Made by a program: the position numbers and the translations under genes
Shown here: positions 1 through 55,199 of the stretch, in pieces
Position numbering within the stretch: position 1 is the first letter of the stretch
Layout: the number at the start of each line of letters is the position of its first letter
Notes under the pieces: generated by a model
The model's input: the letters and a program-made list of their open reading frames with translations, nothing else
Told to the model about the DNA's origin: nothing
Databases searched by the model: none
From: Candidatus Zixiibacteriota bacterium
GTDB lineage: Bacteria > Zixibacteria > MSB-5A5 > GN15 > FEB-12
DNA length: 55,199 bases
Assembly: GCA_028715215.1 (NCBI GenBank)
Contig: JAQUSF010000008.1
Span: forward strand, 1-55,199
Direction: 5' to 3'

Positions 1-43
1 GGTGATGAACTGTTAGATATAGTTCTGGATTTACGTCAGTTCT

Positions 44-124
44 CGTAGGGCAGAACCCTTTAGTGGTTTTGCCAAAGTAATGCAAAATAAATAGGCAGGA
101 GCACAAGGAGGCTCCTGCCCTACT
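44..124. repeat. Composite pair of facing hairpin repeats
   Basis: Two imperfect hairpins face each other. The left arm (44-73) begins CGTAGGGCAGAACC and closes with GGTTTTGCC. The right arm (94-124) is a GGCAGGAGC...GCTCCTGCC stem ending in CCCTAC. The same left/right pairing recurs at 3943-4065, so this is a dispersed unit and not a chance palindrome. The flank CAGTTCTCGTAGG is also shared with the repeats at 19997 and 21948. Confidence 0.75.
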
Positions 125-168
125 TGGACTATGTATATATTAAAATAAAAAAATTCAATAAAAAAAGA

Positions 169-197
169 TTGACACATATAATTAAATTTTATATTTT
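169..197 (+). promoter_or_regulatory. Sigma70-like promoter upstream of a short terminated leader
   Basis: A perfect TTGACA at 169-174 is separated by 17 bases from TATTTT at 192-197. Initiation would fall near 204, giving a leader of about 115 nt that meets a strong intrinsic terminator at 291-319 before the AIPR gene at 379. Promoter consensus use in this lineage is assumed. Confidence 0.5.
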
Positions 198-203
198 TAT
201 ATG

Positions 204-319
204 AGCGTGGATGCGCGGGTAAATAAATATTAAATTGCCGGATGGCAAGAAGAGATAATGGAGGTAGATATGATATAATATTTGTGTTTCACCACGTTCA
301 AATCTACGTGGTTTTTTTT
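204..319 (+). ncRNA. Possible short RNA or attenuated leader before the AIPR gene
   Basis: The stretch between a good promoter (169-197) and a complete terminator (291-319) holds no convincing ORF: only a very short reading frame starts at the ATG at 259 after GGAGG. It could be an independent small RNA or a leader controlling read-through into the AIPR gene. No tandem repeats of the kind found in type III antitoxin RNAs are visible. Nothing else supports an RNA gene, so this is tentative. Confidence 0.3.
291..319 (+). terminator. Rho-independent terminator upstream of the AIPR gene
   Basis: The stem ACCACGT (291-297) pairs with ACGTGGT (306-312) around an 8-base loop and runs into eight Ts (312-319). 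It sits 60 bases before the AIPR start codon. Confidence 0.8.
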
Positions 320-378
320 GCCCGGATGGGCTTTATTAAGAGTAAATGATTGGAAAATCTAAACTTTGGAGATTTAAA

Positions 379-1560
379 ATGAGTACAATTAAATTATCAC
401 CGTTCTTTATTCGTCGTTTTCCCGACCCGCTTAATAAAATTACTAATGATAGCAATTATTATGATGTCGAACATGTAATTGCTATTTGTCAAGCAAGGGA
501 TATACCAGACAATATACCTTTAGAACCTAATCCTAGAGCTCAAAATATTGACAGGTCGATTTATAGAAAGGTGAAGGATAGTCTTTTAGCAGAAGGTGAT
601 CCAACATTCTTGTTAAAGAATAAGGGGATTACAATTATAGCTCGTAAGGCTATTATGTCAGATGATAAAAAAGAAATTGATTTGATACTATCTGATATGG
701 ATGGTATTGTTGATGGTGGGCATACATATAAGATTATATTAGAAAGTAAAGAGTTATGTCCTTATAATCAGTTTGTTAAAATTGAAATTATTACTGGTTT
801 ACCAGATTTTCTAGTAGAACCAATAGCAGAAGGTTTAAATACTGCTGTTCAGGTTCAACAAATGAGTCTTTCTAATTTAGAAGGTAAATTTGATTGGATT
901 AAAGAAGAGTTAAAAAAGCAATCTTATTTTAATCAAATAGCTTTTAAGGAAAATGAAGAAGGTAAGTTTGATGCTCGTGATATTGTTGCTTTATTGACAT
1001 TGTTCAATATTGATTTATATCCAGAATCGGGAACTGTACATCCTAAAGCAGCTTATACATCCAAATCCAAGTGTTTATTAGATTTTTTAGATGAAAAGAA
1101 TAATGATAGCTTTAAGAAATTGAAACCTATTTTGGGTGATATACTGTACCTGTATGACCATATACAAATAAATTCACACGAACTCTATAATAAAAAATTT
1201 AAAGGAAAAGGGGGTAAATTAGCATTTTATAGAGGTAGACAAAGGGGTTCATATAGTTTTATATTCTTGGGTGCAGAAGGAAAGTATCAGTTATACGATG
1301 GTGCTCTATATCCTATAATGGGTGCAATGCGTTTTTTAGTTGAACAAAAAAACGGTTCTCAAGAATATTCATGGAAACTTAGATCTTTTAAGGAGGTGCT
1401 AAGTTTTTATGATTCCATAGGTGGTGATCTAATCAATATTACCAAAAATACTAGTGATAGTAAGGGGAGAAATCCTAATGCTATTGGTAAAGACGATAAC
1501 CATTGGGCATATTTATACCAGACTGTTGCTTTTGCATATATGAAGAAAACGAGTAAGTAG
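379..1560 (+). CDS. AIPR-family protein (abortive phage infection type)
   Basis: The 393-residue product carries the hallmarks of the AIPR / DGQHR-like group: an NKGITIIA segment around residue 84, followed by DGIVDGGHTYKIIL about 35 residues later. AIPR proteins are linked to abortive phage infection and to restriction-modification islands, but the biochemical activity is not established here. I chose ATG 379 (MSTIKL) over the in-frame ATG at 346 because TGGAG lies 7 bases upstream of it. The gene is much more AT-rich than the housekeeping genes nearby, suggesting recent transfer. It stands alone, with a terminator before and after, and no restriction or methylase partner is within the window. 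It could also be a solitary remnant of a defence island to the left. Confidence 0.7.
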   Translation: MSTIKLSPFFIRRFPDPLNKITNDSNYYDVEHVIAICQARDIPDNIPLEPNPRAQNIDRSIYRKVKDSLLAEGDPTFLLKNKGITIIARKAIMSDDKKEIDLILSDMDGIVDGGHTYKIILESKELCPYNQFVKIEIITGLPDFLVEPIAEGLNTAVQVQQMSLSNLEGKFDWIKEELKKQSYFNQIAFKENEEGKFDARDIVALLTLFNIDLYPESGTVHPKAAYTSKSKCLLDFLDEKNNDSFKKLKPILGDILYLYDHIQINSHELYNKKFKGKGGKLAFYRGRQRGSYSFIFLGAEGKYQLYDGALYPIMGAMRFLVEQKNGSQEYSWKLRSFKEVLSFYDSIGGDLINITKNTSDSKGRNPNAIGKDDNHWAYLYQTVAFAYMKKTSK

Positions 1561-1565
1561 TTAAT

Positions 1566-1599
1566 AAAAAAAAGAGCAACATCTCAAGGTTGCTCTTTT
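1566..1599. terminator. Bidirectional terminator between AIPR gene and pepF
   Basis: The stem GAGCAAC (1574-1580) pairs with GTTGCTC (1589-1595). It is preceded by eight As and followed by TTTT, so it can end transcription of the AIPR gene on the plus strand and of pepF on the minus strand. Confidence 0.85.
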
Positions 1600-1689
1600 C
1601 CTCTTGATCCAGTTCAAGTGGGTAGGCAGCCATCCACATCTGCCCCTTATATGCCGACAGCCTATTATGTTTTACCGAATAATAAAACA

Positions 1690-1714
1690 GGCACAACTAC
1701 TTAAGAGTTGTGCC
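1690..1714. repeat. Hairpin repeat, GGCACAACT type
   Basis: GGCACAACT pairs with AGTTGTGCC around a 7-base loop, followed by CTGCTTA. Read on the minus strand it has the same plan as the hairpins at 44-73 and 3943-3972, with stem bases changed on both sides so that pairing is kept. It lies just beyond the pepF stop codon and is followed there by a T-rich tract. Confidence 0.65.
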
Positions 1715-1738
1715 CTGCTTAACTGCCTGGTAATTCGC

Positions 1739-3556
1739 TTATGTCAGCCGGTTCATTTCCTCCACTTTTTCATCAAACATCTTCACCGTCGCCATAAACG
1801 GCTCCGGCGTGGACATATCCACCCCGCAGATTTTTAGAAGGTTCATCGGGTAATCCTTGCCCCCTGCCGAAAGCATCTCAAGATAACGTTCGATAAGACC
1901 GCTTTCCCCATTAAGGAACTTCGCCATTATCGCTTGCGAGGCGGCGTACGAGGTCGCATACTGGAAAACGTAAAAATTGAGATAGAAATGCGGGATGCGC
2001 GACCATTTCAACGGCGTGTGGTCATCGACCACGAGCTCGGGACCATAATACTTATGGGTCAAATCGCGCCACAGCCCGGTCAGCATGTCGGGCGAAAGCG
2101 CCCCGCCTTTCTCCACCTCTTCATGGATTAACAGCTCGAAATGAGCATACATGACCTGGTGGAAATAGGTCCCCATGGTGTTATCGGCGTAGCGGTTTAA
2201 AAGATACAATTTAGTCCGGTCGTCTTTGGTTTCGTTCAGAAGGAGCTGCAGAAGGAGACTCTCGTTGAGGGTCGAGGCTACCTCGGCCACGAACGTCGAG
2301 TAATGCGCCTTGGGGTAGGGCTGGGCGGCGTTGGCCAGGTGACTGTGCAGAGCGTGCCCCATCTCGTGGGCCAGCGTGAACATATCCGAAACGGTTTTGT
2401 TGTAGTTCATGAGCACGTACGGGTGCACCGAATAATCCCCGGCGCTGTAGGCGCCACTGCCCTTGCCCGGCGTCTCGAAAACATCGACCCAGCGTGAATT
2501 GAAGGCTTTCTTGAGCGTTTCAATATATTTCTCTCCCAGCGGCTCAAGCGCCCTGATCACTTTGCTTACCGCCTCGTCGTACTCGATTTCGAAATCCTGG
2601 TCGGGAAAGAGCGGGCAGAGCATGTCATAGGGCATAATCGGGTCAAGCCGGAGTACTTTTTTCCGAAGGGCGGTGTACTTGTGGAGGGCTTCGATATTAG
2701 CCTCGGTGCTTTCAATCAGCGAACGGTAAACCGAATCCGGGATATTGTCGCCATACAGCGTCGCGCTGAGACAATTATCGAACTTGCGGGCCTTGGCGTA
2801 AAAGATGTCCTTGTTTACAGCCGTCGAAAGCATCGCTGAAAGCGTATTAAGGTGGCTTTTATATGAAGTGTAAAACGCTTCGTTGGCTTCTTTACGCACC
2901 CGGCGGTCGCTTGATTCCAGAAATTTGGCATAACGCTGTTTGGTCAGGGTTAACTCGTTGCCTTTTTCGTCTTTAATCGAAGGATAGGTAAGGTCGGCGT
3001 TGTCGAGCATGTTGAAGGAATTTTCAGCCCCGCGGGCTACCACCGATGACATGGCCAGGATTTCCTCAACCTCGGTGGAGCGGATATGCTTTCGGGAACG
3101 AATCAGCTCTTTAATATAGAAATCGTAAACGTCGGTCTTCTCGAATTTAGAGGCCATCTCGAGCAGTTTTTTTTCGTCGATTTGCAGAAGTTCCGGTTCG
3201 ACGAAGGCGAAAGCCGTCCCCGCCTGGGAGCTTAAAATCGCCGACCGCTCGGTCATCTCCTGATAGCGGGACACCCGGTTGTCGAGGTCCTTGCTCAAAA
3301 AAGCGTAAAAGTAAATTTTCGATACAATCCGGCTTAATTCACTGCGGGTTTCCAGGCATTCGTAAAGAGTCGCGGGCGATTCGGCCAGCCGGCCGCGGAA
3401 TGTCCTGGCGCCGACTATCAGGGTTTGGGCTTTGTTGAAGTCTTCCTCCCAGAAGGTATCATTGGGGTAGATATCTTTGAGATTCCACTTGTACTTATCG
3501 GGGATATTTTCTCTTTGAGGGATGGTGTTATCGGCGGTTTGGGATTCAATGGACAT
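1739..3556 (-). CDS. pepF: Oligoendopeptidase F (M3B metallopeptidase)
   Basis: The 605-residue product is a cytosolic zinc peptidase that trims oligopeptides. The zinc site HEMGH is at residues 397-401, and the third ligand is probably the Glu of FVAEVASTLNE near residue 425. The N-terminal helical part matches the PepF/M3B layout and the length is typical of the family (about 600). The ATG at 3556 has AAAGGA eight bases upstream. The gene is monocistronic: the terminator at 1566-1599 lies downstream and repeat-rich DNA lies upstream. There is no signal peptide. Substrate specificity cannot be read from the sequence. Confidence 0.93.
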   Translation of the reverse strand: MSIESQTADNTIPQRENIPDKYKWNLKDIYPNDTFWEEDFNKAQTLIVGARTFRGRLAESPATLYECLETRSELSRIVSKIYFYAFLSKDLDNRVSRYQEMTERSAILSSQAGTAFAFVEPELLQIDEKKLLEMASKFEKTDVYDFYIKELIRSRKHIRSTEVEEILAMSSVVARGAENSFNMLDNADLTYPSIKDEKGNELTLTKQRYAKFLESSDRRVRKEANEAFYTSYKSHLNTLSAMLSTAVNKDIFYAKARKFDNCLSATLYGDNIPDSVYRSLIESTEANIEALHKYTALRKKVLRLDPIMPYDMLCPLFPDQDFEIEYDEAVSKVIRALEPLGEKYIETLKKAFNSRWVDVFETPGKGSGAYSAGDYSVHPYVLMNYNKTVSDMFTLAHEMGHALHSHLANAAQPYPKAHYSTFVAEVASTLNESLLLQLLLNETKDDRTKLYLLNRYADNTMGTYFHQVMYAHFELLIHEEVEKGGALSPDMLTGLWRDLTHKYYGPELVVDDHTPLKWSRIPHFYLNFYVFQYATSYAASQAIMAKFLNGESGLIERYLEMLSAGGKDYPMNLLKICGVDMSTPEPFMATVKMFDEKVEEMNRLT

Positions 3557-3887
3557 GAATAAATCCTTTCTTTACATTCGAATATTTTTCCTAATATGAG
3601 ATTAAAACCACAAAAAAGCAAGCCCGGTTGCGGTGTTTCCGGAAAAGGTATCAGGGGATAAAGCCGGGTTGCGGTTGGGGTACCACTTGAGCCTCCACCA
3701 CGAATAGCCTTCGTCAAAAGACGCAGTTAAAGAAATTTCTGTGGTTGGTGCGCGCCCTCGGATACCAACACTTTTAATAATCCAGGGCATGGGGATGTGT
3801 GCCAGTGGCAAATGACCACATCTACACAAGTAATAATTGTCGAAAGCACAAGGCCTTCGACAGGACTGCAGTCTATATTAGTCAAAG

Positions 3888-3913
3888 TAGGTCAGGAGCC
3901 CCGTGCTCCTGAC
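3888..3913. repeat. Hairpin repeat, GTAGGTCAGGAGC type
   Basis: GTAGGTCAGGAGC is followed by GCTCCTGAC, forming an 8-9 bp stem with a short CCCGT loop. It shares the GTAGG lead-in with the other hairpins of the family but has a different stem sequence. Confidence 0.65.
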
Positions 3914-3942
3914 ATTTTTCTGTCAAGGTATAAAATAGTACA

Positions 3943-4065
3943 CGTAGGGCAGAACCCTTCAGCGGTTCTGCCTATTTTAAGCTGACCTCCTACGTGGTTA
4001 ACTGGGACGTATGAACTAAGCATAGAAAAAAAATAGGCAGGAGCACAAGGAGGCTCCTGCCCTAC
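3943..4065. repeat. Second composite pair of facing hairpins
   Basis: The left hairpin (3943-3972) reads CGTAGGGCAGAACC...GGTTCTGCC. The right hairpin (4036-4065) is nearly identical to that at 94-124, including the GCACAAGGAGGC core and the CCCTACTT tail. Here the two are about 60 bp apart; in the copy at 44-124 they are about 20 bp apart. Read on the minus strand, the right hairpin runs into TATTTTTTTT and could serve as the terminator of the dockerin gene ending at 4083. Confidence 0.75.
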
Positions 4066-4082
4066 TTCGACTTTACAACATG

Positions 4083-5519
4083 TCATTTAAGGGTTGTCTG
4101 GCTTACCCAGTTAAGTTTAAGACCTGAAGTTGATATTGTACTCCTAGCTTTATCCAAATCTGGTTTACCTGAGATCTGAACTGATTCCGGGCAAGCAACT
4201 AGCGGTTCATGAGCTAAATAGAGATGGTCGATTAAAGCTGTTATATCGGTAATATCCGGATTACCGCCGGAGATATTGACATCGGCCTCAGCCGGACAAC
4301 ACAATTCCCCGTGAGAAATGTACAGGAAATCAATCAGCCGGGTGATGTCCGAAATATCCGGTTCCTCGTTTGACGAACAGTCCACATTACCAGTCGTACC
4401 GTAACAGCAGGGCGCCACCATGAGGGTAATCTGTCCCAGCCAGGCAGGTTCAATATAGCCAGGAGGCTCGGGAGCCTGATGCGAAAACCATATCCAGGTT
4501 TCTCCTACGTCGAAATAGTAGTCGAGTATTATCGTTTTACCGACATCCTCGGCAACGGTTTTAAAAGTCAAATAACCCATATTTATTTCGAAGGGAGCTT
4601 CCAATTTATCCCCCTCATCGGCCAGGAATCTCAATCCAACTATGTCGTCAGGGTGCGGCGATAAGACATAGGCCGCCAGGTCACCTATATTTTCAAGATA
4701 GGGCAGAGTTTCTAGGTCTGTCCAAAAAATCCCGTTCGGAGAGCTGAGCTGGTAACAGTTGATCAATTCCGAAAAATCCCAGTTGAGTTCGGAGCTGTAG
4801 GTCAGGGGAAAAGTAACCTTGCGGGCGGCGATGATATCGCCAGTCGAAGTAAAACCGGAGTCCTGTGAATAGTCAACATTTACTTCACCTGCAGGGGCAT
4901 AAGCGATATAATACTCATATGGTCCGCCCCAGTCGGGACGTATGTTAGCTGTTGTACCGGAGGCGGATGAGATTTGAGACCACACCCAAGTATATCCGGT
5001 AACAGACATCGAATCTAGAACAATATGTTTGCCCGCCTGTTCAAAATCAATATTGAAAGTCAGATAACAAACTACATAGCCAATATTCCACAATGGCCCG
5101 TATCCCCAATACGGACCGGTTTTCCAGACACCTGAATCGCCGAAAGGCGTTACTAACGATGCTAACCGGAAGAAATCAGGACTGATACCGTCCCATGTTT
5201 CACCATTCAATACATATGGTACCAACCCACTAGAAAGGGGAAAATTAGGTGCATAGCCGTCCACTCTTGCAAAATCAATATTTGACCAGGAAACACTATC
5301 CGGGGAACTTAATGAATAACAATTAGAGAAATATTGAGCGGCATCATAGCCGTTAATATAAGTAAAATCAAAACGTAATTGCTGTCCAGCGAAGACGGTG
5401 TCCGTAGTCCCTGGCTTTAAACCCTGCACACATTCAACTCTAACTCTGGCTTCCTCCCCGGCAGCCCAGAAACTGAGCATAATTATAAAAACAACTGAGA
5501 GGACAAATATTCTTTTCAT
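4083..5519 (-). CDS. Secreted dockerin protein with duplicated cohesin-like domain
   Basis: The 478-residue product starts with a signal peptide (hydrophobic residues 5-20). Two homologous domains follow: each has an NCY-(S/Q)-LSSP segment followed by W, and each ends with a YLTF...GK-(H/T)-I-LD...TW-W pattern, so the region is an internal duplication. The pattern resembles cohesin-like beta-sandwiches, at low certainty. Near residues 390-455 there is a dockerin-like pair: CCYGTTGNVDC, then DISDITRLIDFLY, then LCCPAEADV and DITDITALIDHLY. A tail of about 35 residues follows, unlike the large paralogues at the right end, which stop soon after the dockerin. The start has GGGAGG six bases upstream. 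Its role is probably at the cell surface; no catalytic motif is seen. Confidence 0.75.
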   Translation of the reverse strand: MKRIFVLSVVFIIMLSFWAAGEEARVRVECVQGLKPGTTDTVFAGQQLRFDFTYINGYDAAQYFSNCYSLSSPDSVSWSNIDFARVDGYAPNFPLSSGLVPYVLNGETWDGISPDFFRLASLVTPFGDSGVWKTGPYWGYGPLWNIGYVVCYLTFNIDFEQAGKHIVLDSMSVTGYTWVWSQISSASGTTANIRPDWGGPYEYYIAYAPAGEVNVDYSQDSGFTSTGDIIAARKVTFPLTYSSELNWDFSELINCYQLSSPNGIFWTDLETLPYLENIGDLAAYVLSPHPDDIVGLRFLADEGDKLEAPFEINMGYLTFKTVAEDVGKTIILDYYFDVGETWIWFSHQAPEPPGYIEPAWLGQITLMVAPCCYGTTGNVDCSSNEEPDISDITRLIDFLYISHGELCCPAEADVNISGGNPDITDITALIDHLYLAHEPLVACPESVQISGKPDLDKARSTISTSGLKLNWVSQTTLK

Positions 5520-5658
5520 GATAAACCTCCCTTAATATATTATGACTCAATCGTGATGTGGTAAATTAACTTCTTCGGATAGTCTCCCTAGATTCCATAT
5601 AAGGACATTCTTTACTACCATAACATAGTAATTTTTATATGAGGTGTCAAGGGTTTTC

Positions 5659-5709
5659 CCTCGTTCCAACGCTCTGCGTTGGAATGCAGTTTTTGACGCT
5701 CTGCGTCAA
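5659..5709. repeat. REP-like palindromes, left flank of the RAYT gene
   Basis: Two adjacent hairpins: TTCCAACGC...GCGTTGGAA (5664-5684) and TTGACGCTCTGCGTCAA (5693-5709). The block is repeated in inverted orientation at 6263-6313, on the other side of the transposase gene. Confidence 0.85.
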
Positions 5710-5720
5710 TTAATAAAGAT

Positions 5721-6254
5721 ATGAACAGAGATAGATATAAAATTTATAATAACAAATACCCCTATTTCGTCACGATAACTATTATTCAATGGTTACCAAT
5801 CCTTGGAATTAAGAAAATCAGAGATATAGTAGTAGATTCCATTAAATACCTCCAAAGAAATAAAAAGATGGTTCTATATGCTTATGTCATTATGGAAAAC
5901 CATATGCATATGGTTATTCAGGTTGATGATGTACAAGAAATAATATCGAAATTTAAGTCCTTTACTGCTCGACAAATTATTGATTATTTCAAGGAGTCTA
6001 ATCACCAAGATATTTTAAAACTCTTAGGATTTTTCAAGTTACAACATAAAAAAGACAGGGATTTTCAATTATGGCAGGAAGGAATTCATCCGGTTCAGAT
6101 TGACAGCATTGATAAGATGAAACAAAAAGTCGAATATATTCATAATAATCCAGTAAAGAAGGGATATGTTAAAGAACCGGCTCATTGGATTTATTCCAGC
6201 GCGAGGAATTACAATAATTTGGAGTCAGAATTAGAAGTAAGAATGGATTGGTAA
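5721..6254 (+). CDS. REP-associated tyrosine transposase (RAYT, Y1_Tnp)
   Basis: The 177-residue product belongs to the single-strand HUH/Y1 nuclease superfamily. It shows YFVTITI near the N-terminus, the metal-binding H-x-H in MENHMHMVIQV near residue 57, and the family tail YIHNNPVKKGY...YSSARNY. RAYTs are domesticated relatives of IS200/IS605 that recognise and spread REP palindromes. It is flanked on both sides by inverted copies of a two-hairpin REP block, the expected arrangement. ATG 5721 lies just after the left block and has no strong ribosome binding site. The gene is AT-rich compared with its right neighbours. It sits between a surface-protein gene and the rpmH promoter. All visible motifs are intact, so it may be active. 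Confidence 0.9.
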   Translation: MNRDRYKIYNNKYPYFVTITIIQWLPILGIKKIRDIVVDSIKYLQRNKKMVLYAYVIMENHMHMVIQVDDVQEIISKFKSFTARQIIDYFKESNHQDILKLLGFFKLQHKKDRDFQLWQEGIHPVQIDSIDKMKQKVEYIHNNPVKKGYVKEPAHWIYSSARNYNNLESELEVRMDW

Positions 6255-6262
6255 TAAGATTG

Positions 6263-6313
6263 TGAACACAGAGCGTTCAGAATTGCGTTCCCACGCGGAG
6301 CGTGGGAACGAGG
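6263..6313. repeat. REP-like palindromes, right flank of the RAYT gene
   Basis: TGAACACAGAGCGTTCA (6263-6279) and GTTCCCACG...CGTGGGAAC (6287-6309) are the inverted counterparts of the blocks at 5693-5709 and 5664-5684. The outer edge ends in the same GAGG/CCTC. Confidence 0.85.
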
Positions 6314-6424
6314 AAACCTGTCAGGAAAGGATTCCTAACGGCGCAAAAAAACCTACTTCTACCCTATACTACTTTCTGGCCTAACTCCTGCCCCCTCCCT
6401 CCTCCCTATCTGAATATTAATGTC

Positions 6425-6452
6425 TTGACGAAGTATTATTTTTAAGTATATT
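6425..6452 (+). promoter_or_regulatory. Promoter of the rpmH operon
   Basis: TTGACG (6425-6430), 16 bases, TATATT (6447-6452). Initiation near 6460 would give a leader of about 27 nt before rpmH. It is the only good sigma70-like site between the RAYT repeats and rpmH. Confidence 0.6.
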
Positions 6453-6486
6453 TGATGGCTTGTTTATATTTTAGGTAGTTAGGAAA

Positions 6487-6639
6487 ATGAAAAGAACTTA
6501 TCAGCCATCGAACCGGAAGATGATCAACGACCATGGCTTCCGGCATAGAATGAAAACCAAAGGCGGTCGCAAAGTCCTGGCCAGCCGGCGGGCTAAAGGT
6601 AGAAAAAGACTTACGGTTAGAGTTGGCCGGAAAAAATAA
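6487..6639 (+). CDS. rpmH: Ribosomal protein bL34
   Basis: A 50-residue, very basic protein beginning [11 protein letters not shown] and containing [20 protein letters not shown], the canonical L34 sequence. It is part of the large ribosomal subunit. The ATG at 6487 is preceded by a weak GGAAA; length and start match the family. It is the first gene of the rpmH-rnpA-yidD-yidC-mnmE run and its 3' end overlaps rnpA by 17 bases, a common layout. In many bacteria dnaA and oriC lie directly upstream of rpmH; here that place is taken by a RAYT gene and a surface-protein gene. Confidence 0.98.
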
Positions 6640-6967
6640 ACTCCCCCGTGGCCTGAGCCTGAAAAGTCGTACCGAAATTGGCGCCCTTCTAAAAAACGGT
6701 AAACGGTTCCCGGGGAATTATTTTACCCTCGTCTGGGAACCCTCCGACGACTTTAAATACGGCATCTTGCTATCGCGACAAACCGGCACCGCTGTCGAAA
6801 GGAACCGCCTCAAACGACTTTTTCGTGAGGCTCTGCGGCTTAACCGAAGTCGCCTGAATAAAACCGGCAAAATCGCTGTCCTGCCCGGAATTCAGGCCAG
6901 TAAAAAGGATTTTAATGAGATAAATGCCGATGTCGGTCGGGTGTTCGAAAAAATCAATGAAGAATGA
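6623..6967 (+). CDS. rnpA: Ribonuclease P protein component
   Basis: The 114-residue basic protein binds RNase P RNA and helps it remove 5' leaders of pre-tRNAs. The signature [14 protein letters not shown], matching RNxxKRxxRE, lies near residue 55. A start at TTG 6623 overlaps rpmH by 17 bases and gives an N-terminus ([10 protein letters not shown]...F) of the normal family shape. No ATG start would keep that shape. The 3' end overlaps the likely yidD start by 11 bases. The product is slightly short for the family but complete. Confidence 0.95.
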
Positions 6968-7190
6968 GCGGGTCAACCTGCTGACTTATCCCTTGCTTTT
7001 TTTAATCCTGGTCTATCGCTATACGCTCTCCCCGGTCATTGGTAACAGCTGTCGCTTTTACCCTACCTGCTCGCATTACGCCGAGGAGGCTCTGCGTAAA
7101 TACGGAGCAGTCAAAGGTACGTGGCTGGCAATTAAGCGTGTTTTTCGCTGTCACCCCTGGCATGACGGTGGCTATGACCCTGTCAAATAA
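6957..7190 (+). CDS. yidD: Membrane protein insertion efficiency factor YidD
   Basis: A 77-residue protein with an N-terminal hydrophobic or amphipathic segment (LLTYPLLFLILVYRY) and the diagnostic CRFYPTCSHYAEEAL ... FRCHPWHDGGYDPV. YidD is thought to assist YidC-dependent insertion at the inner membrane. I chose ATG 6957 (MKNERVN) over the in-frame ATG at 6924 because it gives the family N-terminus and a short overlap with rnpA. It lies between rnpA and yidC as in most bacteria. Confidence 0.93.
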   Translation: MKNERVNLLTYPLLFLILVYRYTLSPVIGNSCRFYPTCSHYAEEALRKYGAVKGTWLAIKRVFRCHPWHDGGYDPVK

Positions 7191-7244
7191 CAACTTAATA
7201 TATTGGATTTAACTTAATCGGTAATTTCTACCAAGGAAAAAAAT

Positions 7245-8951
7245 TTGGATAAAAAAACCATACCTCTGGTAATATTGTTGATTGTCATTGTAATTGCCTA
7301 CTGGCCACTGATGGACTATCTTGGCATGACACCCAAACCAAAACCCGAACCAGCTCCCACTGAAATTTCTGATACCACCTTACAATATACCGACACCCAA
7401 CCACAACAACAAGCACCACAACAACTTAATGATTTTAGTGAGCCGACAACAATTTCCCTTGAACAAATTATTCCTGATTCCCTGCCCGCTGATACCATCA
7501 CTGTTGAAACTAATAAATACCTGGTCACCTTGACCAGTCTGGGCGGAGGACCGGTTTCAATCCTTTTAAAGGAATATTTTTATCGTACCGGGGAGCGTAT
7601 TGAGATGATCCCCGAAGCCGGTACCCCGGCAATAGATGCCGTTTTTGGAGGCGGAACCTTTAACACTTCTCGCCTACCTTTTAATTCATCCCTGGCGGCT
7701 GGTCGTTATGATGCTCGGACACAACCGGTTACCGTTACTTATACTTATGACCGCGGCGATGGTGCCCGAATTGTCCGCCGATTGACCTTCTTCCCTGACG
7801 ATTACCACTATAATCTGGCTTTTGAAGTATACGGGCGCGAAAAATTTGGCTTCGAACGCTTGTATAATCTGGTCTGGGAGAATCCCCTCGATGTTACCGA
7901 ACCTAATATCGCCGAGGATTACCAGTCTATGGAAGTAGTGGCGATGATGTCCGGTTCACGCGAGAAACTCGATGATTTCAAGGACGACCGGTTGAATCAG
8001 AGCCTGTCCGGTTATACTACCTGGGGGGGGGTGCGCTCGAAGTATTTTGCGGCGGTTATGATTCCCCTCAATCGCGAGGCCGATGGCGTCTTCGGACGCG
8101 GTTTTAAAACAAAAATTAACACACCTGATGGTAAAATCGAAAAGCGCCAGTTGACTGTCGGGCTGGATATGCCTTTTGCCACGGTGTCCTCATTTGCGGA
8201 TACCTTTACGGTTTTTGTAGGGCCGCTGGATTACCCCCTGATGTCCGAATATGACGTGGACCTTGAGGATATGCTCGATATCGGGACCACCCCGGTTGTC
8301 GGCTGGATAATTAAACCGTTTGCCATTGCCGTCATGTGGATTCTGCCGAGAATGTACGCGGTTATTCCCAATTACGGAATGGTTATAATAATCTTTGCCC
8401 TGCTGGTCAAGTTTATCACGTTGCCATTGTCGATGAAGTCTTTCAAATCGATGAACGCCATGAAAGAGCTTCAACCAAAAATCGAAGAGCTGAAAAAGAA
8501 GCACAAGAAGGACCCCCAGGCGTTGAATCAGGAGATGATGAAACTTTATAAGAAACATGGCGTAAACCCCATGTCCGGGTGCCTGCCGATCCTTCTTCAA
8601 ATGCCGTTGTTTTTTGCCCTTTTCTCGGTTTTCCGCTCGACGATACTTCTACGCGACGCTCCCTTTATCTGGTTCATCAACGACCTTTCGCGTGGTGCCC
8701 AGAGTTTCACTGACCCGTATATTATCCTGGTGTTGCTGATGGTCGCGACGCAGTTTATTTCTCAAAAGCTGACTATGCCGAGCACCCAGCAAAACAAGGC
8801 GCTGTTGTACATCATGCCCCTTTTCATGGGTTTTATATTTTATAAATTCGCCGCCGGGCTGGTCCTCTACTGGACCTGTTTTTCGGCTTTCTCTTTGATT
8901 GATTATTTTCTTTTTAAACGGAAGAAAAATCTCGAAATACAAACCGCCTGA
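7245..8951 (+). CDS. yidC: Membrane protein insertase YidC
   Basis: The 568-residue inner-membrane insertase has the Gram-negative plan: one N-terminal membrane segment (residues 7-22), a large periplasmic domain (about 60-330), then the conserved YidC/Oxa1 core with five membrane segments (about 350-560). The core contains the hydrophilic-groove region GWIIKPFAIAVMWIL and the cytoplasmic loop ELQPKIEELKKKHKKDP. The start is TTG 7245, with AAGGA eight bases upstream. A proline- and glutamine-rich linker (residues 30-60) joins the first helix to the periplasmic domain. The long periplasmic domain supports a diderm organism. Confidence 0.97.
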   Translation: MDKKTIPLVILLIVIVIAYWPLMDYLGMTPKPKPEPAPTEISDTTLQYTDTQPQQQAPQQLNDFSEPTTISLEQIIPDSLPADTITVETNKYLVTLTSLGGGPVSILLKEYFYRTGERIEMIPEAGTPAIDAVFGGGTFNTSRLPFNSSLAAGRYDARTQPVTVTYTYDRGDGARIVRRLTFFPDDYHYNLAFEVYGREKFGFERLYNLVWENPLDVTEPNIAEDYQSMEVVAMMSGSREKLDDFKDDRLNQSLSGYTTWGGVRSKYFAAVMIPLNREADGVFGRGFKTKINTPDGKIEKRQLTVGLDMPFATVSSFADTFTVFVGPLDYPLMSEYDVDLEDMLDIGTTPVVGWIIKPFAIAVMWILPRMYAVIPNYGMVIIIFALLVKFITLPLSMKSFKSMNAMKELQPKIEELKKKHKKDPQALNQEMMKLYKKHGVNPMSGCLPILLQMPLFFALFSVFRSTILLRDAPFIWFINDLSRGAQSFTDPYIILVLLMVATQFISQKLTMPSTQQNKALLYIMPLFMGFIFYKFAAGLVLYWTCFSAFSLIDYFLFKRKKNLEIQTA

Positions 8952-8960
8952 TCATATGCC

Positions 8961-10355
8961 ATGTTGCACCCGGGGAAAAAGATTTCGAGCGACGACGACA
9001 CCATCGTCGCCGTTATCACCCCGCCCGGTGAGGGCGGGATTGCCGCTTTGCGCCTGGCCGGAAAAAAGAGCCTGGCATTGTTATTGCGATTTTTCCAGCC
9101 GGCTCACGCCAAAAAAATTAAATTTAGTCCATTTTTACTGCGTTATGGATTCTTTCAATCCACCGAAGGCGGGATAATCGATGAAATCACGGCGGTGTAT
9201 ATGCCCGAAGGCGAGTCGTACACCGGTCTGGAGCAGGCAGAGATTTTCTGTCATGGCGGATGCCGGGTGGTCCGGGTGATTCTTGATGAACTGGTCAGAG
9301 CCGGTGCTCGCCCGGCTGAACCGGGTGAATTTACCAGGCTGGCTTTCCTCAACGGCCGCATTGACTTGACCCGCGCCGAAGCCGTGGCTGATATGGTTGC
9401 CGCCAGTACCGAGGTATCGCTGAAAGTTTCACGGGAACATCTTCTGGGGACTTTTGCCCGCCATATTGAGAACCTGCGCAACGACTTAATAAAAATTATC
9501 GCCGACCTCGAAGCCTCCATTGATTTTCCCGATGAAGAAATCGTGGCTCCCGAACGGTCAGAACTGCTGGGAGCAATCGATGATATTCTCGCTAAACTAA
9601 ATGAACTGGCAATTACTTACACCGGCGGGAAAATAATCAAGGAAGGCTACCAGGTAGCCATCGGCGGCCGTCCCAATGCCGGTAAATCCTCACTTTTTAA
9701 CCGCCTTCTGCGACAGGAACGCGCTCTGGTAACAGCCACAGCAGGTACCACCCGAGATTACCTTTCCGAATGGCTCGACCTCGGTGGGATTGCTGTCAAT
9801 TTAATCGATACCGCCGGTATTCGTGTGGGCGGGAGCACCGTGGAGAAAAGTGGCCGGGAAAAAGCATTAAAAATATTTAAAGATGCTGATTTGATACTCT
9901 GGCTGGTAGACCTCTCAAGCCGGGGCTGGAAAAGTCGCCTTGAAGATGATTTAAAATATCTCGACGGAAAACTTATCATGTTAATAGGCAATAAGATAGA
10001 CCTGGTAAAAGAATTTAAAAAAGACCTTCGAGCGTATCCCGGTATAATACCTGTTTCCTGTCTTGATGGCTCTGGTTTAAAAAAACTAAAAAGCAACCTG
10101 ATAAAAAATATAAATAAAAAAATGCCTGATTTAACTTCAGGAGTAGTAGTGACCTCAGCCCGACATAAACAGAAACTTGAACAGGCAATTGAACATGTAA
10201 AAAGTGCTCGCATGAAACTAGTAGAAGATGAATCTCCGGAATTTACAGCTTTCGATTTGAATCAGGCCACCAGGGCTATTGATGAAATAACTGGAAAAGT
10301 GTATAATGAACAAATACTTGACGAAATTTTCGCCCGGTTTTGTATTGGTAAGTAA
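8961..10355 (+). CDS. mnmE: tRNA modification GTPase MnmE
   Basis: The 464-residue GTPase works with MnmG to make the cmnm5 or nm5 modification of U34 in certain tRNAs. The order is: N-terminal folate-binding domain (APPG-like VITPPGEGGIAALRL), helical domain, and an inserted G domain with GRPNAGKS (236-243), TTRD (263-266), DTAG (283-286) and NKID (344-347). The C-terminal FCIGK (460-464) carries the catalytic cysteine. Length is normal. ATG 8961 lies nine bases after yidC. It precedes mnmG, its functional partner, with a parS-like site between the two. Confidence 0.97.
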   Translation: MLHPGKKISSDDDTIVAVITPPGEGGIAALRLAGKKSLALLLRFFQPAHAKKIKFSPFLLRYGFFQSTEGGIIDEITAVYMPEGESYTGLEQAEIFCHGGCRVVRVILDELVRAGARPAEPGEFTRLAFLNGRIDLTRAEAVADMVAASTEVSLKVSREHLLGTFARHIENLRNDLIKIIADLEASIDFPDEEIVAPERSELLGAIDDILAKLNELAITYTGGKIIKEGYQVAIGGRPNAGKSSLFNRLLRQERALVTATAGTTRDYLSEWLDLGGIAVNLIDTAGIRVGGSTVEKSGREKALKIFKDADLILWLVDLSSRGWKSRLEDDLKYLDGKLIMLIGNKIDLVKEFKKDLRAYPGIIPVSCLDGSGLKKLKSNLIKNINKKMPDLTSGVVVTSARHKQKLEQAIEHVKSARMKLVEDESPEFTAFDLNQATRAIDEITGKVYNEQILDEIFARFCIGK

Positions 10356-10420
10356 TTAATGGACATATTATTTATCCGGGTTAAAAAAAGTGCCGGAATA
10401 ATAACCTGTAATTTTAAATA

Positions 10421-10436
10421 TGTTTCACATGAAACA
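10421..10436. promoter_or_regulatory. parS: parS-like site upstream of mnmG
   Basis: TGTTTCACATGAAACA differs from the consensus parS palindrome TGTTTCACGTGAAACA at one central base. It sits in the mnmE-mnmG gap, 3.4 kb from parB, where ParB would load. Confidence 0.8.
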
Positions 10437-10460
10437 GTCAATTGACCGTATCTTTGCATA

Positions 10461-12332
10461 ATGACAGGCAAAGACTTTGACATAATTGTTGTAGGCGGCG
10501 GCCATGCCGGGGTTGAGGCGGCTCTGGCCGGGGTGCGGATGAACCGGAAGGTAGCTCTGGTTAGTATGGATGCCGCCAAACTGGCCCTCATGTCCTGCAA
10601 CCCGGCGATCGGCGGTATCGGGAAGTCACAGCTGGTCAAGGAAGTAGATGCCCTGGGTGGGATAATGGGGGTAGCTATTGACGTTACCGGAATTCAGTTT
10701 CGTAGATTGAATCTTTCCCGTGGTCCGGCAGTCTGGTCCACCCGTGCCCAGGCCGACCGGAGAGCCTATACCCGTTTTATCTCGGATTTTGTGGCCAACC
10801 AGCGAAATTTAACAGTTATCGAAGCAATTGCCGGTGAAGTTCTCACTGAAAACGGTCGGACAGCCGGAATAAAAACCGAAGACGGTCAGATTCTCACAGC
10901 CCCGGCGGTGATTCTCGCCACCGGAACCTTTTTAGGCGGGCTGATACATATTGGTGAAACAAAAATCCCCTCCGGAAGAATGGGGGAAAAAGCCGCTTAT
11001 CAGCTTTCAGATTCATTAAGAAAGCTGGGTTTTGAAGTTGGTCGGTTGAAAACCGGGACGCCGCCACGCCTTGACGGTGATACCATCGATTGGGATAAAT
11101 GCGAGCTGCAACCCGGAGAGGTGCCTATACCGTTTTTCTCTTATCGTTCATTATATCGCGAGTTTGAACAAACCCCCTGCTATTTGACTCATACCACAGC
11201 CGCCACCAAAGCGTTGATAATAGCTCACCACAAGCGGTCGCCGATTTTTTCCGGCCAGATAAGTTCAACGGGTCCAAGATATTGCCCCTCTATAGAAGAT
11301 AAATTTTTCCGCTTTGCGGATAAGGATACACATCATATTTTCCTTGAACCCGAGGGCAACGGCACCAATGAAATTTATCCCAATGGTTTTTCCACCGCTC
11401 TTCCTGAAGATATTCAGATAAAAGCGGTAAAAACCATAGTTGGGCTGGAAGATGTCAAGGTAACCCGACCGGGCTATGCCATTGAATATGATTATTGCCC
11501 GGCTTACCAGTTGAAACCGTCACTGGAATCGAAGCGACTTCCGGGTTTATTTTTTGCCGGTCAGATAAACGGGACCTCAGGCTACGAGGAAGCCGCCGCC
11601 CAGGGGATTATGGCGGGTATAAATGCCGTTTTATATCTTGAAAAAGAACCTTCTTTTATACTGGACCGTTCCGAGGCTTATATCGGTGTGATGGTCGATG
11701 ACCTCGTGACGCGCTCGACCACGGAACCGTATCGGATGTTTACATCACGGGCTGAGTACCGGCTGACATTGCGAGAAGATAACGCTCGCGACCGCCTGTT
11801 TGAGTACGCCCAAAAATACAAACTAATTGAGACTCAGCACTATAACTCGTTTAAGGAGTTGCAGAAAAATACCCTGGAAGAGATAAAACACCTTGGCAAA
11901 ATCACTCTCAGTGTAAATACCCTGGAAGGATTTAAAGAACGGTTCAGCCGTTCCCGAACGGTCAATTTAAAAAACCTGTTAAAAATGCCGGGAATAGATA
12001 TTGAAACACTTCTTCCCTTGATTGAAAAACATAATGGTTCTTTTTCAGCTAATCCCGAAGTACTCCAGAGGGCGGCAATTTTTATCCGCTATCAGGGCTA
12101 TATTGATAAACAGGCCCGGGAGATTGAAAAATTTAAGAAACTCGAGAGCGAAAAGATACCTGATGACTTTCCCTTTGCTTCTTTAAAAGGGGTCAGGATA
12201 GAAGCTCGGGAAAAGCTTAGGCGTTATCGGCCGGTTTCTTTAGGTCAAGCTTCCCGACTGGAAGGCGTTACCCCCGGCGATATCGCCGTGCTATCGGTAA
12301 TGCTAAAAAAGCATAAGGGAGACAGGAAGTAA
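10461..12332 (+). CDS. mnmG: tRNA uridine-5-carboxymethylaminomethyl modification enzyme MnmG
   Basis: The 623-residue FAD enzyme is the partner of MnmE. The FAD-binding GGGHAG is at residues 12-17, followed by SCNPAIGGIGK, and later the family signatures GPRYCPSIEDK and QINGTSGYEEAAAQG. The C-terminal helical domain contacts MnmE and tRNA. Length is typical (about 620-630). ATG 10461 fits the family start; the ribosome binding site is weak. It is followed after two bases by rsmG, so the two are probably translated together. Confidence 0.97.
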   Translation: MTGKDFDIIVVGGGHAGVEAALAGVRMNRKVALVSMDAAKLALMSCNPAIGGIGKSQLVKEVDALGGIMGVAIDVTGIQFRRLNLSRGPAVWSTRAQADRRAYTRFISDFVANQRNLTVIEAIAGEVLTENGRTAGIKTEDGQILTAPAVILATGTFLGGLIHIGETKIPSGRMGEKAAYQLSDSLRKLGFEVGRLKTGTPPRLDGDTIDWDKCELQPGEVPIPFFSYRSLYREFEQTPCYLTHTTAATKALIIAHHKRSPIFSGQISSTGPRYCPSIEDKFFRFADKDTHHIFLEPEGNGTNEIYPNGFSTALPEDIQIKAVKTIVGLEDVKVTRPGYAIEYDYCPAYQLKPSLESKRLPGLFFAGQINGTSGYEEAAAQGIMAGINAVLYLEKEPSFILDRSEAYIGVMVDDLVTRSTTEPYRMFTSRAEYRLTLREDNARDRLFEYAQKYKLIETQHYNSFKELQKNTLEEIKHLGKITLSVNTLEGFKERFSRSRTVNLKNLLKMPGIDIETLLPLIEKHNGSFSANPEVLQRAAIFIRYQGYIDKQAREIEKFKKLESEKIPDDFPFASLKGVRIEAREKLRRYRPVSLGQASRLEGVTPGDIAVLSVMLKKHKGDRK

Positions 12333-12334
12333 TT

Positions 12335-12949
12335 TTGTTGAATGATAATAACATAAGGTATGACATTGAGCGGGTTTTAAAGGTTTACGACCCGGACAAA
12401 AGATTAGATGAATATTTCCTATTATTGATGGAGGAAAACGAAAAAGTCAATCTTGTTTCACGTGAAACATCGCCTTCCGATTTAAAACGTCTGGCCGCCG
12501 AATCGTTGTTGCCCTGTGAAATCATTGAGCGGGTGCATCCTGATTTTATCGCCGACAGGTACCTTGATATCGGTTCCGGCGGCGGATTGCCGGCTGTCCC
12601 GCTCCTTCTGGCCCACAAGGTGACAGCCGCTGCATTAGTGGAAAGAACGGTCAAGAAAGCTGTCGCGCTGGAAAGAATAGTAAAAAAACTGCAGTTGCAT
12701 GCTCGGGTTGTAGCAAAAAATTTTGAAGAGGCGGTTTTCGATAAAACCTTCAACCTGATTACCCTGCGCTATATAAAACTGACCGACGCCCTTTTGAAAA
12801 AAATATTTATCAATCTTTCGTTGGGTGGTTTTTTCGTTTATTATGCTCCGACCGAGCTGGAAACTTATAAAAATCTCTCCCGAACCTTCCAATATTCGTC
12901 AACCGAAGATGCTGTTGTTAAAAGTCTTACCCTGTATCAAAAAAAATAA
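12335..12949 (+). CDS. rsmG: 16S rRNA (guanine-527 N7)-methyltransferase RsmG
   Basis: The 204-residue SAM-dependent methyltransferase has motif I LDIGSGGGLPAVPL near residue 73 and an NLVSRET segment of the type common in this family. TTG 12335 follows AGGAAG and begins two bases after the mnmG stop. The product is slightly shorter than most RsmG proteins because of a reduced C-terminus. A perfect parS site is embedded in its coding sequence and encodes the conserved VSRET residues. Confidence 0.93.
   Translation: MLNDNNIRYDIERVLKVYDPDKRLDEYFLLLMEENEKVNLVSRETSPSDLKRLAAESLLPCEIIERVHPDFIADRYLDIGSGGGLPAVPLLLAHKVTAAALVERTVKKAVALERIVKKLQLHARVVAKNFEEAVFDKTFNLITLRYIKLTDALLKKIFINLSLGGFFVYYAPTELETYKNLSRTFQYSSTEDAVVKSLTLYQKK
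12454..12469. promoter_or_regulatory. parS: Perfect parS site inside rsmG
   Basis: TGTTTCACGTGAAACA, the exact 16-bp palindrome bound by ParB. It lies 1.3 kb upstream of parB and in frame encodes residues of the VSRET motif of RsmG. Confidence 0.95.
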
Positions 12950-13035
12950 AAATATATTTCTAATTTTAGTTGCTTCCGCTATAGCGACCATATAAAATGG
13001 TGGCACCTGGAAAATGATATGACAAGGAGTGTCGT

Positions 13036-13794
13036 TTGGGAAAAGTAATTGCGATCGTCAACCAGAAAGGCGGGGTGGGGAAAACCACCACCGCCGTCAA
13101 TTTAAGCTCCTGTCTGGCGGCGGCTGAGAAAAAAACCCTGCTGGTCGATATGGACCCGCAGGCCAACTCCACCAGCGGGGTTGGTTTCGACAAGCATAAA
13201 ATAGAGTCGTCCATCTACGATGTCCTGATCGGGCGGAAAAATCTCAGCGCGGTCATCCGGCCCACCGAGCTCGGCTTTCTCAATATCGTACCGTCGTCGA
13301 TTTCCCTGGTCGGCGCCGAGGTGGAGCTGGTGGGGATGCTTTCGCGGGAGACACGCCTGAAAAGCAGTCTGGCCCCGATAGTGGATAACTATGACTATAT
13401 TATCATCGATTGCCCGCCCTCGCTTGGCCTGCTGACCATCAACACCCTCACCGCCGCCGGTTCGATTATTATTCCCATCCAGTGCGAATATTATGCCCTG
13501 GAAGGTTTGAGCCAGTTGATGAACACCGTCAAGCTGGTTCAGCAGCATCTTAACCGGGAACTCAAGATCGAGGGTGTGCTCCTGACCATGTTCGACAGCC
13601 GCCTTAACCTGTCCCGGCAGGTATCCGAGGAGGTGCGGAAATATTTCGAGAACAAGGTTTACCGGACGGTCATTGCCCGCAACGTGCGCCTGTCGGAGGC
13701 GCCGTCGTTCGGCAAACCGATTATTCTATATGATATTCTGTCCACCGGGGCGGAGAACTACATGTCCCTGACAAAAGAGGTAATGGCACAATGA
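13036..13794 (+). CDS. parA: Chromosome partitioning ATPase ParA (Soj)
   Basis: The 252-residue deviant-Walker ATPase binds nucleoid DNA and moves ParB-parS complexes. Walker A KGGVGKTT is at residues 11-18, the Walker B region is [13 protein letters not shown], and the switch region is near [14 protein letters not shown] 13036 has AAGGAG seven to eight bases upstream. It overlaps parB by four bases (ATGA), so the pair is translationally coupled. The short N-terminus without a helix-turn-helix is of the chromosomal type. Confidence 0.96.
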
Positions 13795-14639
13795 GCAAAC
13801 TGGTTTTGGGCAAGGGCCTGGGCGCCCTGATTCCCGGTGATGAAACTTCGCCGGGTGAAGCCGTTAATTACAAAATGGTACCGCTTGACCAGATTAGGGC
13901 CAACCCGATGCAGCCGCGGCGGGATTTCAACGAGGAACGTCTTCGGGAACTGGCCGATTCCTTCAAAATCAACGGCATCATGCAGCCGCTGGTGGTGAAA
14001 AAAAGCGACGGCGGTTACGCTGTTATCGCCGGCGAACGTCGTTTCCGCGCCGCCCGGATGGCCGGGCTGGAAAAAGTGCCGGTGGTGATTCTGGAAGAAA
14101 TCGATAATACCCGCATGCTGGAGATGGCGCTGGTGGAGAATATCCAGCGTGAAAACCTCAACCCGCTGGAACTGGCTGAGGCTTATCGCCGCCTGATTGA
14201 CCAGTGTCATTTGACCCAGAACGACCTGGCCTCAAGACTCGGCAAGAGCCGCGCGGCCGTGGCTAACCAGTTGCGGCTTCTGAATCTGCCCGAGTCGGTG
14301 CAGGATCTCGTTCGCGACAGCCGGTTGACCGAGGGCCATGCCCGGGCAATTTTGACGATGACTTCGGAGAAAGAAATGCTCGCAATGGCCGATAGTATAA
14401 TTAACCATACGCTTTCGGTGCGCCAGGTGGAAAAGGCAGTCCGGCATCAGAAAAAAAGACGCCTGGTCCCGAAAAAGAAATTGCCGGAGCTGATGGAAAT
14501 TGAAAACTATTTGAAACAGCTTTTGGGTACCGCGGTGAAAATCACTCCCGGTCTCAAACGCGGAAAAATTGAAATTGAATACTACGGCAATGAGGACCTG
14601 GAAAGACTGCTGGAAATATTTCAGAGTCTGAAAAAATAG
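13791..14639 (+). CDS. parB: Chromosome partitioning protein ParB (Spo0J)
   Basis: The 282-residue CTP-dependent clamp loads at parS. It shows the N-terminal ParA-interaction segment ([10 protein letters not shown]), NPMQPRRDF, the CTP-binding [12 protein letters not shown], the [17 protein letters not shown] box, and the helix-turn-helix [20 protein letters not shown] for parS binding. A C-terminal dimerisation domain closes the protein. Two parS sites are seen upstream in cis. The M23 peptidase gene starts two bases after the stop, so parAB, the peptidase and the bactofilin probably form one transcript. Confidence 0.96.
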
Positions 14640-14641
14640 TT

Positions 14642-15433
14642 ATGGAACGTAAAAGCCGCTATGTGACGATAATGCTGGTCCCCGAAGGGACTGAGAGCCG
14701 CCGGGGCTGGCGCATAAGGCAATGGTTGTTAAAACTGCTCGTCGGCGCTTTTATTGTCTTAATTGTCGGGATTATTCTTTTTTTTATTTTTTACGGCCGG
14801 ATGCTCTCCCGGGCGGCTTTGACTGAACAGCTGGAAGAGGAAAACGAGGCTTTGCGAAGGTACCGTTACAAAGTCGAACTGCTGGAGCAGAATCTTATGC
14901 AGGCCAGGGAAGTGGTCAGCCGGATGGCAACGCTGGCCGGTATTGATTACGAATTCCCGGACCTTCCGGATGACTCCACCATTTTCGCCGAACTTGACAA
15001 AACCGGCCTGGCGGTGATTGACCGTCCGACGGGCACGGATTTCAGCCTGCCGGTCGGTCTGCCTTTGCAGGGTTTTATCAGCCAGGAGTTTGTGGTTGAT
15101 GACAGCGACCACTACCATCCGGGAGTGGATATTGCCTGTGCTGTCGGCACGCCGGTACTGGCCACCGGGTCCGGCCAGGTGGTATATTGTGAATTTGATT
15201 CCACTTATGGCAATATGGTGGTAATCAAACACAACGACAGCGTGACGACCATATATGGACATAATGAAAAAAACCTGGTTCAGATGGGCCAGAAGATACT
15301 GGTGGGCAGCCGCATTGCATTGTCCGGCAATACCGGTAAATCCACCGCACCGCATTTGCATTATGAAATAAGAATTAACAATAAACCAGTAAATCCTATG
15401 GATAATCCGTATGATGAAAAAAACTATCAATAG
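14642..15433 (+). CDS. M23 (LytM-type) peptidoglycan endopeptidase, membrane-anchored
   Basis: The 263-residue protein has an N-terminal membrane anchor (about residues 29-50), a coiled coil (about 58-85), and a C-terminal LytM domain with zinc-site motifs HYHPGVDIA near residue 157 and HLHYEIR near residue 238. Such enzymes cut peptidoglycan crosslinks in the periplasm. It lies directly after parB and overlaps the upstream part of the bactofilin open frame. M23 and bactofilin genes are often adjacent and act together in cell shape. All zinc ligands expected by eye are present, so it looks active. Confidence 0.93.
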   Translation: MERKSRYVTIMLVPEGTESRRGWRIRQWLLKLLVGAFIVLIVGIILFFIFYGRMLSRAALTEQLEEENEALRRYRYKVELLEQNLMQAREVVSRMATLAGIDYEFPDLPDDSTIFAELDKTGLAVIDRPTGTDFSLPVGLPLQGFISQEFVVDDSDHYHPGVDIACAVGTPVLATGSGQVVYCEFDSTYGNMVVIKHNDSVTTIYGHNEKNLVQMGQKILVGSRIALSGNTGKSTAPHLHYEIRINNKPVNPMDNPYDEKNYQ

Positions 15434-15449
15434 CGAGGTGAACGGTTTA

Positions 15450-15839
15450 ATGAATACCATCATCGGTAAGGATACCATCATTACCGGCACCCTTGACGTT
15501 AAGGGAGCGCTGCGGGTCGATGGTACCATCAAGGGAAAGATCCTCTGCTCCGACTGTGTAACGATTGGTGTCACCGGTCTGGTAGAAGCGGACATCGAAG
15601 CCAATACCGCGGTAATTGCCGGTCACATGATCGGTAATGTGGTTACCAAAGAAAAAATCGAATTGCAGGCCAAATGCGAAATGGAAGGCGATATTAAAAC
15701 CAAGTCGCTGGTTATCGAACAGGGAGCGGTTTTTTGCGGCGCCTGCAATATGAAGGGCGGGCAACCGGATTTGGGATTCTTGCCCCCGGAAAAACCTGAA
15801 ACCAAAGAAAAGGTTCTTTTCGACGACAAGAAAAAATAA
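15450..15839 (+). CDS. Bactofilin (polymer-forming cytoskeletal protein)
   Basis: The product is about 129 residues with the repetitive right-handed beta-helix pattern of bactofilins: GTLDVKGALRVDGTIKGKI, then VEADIEANTAVIAGHMIGNV. Bactofilins self-assemble without nucleotide and scaffold cell-wall enzymes and, in some bacteria, ParABS. I prefer ATG 15450 (MNTIIGKDT), with GAGGTG about ten bases upstream, to the in-frame ATG at 15411, which overlaps the M23 gene. It is the last gene of the mnmE-to-bactofilin run. The lysine-rich tail is typical. Confidence 0.92.
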   Translation: MNTIIGKDTIITGTLDVKGALRVDGTIKGKILCSDCVTIGVTGLVEADIEANTAVIAGHMIGNVVTKEKIELQAKCEMEGDIKTKSLVIEQGAVFCGACNMKGGQPDLGFLPPEKPETKEKVLFDDKKK

Positions 15840-16278
15840 TTCACAACCATACGGCATTTGTGGAAAAGTATCGATTTTTGTGGACAAAGCTATAACCTAT
15901 TGTTTAACAACACGATAATGTTGGACTATAACTGACATTCATGGTTGTTTATCCACATAATAACCCTGAATTTAACTTTTTATAGCATTGTCAGTTAAGT
16001 TGCTTATATCAAGTAATAGGTTATATCATATGGATTTTAGTTCTTAGCAAACAACTACTTAACATCGGAATGGGATTGGCTGTTGTTTTATAAAAAGTCA
16101 ATCCCTTTATTTTGGAAGTCCTTGGATAATAAAAACAACTTATTTTCTGATAAGAACCAAAATTATAGGATATTGATTTTCAATAAGATAAATATTATCC
16201 TGAGACCTGACATATTTAACGATAGGATTGTATAAGTTTTAATTGTCAGGTTAACTATTATTGCAACTGGAGGAATGA
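15837..16278. other. oriC: Candidate replication origin (oriC)
   Basis: An AT-rich 440-bp gap between the bactofilin and MoxR genes. It contains a perfect DnaA box TTATCCACA (15949-15957, plus strand), TTTTCCACA (15859-15867, minus), TTGTCCACA (15879-15887, minus) and TAATTCACA (15837-15845, plus). An 11-bp inverted repeat TATAACCTATT / AATAGGTTATA flanks the perfect box (about 15891 and 16015). AT-rich DNA suitable for unwinding follows. The parABS neighbourhood supports an origin-proximal location. No other gap in this window has such a cluster. Unwinding and DnaA binding are inferred. Confidence 0.6.
16205..16251. promoter_or_regulatory. Inverted repeat upstream of the moxR-like gene
   Basis: ACCTGACA (16205-16212) and TGTCAGGT (16244-16251) form a perfect 8-bp inverted repeat with a 31-bp spacer, just upstream of the MoxR gene. 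It may be an operator or belong to the candidate origin; nothing distinguishes these. Confidence 0.3.
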
Positions 16279-17289
16279 ATGCCCTCGGATGAAACCAGGT
16301 CGGATTTAAAGGCGGTGGAGAATCTGCATACCACCTATGAAAAGATAAAAAGTGAAATTGGCAAAGTCATAATTGGTCAACATGAGGTTATAGAGCAACT
16401 TCTGATTACCCTGCTATCTTCGGGTCATTGTCTTTTGGTCGGGGTACCCGGCCTGGCTAAAACGTTGTTGATATCCACCCTGTCGCAGGTTCTGGATTTA
16501 AAATTCAATCGCATTCAGTTTACCCCGGACCTGATGCCCTCCGATATCACTGGCACGGAAATAATCGACGCCAACCATGAGGCCGGGCAGCGGGCTTTTC
16601 GTTTTGTCAAAGGCCCGGTATTCGCCAATATTATTCTGGCGGATGAAATCAATCGCACTCCCCCCAAAACACAGGCGGCCTTGCTTCAGGCGATGCAGGA
16701 GCACGAGGTCACCGCGGCCGGGCAGACGTACAAGCTCGAAGAACCGTTTTTTGTCCTGGCCACCCAGAACCCGATCGAGCAGGAGGGAACCTATCCGCTT
16801 CCCGAGGCCCAGCTGGACCGTTTCATGTTCAACGTTTATGTCGATTATCCCTCGTCCTCGGAAGAGCAGGATATTGTCAAAGCCACTACTGCGGTGCTCG
16901 ATTACCGGCTTGAGAAGATTCTCTCAGCGGCGGAGATTGTCGGCTTTCAGAAACTTGTGCGGCGGGTGCCGGTCTCGGACCACCTGGTCGAGTATGCTGT
17001 CAACCTGGTGCGGGCGACCCGCCCCCGCGAGGAAAACGCCCTTGATTTTGTCAAAAACTGGGTTAACTGGGGCGCCGGCCCGCGCGCCTCGCAGTATTTG
17101 ATCCTGGCGGCTAAGACCAAAGCCATCCTAGAAGGCCGTCCTACCCCGGGACCGGATGATGTCCGGATGGCGGCTTTCCCGGTTTTGCGGCACCGTATCG
17201 TGACCTCGTTCAACGCCGAAGCCGACGGTGTGGACACGCTGGAAATCATAAAACGTATTTTGAAAAACGTCAGGGAAAAAGGAGCTTAA
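16279..17289 (+). CDS. MoxR-family AAA+ ATPase
   Basis: The 336-residue ATPase has Walker A GVPGLAKT (55-62), Walker B IILADEINR (118-126), the sensor region VLATQNPIEQEGTYPLPEAQLDRF, and the AAA_lid domain toward the C-terminus. MoxR proteins act as chaperones for assembling or activating partners that contain von Willebrand A domains; the DUF58 gene two places downstream is the usual partner. ATG 16279 follows CTGGAGG. It is the first gene of a three-gene run with the membrane protein and the DUF58 gene. Confidence 0.93.
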   Translation: MPSDETRSDLKAVENLHTTYEKIKSEIGKVIIGQHEVIEQLLITLLSSGHCLLVGVPGLAKTLLISTLSQVLDLKFNRIQFTPDLMPSDITGTEIIDANHEAGQRAFRFVKGPVFANIILADEINRTPPKTQAALLQAMQEHEVTAAGQTYKLEEPFFVLATQNPIEQEGTYPLPEAQLDRFMFNVYVDYPSSSEEQDIVKATTAVLDYRLEKILSAAEIVGFQKLVRRVPVSDHLVEYAVNLVRATRPREENALDFVKNWVNWGAGPRASQYLILAAKTKAILEGRPTPGPDDVRMAAFPVLRHRIVTSFNAEADGVDTLEIIKRILKNVREKGA

Positions 17290-17318
17290 AGCTCTACCTA
17301 TATCTTCTGGAGGGGATT

Positions 17319-18032
17319 ATGCCGGATAAGTTTCGTTTGAACAATCTGCCCGGGTACGGCAAGCTGTTTGTCGGGCTGTTTACCCTGCTCATGCTGGCGG
17401 TTGCGGGGTGGGCGGCTTTCGTGGTTTACCTCGATAAAGTTGTCGAGCTGGAGGAACATTATGACAACAGTTACAACGAACAGCCCTGGGACGACGACGA
17501 GGACACCGGCGAGGACGAGGCAATTAAAGACGCCGCCCGCCAGGAGGACGCGGCTCTTCTGGCCGAAGACTCCGATGCCGTACTGGCACCCATCTGGGAC
17601 AGTACCTTTGCCGGTCGCGAAGTACATGTGGACAGTATTTCCAATCTGGAGAAATTTCGCCGGAAGGATTCGGAAATGACCGCCGAGCATGAAGCTTTTT
17701 TGAATGACGAGGAAGAATACGGCGAAAACGGCGAGACGGCGGATTTTGAGGAAAACGCCAAACTGGCGCATGTTCATATCAACGGCCAGACTCTGCTTTT
17801 CTTCGCTATCGGGCTGGTTTTCCTGTTCACGACAGTATCCGCGGGCTTAAAAAAAACGATATACTGGATATTCGGCCCGGCAGTGCTTCTGCACCTGGTC
17901 GGCCTGGCCGGGGCAGGCTATGGCGAACTGTTCGAAATCTTTCTTTTTATCAGCGGCGCCGCTATATTGCTGTGTATTGTCGCCATGGCGGCTTTAATCT
18001 TTCTTGATCTGGGAAGGAAACCCGACTTATAA
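17319..18032 (+). CDS. Acidic membrane protein between MoxR and DUF58 genes
   Basis: The 237-residue protein belongs to no family I recognise. It has one membrane segment near the N-terminus (about 14-38), a very acidic soluble stretch (about 40-145, rich in Asp and Glu, with WDDDEDTGEDEA), and three membrane segments at the C-terminal end (about 155-175, 180-203 and 207-230). It starts 29 bases after the MoxR stop behind a GGAGGGGATT ribosome binding site. Its 3' end lies directly before the DUF58 start, so it probably works with that pair. The acidic loop could bind cations or a basic partner; this is speculation. Confidence 0.7.
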   Translation: MPDKFRLNNLPGYGKLFVGLFTLLMLAVAGWAAFVVYLDKVVELEEHYDNSYNEQPWDDDEDTGEDEAIKDAARQEDAALLAEDSDAVLAPIWDSTFAGREVHVDSISNLEKFRRKDSEMTAEHEAFLNDEEEYGENGETADFEENAKLAHVHINGQTLLFFAIGLVFLFTTVSAGLKKTIYWIFGPAVLLHLVGLAGAGYGELFEIFLFISGAAILLCIVAMAALIFLDLGRKPDL

Positions 18033-18033
18033 G

Positions 18034-18933
18034 ATGGCGGCTGATTATCGTAAATATTTACAACCCGATATCGTCTCGAAACTCAAAGGGATGGAACTGC
18101 GGGCGCGGATGGTGGTCGAGGGATTTATCGCCGGAATGCATAAATCACCCTATCATGGTTTTTCGGTGGAGTTTGCCGAACACCGGCAGTATATGCCCGG
18201 CGACAATATCCGGGCTATCGACTGGAAAGTGTTCGCCAAAACCGACCGCTATTATATCAAGAAGTACGAAGAAGAAACCAATTTAAAAGGCTACTTGCTT
18301 CTGGACTGTTCCCGTTCGATGGCGTATCATTCGGGTCAGCGGCTGACCAAACTCGATTACGCCGGACTTCTGTCAGGGGCGTTGTCGTACATGATGCTGC
18401 ATCAGCGCGATGCGGTCGGGCTGGTGGCGTTCGATGATAAAATCCGCCGCTATATTCCGCCGCGGTCAAAAGCGGGTCATCTGCATGTGCTCCTGAAAGA
18501 AATCGCCGACCAGACGCCCTCGGAAAAAACCGATATCGCGGTGGCTCTGCACGAGATGGCGGAGCGCATCAAACGCCGCGGACTGGTGATAATAATGTCG
18601 GATCTGCTCGATGAACCCTCGAAAATAATATCCGGTCTTCGCCATTTCCGTTACAATGGCCACGAGGTGATTTTGTTTCACATTCTCGACCCGCGTGAAC
18701 GCGATTTCGCTTTCGGTGCCGAGGCGGTGTTCAAGGATATGGAAACGGGGGAGGAAATGACGACCCTGCCTTTCCAGATTAAAAAAGATTTTGCGAAACT
18801 GGCAAAAGAATTTGCCGGCGAGATTGCGCTGGCCTGCCGCCAGTCGAATATCGATTATCATCCGATAGACACCGCCATGCCCTTCGATAAAGCCCTCTAT
18901 GGTTTTCTGGCCAAAAGAGAACGGCTGTATTGA
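18034..18933 (+). CDS. DUF58 / von Willebrand A-like protein
   Basis: The product is about 299 residues from ATG 18034 (MAADYRKYLQ), which begins one base after the upstream stop; an in-frame upstream ATG at 18004 would overlap that gene. The DUF58 signature VEFAEHRQYMPGDNIRAIDW is present, then the vWA metal-site motif DCSRSM. These proteins partner MoxR ATPases. The batA/batB-type membrane vWA genes that often follow are absent: the next DNA is a repeat and a broken exporter gene on the other strand. Confidence 0.9.
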   Translation: MAADYRKYLQPDIVSKLKGMELRARMVVEGFIAGMHKSPYHGFSVEFAEHRQYMPGDNIRAIDWKVFAKTDRYYIKKYEEETNLKGYLLLDCSRSMAYHSGQRLTKLDYAGLLSGALSYMMLHQRDAVGLVAFDDKIRRYIPPRSKAGHLHVLLKEIADQTPSEKTDIAVALHEMAERIKRRGLVIIMSDLLDEPSKIISGLRHFRYNGHEVILFHILDPRERDFAFGAEAVFKDMETGEEMTTLPFQIKKDFAKLAKEFAGEIALACRQSNIDYHPIDTAMPFDKALYGFLAKRERLY

Positions 18934-18973
18934 TTATATCAGGAAAAGATTTCTGACAGCGGATAAGAATATT

Positions 18974-19001
18974 GGTCAAGCCCCGAGACGGCTTGACCTA
19001 C
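18974..19001. repeat. Hairpin repeat, GGTCAAGCC type
   Basis: GGTCAAGCC pairs with GGCTTGACC, followed by TACAATGACT. The same hairpin with a changed loop and the same TACAATGACT tail is at 21384-21411. Read on the minus strand it begins GTAGGTC, like other hairpins in the window. Confidence 0.7.
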
Positions 19002-19113
19002 AATGACTTGCACTTATAAGGGACGTTTAACGGTTTGTTTTTGTGTAATCTGTTCAAAATATGAACAGGCTAATAATACCAGGGCAAAAGTAGACATTTG
19101 CCGCCTGATAATA

Positions 19114-19748
19114 TTATTTCCCTTTTGAACCGGACAGAGCTGCGGCAACTCCCAAGCCGATATAAATACCGGCTGACATATAGTCTCCGGTTCGAGATTG
19201 TGCCTTGGGCTTGATAAACCAGCCTCTAAACCAGCAAGCCATCAGAGCATAAGCGCTACCGACAATGACAGCCATTACCTGAGAAATGAACCATAACACT
19301 AAAATTTGAACAAAAGGCTGACCTCGGGATGGGTCAATGAACTGCGGCAGAAAAGCTAGGAAGAAAAGAATGGCTTTGGGATTTAATACCCCAACTACAA
19401 AACTTTCAAAAAAAGCTGCTTTACCGACTTTAGAGTTGCTGTTGTTGTTAGCTGAGGTAGTTTTTTATGCCTGAGTTTACAAATACCCATATATATCAGA
19501 TATATTGCACCAAGGTATTTTAAGACATTAAAAGCTATGACCGATGATGCCAGGATTCCCGCAATACCGAAAGCTACTGCCAGAGCGTGGGGTAATGTTC
19601 CCAATGCCAGACCGTAAACAGATAGAAGGCCGGCTTTGCGTCCCTGGTCAATAGTTCTGGTTACAGTATAAAGTATGGCTGGTCCCGGTGTGACTAAAAC
19701 GATAAAGTTCACACTCATGAAAATAAGAAGAGAGGCTGTATCAAACAT
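19114..19748 (-). pseudogene. LysE/RhtB-family exporter broken by a one-base frameshift
   Basis: The N-terminal part (19748 down to about 19461) reads MFDTASLLIFMSVNFIVLVT, then PGPAILYTV, the LysE/RhtB amino-acid exporter start. At the T6 run 19461-19466 (A6 in the sense direction) the frame is lost. Adding one A restores an uninterrupted frame that continues with SKVGKAAFFESFVVG, NPKAILFFLAFLPQF and the final membrane helices to the stop at 19114. The restored protein would be about 211 residues, normal for the family. The break may be a real mutation, a homopolymer sequencing error, or a site of slippage. The gene stands alone, among repeats. Confidence 0.85.
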
Positions 19749-20205
19749 GAACGTCCGAACTCCATCCGGGTAATATTTCCAAAAGATTAAGAATTTTACA
19801 TTAATAAAAACAAAATAAAACCTAAATTGTTCCTTTAGATTTTCATTTTGTGGGGTATGTTAGGAATAACTTAATGAAGGAGGGTGTGACCTGTCGTTTG
19901 AAAGCTGTCAGGGGTAAAGCCCTTATACCATACCCAATTATTTAAGCAGAATCATCTTTTTGCTAATGGCAATATCATCAAACGATAATTTATAAAAGTT
20001 CTCGTAGGTCGGGTTCTGAATTCGCCTGGGGCGGATGAAAAACCCGACATATTTGTTCTTTCCGTACTTACTTCCATAATTATACTTAACTGCCCTACGA
20101 GGTATGGGGTTGTAAAATCCAGTTGACTTCGAACAAGCCGGGACTCTATCTTAACTATGGATCCAATTTTAAGGGTAAGACCAGATTGCATACTAAGGTG
20201 AAGAA
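19749..20205. other. Intergenic stretch with a truncated repeat element
   Basis: No gene is seen between the exporter remnant and the acetyltransferase. About 94 bp (19998-20091) are nearly identical to the left part of the element at 21948-22090. The rest shows no features that I can name. The short minus-strand open frame crossing it is produced by the repeat and recurs at the second copy. Confidence 0.55.
19998..20091. repeat. Truncated copy of the 140-bp repeat element
   Basis: Starting with AGTTCTCGTAGGTCGGGTTC, this copy matches 21950-22043 with one visible mismatch. It contains an inner hairpin (TCGGGTT ... AACCCGA). The right inverted end present in the other copy is missing here; instead GCCCTACGAGG follows, an inverted match to the CCTCGTAGGGC-type lead-in of the hairpins. 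Confidence 0.8.
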
Positions 20206-20679
20206 ATGGTAGTAGTACGGAAATTGCGCCCTGAAGATGATTTGACGCCCGTTTTGGAGTTATGCAGGGAATTTTTCGCTGAATACCAATCTCACCATAA
20301 GGAGTTCTTTGATACCGACAACCTGTCCTACTCCGACATTATTGGCCGTTTTCAGGAATCCGTACAGTCAAGTTCTTGTGCTACTATCATTGCCTTAATT
20401 GATAACACAATTGTGGGTTATTCCTCTATTACCATCCGGGAGCAGCCGCGTTTCTATAAAATCAAAAAAGTCGGTGTCATTTCAGCTCTGATGATAAAGA
20501 AAGAATATCGACGCTGCGGAATCGCCACAAGAATTTTAAATGAAGCAAACCTTTTCTTCCGAGAACATGGAATCAAGTATTACACCTTTTACACGGCTGT
20601 TACCAATCAGGCAGCTGTCAGGTTATACGAAAAACTGGGAATGGCACCTCTTCATTTGTCGTTCATCGGGGAGACATAG
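20206..20679 (+). CDS. GNAT-family N-acetyltransferase
   Basis: The 157-residue protein has the GNAT fold pattern. Motif A is VISALMIKKEYRRCGIATRIL (the RRCGIA loop binds acetyl-CoA), followed by the C-terminal strand YYTFYTAVTNQAAVRLYEKLGM. The substrate cannot be told. ATG 20206 has AAGGTG about seven bases upstream. The gene is three bases ahead of the DUF6886-like gene, so the two form an operon. They sit in a repeat-rich, decayed area and may have come as a cargo pair. Confidence 0.85.
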   Translation: MVVVRKLRPEDDLTPVLELCREFFAEYQSHHKEFFDTDNLSYSDIIGRFQESVQSSSCATIIALIDNTIVGYSSITIREQPRFYKIKKVGVISALMIKKEYRRCGIATRILNEANLFFREHGIKYYTFYTAVTNQAAVRLYEKLGMAPLHLSFIGET

Positions 20680-20682
20680 ACA

Positions 20683-21240
20683 ATGAATGTCAGATTATTC
20701 CATATTAGTGATAATCCGGGGATCAAACGATTTGACCCTCAATCCGCCTTACATCGGAGTGCCCGGCAAGAAGGATTGATGGTCTGGGCTATTGATTATG
20801 AGCATTTACCCAATTATCTACTCCCGCGAGATTGTCCGCGAGTAACCTTTTTTGTAAAGCCGGAAAGCAGCCCCGGGGATATAAAGCGGTTAATGGGCGG
20901 AACGTCTGCCAGAAGGGTAGTGGCCATAGAATCGATTTGGTTGCCCGAGGTCCAAAAACAATGTTTGTACAGGTACGAATTCAATCCTGCAGGCTTCACT
21001 CTGGTGGACGAAGTTGCTGGTTACTGGATTTCACGCCAGCCGGTTATTCCCCTTGCCATGATAAAGATTAATAATATCCTGTCTGCATTGTTAGAGCATG
21101 ATATTGAATTGAGAATCATGTCTTCCCTGTGGAAACTTAGAGAAGAGGTAATAAAGTCCACGCTGGGATTTTCCATCATTCGCATGAATAAAGCTCAGCT
21201 TCCACCGGAAGGACTGGCGGCATACCATCCCCTGCCATAG
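20683..21240 (+). CDS. DUF6886-like protein
   Basis: The 185-residue soluble protein begins VRLFHISDNPGIKRFDPQ and contains VWAIDYEHLPNYLLPRDCPRV, which I associate with the DUF6886 group; function unknown. Proteins of this type are often found next to acetyltransferase genes, as here, with only three bases between the two. No catalytic motif is apparent. The FHISD and LPNYLLPRDCPR blocks are the most conserved-looking and could line a binding site; this is a guess. Confidence 0.6.
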   Translation: MNVRLFHISDNPGIKRFDPQSALHRSARQEGLMVWAIDYEHLPNYLLPRDCPRVTFFVKPESSPGDIKRLMGGTSARRVVAIESIWLPEVQKQCLYRYEFNPAGFTLVDEVAGYWISRQPVIPLAMIKINNILSALLEHDIELRIMSSLWKLREEVIKSTLGFSIIRMNKAQLPPEGLAAYHPLP

Positions 21241-21251
21241 CGGCCTTAGTG

Positions 21252-21334
21252 AAGGGCAGAATCCTTTAGCGACTCCGCCAGTTATTTTTTACAAATTAAT
21301 AAAATAGGTACAACCACTAAAGGGTTGCGCCCTG
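21252..21334. repeat. Two hairpin repeats in facing orientation
   Basis: AGGGCAGAATCC...GACTCCGCC (21253-21279) and GGTACAACC...GGTTGCGCC (about 21307-21331) face one another, repeating the plan of the pairs at 44-124 and 3943-4065 with different stem sequences. Confidence 0.6.
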
Positions 21335-21383
21335 CTAATACTGAATCGATTTGGGGTGTCGAGGAAGGCTCTTTTCAAGTTTA

Positions 21384-21542
21384 GAGGCAAGCCCCAAGTT
21401 GGCTTGACCTACAATGACTGTCATATGTCCACATCTGCCGGGCGTTAGGGCACATGTGGACATGTGCCGCCCACAGACCTACAAAAATACTACATAAAAG
21501 TGTCAGTTCACACTCGCCTTCGGCGAGCAGGAACTGACACAA
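21384..21542. repeat. Cluster of three hairpin repeats
   Basis: Three palindromes in a row: GGCAAGCC...GGCTTGACC followed by TACAATGACT (21384-21417); an ATGTCCACAT...ATGTGGACAT hairpin with GGGC/GCCC arms ending in ACCTAC (about 21423-21482); and GTGTCAGTTC...GAACTGACAC with a CTCGCCTTCGGCGAG inner stem (21499-21540). No gene overlaps them. Confidence 0.65.
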
Positions 21543-21589
21543 CAAAAAGCTCAAGGCTTTGATCTTGCCCCAAAAAAACGGACACTTAG

Positions 21590-21950
21590 TTAAGGTTGTT
21601 GGTTAAGGAGTTCGAAGTCAACCGGGCTGAGATAGTTCAGCGTAGAATGACAACGGACTCGATTGTAAAATACCTCCACATATCTGAATATGTCAAGCTC
21701 TGCCTGAGCTCGATTGACAAATCTTCCCGGATACATCCATTCCGTCTTCAGCCGGGCAAAAAAAGATTCGACACAGGCATTATCATAACAATTACCCTTG
21801 CGGCTATTGCTGACGATGAAACCTTTTCGACCAGCAATTCCTGATAAGCGGCACAGGCATATAAACCGTCCCGATCACTATGGTGCATAATCCCAGGCTC
21901 CGGATGGCGCTGACAGAGCGCCTGGCGTAACGCCGCCGAGACCAAATCAG
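21590..21950 (-). pseudogene. IS3-family transposase (OrfB) C-terminal remnant
   Basis: Read on the minus strand, the start of the remnant gives ALRQALCQRHPEPGIMHHSD, the integrase-core region with the second catalytic Asp. After a one-base loss near 21814 the frame resumes with NSRKGNCYDNACVESFFARL (the catalytic Glu) and ends HSTLNYLSPVDFELLNQQP and stop at 21590. The N-terminal half is missing: the fragment stops abruptly at the repeat element that begins near 21948. The bases CTTGCCCCAAAAAAACGGAC (about 21564-21583) just beyond the stop resemble an IS3-type terminal end. The element is dead. Confidence 0.85.
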
Positions 21951-22090
21951 TTCTCGTAGGTCGGGTTCTGAATTCGCCTGGGGCGGATAAAAAACCCGAC
22001 ATATTTGTTCTTTCCGTACTTACTTCCATAATTATACTTAACTTGTCGGGTTTCTCATTCCACGGTGTTCCATTCGGAACCCGACCTACC
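21948..22090. repeat. 140-bp repeat element with inverted ends
   Basis: The element begins CAGTTCTCGTAGGTCGGGTT and ends GGAACCCGACCTACC, so its ends are inverted copies of GTAGGTCGGGTTC. About 94 bp of its left part recur at 19998-20091. It abuts the truncated end of the IS3 transposase remnant. It has no coding capacity and looks like a non-autonomous, MITE-like or structured repeat. Confidence 0.8.
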
Positions 22091-22170
22091 TTTACTGGTC
22101 CTTCGCAACAAATAATTACGAAGATAAGCAATAAGAAACAGATTATTAATAACTTACTCATTTGGGATTA

Positions 22171-22238
22171 GGTGGCCCACACCTTGGTGTGGGATCCCTT
22201 CATCTTTAATAGTACCCACAGCAAGCTGTGGGCCACCA
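22171..22238. repeat. Inverted repeat, GGTGGCCCACA type
   Basis: GGTGGCCCACACC at the left and CTGTGGGCCACC at the right form long arms. Each arm also folds on itself (CCCACACCTTGGTGTGGG and CCCACAGCAAGCTGTGGG). It lies just beyond the cysteine-desulfurase-like gene, in the place of a terminator. Confidence 0.7.
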
Positions 22239-22275
22239 GGTAACCTACAAAAAATTCTTATAAACGACTTAATGC

Positions 22276-23490
22276 CTACTTGCTGGACTGCAGGCGGGTT
22301 TGTTTCATTTGCCTGGCGCGTTCGGAAATTTCGGCAATAGCCTTAATCGCCTTGTCAATATGTTGTTCGGTGTTAAACGCCCCGATTGAAAAACGCACCC
22401 CGCCGTGAATTTTGTCAATCCCCAGCTGCTGGTGCACCAGGGGGGCGCAGTGCAACCCGGTTCGGGTGGCGATGCCAAAATCGACATCAAGCATTATCCC
22501 GACATCGCCCGCTTCCAATCCCGCGACATTTATCGTCACGGTTGAAAGATGATTTTCCATGCTGTCGCAACAGTAAAATGTCACACCGTCGATATTTTTA
22601 AAACCGGCCACCAGTTTTCGGGCTAATTTCATTTCGTGAGCGTAGATTTTATCGATACCCCCCTGTTTCTGAATCCATTCCTGGGCTTTCCACAGCGAGG
22701 CCACACCGACCATATTGGGCGTACCGAACTCCATCCGGAAGGGATATTCCTCGAGATGATACGGGTAAGCCGAGCGCACGCCGGTACCGCCGCTTCGGGT
22801 CTGGCGGATATCCAGGTGTTTTCTAACACACAGGCCGCCGATACCGGTGGCCCCGAGCAGTGATTTATGCCCGGTGAACGCCAGGACGTCGACATTCATC
22901 TCCTGCATATCAATCGGCACCACTCCGGCGGTCTGGCTGCAGTCGATGGCGAAAGTCACTCCCAGCTCGCGGCATATTTTCCCTATCGCCGCCACCGGCT
23001 GAATCGTCCCGATAACGTTGGAACCATGGTTGACAATCACCAGCCGGGTATTAGCTTTAACGGCTTTTTTGATGTCATCAGGGTCAACGAATCCGTCTTT
23101 GTCAAAAGGAATCCAGGTAACCTCGACACCGTGGTCGCGGACCAGATGATTAATGGGTCTGATTACCGAGTTGTGCTCGACATTGGTGGAGACGATATGG
23201 TCGCCCGGTGATAAAAGACCCTGGATAATCAAGTTAAGAGCATCCGTGGCGTTGTATCCAAAGCACAGTCGTTCGGGGTTGGAGGTATCGCCGCCAAAAA
23301 ATCGGGTCAGGCGGGCGCGTAAATCCTCAAGGATATTACCGGCTTCGATCGCTTTGTCAAAACCACTCCGGCCAGGATTAACACCGCAATCCCGGTAAAA
23401 TTTGACCATGAAATCGTAAACCTCATCCGGTTTCGGCCAGGAGGTCGCGGCATTATCAAGATATATCAACTCTTCCACAGATGACTCCAC
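22276..23490 (-). CDS. Cysteine desulfurase-like aminotransferase class V protein
   Basis: The 404-residue PLP enzyme begins IYLDNAATSWPKP, of the NifS/SufS fold type. The PLP lysine is K209 in FTGHKSLLGATG, and a candidate catalytic cysteine is C348 in ATRTGLHCAP. The overall look, with an early GVNPGRSGF segment, fits the TIGR01977-type family of desulfurase relatives more than IscS or SufS. It would mobilise sulfur from cysteine, but no iron-sulfur scaffold, selD or thiI gene is adjacent, so its pathway is open. ATG 23490 opens a single-gene unit ending at an inverted repeat. Confidence 0.88.
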   Translation of the reverse strand: MESSVEELIYLDNAATSWPKPDEVYDFMVKFYRDCGVNPGRSGFDKAIEAGNILEDLRARLTRFFGGDTSNPERLCFGYNATDALNLIIQGLLSPGDHIVSTNVEHNSVIRPINHLVRDHGVEVTWIPFDKDGFVDPDDIKKAVKANTRLVIVNHGSNVIGTIQPVAAIGKICRELGVTFAIDCSQTAGVVPIDMQEMNVDVLAFTGHKSLLGATGIGGLCVRKHLDIRQTRSGGTGVRSAYPYHLEEYPFRMEFGTPNMVGVASLWKAQEWIQKQGGIDKIYAHEMKLARKLVAGFKNIDGVTFYCCDSMENHLSTVTINVAGLEAGDVGIMLDVDFGIATRTGLHCAPLVHQQLGIDKIHGGVRFSIGAFNTEQHIDKAIKAIAEISERARQMKQTRLQSSK

Positions 23491-23733
23491 TTTTTAGTTA
23501 TAATGTGAATTGACTTTAAAGTTTATCGGTATTATTTTGTATTTTGCAGTATTTTGTGATAATAAATGCATGGGAATTTTATTAGCCTGCCTGAGAAGTT
23601 GTTTCACTAAATGCAAAACAGTATAAAACATTGAAGCAACCTGACCTTCGCACCTTCTGCCAGTATATCGATCATATAACCGGTTAAATATAAATCAAAT
23701 AAGGAAAAAATAAAGGGGAGAATTATAAAAAAA

Positions 23734-24945
23734 TCAGATATTTTCGATACAATCAAGATACTTTTTGGCCCATTTTTCACGGGTATGAAATTCGGCGATA
23801 TGACGATTATATCTATTTCCGAGCTGCCGGCCATCGATTTGTCCCGAGCGAAGTTTCATGATTAATTCAGCCAGTTTATCGGGGGAATCCGAGGGGTAAG
23901 ACAGGGCGCCGCCGGCAATTTCAAGTTCCTTCAGGGCTTCACCCTGGCGGGCGCCGAAAACGATGGGCCGTCCGGATGCCATGTACTCGTACATTTTTGA
24001 AGGAAAGGCCATTTTGGCGACGGGAACTTCTTTCAGGCTTTCAATAAGAACGTCGCCGGCTTTCAGGAAATAAGGAATGACCTCTAAAGGCTGAAGGCCG
24101 GTGAAAGATACGTTTTTCAAACCATAGTCCCGCACCATATTTTCCAGGGCGGTTTTTTTCTGACCGTCGCCAACGAACACAAAATGAATATCCGGCTGGT
24201 CGGCCAGTTTGCGGGCGGCTTCAATGACGGTTTCCAGGGGACGTACCCAGCCCAGAGTCCCGGAATACAGCACCAGGAACTTGTCTTCCCAGCCGAACTT
24301 CTTTCGAATACCGTTGGAAGTGGCGTTAATAAACTCGTTGCTCACCCCGGATTTGATGGTGACAATTCTCTCTGCATGAACCCCAATGGTAGAGAGATAC
24401 TGCGAAATACCATCGGTTACCGACACAATGCGGTCCGCCCGGCGATAAAGAGAATGAATTATCCTTCTAACCATTCGGGTGAAAAACGATTGTTTCAGGT
24501 TGCCGAAATCCTCGCTGGATTCCGGTTGAAGGTCACGAACCTCGATGACAAAACGGGCGCGCTTAATCTTACTTAACAGCCAGCCGATAACCGGCGAAGT
24601 TACCGGGGGGGTGGATGCCAGTACCAGGTCATAGCGGCTTTTTATGCGGAATGAATTTATAAGCGAGGTAATCAGGAAAGTAATAAAGCCGATCATGCGG
24701 CGGCCGGGGTTATTATTGGAAGCCGGCAGGACCCAGCTTCGATAAACCCGGATTCCTTCCCTTTCTTCCTCACAGAAAAACTTACCCCTGTATTCCGGGG
24801 GAACGATGCCGTCGGGATAATTGGGGATAGCCGTCATAATCGACACTTTATGACCCTGGGTGACAAAGAAGCGGGCAAATTCATAAAGGCGCCTGACCGC
24901 ACCCCTTTCAGGCGGAAAATATTGTGTAATAATTAAAATATCCAT
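23734..24945 (-). CDS. Glycosyltransferase family 4 (WbuB-like)
   Basis: The 403-residue GT-B fold enzyme starts MDILIITQYFPPERGAVRRL, with the acceptor-binding N-domain typical of GT4. The C-domain shows FLVLYSGTLGWVRPLETVIEA and the donor-sugar region KMAFPSKMYEYMASGRPIVF with its final Glu. It probably adds a sugar to a lipid-linked glycan for surface polysaccharide or LPS at the inner membrane. A membrane-associating hydrophobic stretch (ITFLITSLINSF) is near residue 90. No other polysaccharide genes are nearby. The 243 bp downstream of the stop hold nothing that I can name. Confidence 0.9.
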   Translation of the reverse strand: MDILIITQYFPPERGAVRRLYEFARFFVTQGHKVSIMTAIPNYPDGIVPPEYRGKFFCEEEREGIRVYRSWVLPASNNNPGRRMIGFITFLITSLINSFRIKSRYDLVLASTPPVTSPVIGWLLSKIKRARFVIEVRDLQPESSEDFGNLKQSFFTRMVRRIIHSLYRRADRIVSVTDGISQYLSTIGVHAERIVTIKSGVSNEFINATSNGIRKKFGWEDKFLVLYSGTLGWVRPLETVIEAARKLADQPDIHFVFVGDGQKKTALENMVRDYGLKNVSFTGLQPLEVIPYFLKAGDVLIESLKEVPVAKMAFPSKMYEYMASGRPIVFGARQGEALKELEIAGGALSYPSDSPDKLAELIMKLRSGQIDGRQLGNRYNRHIAEFHTREKWAKKYLDCIENI

Positions 24946-25043
24946 ATTTCCTTAAGAATTTTACCTTTTTTCAATGCCACAAGCAAGTAATTTATTCAAA
25001 TCCCTGAATTATTAATTAAATAACTTAAATGCCTTTTTTTATA

Positions 25044-25066
25044 AAAATAGCCTAACCGGCTATTTA
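25044..25066 (-). terminator. Terminator of the 2H phosphoesterase gene
   Basis: AAATAGCC and GGCTATTT form a stem with a TAACC loop. On the minus strand it runs into TTTAT. The stem includes the stop codon of the gene ending at 25060. Confidence 0.65.
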
Positions 25067-25614
25067 TTTAAGGAAAAGGTTCTTACCGACAACCAGTTTT
25101 CGTCCGCCACCGGTGAGACCAGATCAATGGCGTCCGCCTCGAATATTTCATCGGATAAATAGCTGATGATTTTTTCTTTTACCAGCATTACCCGATGCAA
25201 CGAAATTTCCTTGGCGATAGTCACGTGTGGTATAAGCTGTCTAAAAGGCAGAGCCAGGTCCAGACCGATATACAGATTTTTATACAATTCATCGATTATC
25301 GGATTTTTTTTCACCTGCCAGTAAATAATGGGATAGTCGGGATAAAAATCATTAATCGAGCTCAATTCAATTTTAAAGGGTTCCATTTTGTAGGTTTCCC
25401 GATTGATAATGCGGGTAATGTCATCCATTGAACGAGTGGTTTCAAAGGGAAACACGACCGTGACATGGGAGGCGATAATATTGTAATCGGGGTCGAACTG
25501 CTCCCTCAGATAGGCGACAATTTCGTCAAGGGGCCGGGGCAGGAAAATTACCACCGCATAGCGGTTGTGGTCGTCTTCTTTGTTGAGGTCTCCTTTTCGA
25601 TAACCGGCATTCAT
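25060..25614 (-). CDS. 2H phosphoesterase (2'-5' RNA ligase superfamily)
   Basis: The 184-residue protein has the paired H-x-T/S-x motifs of the 2H fold: HVTVVFPFE near residue 47 and HVTIAKEI near residue 130. Members open cyclic phosphodiesters or join RNA ends at 2'-5' bonds; which applies here cannot be told. It starts 11 bases after the OmpA stop without a clear ribosome binding site, suggesting translational coupling. The upstream part of the frame (about 15 residues, charged) may be longer than in the real protein. Confidence 0.8.
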   Translation of the reverse strand: MNAGYRKGDLNKEDDHNRYAVVIFLPRPLDEIVAYLREQFDPDYNIIASHVTVVFPFETTRSMDDITRIINRETYKMEPFKIELSSINDFYPDYPIIYWQVKKNPIIDELYKNLYIGLDLALPFRQLIPHVTIAKEISLHRVMLVKEKIISYLSDEIFEADAIDLVSPVADENWLSVRTFSLNK

Positions 25615-25625
25615 CGGGGCAAGCC

Positions 25626-27074
25626 TTATTTATAGAAGATTATTTCGATGCGGCGGTTTTTCGCCCGGCCTTCAGCGGTATCGTTGGAAGCCACGAAATT
25701 TTCCTCGCCGCGCCCGAAGACCTTCATCCGGTCACTCGCCACCCCCTGCGTTGCCAGGAAGTCACGCACCCGGTTGGCTCTTTTTTCGGACAGGTTTTTA
25801 TTGGCTGCGGTAGTCCCGATATTATCGGTATAGCCGTTGATTTCCATCTTGATATGCGGGACAAAATTTAAAATACCGGCCAGCTTCTGTAATTTTGTCT
25901 TACTGTTGGGGTCGATTTCAAATGAACCGGAAGGGTAGTTGATATTTAAAACCATCGGTTTATCGAAAATCGACAGGTCAATACAGCCGAAACGGTCAAC
26001 CTCGACGCCGAACATGGTCTCCGGACAGTCATCAAGGCCGTCGGGAACGCCGTCGGCATCGCTGTCCACCGGGCAACCGGTACTGTCAACCACGGCACCG
26101 ATAAGATTGTGGGGACAGCGGTCGATAAAGTCCGGAAGGCCGTCGAAATCAGCATCCACCGGACAACCATAGATGTCGACCTTTCCCCGTGCTTCGGGAC
26201 TGGTATCCGGGCAATCGTCAAGACCATCGGGAATACCGTCCCCGTCGCTGTCCAAAGGGCAGCCGTTGTCATCCACCACCACGCCGCGAGGAGTGTTCAG
26301 GCATTTATCAAGTTCATCGGTTACGCCGTCCCCGTCGCTGTCCAGCTCAAAACTCGGCCGCTTCTTTATTACAGGCTGGGTTGACCAGACGGAATCGGAT
26401 TTCCAGACCGGCGTTTTACCTTCGCCGCCGAAATGAAAATTAATGCTGACAGCGGCGCCCAGAAGCCACCGGTCCAGAATGTCTTTGACTTCTTGGCAAA
26501 ACTCGGCACCGGCCCCGGTCAGGTAATCAGCCCGGAAATCACAGTTCAATGACCATTTCGGAACGATGGAGAAAACCAGCCCGGTCTGGGCGGTTAGGAA
26601 TAATTCCGAGGTCGCCAGGTCGGTGGTTTCTTTTTTGGAGCCGGGAACTTTGAAAGTGGTATTGGTATTGAGGTCAACCATCTTCCAGAACATCGCCCCG
26701 CCGCCCAGCCCGACTTTGACATTAAGTCGGTTTCGCGAGGAAAAAAGAAGACGGTTGAGGGTTACTCCGAGGCGGGTGGTTTTATACTCTATCGGGGCAT
26801 TATTGTTTATGGCGGCAACGGTAGAAACGGAATCAGCCAGCTTGTCGTTATTTGGCCTGTAAAAGGTGTAATCAACGTTAAAATGCCAGCGGTCGCCCAG
26901 CCGGTGGTCGAGGTTGAAGCCGTAGCTGTAGTCGGGTTCAAAGGCAAAAAAATCGCCGCCGGTCAGTTTCAGATAGCCGCCGCTGATGCCAACCGCATAC
27001 TTGTAATTTCCGGTGGCTTTCAGAGCCGGACAGACCAGTAACCCCGCGATAAGGACGATAACAAGCTTTCGCAT
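25626..27074 (-). CDS. OmpA-family outer-membrane protein with thrombospondin type 3 repeats
   Basis: The 482-residue protein has a signal peptide (residues 1-20, ending ALKATG) and an N-terminal beta-barrel-like region (about 22-235). Four TSP3-type calcium-binding repeats follow (DSDGDGVTDELDKC and later copies, about 245-360). The OmpA C-terminal peptidoglycan-binding domain contains NGYTDNIGTTAANKNLSEKR and ends with GRAKNRRIEIIFYK. It links the outer membrane to peptidoglycan. Aromatic beta-strand patterns and a second TSP3 domain type are common in FCB bacteria. It lies 53 bp after the SpoIID/LytB gene, likely the same transcript, which fits a cell-envelope role. Confidence 0.92.
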   Translation of the reverse strand: MRKLVIVLIAGLLVCPALKATGNYKYAVGISGGYLKLTGGDFFAFEPDYSYGFNLDHRLGDRWHFNVDYTFYRPNNDKLADSVSTVAAINNNAPIEYKTTRLGVTLNRLLFSSRNRLNVKVGLGGGAMFWKMVDLNTNTTFKVPGSKKETTDLATSELFLTAQTGLVFSIVPKWSLNCDFRADYLTGAGAEFCQEVKDILDRWLLGAAVSINFHFGGEGKTPVWKSDSVWSTQPVIKKRPSFELDSDGDGVTDELDKCLNTPRGVVVDDNGCPLDSDGDGIPDGLDDCPDTSPEARGKVDIYGCPVDADFDGLPDFIDRCPHNLIGAVVDSTGCPVDSDADGVPDGLDDCPETMFGVEVDRFGCIDLSIFDKPMVLNINYPSGSFEIDPNSKTKLQKLAGILNFVPHIKMEINGYTDNIGTTAANKNLSEKRANRVRDFLATQGVASDRMKVFGRGEENFVASNDTAEGRAKNRRIEIIFYK

Positions 27075-27127
27075 AGCAGTTTAAATTATTGGTAAGCTCA
27101 ATGATAAATCAATAAAAACTATCGTGG

Positions 27128-28417
27128 TCAGTATAACTTTTTTACATCGACGCTGGAATAATAATGCTTGAGGATTTTATCGAAAGTCCAGCCTTTGCGG
27201 GCCAGACCGATCGCGCCGCACTGGCACATGCCCACTCCATGACCGTAACCCTGACCTTTAAGAATTATTTTCACGATTTGACCGGAATTATCGCGCTGCA
27301 TTTCTATTTGAAAATTACTCGAGGGCAAAATAAGCTCCGGCTGGGAGGTTCTTTTAACAGCCCAGCGGATTTTATCATTATAAAAACTGTAAGAGTCATT
27401 CCGGGTTTTCACCGTCAGGCGGTTGATACGCCCGCCTGCCGACCGGCCGGTTATGATAAGGTCAGTTATGGGGGTGATGTTTATTTCCCGGCCGCGTTCC
27501 GCCGTCAGGTACTGATTAATATGACCGCGAAGCTGTTCTTCGGTGAACACTTCCTGCCACCGGTAATATTTCGACCAGGAACAGGCGTCACCGTCGTTAA
27601 CTGGTTTCAAATAAGGTATGGCTTTGCGGTCCCAGACGTCGGCAATATCGTCGGTCATGCCGCCGCAGGTGGAATGATAATAAGCATTGATAAATTCGTC
27701 CTGGTAGGTAACGACATATCCAGCAGTAGCTTCCAGCGCCCGGTCAACCAGTTTTTCTTCGACTTTCACCCCCTCGTAGACCTGGTCAAGGATGCTTGAT
27801 TTCATATCAAAAGGTTCGGTACCGTATTGCTTGAGATGCGACATGGCATAAGTTCGGGCGGCAACCGCCTGAGCTTTGACCGCCTCGATTTCGCTATCGG
27901 TGCGTTTGCCGATTTCCGGAGGCACCACCCCCCTGAGGTAATCCTCCATATAAACGATATTGATAAGTCGCAGACTGCGCCCGTAAGGGAGGATTTTCAT
28001 TATCCCGCGGTAGGCGAAGCCGTTTAACCGAAGGTGTTTATTCTGGCCGCGCGGAATGATATTCACTTCTTCGACATTATCCTGGATAATGTCCTGATTT
28101 TTGTTGACGACTCTTAATCTCTCTCCCAAATTTTCCACCCGGATCGGCTGGCTGGAAAAGAATACCGTCTGCTGACCACCCTTCAGGCACTCGATGGCAA
28201 ACGAGGCGTCCGAACCAAAAACCGCCCTATCGTTATTTTCTTCCAGCAAAACGCGTACGAAGGGTATTTTTATGTAAGTGGAAACGGATTCTTCCTGGAG
28301 ACCCGGGACTGTGGCGCAACTCCAGGCCAGCACGAGAAGAACCAGACCAAGGCTCAGCCGGGTTAATATTTTAAAAGTCTTTTTCAAGAGCGCGGTTTTA
28401 TTTTCGGTATTATCCAT
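27128..28417 (-). CDS. SpoIID/LytB-domain protein
   Basis: The 429-residue protein starts with a hydrophobic export segment (about 17-33) followed by Cys in LAWSCATVPG, a loose lipobox. The SpoIID domain shows YMEDYLRGVVPPEIG, EAVKAQAVAARTYAM, and TCGGMTDDIADVW; the end has GYGHGVGMCQCGA. SpoIID-type enzymes are lytic transglycosylases acting on denuded peptidoglycan. It overlaps anmK by eight bases and follows nagZ-anmK, so one transcript handles cutting and recycling of muropeptides. It is not a sporulation gene in this setting. Confidence 0.9.
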   Translation of the reverse strand: MDNTENKTALLKKTFKILTRLSLGLVLLVLAWSCATVPGLQEESVSTYIKIPFVRVLLEENNDRAVFGSDASFAIECLKGGQQTVFFSSQPIRVENLGERLRVVNKNQDIIQDNVEEVNIIPRGQNKHLRLNGFAYRGIMKILPYGRSLRLINIVYMEDYLRGVVPPEIGKRTDSEIEAVKAQAVAARTYAMSHLKQYGTEPFDMKSSILDQVYEGVKVEEKLVDRALEATAGYVVTYQDEFINAYYHSTCGGMTDDIADVWDRKAIPYLKPVNDGDACSWSKYYRWQEVFTEEQLRGHINQYLTAERGREINITPITDLIITGRSAGGRINRLTVKTRNDSYSFYNDKIRWAVKRTSQPELILPSSNFQIEMQRDNSGQIVKIILKGQGYGHGVGMCQCGAIGLARKGWTFDKILKHYYSSVDVKKLY

Positions 28418-29621
28418 CCTGTAGCTTTCCCGGCGGTTGAACTATCTTACCCGAAACGGGCTGTCTTTTCGATGCTTTACGCCGCATGAAATCGGTACGA
28501 AGTCGTTCCCCCCGAAGGCAGGATAAACCCAGGACCGCATAAGCAGCCGCTTCCACCATAGCCGGGTTGAACCCCAGTTGCCGGACGGAACTTATTTTAC
28601 ATTCCGGCAGATGTTGTCTCAGCCTGGCTTTAAGGAAGGTGTTTCTTTCTCCGCCTCCAGTCAAATATAATTTTTTGATTTTTGGTTCCGCTTTCAGAAG
28701 CGGTTTAATTTTCTGCACGATGGAAATGACGGTAAACTCGGTGGCCGTGGCCAGGAGGTCGTGGCCGTCAAGGTTCAGTCTTTTACCGAAATCAATAATC
28801 CGGTCGGCTGTCTGAAAACCGAATTCTTCCCGCCCGGTCGACTGCCGCCTGGCTTTGAAAAAAGGATGGGTCAAAAGCAGAGCTATCAGGCGCTGTGAAA
28901 TATTGCCTTTTTGAGCGCGATGTCCGTTGCGGTCGTATTTTTCTCCGAACAACCTGAAAGCCAGAAGGTCAATAAGTGAATTTCCGGGACCGCAGTCGGC
29001 GGCTTTAAGAGACATTGAAGTTTTTCCCCTGGCCGGAAAATAAAAGAAGTTGGAGATTCCCCCGATATTGACCAGCAGACGGGATTCGACGGGGTCGGCA
29101 AAAAGCCGCGCCATGGCCGCCGTTGTAATGGGCGCGCCTTCGCGCCCCAGAGCGATATCAGCCTGGCGGAAATCACCCACCGTTATTTTCTCGGTGAGAG
29201 CGGCAATATATTCCAGCGAACCGAGCTGGAGTGTTCCCCGGATAGTATAACCCTCATATTTTACCAGTCGAGGGGAATGGCGGATGGTTTGTCCATGGGA
29301 AGCCACAGCCGATATTTTCACCCCATGTTTTTCAAGCCTTTTTATAAAGCCGGCGGCGGCCCGACCATAAAACATGCCCAGGATATTATCCAGATATATC
29401 AGCTCTTCGAGTGAAATTCTGTCGGCGGCGGCGGTTTTAAGAATCAGAGTTTTAAGGCGGGAAGGATATTTAACCGAATGTCCGGCCAGCAGGGATATTT
29501 TTTGTTTTTTCGGTGAAGAAGAAAATTGCAGGGCGGCCAGGTCAACGCCGTCAGCCGAAGTGCCCGAATTTATTCCGATTATCACCGGAGCTTTTTTTTT
29601 AATTACATCCTGTAAAGACAT
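28410..29621 (-). CDS. anmK: Anhydro-N-acetylmuramic acid kinase
   Basis: The 403-residue ATP-dependent kinase opens and phosphorylates 1,6-anhydro-MurNAc so that the sugar can be reused. The phosphate-binding GINSGTSADGVD lies near residue 17, later ASHGQTIRH, GDFRQADIALGREGAP and ADCGPGNSLIDLL, and the C-terminal LTGGGERN. All are AnmK signatures. It follows nagZ after 13 bases and overlaps the SpoIID/LytB gene. The length is slightly above the usual 370 because of a basic C-terminal extension. Confidence 0.95.
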   Translation of the reverse strand: MSLQDVIKKKAPVIIGINSGTSADGVDLAALQFSSSPKKQKISLLAGHSVKYPSRLKTLILKTAAADRISLEELIYLDNILGMFYGRAAAGFIKRLEKHGVKISAVASHGQTIRHSPRLVKYEGYTIRGTLQLGSLEYIAALTEKITVGDFRQADIALGREGAPITTAAMARLFADPVESRLLVNIGGISNFFYFPARGKTSMSLKAADCGPGNSLIDLLAFRLFGEKYDRNGHRAQKGNISQRLIALLLTHPFFKARRQSTGREEFGFQTADRIIDFGKRLNLDGHDLLATATEFTVISIVQKIKPLLKAEPKIKKLYLTGGGERNTFLKARLRQHLPECKISSVRQLGFNPAMVEAAAYAVLGLSCLRGERLRTDFMRRKASKRQPVSGKIVQPPGKLQDG

Positions 29622-29634
29622 GGTTCCTATTATG

Positions 29635-30633
29635 TCAGGGCAGGACCGACACTTTCAACTTAAATTTTATTCCCATCACCCGGTCCAGCGAAGCGTTTAT
29701 CCGGTCTTCGGGGATTTCGCCTTTCTGACAGGCTTCATAAAAAGCCTTATAGGCTTTCCGGGCGGCTTCGAAATCCTGGCCGAAAAGTAAAATATCATGG
29801 CCGGCCATAAAGGCGGCCAGGGTTCTTTCTTCGATATTGCCGAGAGCGGCAGCACCGGCCATGGTCAAATCATCGGTGATTATGGGACCGTCAAAAGCCA
29901 GGGCTTGCCGGAGCAGTTCGGAGATTATTTTATTGGAACCGGTGACGATTTTATCGTCTATTTCAGGCAGGTGCAAATGGGTGGTCATGACCATGTCCAC
30001 TTCGCTTTCCACGGCGGCCTGGAAGGGTATTTTTTCCCGTTGTTGCCAGACGACCTCGTCATATGTAGCCATTGCCGTTTTTTTGTGGGGGTCATTAATC
30101 GCCGCCCCCAAACCCGGGAAATGCTTGGCACAGGTCAGCATGCCCTTCGCTTTGGACATCTTCACCATTGCCCTGACGAACAGCGATACGGTACCGGCGT
30201 CGGTGCCAAAACAGCGCCCCGCCAGGCATGAGTTTTTATTTTCCAGGTTGATATCGGCAACGGGACCCAGGTTAAGATTGATGCCCAGGGATTCCATATA
30301 GACGGCCGCCCGCGAATAATCCTCGATATAATGCTCCACGTCTTTTGTACGGCCGTAAGTTTCGGGCGCGCGGAATTCCGCCGGCATACCGCGCAGACGG
30401 CAGACCCGGCCGCCTTCCTGGTCGATGGCGATGAACGGCGGGGTCGTCCGGTAACAACTTCTTAAAAGGTCGATATTCTCCCGCGTATTGCCGTAATTGC
30501 CGCAGTTGTCTTCAAACAGAATTATACCACCCAGTTGTGCCTGGTTGACGAAATCTATGAATGATGTCGGGGGTTTTATACCCGGGAAGCCCACAATGAA
30601 GAGCTGCCCGATCTTTTTTAAAACATTACTCAT
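29635..30633 (-). CDS. nagZ: Beta-N-acetylhexosaminidase NagZ (GH3)
   Basis: The 332-residue GH3 enzyme removes GlcNAc from GlcNAc-anhydroMurNAc-peptides during wall recycling. Signatures are DQEGGRVCRL, CAKHFPGLG with the following D-P-H, and the nucleophile loop IITDDLTMAG. There is no signal peptide, so it should be cytosolic as in other Gram-negative bacteria. It directly precedes anmK, the next step of the same pathway. ATG 30633 is followed after 31 bases upstream by the end of the GGDEF gene. Confidence 0.95.
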   Translation of the reverse strand: MSNVLKKIGQLFIVGFPGIKPPTSFIDFVNQAQLGGIILFEDNCGNYGNTRENIDLLRSCYRTTPPFIAIDQEGGRVCRLRGMPAEFRAPETYGRTKDVEHYIEDYSRAAVYMESLGINLNLGPVADINLENKNSCLAGRCFGTDAGTVSLFVRAMVKMSKAKGMLTCAKHFPGLGAAINDPHKKTAMATYDEVVWQQREKIPFQAAVESEVDMVMTTHLHLPEIDDKIVTGSNKIISELLRQALAFDGPIITDDLTMAGAAALGNIEERTLAAFMAGHDILLFGQDFEAARKAYKAFYEACQKGEIPEDRINASLDRVMGIKFKLKVSVLP

Positions 30634-30664
30634 GGTATAAACCTCTTACAAAATACCTTTCAAG

Positions 30665-32224
30665 CTATATGATACAAACCAAATTTTTTCCCGAGCCCTT
30701 GGCGCGATACAGCGCCTGGTCAGCTACCGAGACCAGGTCCTCGTGTGATTTCCCGTTTTCCGGATAGGACGTAACACCGACGGAGACGGTGATTTTTAAG
30801 CGTCCGGAGGTTCCCGCCTCGACGACCATCTTCTCCACCCGTTCGCGGATTCGTTCACCTATACGGGAGGCTTCGAGTTGGGCGGTTTGCGGTAAAATAA
30901 CCACAAACTCCTCGCCGCCGTAGCGGCAGAAAATGTCCACATCGCGGATACAGCTTTTAATAACATCCGACAGCTCTTTCAGGACTATATTGCCTACTTC
31001 GTGGCCGTAGCTGTCGTTTATTTTCTTAAACCAGTCGATATCCACCATAATCAACGACAGCGGCAGGCTGTAGCGATAAGACCGTTTCTTTTCCTCGTGC
31101 AGTTTTTGTACGAAATAACGGTAGTTAAAGGTTTCCGTCAATTCATCGATAATGGTCAATTCTTCGGCGCGTTTATGAAGTTCGGCGTTTTCCAGAGCCA
31201 GAGCCGCCGAGCGGGCGACAATCGATAAAAGCTGGATATCCCGGTCGTTGAAAGCATCTACCTTCAACGATTCAGCCGCCAGAAGGCCGTGGGTCTGGCC
31301 GTGGGCGGTCATCGGCACCAGCATGACCGAGCGGCTTTTATCGTTGAGGGGCTGGTAGTCCTCGCGACCGCTAATATCTTTCACTCGTATCGACTCCTGC
31401 TGGTCGCCGGCTTTCCGCGCCAGCTCCAGCTTGCTCATCTCGATGGCTTTCAAATGGAAATTATCATGACCTTCTATCGAACGAGCCCGGTAGTAGAATT
31501 TACCCCGCTTGTCCTGAAAGATCAAGGCATAATTGCTGTATTGCAGGGTGGTGCCCATGATATGCATTACTTCCCTGACTACGTTGTCGCTGTCAAGAAT
31601 ACCGGCCAAAATACGCGTGTTTTCGTATATTATCTCAAGCTGAGCCTGGGATTTTTCCAGCTCCGAGGTCCGCAGGTTGAGGGTGTCGAACAATTTCAGA
31701 ATTCGTCTTTCGGAACGACGCAGATATTCCGAGGCATAGGTCAAAAACAGAAAATATGCCCATAGAAAACCGATTCTCATGAGCATATCGAAAGCATTGT
31801 CCATCGTCAGCGTATGAAGCGAAAGAACCACATAACCAGCACTGAGAAGAGCCGTGGTTATTGTGGCAAACAGGAAAGTAAGAACATAAGCCGCGACCGA
31901 TACTGTCATGAAGTATAGAATGAAAAATGACGAATCATGGGGACCGACCACAAGCAACAAAAGAGGAATAAAGAAGATATCGTAAATAATCGCCGTCAGG
32001 TAACCCAGTTTAAGATTAAAATGGTCTTTCAGAGCAAGATAAAATAAGACTAAATGGGCGAAATAGGTGGCGATAATTACTTCAAAAAGAATATTTTCCG
32101 CTTCGGCATGAATATCGAATAAAACAAACCAGATTATGCCCGCCAGAGTCATAACTCTGGTCAGCAAAAAGACGTAATCAACCCGGGGAAGAAGAGTTTT
32201 ATTTCGGTCTAAAAAAAGCTTCAT
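30665..32224 (-). CDS. Membrane GAF-GGDEF diguanylate cyclase
   Basis: The 519-residue protein has about six membrane segments (residues 18-165), a coiled-coil link (about 165-195), a GAF domain (about 200-345), and a C-terminal GGDEF domain with the active-site GGEEF at 436-440. RDVD at 427-430, five residues ahead, is an intact product-inhibition I-site. It should make cyclic di-GMP in response to a membrane or small-molecule signal. It is placed between cstA and nagZ on the same strand with short gaps, so its signalling may be linked to nutrient state or wall turnover. Confidence 0.93.
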   Translation of the reverse strand: MKLFLDRNKTLLPRVDYVFLLTRVMTLAGIIWFVLFDIHAEAENILFEVIIATYFAHLVLFYLALKDHFNLKLGYLTAIIYDIFFIPLLLLVVGPHDSSFFILYFMTVSVAAYVLTFLFATITTALLSAGYVVLSLHTLTMDNAFDMLMRIGFLWAYFLFLTYASEYLRRSERRILKLFDTLNLRTSELEKSQAQLEIIYENTRILAGILDSDNVVREVMHIMGTTLQYSNYALIFQDKRGKFYYRARSIEGHDNFHLKAIEMSKLELARKAGDQQESIRVKDISGREDYQPLNDKSRSVMLVPMTAHGQTHGLLAAESLKVDAFNDRDIQLLSIVARSAALALENAELHKRAEELTIIDELTETFNYRYFVQKLHEEKKRSYRYSLPLSLIMVDIDWFKKINDSYGHEVGNIVLKELSDVIKSCIRDVDIFCRYGGEEFVVILPQTAQLEASRIGERIRERVEKMVVEAGTSGRLKITVSVGVTSYPENGKSHEDLVSVADQALYRAKGSGKNLVCII

Positions 32225-32311
32225 TTCAGTTTCCTGATATACACACCATATTATCGGTCATCTTTTCAGTTAGTTTATTGATTTAGAATAAGTTGGATAA
32301 AATAATCCGGT

Positions 32312-34039
32312 TTATGCCGTGCGGGGTTTCACAAGACGTTTAAAAGCCAGTATAAGTACGCCGAAAGAGAGCACCAGCAAAATAATATCAGTAGTGGCAA
32401 GAAGGAAGTTTTGTTCCGGCAGGTAGTTTTTTACCAGGGAATAACTCAAAGAGCCAATTGTGGTTACCATCATCACCAGAGCCGGTATCAGGGTATACCA
32501 GTTCTTTTTTCCAGCGATATGCAGCCAGACGGTGATGGCGATTAATGTCAGCGCCGCCAGAAGCTGATTGGTGGAACCAAAAAGCGGCCAGATTAATTTA
32601 TAGCCGTTGGTTTTGGCCAGAAGAAACATCAATGCCACCGAAAGCCCGGAATTAAACCAGAATTTCTGCATAAATAGCGGCGGTCGGGCAAAGATGGTTC
32701 TCCAGAGCTCTTCAAACAGGTACCGGTTCAAACGTACAGCAGAATCCAGCGTGGTAATCAGAAAACCTTCCACGATCAAAATACCGATGACCGTTCCGAG
32801 AGACAGGGGTATCCCCAGCGCGTTATACAACAGGTGTCCCATGGCCAGGGCAAAAGCCAGAATAGGATTGCCGGCGCCGTTTTCGGGCCAGACGATATTC
32901 AGATAGTCGTGATAATTCAAAGAAGAGGCAATCGCCACCAGCACTAAAACAGCCAGCAGGCTTTCCAAAAGCATTCCGCCATAGCCGATTTTTTTTGCCT
33001 GGGGTTCCCTGGCGAGTTGCTTTGACGAGGTTCCGCCGGCCACCAGAGCATGAAATCCGGAAATAGCACCACAGGCAACCGTTATGAAAAGAAACGGCCA
33101 GACAGGTCCCATTTTGACCGCCCCGACCGATAGATTGGTCATCGGGTAGCTTACGGTCTGCCCCTGGACGCCACTTACCACCACCCCGACAAACATGGCG
33201 ACAAGACCGAAATACAATATCTGAACATTAACAAAGTCCCGGGGCTGCAGTATCAGCCAGACGGGCAATTGACAGGCAAAAAGGGCATATACGGAAATAA
33301 GCAGCATCCATACCACCGGAGAGAGCGTCACCGGATAATTGAAGCCGAAATATACGGAGAAAAAACAGATACCGGCGGCGATAACAAACGCCAGCCAGGT
33401 CTTGATATTTTTTTTAACGACCAGATAACCCAACAGCGGCGCCATCAGGGTAATGATAATAACCGACATTGAGGCGATTCCGCCGATTACACCATTAACC
33501 TGACCATCGACAATTTTAGTCCGTAAAAGGGTCTGGGTTTCATCAAGACCGAGTTTATCCAGAGGCCAAAGCGAAGTCAGAGAGATGGCGGTCAGCGAAA
33601 GAAAAGCTGAGGTCACCAGGATTATAAGAATGATGGTAAAGATAATAAACAGTAAAAAGCCGGATCGACCGAGCGCCTTACGAGCGATTTCCGCCATGGA
33701 GTTGCCTTTTTCTCTTATCGAGGCGAATAAAGCGGCGAAATCATGGACGGCGCCGAAAAAAATAGCGCCCAGGACTACCCATAACCAGGCCGGGCCAAGG
33801 CCGTATAAAATCCCAAGGGTGGGACCGATGATGGGTCCGGCTCCGGCAATAGTGGAGAAATGATGGGCGAATAACACCGAAAGCCGGGTCGGTACATAAT
33901 CCCGGCCGTCGTTAATTTCCACCGCCGGGGTGGGGCGGTCATGCCTTTCACCCAGATTACGGGCGATAAAACGGGCATAAAAGCGATAACCAAAGTAATA
34001 GCACAACAGCGCTATCACCAGGTAAATCAATACGTTCAT
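32312..34039 (-). CDS. cstA: Carbon starvation protein CstA (peptide/pyruvate transporter)
   Basis: A polytopic inner-membrane protein of about 575 residues with more than 15 membrane segments. CstA hallmarks are GPIIGPTLGILYGLGPAWLW, FFGAVHDFAAL and VAGGTSSKQLA. It is a transporter induced on carbon limitation and takes up peptides or pyruvate in other bacteria. I prefer ATG 34039 (MNVLIYLVI) to the TTG at 34063. It is the first gene of a minus-strand run that goes on with the GGDEF gene after 87 bp. It is divergent from the bactofilin-like gene at 34254. Confidence 0.92.
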   Translation of the reverse strand: MNVLIYLVIALLCYYFGYRFYARFIARNLGERHDRPTPAVEINDGRDYVPTRLSVLFAHHFSTIAGAGPIIGPTLGILYGLGPAWLWVVLGAIFFGAVHDFAALFASIREKGNSMAEIARKALGRSGFLLFIIFTIILIILVTSAFLSLTAISLTSLWPLDKLGLDETQTLLRTKIVDGQVNGVIGGIASMSVIIITLMAPLLGYLVVKKNIKTWLAFVIAAGICFFSVYFGFNYPVTLSPVVWMLLISVYALFACQLPVWLILQPRDFVNVQILYFGLVAMFVGVVVSGVQGQTVSYPMTNLSVGAVKMGPVWPFLFITVACGAISGFHALVAGGTSSKQLAREPQAKKIGYGGMLLESLLAVLVLVAIASSLNYHDYLNIVWPENGAGNPILAFALAMGHLLYNALGIPLSLGTVIGILIVEGFLITTLDSAVRLNRYLFEELWRTIFARPPLFMQKFWFNSGLSVALMFLLAKTNGYKLIWPLFGSTNQLLAALTLIAITVWLHIAGKKNWYTLIPALVMMVTTIGSLSYSLVKNYLPEQNFLLATTDIILLVLSFGVLILAFKRLVKPRTA

Positions 34040-34253
34040 GGCAACCAGATACCTGTCGGGCAACCTCTAATATTTTCCGATTAATAAAATAAAGAAATGA
34101 CGGTCGAGCAAGTTTATAATAAATGCCGACCTTGGTTAATTGTGTTTGACCGGCCGGGGCTTTTTGTTTTTATTATTGCAACTTTTCTAACCGTAATCGT
34201 ATATTTCTATCGAGTTTAATTTTTGACCGGTAAGTCTTTTTTTGGAATTATCG

Positions 34254-35540
34254 ATGCCACGAATAAGAAACATATCGTTATTGGCAACGGCAATCATCCT
34301 GATTGCTTGCGGCAGTGTTTTATTTAACACCGCTTACGGGGCGGTTTTTAAATCCGGCAAAGATATTGAAATTTCCAAACTACACCAGCTTGACAATGAC
34401 TTTTACGTGTACGGTGATAATCTGCTGATCGATGGTACCATCAAGGGTGACCTGCTGGCTTTCGTCAATAAAGCGACTATTCGCGGTAACCTTGAGAGTT
34501 CAGCCAATATCGGCACCACCGAATTAGTCCACCAGGGCGTCATAAATGGCACTTTGCGGGTTTTTGCTCAGCGAGCGGAAATATACGGTCATGTAAGCCG
34601 CTCGGTTCTGATTTTCGGTCAAATTGTCAAACTGTACCAGGGATCAATGGTTTTGAAGGATGTGGACCTCTATGCGTCTGAGGTCAATCTGGAAGGTACG
34701 GTCAGCGGCAATGCCAGAATCTATGCCGATACGCTTTATTTTTCAGGTATCATCGAGGGCAACCTGGATATCGACGCCGACCGGATAACCATTGCTCCGC
34801 CCGCCGTAATCAAGGGCAATTTAACCTATAGTTCGAAAAATGAAGTTGTTATAGAATCTCCCGCCGGTGTGACCATTGTCGGTACGACCACCTGGAATTT
34901 GCCCGAAGAAGAAAAAAAAGCAAAGTCGGATATAAATCTCACCAGTATCTTAATCCGCCTTTCCTGTATGCTGGCGACCTTCTTCTTTGCTATTTTAATC
35001 TTTAAGATATTCCGGCCCTACGCCGTGGAATCCTTTAACCAGCTGAAGAACAGTTTCGGGGCTTCCTTCGCCGCCGGTGTTGTCGGCCTGTTGATAATTA
35101 TTTTCTGTTTTTTGATACTCTTGGTTTCGGTAGGCCTCTTTTTGGCCGGGATTATTCTTATCTCCAGTGATTATTTTTTCCCCGGCTCGTTACTGCTGGT
35201 TATTTTCACCCTTCTTATTCCCATCACCAGTTTCGCCAGTGTCTCCGGCGGAGTAATATTCTATTCCGGTAAAATCATTGTGGCCGCCCTGATTGGCCAT
35301 TTCATAATAGGCCGGCTTCGCTCCCGGCATAAAATTCTCAGCAGTACTTCGCTTTTTCTGGGTTTGGTGATATTGTTGATTTTATTTTCAATACCTTATC
35401 TCGGTTTGTACTTCTATTTACTGGCAGGTATCACCGGTTCGGGAGCTATCTTTCTGGGAATAAAAAAATGTAACCGGCAGAAGAATTCAGAAGCTTCGAT
35501 AAAGACTTTAGAAAAACCGCCTGACCCCGTTTCTCAATAA
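34254..35540 (+). CDS. Bactofilin-like polymer-forming membrane protein
   Basis: The product is about 428 residues from ATG 34254, with GGA seven bases upstream; an in-frame TTG at 34242 is the alternative. An N-terminal hydrophobic export segment is followed by beta-helix repeats (about 35-215) of the bactofilin kind, such as LLIDGTIKGDLLAFV and VNLEGTVSGNARIYAD. Five or so membrane segments follow (about 230-400). This is a two-part protein: an extracytoplasmic beta-helix joined to a membrane domain. It differs from the soluble bactofilin at 15450. It overlaps the gamma-glutamyltransferase gene tail to tail by seven bases. Function unknown; a shape or surface scaffold is plausible. Confidence 0.8.
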   Translation: MPRIRNISLLATAIILIACGSVLFNTAYGAVFKSGKDIEISKLHQLDNDFYVYGDNLLIDGTIKGDLLAFVNKATIRGNLESSANIGTTELVHQGVINGTLRVFAQRAEIYGHVSRSVLIFGQIVKLYQGSMVLKDVDLYASEVNLEGTVSGNARIYADTLYFSGIIEGNLDIDADRITIAPPAVIKGNLTYSSKNEVVIESPAGVTIVGTTTWNLPEEEKKAKSDINLTSILIRLSCMLATFFFAILIFKIFRPYAVESFNQLKNSFGASFAAGVVGLLIIIFCFLILLVSVGLFLAGIILISSDYFFPGSLLLVIFTLLIPITSFASVSGGVIFYSGKIIVAALIGHFIIGRLRSRHKILSSTSLFLGLVILLILFSIPYLGLYFYLLAGITGSGAIFLGIKKCNRQKNSEASIKTLEKPPDPVSQ

Positions 35541-37231
35541 CCGCCCGAACAGCCCTGTCGTCTCGGGTCGGAAGCCGCGTTCATCAACCCCAGCGGGTCG
35601 ATATAAATCAGCTCCACATCGCCATCGGGTGCCTCTTCTTCGATATTATGTCCGTACCGGATTAAGGTCTGTTTGACTTTCATTGAGTAGCCGTTCTTTT
35701 CAAGAGTAATTTTATCCGGTAGCCATTGATGATGGACCCTTGGCTGGTTAACGGCTTCAACCGGATTTAATCCGAACCTGGTCATATTGAGAATTACCTG
35801 GGCGACCGTGGTAATTATCTTGGAGCCGCCCCGGGAACCGAGAATAAGAAAAGGTTTTTGATTTTTCAAAACCAGCGTGGGCGCCATGGAGGACAGCATT
35901 CGTTTGCCTGGTTCCACCTTGTTGGCCTCGGCTCCAACCAGGCCATAGGTGTTGGGATAACCCGGTTTCAGGGCGAAATCATCCATCTGGTTATTGAGAA
36001 GAAAACCGGCGCCGCGTACGACCAGTTTGCTGCCGAAATTAGTATTCAGGGTGTAAGTTAAAGCGACCATGTTACCCTCGCGGTCACACACTGAAAAATG
36101 CGTGGTCTGGTTTGATTCGTGGGAGTACGGAAGGCCGGGTCCGACAAGCTGGGAGTTGGAGGCGTGCCCCATGGTAATGGTTTCGCGCCTTTTGTCCAGA
36201 TAGGCTTCGTCCAGAAGCCGGGAGGGGATTTGATAAAAAGCCGGGTCGCCCAGGTATTGCGAGCGGTCGGCAAAAGCACGCCGAGCCGCTTCGCAGAAAA
36301 GGTGTATATAATCGGGAGAATCCACAGTCAGGAAACTGAAATCATGCGGCTCCACTATTTTTAAAATCTGGCCGAGGGCAATCCCGCCGGAGCTGGGTGG
36401 TGGCATGCTGTATATATCCAGGGAATCAAAACGGAAGTGAAGCGGTTCGCGCCAGACCGGTTTATAAGCCGCCAGATCTTCTTTGGTTATCAGGCCGCCA
36501 TGTATTTTCATGCAGGAGTCGATTTTATCGGCAATGAGGCCCTCATAAAAACCTGCCGGACCCTCCGCCGCCACGATATACAAAGTCGAAGCCAGGTCCT
36601 TCAAAACGAGGCGTTCGCCGGCTTTCAGGGGTTCTCCCCGGGGGCAGAAAATATCCGAAGTTTCCGGAAAGCCGCTTAACTGGTCTTTGTTTTCATATAA
36701 TTTACCGGCCAGGTAAGCGTCGACAATAAAGCCGGTATCAGCCAGGTCGGCGGCGGCTCGAACCAGCTCCTCCCAGGCCAGACGTCCCCGCTTTTGCCAT
36801 AATTCATAGAGCCCGGCCACGGTGCCGGGAACGCCGACCGCCCTGGCGCCGTAGGTGGACAGGTTCTCGATAACTTCCCCGGCGCTGTCAAGATATATTT
36901 TCTCGGTGGCCGCCGAAGGAGCGACCTCCCTGAAATCAAGAGCCTTTATCAAACCGGAGTTGCCCTCGCGGATTACGGCAAAGCCGCCGCCGCCGACATT
37001 GCCGGCCTCGGGATAAACGACCGCCATTACAAAACCCACCGCCACCGCAACATCGAAAGCATTGCCGCCCTGGGCAAAGATATTACGGCCGATTTCCGTG
37101 GCCGGCGGGGTACCTGTCGCCAGAGCGCCTTTTTCATAATACTGGGTAACTTTGAAGACGCCGCAGCCGTATACAAGCGCCGTCAAAATAATAAAAATAA
37201 TTACTCGGCGAAGGTTTCCGGGGATAAACAT
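35534..37231 (-). CDS. ggt: Gamma-glutamyltransferase (glutathione hydrolase)
   Basis: The 565-residue Ntn hydrolase cleaves gamma-glutamyl bonds, for example in glutathione, outside the cytoplasm. The N-terminus has an export segment with VYGC, likely a lipoprotein site at Cys23. The autoprocessing Thr is T376 in QTTHFSVCD, and NTNFGSK and SSMAPTLVL lie in the small subunit. Length and all core motifs are normal. It lies 24 bases after the GH35-like gene in one transcript. At its 3' end it meets the plus-strand bactofilin-like gene. Confidence 0.95.
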   Translation of the reverse strand: MFIPGNLRRVIIFIILTALVYGCGVFKVTQYYEKGALATGTPPATEIGRNIFAQGGNAFDVAVAVGFVMAVVYPEAGNVGGGGFAVIREGNSGLIKALDFREVAPSAATEKIYLDSAGEVIENLSTYGARAVGVPGTVAGLYELWQKRGRLAWEELVRAAADLADTGFIVDAYLAGKLYENKDQLSGFPETSDIFCPRGEPLKAGERLVLKDLASTLYIVAAEGPAGFYEGLIADKIDSCMKIHGGLITKEDLAAYKPVWREPLHFRFDSLDIYSMPPPSSGGIALGQILKIVEPHDFSFLTVDSPDYIHLFCEAARRAFADRSQYLGDPAFYQIPSRLLDEAYLDKRRETITMGHASNSQLVGPGLPYSHESNQTTHFSVCDREGNMVALTYTLNTNFGSKLVVRGAGFLLNNQMDDFALKPGYPNTYGLVGAEANKVEPGKRMLSSMAPTLVLKNQKPFLILGSRGGSKIITTVAQVILNMTRFGLNPVEAVNQPRVHHQWLPDKITLEKNGYSMKVKQTLIRYGHNIEEEAPDGDVELIYIDPLGLMNAASDPRRQGCSGGY

Positions 37232-37255
37232 ATTCGTTAATTATAAAAAAACAGG

Positions 37256-39439
37256 TTACCGTTTTTCGACCAGGAATATCAGGCCGTCGGGATAGTTAAC
37301 ATGCAACGGAAGCCCATCCCGCAGTTCCAGCGACGTGGTTTTAATCACTTCGCGGTTTTCTTCGGGGCTTAAAATATTGGTCAATTTTATCCGAGCCGCC
37401 GTTAAACCCCGTTTTTTCAAGTCCGCCCTGATGATGATTTCCTTCCGACCGGGCTCGAAACCGTCGGAAAGTTCCCCTGGCGGTGGCACGACCACGAATA
37501 ACAAACTCTTTTTGTCACTGGCGTGATAGGAAATATCCACCGACGGGTCGCTGCAATAGAGGAACGATGAAATACCCTCGCCCTCGAGAATTGATTCGAT
37601 AAAGGCGAGTTTGTGATGGTTGCCGCCGGATGCCAGGTCAAAGGAGAACAGGTAAAAATTGCCTTTGTAACGGGAGGAACACACCCCCACCAGTTTGGTG
37701 CCGCAGTGAGCCAGTTTTTTGACCTTGCCGTCATCGGTAGTGCGGATAGACCCGTAAAGATAAGCCGGAAACGAACCCGTTTTATGCGTGATACTGCCAA
37801 TGTTGTAATCTACCGTGGTTTTAATGCGGAAGTGGTTGGCCAGGACCTGGCACTCTTTGAACTCCTCGTCGTAACGGGGCATAACCCCGCACAGAATCAG
37901 GTGCACGCCCGCCTTGCTCAATTCGACCAGGGCCTCCTGTTCGCGCACCGCCATAATTTCGGTGGTCGGAAGGAAAATTATTTTGTAATTTTTCATGCTT
38001 TCGAAGTCCCTGTTTTCCCTGATGCCGTAATGGAGTTTCAGCCGCATGAAGTCCCGGCACACGCCCGCCACCGACTCGTCCAGTAAGCGCCTGATGTATT
38101 CGAAGCCCTTTTTGGCCGAGGTATAGCGCAGCCAGTTATACAGCCGGTTGCCCATCACGGCGATTTCGGGATTGAAATCCATTTCCTCGAAACCGATGGT
38201 GGAGATGGTTTGATTAAAGCGTTTGGCCACTTCGTAGCCGTCGGATACCGTACCGTCGTTATGCAACGGAGCACCGTACCAGTGGTCCCGGTCCACGAAC
38301 ATATAGTGATTGAGACCCTTGTAACCCGAGGAAAGACCGGCGGCGAAATAGAAATGGCGATGATTATTTTGTATTGGTGACATCTCAACCTCGCGTTTGG
38401 GGTCAGACGCCGCCCTGCCGGAAGTAAACGAGGTGGCGAAGGCAAAACCATACTCTGCCTTTAAAAAACGGGCTTTGTTGACCAGGTCGAAATAACTGCC
38501 TTCGGGAAATACATTACTGCCCAGAAAGGGCGAACGGTCTTCCGGGACGAGGTTGAAGGCCGGCAATAAATCGTTGGGACGAAAATACAGAGAACGGAAA
38601 AACAGCGGCTCAACCGTGTAGGATTTGAAAATATCCTCGATTATTTCAAGATAAGCGTTTAACATGTATTCCCGGAATTTAAACCAGTCCACCACTTTGG
38701 GATACTGGTCAAGGGTCAACTCGGTAAATTTCCGGGGCGGTTCAACAGCAGTAAAATCATTGTTTTTTTCTTTATAGCGGCCGTTGAGCTTCTTGATGTC
38801 TTTATACAGATTTTCCAGAAACTGGGGATAATATTGACTGAGCACCTCGGGATTATAATCGGCTTTATCGGGTTCCAGAAGACGACCGAAAGAGGTCTCA
38901 TAATCCAGCTCGACCATGAACACCGGTCCCCGGGGATGGATATAATTCTTGGTGATATCAATAAAAGCCTTAAAATAATTTTTCAGGTGAAATTGAAAGT
39001 TGCGGTGCAGGTAGCTGGGTAAATAACCGCCTTCCACGTCACAGGTATTCGGCAGTTTTATTTCCATGCCGTTGGCGTCGCGGGCAAAGATTTTAATATC
39101 ACTGAAAAGAAATTTAGGCAGACCGCCGTAAGGGATTTCACCGGCCACCCAGGGTCCGGGGCGCAAAATTACCTTAAAACCGAATTCCCGGGCCAGCTCC
39201 AGAAAAACCACCAGGTCTTTTTTGGGGTCGGAAAAGCCACTGAAATCTATGTACTTACCGTTATCCTGATGGATATTCCAGGGGACGGAGGTGGATATTA
39301 TCCGGAAACCGGCGCGTTTAATACGTTCAAAACAAATTGACCAGTAGCGTTTATCAATTCTGAAATAATGAAGTTCCGCCACAAAGGGCTGATAAGTTTC
39401 TTTTCCAATAGAAAATCTATTGCCTATGACACCTAACAT
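37256..39439 (-). CDS. GH35-like glycoside hydrolase with altered active-site motifs
   Basis: The 727-residue protein has a GH35 beta-galactosidase N-terminal barrel: ELHYFRIDKRYW, KRAGFRIISTSVPWNIH, and ILRPGPWVAGEIPYGGLP (about 91-108). At the acid/base site the family's E-N-E-Y is E-L-D-Y here (residues 177-180), and where a nucleophile Glu is expected, F-A-T-S-F-T-S-G (334-341) has no Glu. It has no signal peptide and ends with a beta-sandwich region. It may be a divergent hydrolase using other residues or a sugar-binding relative. It heads a transcript with ggt, from a good promoter at 39497-39525. Confidence 0.7.
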   Translation of the reverse strand: MLGVIGNRFSIGKETYQPFVAELHYFRIDKRYWSICFERIKRAGFRIISTSVPWNIHQDNGKYIDFSGFSDPKKDLVVFLELAREFGFKVILRPGPWVAGEIPYGGLPKFLFSDIKIFARDANGMEIKLPNTCDVEGGYLPSYLHRNFQFHLKNYFKAFIDITKNYIHPRGPVFMVELDYETSFGRLLEPDKADYNPEVLSQYYPQFLENLYKDIKKLNGRYKEKNNDFTAVEPPRKFTELTLDQYPKVVDWFKFREYMLNAYLEIIEDIFKSYTVEPLFFRSLYFRPNDLLPAFNLVPEDRSPFLGSNVFPEGSYFDLVNKARFLKAEYGFAFATSFTSGRAASDPKREVEMSPIQNNHRHFYFAAGLSSGYKGLNHYMFVDRDHWYGAPLHNDGTVSDGYEVAKRFNQTISTIGFEEMDFNPEIAVMGNRLYNWLRYTSAKKGFEYIRRLLDESVAGVCRDFMRLKLHYGIRENRDFESMKNYKIIFLPTTEIMAVREQEALVELSKAGVHLILCGVMPRYDEEFKECQVLANHFRIKTTVDYNIGSITHKTGSFPAYLYGSIRTTDDGKVKKLAHCGTKLVGVCSSRYKGNFYLFSFDLASGGNHHKLAFIESILEGEGISSFLYCSDPSVDISYHASDKKSLLFVVVPPPGELSDGFEPGRKEIIIRADLKKRGLTAARIKLTNILSPEENREVIKTTSLELRDGLPLHVNYPDGLIFLVEKR

Positions 39440-39496
39440 ATAAGACCTTATATATCAATAACTTAGTTATTAGCAAGCGATAATGAAAAACATCGT

Positions 39497-39525
39497 ATAA
39501 TAGTCAAGAAAACTCATCTTGTCAA
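39497..39525 (-). promoter_or_regulatory. Promoter of the GH35-like gene
   Basis: On the minus strand, TTGACA (39525-39520), 17 bases, then TATTAT (39502-39497), about 60 bases ahead of the start codon at 39439. Confidence 0.65.
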
Positions 39526-39562
39526 TAATAATCTTACAACTCATTGTACGGCAATGAATTGG

Positions 39563-39591
39563 TTGACGAAAAAGGCAAATTGGGATATAAT
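39563..39591 (+). promoter_or_regulatory. Near-consensus promoter pointing into a terminator
   Basis: TTGACG (39563-39568), 17 bases, TATAAT (39586-39591) on the plus strand. Its start point would be inside the terminator hairpin at 39593-39622, and only genes on the other strand lie beyond. It may be fortuitous or drive a short antisense RNA. Confidence 0.4.
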
Positions 39592-39592
39592 T

Positions 39593-39622
39593 AAAAAAAC
39601 CCCCAATATTTTGGGGGTTTTT
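39593..39622. terminator. Terminator after the T9SS-sorted protein gene
   Basis: AACCCCCAA and TTGGGGGTT form a G/C-rich stem with A- and T-runs on both sides, working in both directions. It lies 28 bases past the stop of the gene ending at 39650. Confidence 0.85.
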
Positions 39623-39649
39623 ATCAAGACTGTAAGCTTCAGTCAATGG

Positions 39650-40546
39650 TTACTTCAGAAGAATCATCTTCTTGGTATCAACAAAGTCTTTGGTTTCCAG
39701 CTTGTAGAAATAGATACCTGAGGCATACTGGCTGGCGTTCCATTCGATAGTCTGCCTGCCTCTTTCGCCATATTCTTTGAATTCTTCTACTTTCTGTCCC
39801 AGGACATTATAAATAGTCAGGGTATAATCAGTGTTCCTGGCCAGGTCGAAAAGAATGGTTGTCATCGGGTTAAAGGGATTGGGATAATTCTGCATCAGGG
39901 AATAGGAAACCGGTAAAACGCCCTCATTGCCCTGAACATCGGAAGGGTCTCTGACAATCAGGGGTGATACACCACCGGCTTGATTACCAAGAACCACTAT
40001 TGGAGCATAATCGCCATTAGTTGGGTCGGCAAATTTCAGGTTAACCCCAGAATACCAGATGAAAGTGTCCAGATAGATGTAATCGGAGCCGGTCCAGCTG
40101 TCAATGGTAAAGTAATAAGTAGCCAGCAGTTGCCGTGATTGTGAAATCGGGAGAAAAGCTGTACCAAAGACGTTTATACCGAAAAACATAAAACGATTAT
40201 CAATATTAGCTTGAGCATAGTTATTTGCATTAACTAAAATTACCGAACCAAAAGTTGCTAAAGCTGTAGCAGATCCCCTGGCGGAATCAATGGTAATATC
40301 TTTGGCACCGGAATAGGGACTGCCGGTTAAAGTATCCTGCCATGCGAAACCTGAAGAATGCCCCAGAACCGTGGTATTCGAATCAATCCAGTAATAGAGT
40401 TCGACTTTAAATGATGTATGGTCACCAGCGGCATCGGGACGTGAACATACTAAAATTAATGAATCGGGAGAACCTTTATCGATACCGAAAACAGGAACAG
40501 AGACAGCCAACAACAGGATAAAAACTAATAGTAATTTAACTTTCAT
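39650..40546 (-). CDS. Secreted protein with T9SS-type C-terminal sorting domain
   Basis: The 298-residue protein has a signal peptide (1-20) and a central beta-sandwich-like region (about 25-190), with LLATYYFTIDSWTGSDYIYLD resembling cohesin-like domains in its neighbours. A C-terminal Por/T9SS-type domain begins YSLMQNYPNPFNPMTTILFD, with LTIYNVLGQKVEEF and the final KKMILLK. Such domains send cargo through the type IX system or resemble FlgD-like Ig modules. ATG 40546 has GGAGGTAAGG upstream. It is a single gene with its own promoter (40696-40724) and terminator. It has no dockerin, unlike the neighbours. Confidence 0.82.
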   Translation of the reverse strand: MKVKLLLVFILLLAVSVPVFGIDKGSPDSLILVCSRPDAAGDHTSFKVELYYWIDSNTTVLGHSSGFAWQDTLTGSPYSGAKDITIDSARGSATALATFGSVILVNANNYAQANIDNRFMFFGINVFGTAFLPISQSRQLLATYYFTIDSWTGSDYIYLDTFIWYSGVNLKFADPTNGDYAPIVVLGNQAGGVSPLIVRDPSDVQGNEGVLPVSYSLMQNYPNPFNPMTTILFDLARNTDYTLTIYNVLGQKVEEFKEYGERGRQTIEWNASQYASGIYFYKLETKDFVDTKKMILLK

Positions 40547-40695
40547 TCCTTACCTCCATATAAAAAATTTACTTTATCAAAGACAAATTAACTCATTAAG
40601 TTATTCCGTTAACAAATAAATATAAATAATACCTCCTATTTTTTAAAAGAAATATATCTGATAAAATTATATAATTTTCATCTTTATACATTTAC

Positions 40696-40724
40696 AGAAT
40701 AATTCAATATAATTTGTTAGTCAA
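40696..40724 (-). promoter_or_regulatory. Promoter of the T9SS-sorted protein gene
   Basis: On the minus strand, TTGACT (40724-40719), 17 bases, TATTCT (40701-40696). It implies an mRNA leader of about 140 nt. The leader contains an extra TAGGAGGT (40631-40638), about 90 nt ahead of the start codon. Confidence 0.5.
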
Positions 40725-40744
40725 TAAAAAAACTTGGCTGGTAT

Positions 40745-40774
40745 AAAAAAAAGGCGGAAAATAAATCCGCCTTT
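40745..40774 (-). terminator. Terminator of the subtilase gene
   Basis: AAAGGCGGA and TCCGCCTTT with an AAATAAA-type loop, followed on the minus strand by a run of eight Ts. It lies 27 bases past the subtilase stop. Confidence 0.85.
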
Positions 40775-40800
40775 GTAAATCCTTAAATTATCTGGTCCTA

Positions 40801-43164
40801 TTATTTGGCCGGCGGTTCTGCTCCGCCTAAGTACAAGTAGCTGATTAAAAAGGTTATATCGGAGATATCGTAGAGGCCATCGGCATTTACATCGCCGCCA
40901 TAAGCGTCAATAGGTGGTTCACCGATGGGTTCGATATACAGATGGCTTATCAGGGCGGTAATATCGGTGATACTCGGCTCTTCGCCGTTGCAGTCCACAT
41001 CGCCGCGGACACACGGCCGGACATAAACCTTACCGGTTTTGAATACCGGCCAGTAAGGACCGTAGATGGTGTTTAACACCGGGTATTTATATGTTCCCCA
41101 GGACAGGGTATCAATAGTCACCAGTGTTCCCGGTGCCGCCGTGCCCGGTACGGTTATATATAACTTTAAAAAAGTCCCGGTATCCGGCATCAGGTAGTTG
41201 GAATAGTTCTGCGGGCTTGACCCCAGGTAAACGGCATATCTTTTATTGGCAAAATCAAAACCGGGATACTCCCGGGTATGGAAATATTCGGTCCGGGTAC
41301 CCTGCATAGAGGCGGAATCGAGTTTTATGCCCTGGCTGTTGGGCAGGGTGATGGAGATGGTCATATTTTTAATCTGGGCGGTATTATTAAGATAAATCGG
41401 TACTACCGCCTGCTGGCCGCGGTTAACCATTACCGAATCAATAATCATGGTATCGGCCCGGGCCCAGATATAATGGCGCAGGCGTTCTTCGCCCAAGCCG
41501 TTGGGGTCGTTGACCTTCAGTGAAACATTGTAAATTCCCGGTTCGGTATAAATATGCGAGGGATTCTGAATAGCCGAGATTGCACCGTCGCCGAATGACC
41601 ATTCCCACGAGGTCGGGGAGTTGGGCGAAAGGTCAGTGAAATTAACTTCGAGGGGAATATCGCCTTCGGTAATATCGCTGGAAAACATGGCAATGGCCAG
41701 CACGGAGAGGGCTTTGTTGGCATTAATGCGGCCGGTTCCGAGAAGTCCGTAGTAAGCGGGATTAAGGGCGTAAATGTCATCGGTATTATTTCTGATAATG
41801 GCGTTTACTTCTTCCACCGAAAGCGAGGGCATGGCCGAACGAATCAGGGCTGCCAGTCCGGCCACCATCGGGGAAGCCATCGAGGTTCCGCCGATTGTGT
41901 TGGTGCCCGGGGTATAACTATAAGAATAAGTGGAGAGAATACTCGAGCCCGGGGCGCTGACATCAATCCAGGAACCGTAATTGCTATAGGAAGCCTTGAG
42001 GTCGGAAGACGTGGTGGCGGCAACCGAAAGAACTTCGTAGAAGTTGTCCATGGGTCCCGGAGTGGTGATATTATCATTTCCGGCGGCATGACAGACGGTT
42101 ACGCTGTGTCCGATGATGGCATTTTGCAGGGCGCTGTTTTGTACCGAGGAACTGCCCCAGCTGCAGTTGATGACATGAGCGCCGTTGTTGGCGGCATAGT
42201 TGATGGCGGTGGCGCAGTCATTGGAATTGACATAACCCCTGCCGTCGGAAGCCGTGGCGCCGACTCTGAGACACATGATCCGGGCGCCGCCAAAAGAACG
42301 GTACCCGCTCCAGCCCCCGGCGATACCGACAACGTCAGTGGCATTGTTGGTGACAGCGGCGGCTATCCCGCTGCAATGGGTGCCGTGACCATCAAAATCA
42401 TTCGGGTCGGAATCCGGCGTGCCGGCATCCTCGCCCGGCCAGACACTGCCGATACCGGTTAAGAAATCATAGCCGATTAAATCATCAACCACGCCGTTGG
42501 AATCATTATCCAGGCCGTCGAAATCGTCAAGGTCGTATACTTCACCGTCGCCATCGATATCCTCGCCCGGATTAACCCAGATATTGGCGGTCAGGTCGGG
42601 GTGGCGGTAATTCACTCCGGTATCGATGATGGCGATTTTTATCGAATCGGAACCGGTTTCCTTGTCCCAGGCGTCGGCCAATTGCAGTTTAGTGCGGTGC
42701 CACTGGGAGGTCCAGGAGGGGTCATCGGGGACCCGGTCAACCGGTATCGCCAGCACCGGTTCAGCCCAGCGGATATTGGGGTCCTGAAGAAGGCGGTTGA
42801 CTATTTTTTCGACACTTATCGTATCCGGAAATGATATCTCATAGTAGCGGGTCAAATCCTTTAACCCGGAATTAACCGGGGGCTTTTCCTTTTCCATGGG
42901 AAATATTTTCCTGAAACCGCTAATCTGTAATTCTTCGAAAGTTCTGTCGAGCCCGGCGTAACCCGGACTGACCCGTCCGAAATTCCTTTTCATACTGCTC
43001 AGGTCAAGGTCATCTTCAAATTGAACCGTGACTATGCCCTTGATTATGTATGGCTTAGGTGTCTCGAGATTTTCATATATCCGGCTGTATGCATCGGGGA
43101 CCATCAAAAAACAGAACAGTCCCGCAAGAATCAACGAAGCCGAATATTTGGTTGTTTTTGACAT
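40801..43164 (-). CDS. Secreted subtilisin-like (S8) protease with PKD, cohesin-like and dockerin modules
   Basis: The 787-residue protein has a signal peptide (about 1-27), an N-terminal propeptide-like region to about 145, and an S8 catalytic domain. The triad is D181 (IIDTG), H260 (GHGTH) and S428 (GGTSMASP), with oxyanion N363. A PKD domain follows (about 500-570, WEWSFGDG). Next comes a beta-sandwich with a cohesin-like pattern (about 575-715), then a dockerin-like pair: GDVDCNGEEPSITDITALIS and GDVNADGLYDISDITFLIS. It should act at or outside the outer membrane. One polypeptide carries both an apparent receptor-type and a ligand-type module. The second dockerin repeat here is the most canonical in the window. 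It is a single gene with its own terminator. Confidence 0.9.
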   Translation of the reverse strand: MSKTTKYSASLILAGLFCFLMVPDAYSRIYENLETPKPYIIKGIVTVQFEDDLDLSSMKRNFGRVSPGYAGLDRTFEELQISGFRKIFPMEKEKPPVNSGLKDLTRYYEISFPDTISVEKIVNRLLQDPNIRWAEPVLAIPVDRVPDDPSWTSQWHRTKLQLADAWDKETGSDSIKIAIIDTGVNYRHPDLTANIWVNPGEDIDGDGEVYDLDDFDGLDNDSNGVVDDLIGYDFLTGIGSVWPGEDAGTPDSDPNDFDGHGTHCSGIAAAVTNNATDVVGIAGGWSGYRSFGGARIMCLRVGATASDGRGYVNSNDCATAINYAANNGAHVINCSWGSSSVQNSALQNAIIGHSVTVCHAAGNDNITTPGPMDNFYEVLSVAATTSSDLKASYSNYGSWIDVSAPGSSILSTYSYSYTPGTNTIGGTSMASPMVAGLAALIRSAMPSLSVEEVNAIIRNNTDDIYALNPAYYGLLGTGRINANKALSVLAIAMFSSDITEGDIPLEVNFTDLSPNSPTSWEWSFGDGAISAIQNPSHIYTEPGIYNVSLKVNDPNGLGEERLRHYIWARADTMIIDSVMVNRGQQAVVPIYLNNTAQIKNMTISITLPNSQGIKLDSASMQGTRTEYFHTREYPGFDFANKRYAVYLGSSPQNYSNYLMPDTGTFLKLYITVPGTAAPGTLVTIDTLSWGTYKYPVLNTIYGPYWPVFKTGKVYVRPCVRGDVDCNGEEPSITDITALISHLYIEPIGEPPIDAYGGDVNADGLYDISDITFLISYLYLGGAEPPAK

Positions 43165-43401
43165 GTTTACTCTCCGGCAAATCCCATTTTAAAAAGTCAT
43201 TCCTAATATATTAACGTCACTAAAGGCATATCCTTTTAGTAATTATCTTATTTAACCGCCCCAAATATGATAAAGTTTACTTTTTTTTAATAAATCCCGT
43301 GCTAAGAGATTCTGATTAGATGGGGAAGTCCGAATCAGACGGGTACAAATCCACTCAACTTCTTACACTACAAATATATATAAAAAATAAAAAAAAACAA
43401 G

Positions 43402-43434
43402 AAAAAAGGCTGTCTCGTTGTGAGACAGCCTTTT
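43402..43434 (-). terminator. Terminator of surface paralogue 1
   Basis: AAAAGGCTGTCTC and the matching GAGACAGCCTTTT enclose a short loop. It lies 22 bases past the stop at 43456. Confidence 0.88.
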
Positions 43435-43455
43435 AATATCGCAAAAATTACGTTA

Positions 43456-46400
43456 TCACGGGCAGGGTTTGAGAGCGCGGTGGTCAAGATACAGGTGGGC
43501 AATCAGATAGGTGATGTCGGAAATATCGACATCGTTAACCGTCGGATTGCTGCCGCCCGAATTGTCAACATCGGCTTCCGCCACGCAGCAAAGGTCTGCG
43601 CCCTGAAGATACAGGAACGAAATCAAACGGGTAATATCCGAAATATCCGGGTCTTCCGATTCCGAGCAATCAGCATTGCCCGTCATGCCGATACAGCAAC
43701 CCAGGAATTTCTTCTTGATGTCCCAGATATTGTCTTCGAGCCAGGCTTTGGCTGCGTCAATCTGGTTCACCAGCGCCTGTACATCCTTATCGAATGTCGG
43801 CGGGATAGTGGCCATTACTGTCCAGATGATAAGCGTATCGGTAGCGCCCAGGCTGTAATTATTGAAATACGTCAACACGGTGTGCTGGTCTTTGATGACC
43901 GACGAAGGCTGGGCGTTAAGGCCCGAGTTGGTACGCATGTTCCGATACAGTTCGAGAGGCACAAAACCACTCGCCGGATACACGTAAGTCTCGTTGAGAG
44001 CCGCGTAACCACCGAAGATCGGGTCGGTGTGCATCACGGAGCTGTCGGCGTTCCACTCGGTCTGAGTATAATAACCGATCCGCACCGCCCCGCCCATACG
44101 GGTATCGTTATCGGTGCATTCCAGAGAATCGCCACGGGCTTCATTGAACTCGCCGCCGATCTGGTAAATCAGGTCGTTGACCGGATCGGTTGCGGATTTG
44201 TTATAAGAACCGGAATCCGCAGGAATATCCCAGTCAAAAGCTTCACCGATTACCAGGCCGCCGTGAGCGGTGCCGTCATACGAGAAGATACGCATCATTT
44301 GAATCACGTACTGGGCGTTGGTACCGGTCGGGGCATAGTAGGTTTTCTCCACCGCTAAGGTTGAGTCCACCGTTATAAAGCTTCCGCTATGGTAGCAATC
44401 ATAGTTAACTCCCGAAGTATAATGCGTTGGGTTGGTAAGTTTCACACCGCCGGGTGTCTCACCGATAACCGGTTTGAACCCATTCTCGGAGGCAAAGCCG
44501 TCGCCGAATATCGACCAGCTGGCCGTTACGTTGGTGTCACTGCCGGCAATAGCAGCCGTCAGAATCACCGGCGAAGCGTCGCCAAGGTAAACCGAAGCGT
44601 CTCCGGGAATAGTATCCGCGCCGGAGGAATCCAAACTGCTTGCATTGTCACATTCAAGAATGGTGTTGTAATAATCTAGGTTCTGAAAACCAATGTAATT
44701 GTTACCCATATTACCGTTGCTGCCTACCGCCAGGCTCACGATACCGGTTGAGACCTCACCCCATACAACACCGACCACCGTGTCGGCTACCGGGAAGTCC
44801 ACCAGGAACGATACGGTCGAGTGGTCCGGGTCGTCCGAATCGAAGAACACTTCACCGGACAGCTCTACAATCGTACCGGGGTTATTAATAGCGCCACCCT
44901 TGTTGAGGGTCACCACCACGGTATCCCAGTTGTTCGGCGCCAGGTTGGTGATGGTCATCGAGGTTTTGCCCAGACCAATCCAGTCGGTAGTCGTATAGGT
45001 ATATTTAGAATAGCGGATCGTATTGACATGCAGAATGTCGTTACCGGCGTTTTCAACCGGTACCTTAAGGTCATAATATTCGCCATGCTGGGTATAGAAG
45101 GGGTAGGTTACATCTTCCATTTGCACCCTTATAATCGGTTTGATAACCGGGTTCACACATGGCAGACGGAACCATTTGTGCGGGTTGGAGGTGTATGTTT
45201 CCGGATAACCCCGGCCTGAGTTATCAGGCGCGGCTGACGGCGAATGGTCATCGACATAAAAGACATCGATATATTCGGTATTGGTGTGGGTTCCCGGATT
45301 CACCGTGAAGGCATCCGAGGCACTCGACCAGTCCAGACCCGTCCAGTCACTGACATCCATACCCATCCGAGAAATGGAAGGCATGTTTTCCGCATGGCAG
45401 CTGTCAAGACCGCAGTCCGGCGTCTTGGTATTGGTTATATTGCGAGCCGCATCCCATGACAGACCTGAGAGGTCCGTCGATACCGACATATGGAGGTCGC
45501 CGTTGTAACCGATGGCAAAGACACTGTAACCGGCATCGTAATCGGCACAGTCGGTCGAATCGCCGTTATCCGGGTCGCCGTACTGAACCCAGACGGCATA
45601 AAGTTTGTCGGCACATTCGGAGAGCTCGAAACGAGCCAGGTTCTGAACGTTGATACCGCCCACGCCGCAACAGCGCAGGGGATTAAATTCCGCATTCTGA
45701 ACCGAGCTGATTATACCGGTCCCGCTTGACCAGTGGAACAGACGGCAACGACGGCTGTTATTATAAACGGCCGCCGAATCCGGCATCGTTTGCACCGGGA
45801 AATAACGGTTGGCGTTGAACAGAATGTGAATCTCGTCGTCGCTGGTAATCAAAACGTGCGATTCAATCCAGGCCCGGTAACCCGGTTCGTTACCCTTGCT
45901 GACATAACCGGTGATGTTTTGAATTGAACTCCAGTTATTACCCATGTCATTGGAAACCCGGTAATAAACGTCGGAACCGGCATTGTTAACTGTATCCAGA
46001 AGGAAAGCCACGAAAGAAACCGCTACCTTGCCGGATACCCGCGAGGCCGAAATATCCCAGGAATCCCACCAGAATTCGTCGTCTTCCGCCAGGGGTGTCA
46101 TAGTCCAGCTCTGGGTGCTTGCCGCTCCTCCGGGTTTCTTCCAGAATTCCAGAAACGAAGTTTCATAAATGCCGGCATCGTCATAAACACCCTCATAACA
46201 GAGCAGATATATAGCCGTGTCCGTGCCGTAAATATGGTGTTCTATACGGGGATAGGATACGCCGAAGGTGTCGGCCGCCAGGCTCATGTTGACCGGTATG
46301 GACTGGAAATTGCCATAAATTGCCGGGGCCGTGGCGTCCCAGCCATACTGGGCGGGCACATAGTCGGTGAAGGAACCGTCGTTGGAAACAATCCCGGCCA

Positions 46401-46920
46401 CCATAGCTCCACCATTAGCCGGTTCGACGTCGAGCGATACATAGGTTCCCTGCTTGGGCACGGTTTGAAGAGCAATACCGACGTTGGCTGTAAGGGGCCA
46501 GGTTCCACTAATCGGATCATAAAGGTTATAGGCGTGGAAACGCGGGCAGGCAGCCGGATCACCGCCGCACAACTGGTAGGTGTAAGCCATGTGAATCTGC
46601 GGATCAGGAGCCCGCCAGTCAATCATACGCGGCGCCGAGACATGATACTGTTTATCACGATAGCTGGTGCCGACTATCTCTCCCGGGGCATCGGTCAGAC
46701 CCGAATAGCCCAGAGAAGCCGGGGGTATCTGCTTGGAGGTCGTTGAAGCGCCGTATTCGCTTTCAGGCTGGGTTGCGGCTTGCCTCTGGGTTTGAAAACC
46801 ATACTGGGCAATACGGTCAACGCGCTTGTCATGCATACGAATCTTCGCCTCTGCAACCACTGCCAGCGATGTGAAAATAAACAAGGTGAGGATCAATAAA
46901 GTTAAAAGCTTCTTCGTCAT
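43456..46920 (-). CDS. Giant secreted propeller-dockerin protein, paralogue 1
   Basis: The 1154-residue protein has a signal peptide (about 1-25) and an N-terminal motif DKRVDRIAQYGFQ. A probable beta-propeller (about 100-590) contains the Asp-box SNDMGNNW (323-330) and the Asp-box-like STDLSGLSW (481-489). An Ig-like region follows (about 600-715), then an unnamed module beginning SNGNMGN (734-740) and running to about 1040. A helical linker and a Cys-rich dockerin (1074-1154) close it, with GCCIGMTGNADC, DISDITRLISFLY, LCCVAEADVD and DISDITYLIAHLY. No catalytic site is evident. AAAGGAGC lies eight bases before the start. It has its own terminator and a long upstream leader. Likely a cell-surface binding or structural protein. 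Confidence 0.8.
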   Translation of the reverse strand: MTKKLLTLLILTLFIFTSLAVVAEAKIRMHDKRVDRIAQYGFQTQRQAATQPESEYGASTTSKQIPPASLGYSGLTDAPGEIVGTSYRDKQYHVSAPRMIDWRAPDPQIHMAYTYQLCGGDPAACPRFHAYNLYDPISGTWPLTANVGIALQTVPKQGTYVSLDVEPANGGAMVAGIVSNDGSFTDYVPAQYGWDATAPAIYGNFQSIPVNMSLAADTFGVSYPRIEHHIYGTDTAIYLLCYEGVYDDAGIYETSFLEFWKKPGGAASTQSWTMTPLAEDDEFWWDSWDISASRVSGKVAVSFVAFLLDTVNNAGSDVYYRVSNDMGNNWSSIQNITGYVSKGNEPGYRAWIESHVLITSDDEIHILFNANRYFPVQTMPDSAAVYNNSRRCRLFHWSSGTGIISSVQNAEFNPLRCCGVGGINVQNLARFELSECADKLYAVWVQYGDPDNGDSTDCADYDAGYSVFAIGYNGDLHMSVSTDLSGLSWDAARNITNTKTPDCGLDSCHAENMPSISRMGMDVSDWTGLDWSSASDAFTVNPGTHTNTEYIDVFYVDDHSPSAAPDNSGRGYPETYTSNPHKWFRLPCVNPVIKPIIRVQMEDVTYPFYTQHGEYYDLKVPVENAGNDILHVNTIRYSKYTYTTTDWIGLGKTSMTITNLAPNNWDTVVVTLNKGGAINNPGTIVELSGEVFFDSDDPDHSTVSFLVDFPVADTVVGVVWGEVSTGIVSLAVGSNGNMGNNYIGFQNLDYYNTILECDNASSLDSSGADTIPGDASVYLGDASPVILTAAIAGSDTNVTASWSIFGDGFASENGFKPVIGETPGGVKLTNPTHYTSGVNYDCYHSGSFITVDSTLAVEKTYYAPTGTNAQYVIQMMRIFSYDGTAHGGLVIGEAFDWDIPADSGSYNKSATDPVNDLIYQIGGEFNEARGDSLECTDNDTRMGGAVRIGYYTQTEWNADSSVMHTDPIFGGYAALNETYVYPASGFVPLELYRNMRTNSGLNAQPSSVIKDQHTVLTYFNNYSLGATDTLIIWTVMATIPPTFDKDVQALVNQIDAAKAWLEDNIWDIKKKFLGCCIGMTGNADCSESEDPDISDITRLISFLYLQGADLCCVAEADVDNSGGSNPTVNDVDISDITYLIAHLYLDHRALKPCP

Positions 46921-47302
46921 TCTTCGCTCCTTTCGAGCTGAGAAGTGTTTTAAGGATTAATGAAATTTTTAAATTACATTAACTTAAAATTTAAACGGGT
47001 TTGCCACCCGTTAAACTGACTCTTTACTCTCCTTACCACCTCCTTTCACCACTTTGGTCTCTATCCATAAAACATCTAATGATGCTAATCAGGAGACATA
47101 TATTTGGGTATTATTTAAAAAAAAATTATAGGTACACGTTGCATTTCATCTTCCTGTGACAGGTTTCACCGGGGAAAAAGTTATATCCAATGGTATAAAA
47201 CCGGAAGGTCCTGTCGTGAGGATTTATAGCAAGTAAATGCAATAAATTAGCTTACCTCTCATAAACCATTAGTAATATAATAAAATTTTGAAAAATTCAA
47301 AG
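46921..47302. other. Upstream region of surface paralogue 1
   Basis: No gene. On the minus strand it would hold the promoter and leader of paralogue 1. Visible parts are the 46993-47049 leader elements; beyond them the DNA is AT-rich and I see no clear promoter. Confidence 0.5.
46993..47049 (-). promoter_or_regulatory. Leader hairpin and orphan Shine-Dalgarno-like motif, paralogue 1
   Basis: Reading the minus strand, GTGAAAGGAGGTGG (47049-47036) lies about 120 nt ahead of the start and has no start codon behind it. AACGGGTGGCAAACCCGTT (about 47012-46994) then forms a hairpin. A similar AGGAGGTG motif stands about 130 nt ahead of paralogue 2, and about 90 nt ahead of the gene at 40546. Confidence 0.4.
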
Positions 47303-47342
47303 AAAAAAAAGCCACCCCGGAATTTTTTTGGGGTGGCTTTTT
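47303..47342 (-). terminator. Terminator of surface paralogue 2
   Basis: GCCACCCC (47311-47318) pairs with GGGGTGGC (47330-47337), with an A-run on the left that is read as eight Ts on the minus strand. It is 19 bases past the stop at 47361. Confidence 0.88.
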
Positions 47343-47360
47343 ATCGCAAAAATTACGTTA

Positions 47361-50300
47361 TCACGGGCAGGGTTTCAGGGCGCGGTGGTCAAGATACAGG
47401 TGCGCAATCAGATAGGTAATGTCGGAGATATCGACATCGTTTACCGTCGGACTGCTGCCACCCGAATTGTCAACATCGGCTTCCGCCACGCAGCAAAGGT
47501 CTGCGCCCTGAAGATACAGGAACGAAATCAAACGGGTAATATCCGAAATATCCGGGTCTTCCGATTCCGAACAATCGGCGTTGCCCGTCATGCCGATACA
47601 GCACCCCTGGAATCTCTTCTTGATATCCCAGATGTTGTCTTCCAGCCAGGCTTTCGCGGCTGTAACCTGGGCTGCAAGGGAGGATACATCTTTGAACACG
47701 TCAGGCGGTACAGTTGCCATGACAACCCAGATAATCAGGGTATCATTTGCTCCAAGGTTATAGTTATCGAAGAACGTCAGAACCGCATGCTGGTCGTCGA
47801 TGGAGGAGGAGGGTTGGGCATTTAAACCCGTGTTGTTCTTCATGTTACGATAGAGTTCCAATGGCACGAAACCACCGGTGGGATAGACATAGTCCTCGTT
47901 AAATTCCGTATAACCGCCATAAATGGGATCCGTATGTATAACGGAACTGTCCGCATTCCATTCAGCCTGAGTATAATAACCAAGGCGCGCCGAACCACCG
48001 TAACGGGTATCGTTATTGGTACATTCCAGAGCGTCACCATTAGGTTCATTGTACTCGCCGCCGACCATATAAATCATATCCGTCAGCGGTTCGGTACCGG
48101 CTGAGTTATTGGAACCGGTATCGGAGGGAATATCCCAGTCATAAGCTTCGCCAATTACCAGGCCATTGTGCGCCGCACCATCATATGAGAAGATTCGCAT
48201 CATCGCAATAATGTACGAAACATTGGCGGTTGGGGCATAATATGTCTTCTCAACGACAACGGTGGAGTCCATAGTGATAAAGGAGCCGGTGTGGAAGCAG
48301 TCGTAGGCTACCCCGGTAGTTGGTGTATAATGGGTCGGGTTGGTCAATTTCACCCCGCCGGGAGTTTCACCGGTAACCGGTTTAAAGCCGTTTTCATAGC
48401 TGAAATACTGGCTGAAAATAGCCCAGCTGGCGGTCACGTTGGTATCCGAACCGACGATTTGAGCGGATAAAATAACCGGAGAAGCATCGCCGAGATAGGT
48501 TTTAGCATCGCCGGGAATGGTATCCTGGCCGCCACTGCTCAGGTTGGACGAATCGTCGCATTCCAGTTCGGTGCCGTAGAAGTCCATATTCACGGAACCG
48601 ATGTAGTTACCCATGTTTCCGTTGCTGGATACGGTCAGGCTGATGTAATTGGTGGCAATGGTATCCCAGATAGTGCTGACGATGGTATCCGCGACCCAGA
48701 AATCAATGGGCAGGAAGGCGGTATCGATACCCACCTGGCGCTGCCAGATGAACCCGACCTCACCGGTCAGACGAACCACGGTGCCGGGATTATTGATGGC
48801 GCCGCCTTTGTTAAGGGTTACAACCAGGGTATCGAGGTTATTGGGAGCCCCGGTACCAACGGTCATTGAAGTCGGGGCCAGTCCAATCCAGTCAGCGGTA
48901 GGCTGGGTGGTTTTAGTGGCATAAATGCCGGTAATGATCAGGTCGGCGTTACCGGCGTTTTCAACCTGAATGTCAATGTTTCTGGAATGTCCGTGAGAAG
49001 CAAAACTCGGATAAACGATTTCACGCGGTGACAGGTTTATCCTGGCTTCGATAACCGGGTCCACGCAAGGCAGGCGGAACCACTTTATCGGGTTGTAAGT
49101 ATAGGGTGTTTCTTCGTCGGGAATGGAATAGCCCGGGAGAAGGTCCGCTACATACTCAACATCAAGATAATGCGAGCCGGTGTAAGGCGGTTGCGAAGAC
49201 GGGTCAACGGTAAGAGCCGCCGAAGCATTCGACCAGTCAAGGGTACCGTAGTCGTCATTATCCATGCCGTAGCGAGACATCGACGCCCAGAGTTCGTTGT
49301 CGCACTCGTTGCCGGCGGTGGTATCACATCCCGGGGTTTTGGTATTCGTCAGGTTACGGGCGGCATCCCAGAGCAAGCCGTCCAGTTCGGTAGAGACCGA
49401 CAAATAAAGGTCAGCGTTGGCATTGCTGCCGACACCCACGACATTGGAGTTGGCACAGTCGGTGGAATCGCCGTTTTCCGGGTCACCGAACTGCGACCAG
49501 ATGACATACATACGGCCATTACATTCGGAAATATTGAATTTCGCCACGTTCATAACGTTTTCACTGGCCACGCCGCAGTTAAGAGAGGAGTTCCATTCGG
49601 CATTATGAACGGTACTTATAACCCCGGTTTGGTTGGACCAGTGGAACAGACGGCAGCTGCGGCTGCCGGAGCTGGCGCCGTCATAAATACCGCCGTTCCA
49701 GATAATGTGCAGGTAGTCCTCGGAATCATAAACGCAGCTGACTTCCAACCAGGCCCGGTGACCGACAACGCCGGTGACATAATTGGTGATATTATGCCTG
49801 TTGGCTGGATTCCAGGTCGCCCCCATATCAGTTGATTCCCAATACCAGACGTCGTTGCTGCCTTCGCCTTCACCGGTCACGGACTGAGCCCACACGCAGG
49901 ACACTTTACGTGACACTCTTGAAGCCGTGACATCCTGCATCATGAAAAAGACGTAAGGATCAATGACATGAGCTTCCCAGGTACCGGAAGTAGCGATACC
50001 CACTTTTCTGAACAGGATAATGGCGCCGCCTTCCCAGTACTCATAGGAGAAGCAGTAAGTAACGGTATCGAGGCCGTTGACGTGGTATGTAAGTTTCGGG
50101 GCGCCTAATTCGCCGTTATGGTGGGAACCGGGCTGGCTGACGGCATCAGGAACATAATTACCAGCACCAAAACCGCAATAAAGTGTCGGGGCGGTTTCGT
50201 CCCACCAGGTATGAGTGCGGTTAGGCTGACCGGCGGCATACTGGCCAAAAGCCGTCACCACAGCACCACCGCCAGGCATAACATCAAGGTTGACAAAACG

Positions 50301-50780
50301 ATAAAGGTTTTCACCCAGACCGGAAACGGGACAGCCCACACCTGCCGACAATGGCCAGGTGCCGGTTATGGGGTCATAGACGTTATAAGCCGCCGCCCGA
50401 GGACCGACATCATACTGCTTGGTCATCAGGAAAGTCCAGGCAAAGTGAATCTGCGGATTCGGATCCCGCCAGTCCACCAGACGACCCATGGTTGAGTTCT
50501 GCTGGTAAGCCTGGTAGCTATAACCAACGTCTACACCGGGGGAGTTAGTGACATTAACCCCGAGCGACCGCGACGGCGGATCGCTTTTTCCAGGTTGCAG
50601 ATAACCATGGTCAGGGACATTGGCGTCAACCATTTTTGCTTTCTTATCAAAGATAAACCCGTAGTGAGAGAGTTTTTCACTGCGGACATCTTTAATTCTG
50701 GATTTCGCACTGGCGGCAACGGCCATAATGGAGATGAGGAAAATAATAATGATAAATAAAGAGATGAGTTTCTTTACCAT
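47361..50780 (-). CDS. Giant secreted propeller-dockerin protein, paralogue 2
   Basis: About 1139 residues from ATG 50780 (MVKKLISLFI), which has AAAGGAGC eight bases upstream; the open frame extends to 50867, but that part has no signal-peptide character. The domain order equals paralogue 1: signal peptide, motif DVRSEKLSHYGF, a propeller region with Asp-boxes STDMGATW and STELDGLLW, Ig-like region, SNGNMGN module, helical linker, Cys-rich dockerin. The last 200 bp of coding DNA are almost the same as in paralogue 1, with 110 bp identical (47461-47570 versus 43556-43665), far closer than the middle of the genes. It has its own leader and terminator. Function unknown; a surface role is likely. 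Confidence 0.8.
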   Translation of the reverse strand: MVKKLISLFIIIIFLISIMAVAASAKSRIKDVRSEKLSHYGFIFDKKAKMVDANVPDHGYLQPGKSDPPSRSLGVNVTNSPGVDVGYSYQAYQQNSTMGRLVDWRDPNPQIHFAWTFLMTKQYDVGPRAAAYNVYDPITGTWPLSAGVGCPVSGLGENLYRFVNLDVMPGGGAVVTAFGQYAAGQPNRTHTWWDETAPTLYCGFGAGNYVPDAVSQPGSHHNGELGAPKLTYHVNGLDTVTYCFSYEYWEGGAIILFRKVGIATSGTWEAHVIDPYVFFMMQDVTASRVSRKVSCVWAQSVTGEGEGSNDVWYWESTDMGATWNPANRHNITNYVTGVVGHRAWLEVSCVYDSEDYLHIIWNGGIYDGASSGSRSCRLFHWSNQTGVISTVHNAEWNSSLNCGVASENVMNVAKFNISECNGRMYVIWSQFGDPENGDSTDCANSNVVGVGSNANADLYLSVSTELDGLLWDAARNLTNTKTPGCDTTAGNECDNELWASMSRYGMDNDDYGTLDWSNASAALTVDPSSQPPYTGSHYLDVEYVADLLPGYSIPDEETPYTYNPIKWFRLPCVDPVIEARINLSPREIVYPSFASHGHSRNIDIQVENAGNADLIITGIYATKTTQPTADWIGLAPTSMTVGTGAPNNLDTLVVTLNKGGAINNPGTVVRLTGEVGFIWQRQVGIDTAFLPIDFWVADTIVSTIWDTIATNYISLTVSSNGNMGNYIGSVNMDFYGTELECDDSSNLSSGGQDTIPGDAKTYLGDASPVILSAQIVGSDTNVTASWAIFSQYFSYENGFKPVTGETPGGVKLTNPTHYTPTTGVAYDCFHTGSFITMDSTVVVEKTYYAPTANVSYIIAMMRIFSYDGAAHNGLVIGEAYDWDIPSDTGSNNSAGTEPLTDMIYMVGGEYNEPNGDALECTNNDTRYGGSARLGYYTQAEWNADSSVIHTDPIYGGYTEFNEDYVYPTGGFVPLELYRNMKNNTGLNAQPSSSIDDQHAVLTFFDNYNLGANDTLIIWVVMATVPPDVFKDVSSLAAQVTAAKAWLEDNIWDIKKRFQGCCIGMTGNADCSESEDPDISDITRLISFLYLQGADLCCVAEADVDNSGGSSPTVNDVDISDITYLIAHLYLDHRALKPCP

Positions 50781-51153
50781 TCTTTGCTCCTTTCGAGCTT
50801 GCGATTTTCTCGCTTTTTTACCCAACAAATCCTTTTTTAAAAAATTGACAGGTTGATCAAAGGTCAACCGTCGTTTCTAATAAACCTTGTTACTCTTTCT
50901 CTAAAGATCACCTCCCTTCAAAATTTCTTTAATGTTATGTACATTAAATCGGTAAAGTACTGTTTACTTGCCACCTTTTAGTTTTGTTCAAAGTAAATTG
51001 GACTTATCTTTAGTTGAAGGTTTCGGATAAGTATTCAAATTACAAAGGACATTGTTACCAAACGGTATACAACACTTAACAGACAGTAAATTTTTTGCAA
51101 GTCCTACATTTCCCACCTGAAAAAATATAATAAAAAATATTGTTTTTCAAAGT
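50781..51153. other. Upstream region of paralogue 2 and spacer
   Basis: Note that 50781-50867 is open in the frame of paralogue 2 but is judged non-coding. No gene lies here. The part up to about 50930 is the leader with an orphan GGGAGGTGATC motif; the rest toward the next terminator is AT-rich without other recognisable sites. Confidence 0.5.
50906..50920 (-). promoter_or_regulatory. Orphan Shine-Dalgarno-like motif in the leader of paralogue 2
   Basis: On the minus strand TGAAGGGAGGTGATC matches almost the full 16S rRNA anti-Shine-Dalgarno complement, yet no start codon follows at the usual distance. The gene starts about 130 nt downstream at 50780 with its own ribosome binding site. Confidence 0.45.
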
Positions 51154-51193
51154 AAAAAAACAGCCCTTCCGGAAAAAAACCGGAAGGGCTAAC
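51154..51193 (-). terminator. Terminator of surface paralogue 3
   Basis: AGCCCTTCCGG (51162-51172) pairs with CCGGAAGGGCT (51180-51190), then a T-run on the minus strand. It lies 20 bases past the stop at 51213. Confidence 0.88.
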
Positions 51194-51212
51194 CTGTAAT
51201 AATCTTTGCCAC

Positions 51213-54200
51213 TTAAGGACAGTCAGGCAGGATTCGATGGTCAATATACAGGTGAGCAATCAAATAGGTGATGTCCGAGATATCGGGAGCGCCGCCGGAA
51301 CCATCAACATCAGCCTCCTCGAGACAGCACAATTCCTTGTGCGACAGGTACAAATGGTCGATAAGGCGGGTGATATCCGAGATATCAGGATCGCCGCCGG
51401 AACAGTCAATATCGCCGGTGACGCCGATGCAACAGCCGGCAAACTCTTTTTTCAGGTTATTAATATTTGCCACCAGCCAGTTTTTGCCGTTTTTCAATTC
51501 GTTGACCAGACTTCCCGAACCCTCACCTGCGGCAAACTGCACGGTCGCCATTACTGTCCAGATAATCAGGGTATCGGAGGCGGACAGGTTATAGTTATTG
51601 AAATAGGTCAAAACAATATGCTGGTCCACCTGAACGGAAGACGGCTGGGCGTTTAAGCCGGGGTTGTTCATCATGTTACGATAGAGTTCCAGGGGTACAA
51701 AACCTCCTGCCGGGTAAACATAATCCTCGTTGATTTCAGCATATCCCCCCCAGATGGGCTCGGTATGGGCAATGATGGGATTGGCATTGAATTCGGCCTG
51801 GGAATAATAACCAATTCGAATTGCCCCGCCGAACCGCTCGTCATTGTCCTGGCACTCCAGTGAGTCGCCATGAGGCTCATCCCATTCTCCACCCCGGATA
51901 AAGATAAGGTCATTGACCGGGTCACTGCCGGTACTGTTATATGAACCGGAGTCGGAGGGAATATCCCAGTCGAATGCTTCCCCGATCACCAGCCCGGTAT
52001 GAGGGTTACCGTCAAAAGAGAATAAACGCAACATCTGGACAATATAGGCGGCATCAAGCGACCGGGCATAATAGGTTTTTTCCACTACCAACGATGAGTC
52101 AGTCGTAACAAAAGAGCCGGTATGAAAAGCCTCATATTTGAGTACTGCGTCCTCGTAATGGGTTGGTCGGCTTAATCTTACACCCCCTGGAGTGAAGCCG
52201 GTAACCGGTTTGAAACCATTGGGTTCATTAAGATTTTCTTTAAAAATAGCCCAGCTGGCGGTAACAATGGTATCACTTTCGCTGAAGTCAGCGGTCAAAA
52301 TGACCGGCGAGGCGTTACCCAGATAGACTGAGGCGTCGCCGGGGATGGTGTCCGGCAAAATATTATCACATTCAAAAATTTTATTATAAAAATCCATATT
52401 TACCCGCCCGGCATTGCTGTTGCCCATATTACCGTTGCTGGAAACAACCAGGCTTATCCAGCGGGTGGATATCGTGTCCCGGATAATCCCCACTACCGTA
52501 TCGGCGACATAAAAATCGATCGGCAGATAAACGGTATCAAGCAGAGTCTGCCGGTGCCATTCAAAAAAGACCTGGCCTTTGAGGTTTACCACCGTTCCGG
52601 GACTGTTTATAACACCGCCGTTATTGAGAGTCACCGTCACCGTATCGACATTATTGCTGCCGGCCGGCACCAAAAGAGAAGTGGTATTTACAGTGAGCCA
52701 GTTGAGAGCCGGCAGGGTGGTTTTAATAACACCGATTTTTGAGATATTAAGGTCCGCATTGCCGTTATTTTCAATCCGGATATAATAAAAAGCGGGGGTA
52801 CCATGAGAAGTATATTCCGGGTAAACAATCTGGTCGGGTGTCAAGGCGATTTTTGCTTCGATGACAGGTTCTACACAGGGCAGGCGGAACCATTTAAGGG
52901 GAACATTAGCCGCCGGAGTGGCATCGGCGCCGGTCGAGGCTCCCGGGACCAGGTCGTTGACATACATGATATCCAGATAATAAGTGCCGGTATAAGGGCT
53001 GTCGGGCTGTCGGGAGGGGTCAACGGACAGAGCCTGGGGTACGGCACTCCAATCAAGGCCGGTAAAATCTGTGTTGTTCATACCATAACGTGACATCGAG
53101 GGCCAGTTTTCATTATCACATTCATTGCCGGAAGTATTGTCACAGCCGGGGGTCTTGGTATTGGTCAGGTTGCGGGCTTCATCCCATTTGTCACCGTTAA
53201 GGTCGGTCGAGACCGAGAGGTAAATTTCAGCGTTGGCGCTAAAACCGGCGTTGACGAATTCGGGGTCGGCGCAGTCAGTCGTATCACCGTTTTCAGGGTC
53301 GCCGAATTGGATCCAGGTTGTGTACAGTTTTCCGTTGCACTCGGAGATGGTGAATTTAGCCAGGTTATGAACATTGGCGCCGCCGACACCACAGTTTAAA
53401 AGGGGATCCCATTCGGCGTTTTTCACGGTGCTGATAATATCAGTATGGTCAGCCCAGTGGAAAAGGCGGCAACGCCGGGTCTGGGTATCGGTGCGGTCGC
53501 CGTCATAGACATTGGCATTCCACAGGACATGGAGATGGTCCTGGGTATCATAAAGACAGGAAACCTCCATCCAGGCGCGGTATCCGGGAAGGTCCGGGTC
53601 GTAATTGGTAATATTGTGCTTGTTAGCTGGGTTCCAGGTAAGACCCATATCATCGGATACCCAGTACCAGACATCACTCTGGCCGAGAATACCCTCAGCG
53701 GCGTCCTCCAGCCAGACCAGGGCTACCCTTGACGATACCCGGGAAGCGGTTATATCCTGACACATCCACCAGCAATCTTCGATAAAAGTGGCAGTCCAGC
53801 CGGCGGAGCCACCGACCGAGTTACCTTCCCTGCGAAAAAGAACCAGGGCATGCTGGTCGCCAGTGGCGAATTCGCAGCAAAAAGCATAGACAACCGTATC
53901 ACTCCCCCGGATATGATATTCGAGTTTTGGGAAAATAACATCGGTGCCGCTTTCAAGAGCGTGAACATTGTTAAGCGAGTCACTAATCCGGCTGCCGTTA
54001 CCGAAACCGCAATATATGCCGACCGGAGCGGTGGCATCCCAGTAAACCGTCGTCCGTGTCGGAGCGGAGGCGTTATCACTCAGACGAATATGTCCGGTAA
54101 TCACCGCGGCTCCAGAGGGGTCGGCGTCGGTATTGGCAAAACCTCCCCGGGCATTCGTAAGGGGGGAAACGGCACATCCGATATCAGCTGTCAGCGGCCA

Positions 54201-54602
54201 GGAACCCGTTATCGGGTCAAAGACGTTGTAAGATAGCGTTCGCGGGCCGGCGGAACTCCCGAACATCTGCGTATACGCCATGTGAATCTGCGGTTTGGGT
54301 GCCCGCCAGTCTATCAAACGACCCATGGTCGAGTTCTGTTGATACTCATACCAGGTATGGGCAATCAGTTCACCCGGCGCGTTACCATCCGCCGTAGCAC
54401 CGAGGGATTGACGAACCTCTCCTTTGGAGATGACCGTTTCATTTCCGGATATGGCCCGGGCTTTTTTGATAACCTGGAAACCATAGTGAGACAGTTTCTC
54501 GGAACGAACATCTTTTATGCGGGTCCTGGTAACCCCGGATACAGCTAATAACAGCATTAAAGACAAAGTTAATAGCAACGTTGATATAATTTTCTTTGAC
54601 AT
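51213..54602 (-). CDS. Giant secreted propeller-dockerin protein, paralogue 3
   Basis: About 1129 residues from ATG 54602 (MSKKIISTLL); a GTG two codons upstream (54608) is the alternative. It shows a signal peptide, the DVRSEKLSHYGF motif, the WRAPKPQIHMAY block, a propeller region with Asp-boxes SDDMGLTW and STDLNGDKW, Ig-like region, SNGNMGN module and dockerin. The dockerin differs from those of paralogues 1, 2 and 4: GDIDCSGGDPDISDITRLID, then LSHKELCCLEEADVDGSGG and DISDITYLIAHLY, closer in its LIDHLYLSH core to the one at 4083-5519. The leader lacks the orphan AGGAGGTG motif of paralogues 1 and 2. No catalytic site is evident. Confidence 0.8.
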   Translation of the reverse strand: MSKKIISTLLLTLSLMLLLAVSGVTRTRIKDVRSEKLSHYGFQVIKKARAISGNETVISKGEVRQSLGATADGNAPGELIAHTWYEYQQNSTMGRLIDWRAPKPQIHMAYTQMFGSSAGPRTLSYNVFDPITGSWPLTADIGCAVSPLTNARGGFANTDADPSGAAVITGHIRLSDNASAPTRTTVYWDATAPVGIYCGFGNGSRISDSLNNVHALESGTDVIFPKLEYHIRGSDTVVYAFCCEFATGDQHALVLFRREGNSVGGSAGWTATFIEDCWWMCQDITASRVSSRVALVWLEDAAEGILGQSDVWYWVSDDMGLTWNPANKHNITNYDPDLPGYRAWMEVSCLYDTQDHLHVLWNANVYDGDRTDTQTRRCRLFHWADHTDIISTVKNAEWDPLLNCGVGGANVHNLAKFTISECNGKLYTTWIQFGDPENGDTTDCADPEFVNAGFSANAEIYLSVSTDLNGDKWDEARNLTNTKTPGCDNTSGNECDNENWPSMSRYGMNNTDFTGLDWSAVPQALSVDPSRQPDSPYTGTYYLDIMYVNDLVPGASTGADATPAANVPLKWFRLPCVEPVIEAKIALTPDQIVYPEYTSHGTPAFYYIRIENNGNADLNISKIGVIKTTLPALNWLTVNTTSLLVPAGSNNVDTVTVTLNNGGVINSPGTVVNLKGQVFFEWHRQTLLDTVYLPIDFYVADTVVGIIRDTISTRWISLVVSSNGNMGNSNAGRVNMDFYNKIFECDNILPDTIPGDASVYLGNASPVILTADFSESDTIVTASWAIFKENLNEPNGFKPVTGFTPGGVRLSRPTHYEDAVLKYEAFHTGSFVTTDSSLVVEKTYYARSLDAAYIVQMLRLFSFDGNPHTGLVIGEAFDWDIPSDSGSYNSTGSDPVNDLIFIRGGEWDEPHGDSLECQDNDERFGGAIRIGYYSQAEFNANPIIAHTEPIWGGYAEINEDYVYPAGGFVPLELYRNMMNNPGLNAQPSSVQVDQHIVLTYFNNYNLSASDTLIIWTVMATVQFAAGEGSGSLVNELKNGKNWLVANINNLKKEFAGCCIGVTGDIDCSGGDPDISDITRLIDHLYLSHKELCCLEEADVDGSGGAPDISDITYLIAHLYIDHRILPDCP

Positions 54603-54954
54603 ATCCACCTTTCCAGGAATTATTTTACTTCCTGTAAGAAAACATCCTTGTAAAAGTTATCGGTTTATACTTCAATAAGTTGAAAGTAAAAAATTACTTC
54701 TATTCATAAAGGGCATCTTTTCCGCTGAGTTTTATAGTTACCTTCAGTAACAGGTAAACGTCTCAATTCGAGAAAATGATGGACTTCCTGCTGGTTCATT
54801 GCCATGTGAACTTTATTCCTGCAAATTTAAGAAACAGATTTTCTATTACAAAACATTAAGCTGGAAATTCCATCATTAAGTAATCAGGTAAGTAAAAAGG
54901 TTATTTCAATTTTTATCAGTAGTAAATATAACTAAGAAAGGCGGGAAATAAAAG
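54603..54954. other. Upstream region of paralogue 3
   Basis: About 350 bp of AT-rich DNA without a gene. The promoter of paralogue 3 should be here on the minus strand, but I see no clear consensus site and no orphan GGAGG motif. Confidence 0.5.
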
Positions 54955-54989
54955 AAAAAAGGCCACTCTCATACGGGAGAGTGGCCTTT
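54955..54989 (-). terminator. Terminator of surface paralogue 4
   Basis: GGCCACTCTC (54961-54970) pairs with GAGAGTGGCC (54977-54986), flanked by an A-run and TTT. It lies 20 bases past the stop at 55009. Confidence 0.88.
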
Positions 54990-55008
54990 ATCGTGATTTA
55001 ACTTACTA

Positions 55009-55199
55009 TCACGGGCAGGGTTTGAGGTCGCGATGGTCAAGATACAGGTGCGCAATCAGATAGGTGATGTCAGAAATATCGACATCGTTTACCGTCGGAC
55101 TGCTGCCGCCCGAATTGTCAACATCGGCTTCCGCAATACAGCAAAGTTCGGCACCCTGCAGATACAGGAACGAAATCAAACGGGTAATATCCGAAATAT
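55009..55199 (-). CDS. Surface paralogue 4, dockerin end only (cut by the window edge)
   Basis: The frame is open from the window edge to the TGA at 55009 and gives the last ~63 residues of a dockerin: ISDITRLISFLYLQGAEL, then CCIAEADVDNSGGSSPTVND, VDISDITYLIAHLYLDH and the ending KPCP. DNA and protein closely match the ends of paralogues 1 and 2. The rest of the gene lies beyond the window; by analogy it should extend more than 3 kb further to the right, but that cannot be seen. Confidence 0.85.
   Translation of the reverse strand, partial: ISDITRLISFLYLQGAELCCIAEADVDNSGGSSPTVNDVDISDITYLIAHLYLDHRDLKPCP

Follow-up and report, generated by a model that had tools for sequence, protein, structure and literature searches.

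The window is a 55,199-nt stretch of DNA that makes up the whole of one contig (C14) of a 3.2-Mb Zixiibacteriota MAG, which is 94% complete and fragmented. Its minus strand carries, from right to left, a partial gene, three genes for proteins of 1131-1168 residues, a subtilase gene and a gene for a 298-residue protein (Table 1). Rechecking of the reading frames bore out the gene layout and coordinates that the first-pass annotation had given for the dockerin array. It had also assigned a terminator to each gene, and a terminator-like hairpin was found 3' of every array gene; that after P0003 was read from the sequence and the other five come from a hairpin scan. The C-terminal dockerin pairs are likewise present, in the subtilase, the three large proteins, the partial gene and the distant gene at 4083-5519. 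The gene for the 298-residue protein was absent from that account. P0003 probably starts about 30 codons downstream of the first codon of its ORF. Beside the locus lies a GH35/GH42-like glycoside hydrolase gene without a dockerin (37256-39439, minus strand), adjoined by a gamma-glutamyltranspeptidase gene (35534-37231), and the contig starts with an AIPR-family (abortive infection phage resistance) protein (346-1560, plus strand).

Table 1. Genes, domains and hairpins of the window
Feature	Coordinates	Strand	Basis
P0005: two type C sandwich repeats, CC-type dockerin (4188-4412) and 34-residue tail	4083-5519	-	Repeat family, dockerin profile
Terminator-like hairpin after P0006	39595-39622	-	Hairpin scan
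P0006, 298 residues, anchored-receptor candidate: signal peptide, type B cohesin-like domain, T9SS type A sorting domain	39650-40546	-	TIGR04183, PF18962
Type B cohesin-like domain of P0006, divergent	39989-40471	-	Profile searches, hhalign
Terminator-like hairpin after subtilase	40750-40774	-	Hairpin scan
Subtilase P0001, 787 residues: S8, PKD, type A cohesin, Cys-poor dockerin	40801-43164	-	Pfam scan
Subtilase dockerin, distinct class (GGDVN linker, no Cys pairs)	40807-41013	-	PF00404 (20.0 bits), tree
Type A cohesin domain of subtilase	41026-41457	-	Type A family profile
Terminator-like hairpin after P0002	43404-43434	-	Hairpin scan
P0002, large secreted propeller-like protein 1; CC-type dockerin 43459-43701	43456-46920	-	ORF, dockerin profile
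Terminator-like hairpin after P0003	about 47301-47343	-	Read from sequence
P0003, large secreted propeller-like protein 2; CC-type dockerin 47364-47606	47361-50867	-	ORF, dockerin profile
Terminator-like hairpin after P0004	51161-51191	-	Hairpin scan
P0004, large secreted propeller-like protein 3; CC-type dockerin 51216-51437	51213-54608	-	ORF, dockerin profile
Terminator-like hairpin after partial gene	54958-54989	-	Hairpin scan
Fourth gene, partial (contig end): CC-type dockerin only	55009-55197	-	Dockerin profile

The three large proteins share 49-56% identity with one another and have three further paralogues on other contigs. A Pfam scan and a PDB search revealed no family and no structural relative for them. 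We call them propeller-like on the judgement of the first-pass annotation and on an Asp-box-like motif (SxDxGxxW) seen in their sequences. P0002 and P0003 are 54% identical overall, whereas a single residue in 81 differs within the dockerin. The 81 dockerin codons show 11 synonymous differences and one non-synonymous difference, as against 28 and 23, respectively, for the 80 codons upstream. The dockerin ends are strongly constrained, under purifying selection. In addition, their lower synonymous divergence suggests some sequence homogenisation. The 3' ends of the paralogues (43459-43701, 47364-47606 and 55012-55197, together with those of L050 and L049) are 91-98% identical at the DNA level, unlike the whole proteins, which are about 47-75% identical. 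Such a homogenised dockerin-coding end is a likely cause of contig breaks. The partial gene is 98.4% identical, within the coding sequence, to a copy on contig C130. We rejected an assembly overlap between the two, because identity stops at the stop codon and the downstream flank differs.

As the first-pass annotation had proposed, further carriers were sought with a genome-wide profile search, which found 82 dockerin matches. There are 76 reading frames with a dockerin; in 65 of them it ends no more than 8 residues from the stop codon, and 59 were counted with a CC linker. Far from being a local oddity, the array belongs to a genome-wide set of about 65 proteins with a dockerin tag. The bulk dockerins follow the pattern CC-x-G ... 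GN-x-DC ... DISDIT ... LY ... LCC-x2-EADVD ... DISDIT ... LY ... CP and are nearly uniform within the genome, far more so than the rest of the proteins. Pfam does not detect these CC-type dockerins, yet they are homologous to PF00404 (A1 profile), and their closest match in the PDB is a clostridial dockerin chain (E=0.027). As the Pfam dockerin model misses nearly all dockerins of the genome, annotation pipelines would largely be blind to the system.

The sandwich region of the subtilase had been described as cohesin-like, and the resemblance is real. The profile of its family (type A; profile A2) retrieves solved cohesins first from the PDB, namely 4uyp (E=1.9e-8), followed by 5nrm, 3ul4, 1g1k and 2vn5. 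Type A relatives exceed the cut-off of the Pfam family PF00963. When the dockerin-fused type A members were used alone, they reached a PF00963-positive protein (E=3.9e-16), and their sole PDB match was the cohesin 2xdh (E=0.11). P0001 by itself has no PF00963 match at E<=1; its membership follows by transitivity, since its type A relatives match both PF00963 and PDB cohesins. The family has 22 matches in the genome. The dockerin of the subtilase scores 20.0 bits against PF00404, for a cut-off of 22.9.

The neighbouring P0006 carries a C-terminal sorting domain (CTD) of the type IX secretion system (T9SS), which scores above the cut-offs of both TIGR04183 (52.9 bits) and PF18962 (48.5 bits). 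A gene for the T9SS translocon protein SprA is also present in the genome. On these two grounds, P0006 is a predicted type A cargo of type IX secretion. Its type B domain has no PDB relative in a profile search, and neither has the type C repeat of P0005. With shallow profiles, types B and C gave no signal at all against type A; deeper profiles resolved B but not C. A lax iterative search had pooled type B with type A, which we regarded as drift before performing strict searches and profile-profile comparisons. In the latter, the type B profile (37 members) aligned with the type A profile (45 members) at 95.9% hhalign probability (E=6.4e-9), which places the type B domain of P0006 in the cohesin superfamily. 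A Foldseek search listed no cohesin for the AlphaFold model of type B, a model too poor for use (pLDDT 44).

The case of P0005 is different. Two cohesin-like repeats and a dockerin had been assigned to it; the dockerin is there, and the two repeats do form a family, but as cohesins they are only candidates, with weak profile-profile scores of 15% probability against type A and 34% against type B. Foldseek detected no cohesin with the AlphaFold model of the first repeat either, which was also too poor for use (pLDDT 54). In one relative (G029), a protein made of a type C domain and a CTD fills the second slot of the subtilase gene pair described below. This is a weak hint of an equivalent role for type C. 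The more direct anchor candidate is P0006, which combines a cohesin-like domain with a T9SS CTD, rather than the 4083-5519 protein.

Among the type A and B cohesin-like proteins of the genome, 23 of 24 end either in a dockerin (15) or in a T9SS CTD (8, P0006 and seven others), and the eight CTD proteins have no terminal dockerin. All 25 complete type B proteins of relatives follow the same rule, with 19 CTDs and six dockerins. Small anchor candidates also occur outside the window (L205:1208-2038, L090:5081-5956 and L194:1779-3182); these proteins of 277-468 residues are composed of a signal peptide, one or two type A cohesin-like domains and a T9SS CTD. In one further protein (L087:3764-7027), a plain dockerin and a T9SS CTD share the chain with a weak cohesin-like stretch. 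We did not find a long multi-cohesin scaffoldin in this 94% complete, fragmented genome, where no detected protein has more than two cohesin-like domains, and dockerins outnumber the detected cohesin-like domains (about 30). These architectures bear on the idea that the dockerins are intramolecular caps, which would only stabilise the chain end with up to three disulfides, any cohesin of the same chain binding them in cis. The cohesin immediately precedes the dockerin in 11 proteins (alignment A3), and the conservation of six cysteines hints at a rigid tail. Nevertheless, a cohesin is absent from the chain of most dockerin proteins, and the eight CTD-anchored cohesin-like proteins lack a terminal dockerin. 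We therefore hold this explanation to be improbable.

To define the cargo, the domains of 55 dockerin carriers were scanned, out of the about 65 C-terminal dockerins of the genome. Peptidase domains were detected in 20 of the 55 (five S8, five C10, three C25, two C1, two M14, and M28, M1 and M4). Other domains are FG-GAP, SBBP, Sortilin/BNR, LVIVD, TSP_3, CotH and amidase. Glycoside hydrolases were found in none of the 55, in line with the first-pass remark that glycanases were not obvious. With so many peptidases among the cargo, the assembly looks degradative (proteolytic) and not merely structural. Apart from one to three exceptions, the dockerin-tagged proteins have no T9SS CTD. These peptidase families are found with a T9SS CTD as well (about 7 of 20 scanned), so that the dockerin and the CTD seem to be alternative fittings of the C-terminus. 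As peptidases are found on both sets, we do not claim that they are enriched on dockerin over CTD proteins.

This exchange of fittings raises another possibility, that the export machinery or a dedicated receptor recognises the CC-type dockerin as a tag for sorting or retention, the cohesin-like domains being ordinary structural sandwiches. A tag would fit the exactly C-terminal position of most dockerins, in the place that the CTD takes in the same peptidase families, and their uniformity relative to the remaining protein. Three observations make it unlikely. The cohesin-like domains are true cohesin homologues, they disappear from the phylum together with the dockerins, and the subtilase next to a cohesin-like CTD protein has a dockerin class of its own.

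The second of these observations comes from 132 genomes of the phylum. Both cohesin-like domains and dockerins were found in 125 of them and neither in six (G006, G007 and G119-G122), while an incomplete genome (G085) has dockerins only; the two are thus jointly present or absent in 131 genomes. The association is significant (Fisher p=1e-9), but this test contains few independent events since no more than two families account for the six genomes without either domain, and chains that bear both domains couple the counts. Those six genomes encode 43-302 T9SS CTD candidates (131-302 in five of them), as if display systems had been swapped. The CC-like dockerin profile and types B and C are largely restricted to the family of the window.

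The third rests on gene order and on a tree. A subtilase gene with cohesin and dockerin followed on the same strand by a gene for a cohesin-like CTD protein is found in the window and in six relatives (G036, which is of the same genus, and G039, G049, G012, G062 and G063), which span its own genus and four others, with spacings of 185-290 bp within the pair. Subtilase dockerins of six genomes from five genera have a GGDVNG-type linker in common and are devoid of Cys pairs. In the tree they group as a single clade (support 92/92, just under the starred threshold) apart from the bulk dockerins of the same genomes, which suggests two specificities. The dockerins of two of eight subtilases (G062 and G063) are nevertheless of the bulk type, which speaks against two classes as a universal rule.

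The conservation of the pair also weighs on the view that these modules are diversified protein-protein glue with no single function, in which domain shuffling would have created many unrelated pairings. The very heterogeneous cargo would fit this view, as would the unequal divergence of the three families that are cohesin-like or candidates. However, the gene pair is kept across genera and the bulk dockerins are nearly uniform in the genome and under purifying selection, and we give this view little credence.

Taken together, homology of the domains, their architectures, synteny, co-occurrence and the separate dockerin clade point to a T9SS-anchored, cellulosome-like cohesin-dockerin system for surface attachment that carries proteases, which we consider moderately probable. 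The first-pass suggestion that an FCB-type diderm builds a surface assembly with no glycanases is thus supported, with the addition that it would be more than structural. In this system, secreted proteins without a T9SS tag, i.e. peptidases of the S8, C10, C25, C1, M14, M28, M1 and M4 families and large repeat or propeller-like proteins, bear the C-terminal dockerin. Cohesin-like domains would be exported and anchored by T9SS as parts of CTD proteins such as P0006, and others reside on proteases with a dockerin of their own, such as the subtilase. The anchored cohesins would hold the dockerin proteins non-covalently at the cell surface. The subtilase is a probable adaptor: by analogy, the data suggest that its separate-class dockerin reaches the anchored neighbour P0006 and that its cohesin holds a bulk dockerin. 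Binding, partner choice, location and the passage of dockerin proteins across the outer membrane are the predicted parts of this scheme. A more elaborate version, which we offer tentatively, is a two-tier T9SS-anchored proteolytic machine specific to a family of Zixibacteria. In it, the disulfide-clamped bulk dockerins of proteases and propeller-like proteins would dock onto protease cohesins and the protease class of dockerins onto the CTD-anchored cohesin encoded next door, digestion and display being shared by two tag systems.

If the proposed system is real, an uncultured diderm phylum uses small anchored cohesins to assemble complexes for proteolysis at its surface, and its Cys-rich cohesin-dockerin pairs might serve protein engineering. 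It would also raise the question of how cargo without a CTD reaches the surface of T9SS bacteria. A literature search with the spelling Zixibacteria yielded no paper pairing this name with dockerins or type IX secretion.

Cohesins and dockerins outside cellulosomes are widespread, and their proposed functions are mostly guesses. The clostridial cellulosome has two tiers of type I and type II cohesin-dockerin pairs, an adaptor that combines a cohesin with a different dockerin, and a cohesin-bearing surface anchor. The system described here resembles it by analogy in its two dockerin classes, candidate adaptor and cohesin-bearing anchor candidate. In contrast, clostridial cellulosomes have Gram-positive anchoring, a multi-cohesin scaffoldin and glycanases with CBM, whereas here we find peptidases, a diderm and T9SS; two marks of a cellulosome were not detected, namely dockerin-bearing glycanases among the 55 carriers scanned and a multi-cohesin scaffoldin in the 94% complete genome. 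Relative to T9SS type A cargo in general (TIGR04183/PF18962), the CTD is common to P0006 and the seven other cohesin-like proteins and rare on dockerin proteins. The closest parallel is the cellulosome-like complex proposed for Candidatus Stygibacter (Cloacimonadota), also a diderm, with dockerin-bearing S8 and C25 peptidases and a T9SS-type CTD that anchors a cohesin protein (PMC8542988). Stygibacter has a single scaffoldin of 3,755 residues, in which cohesins occur in tandem and CBMs are present, and it also possesses glycoside hydrolases (PMC8542988). Here, in contrast, no such scaffoldin was found, the anchor candidates include small CTD proteins with one or two cohesins, the about 65 dockerins are Cys-rich, and cohesins are also present on proteases. 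The planctosome, a peptide-degrading cohesin-dockerin surface complex proposed in freshwater Planctomycetes (Nemodlikiaceae), shares peptide degradation, M14 peptidases and an adaptor with dockerin and cohesin; its anchor is a lamin-tail protein rather than a T9SS CTD, few of its components have been described, and the passages that describe it mention no conserved gene pair (PMC6461901). As the Stygibacter and planctosome systems have already been proposed, the principle is not new. The conserved two-gene unit, the two dockerin classes, the candidate T9SS anchor and the joint presence or absence of the modules provide precise, testable pairs.
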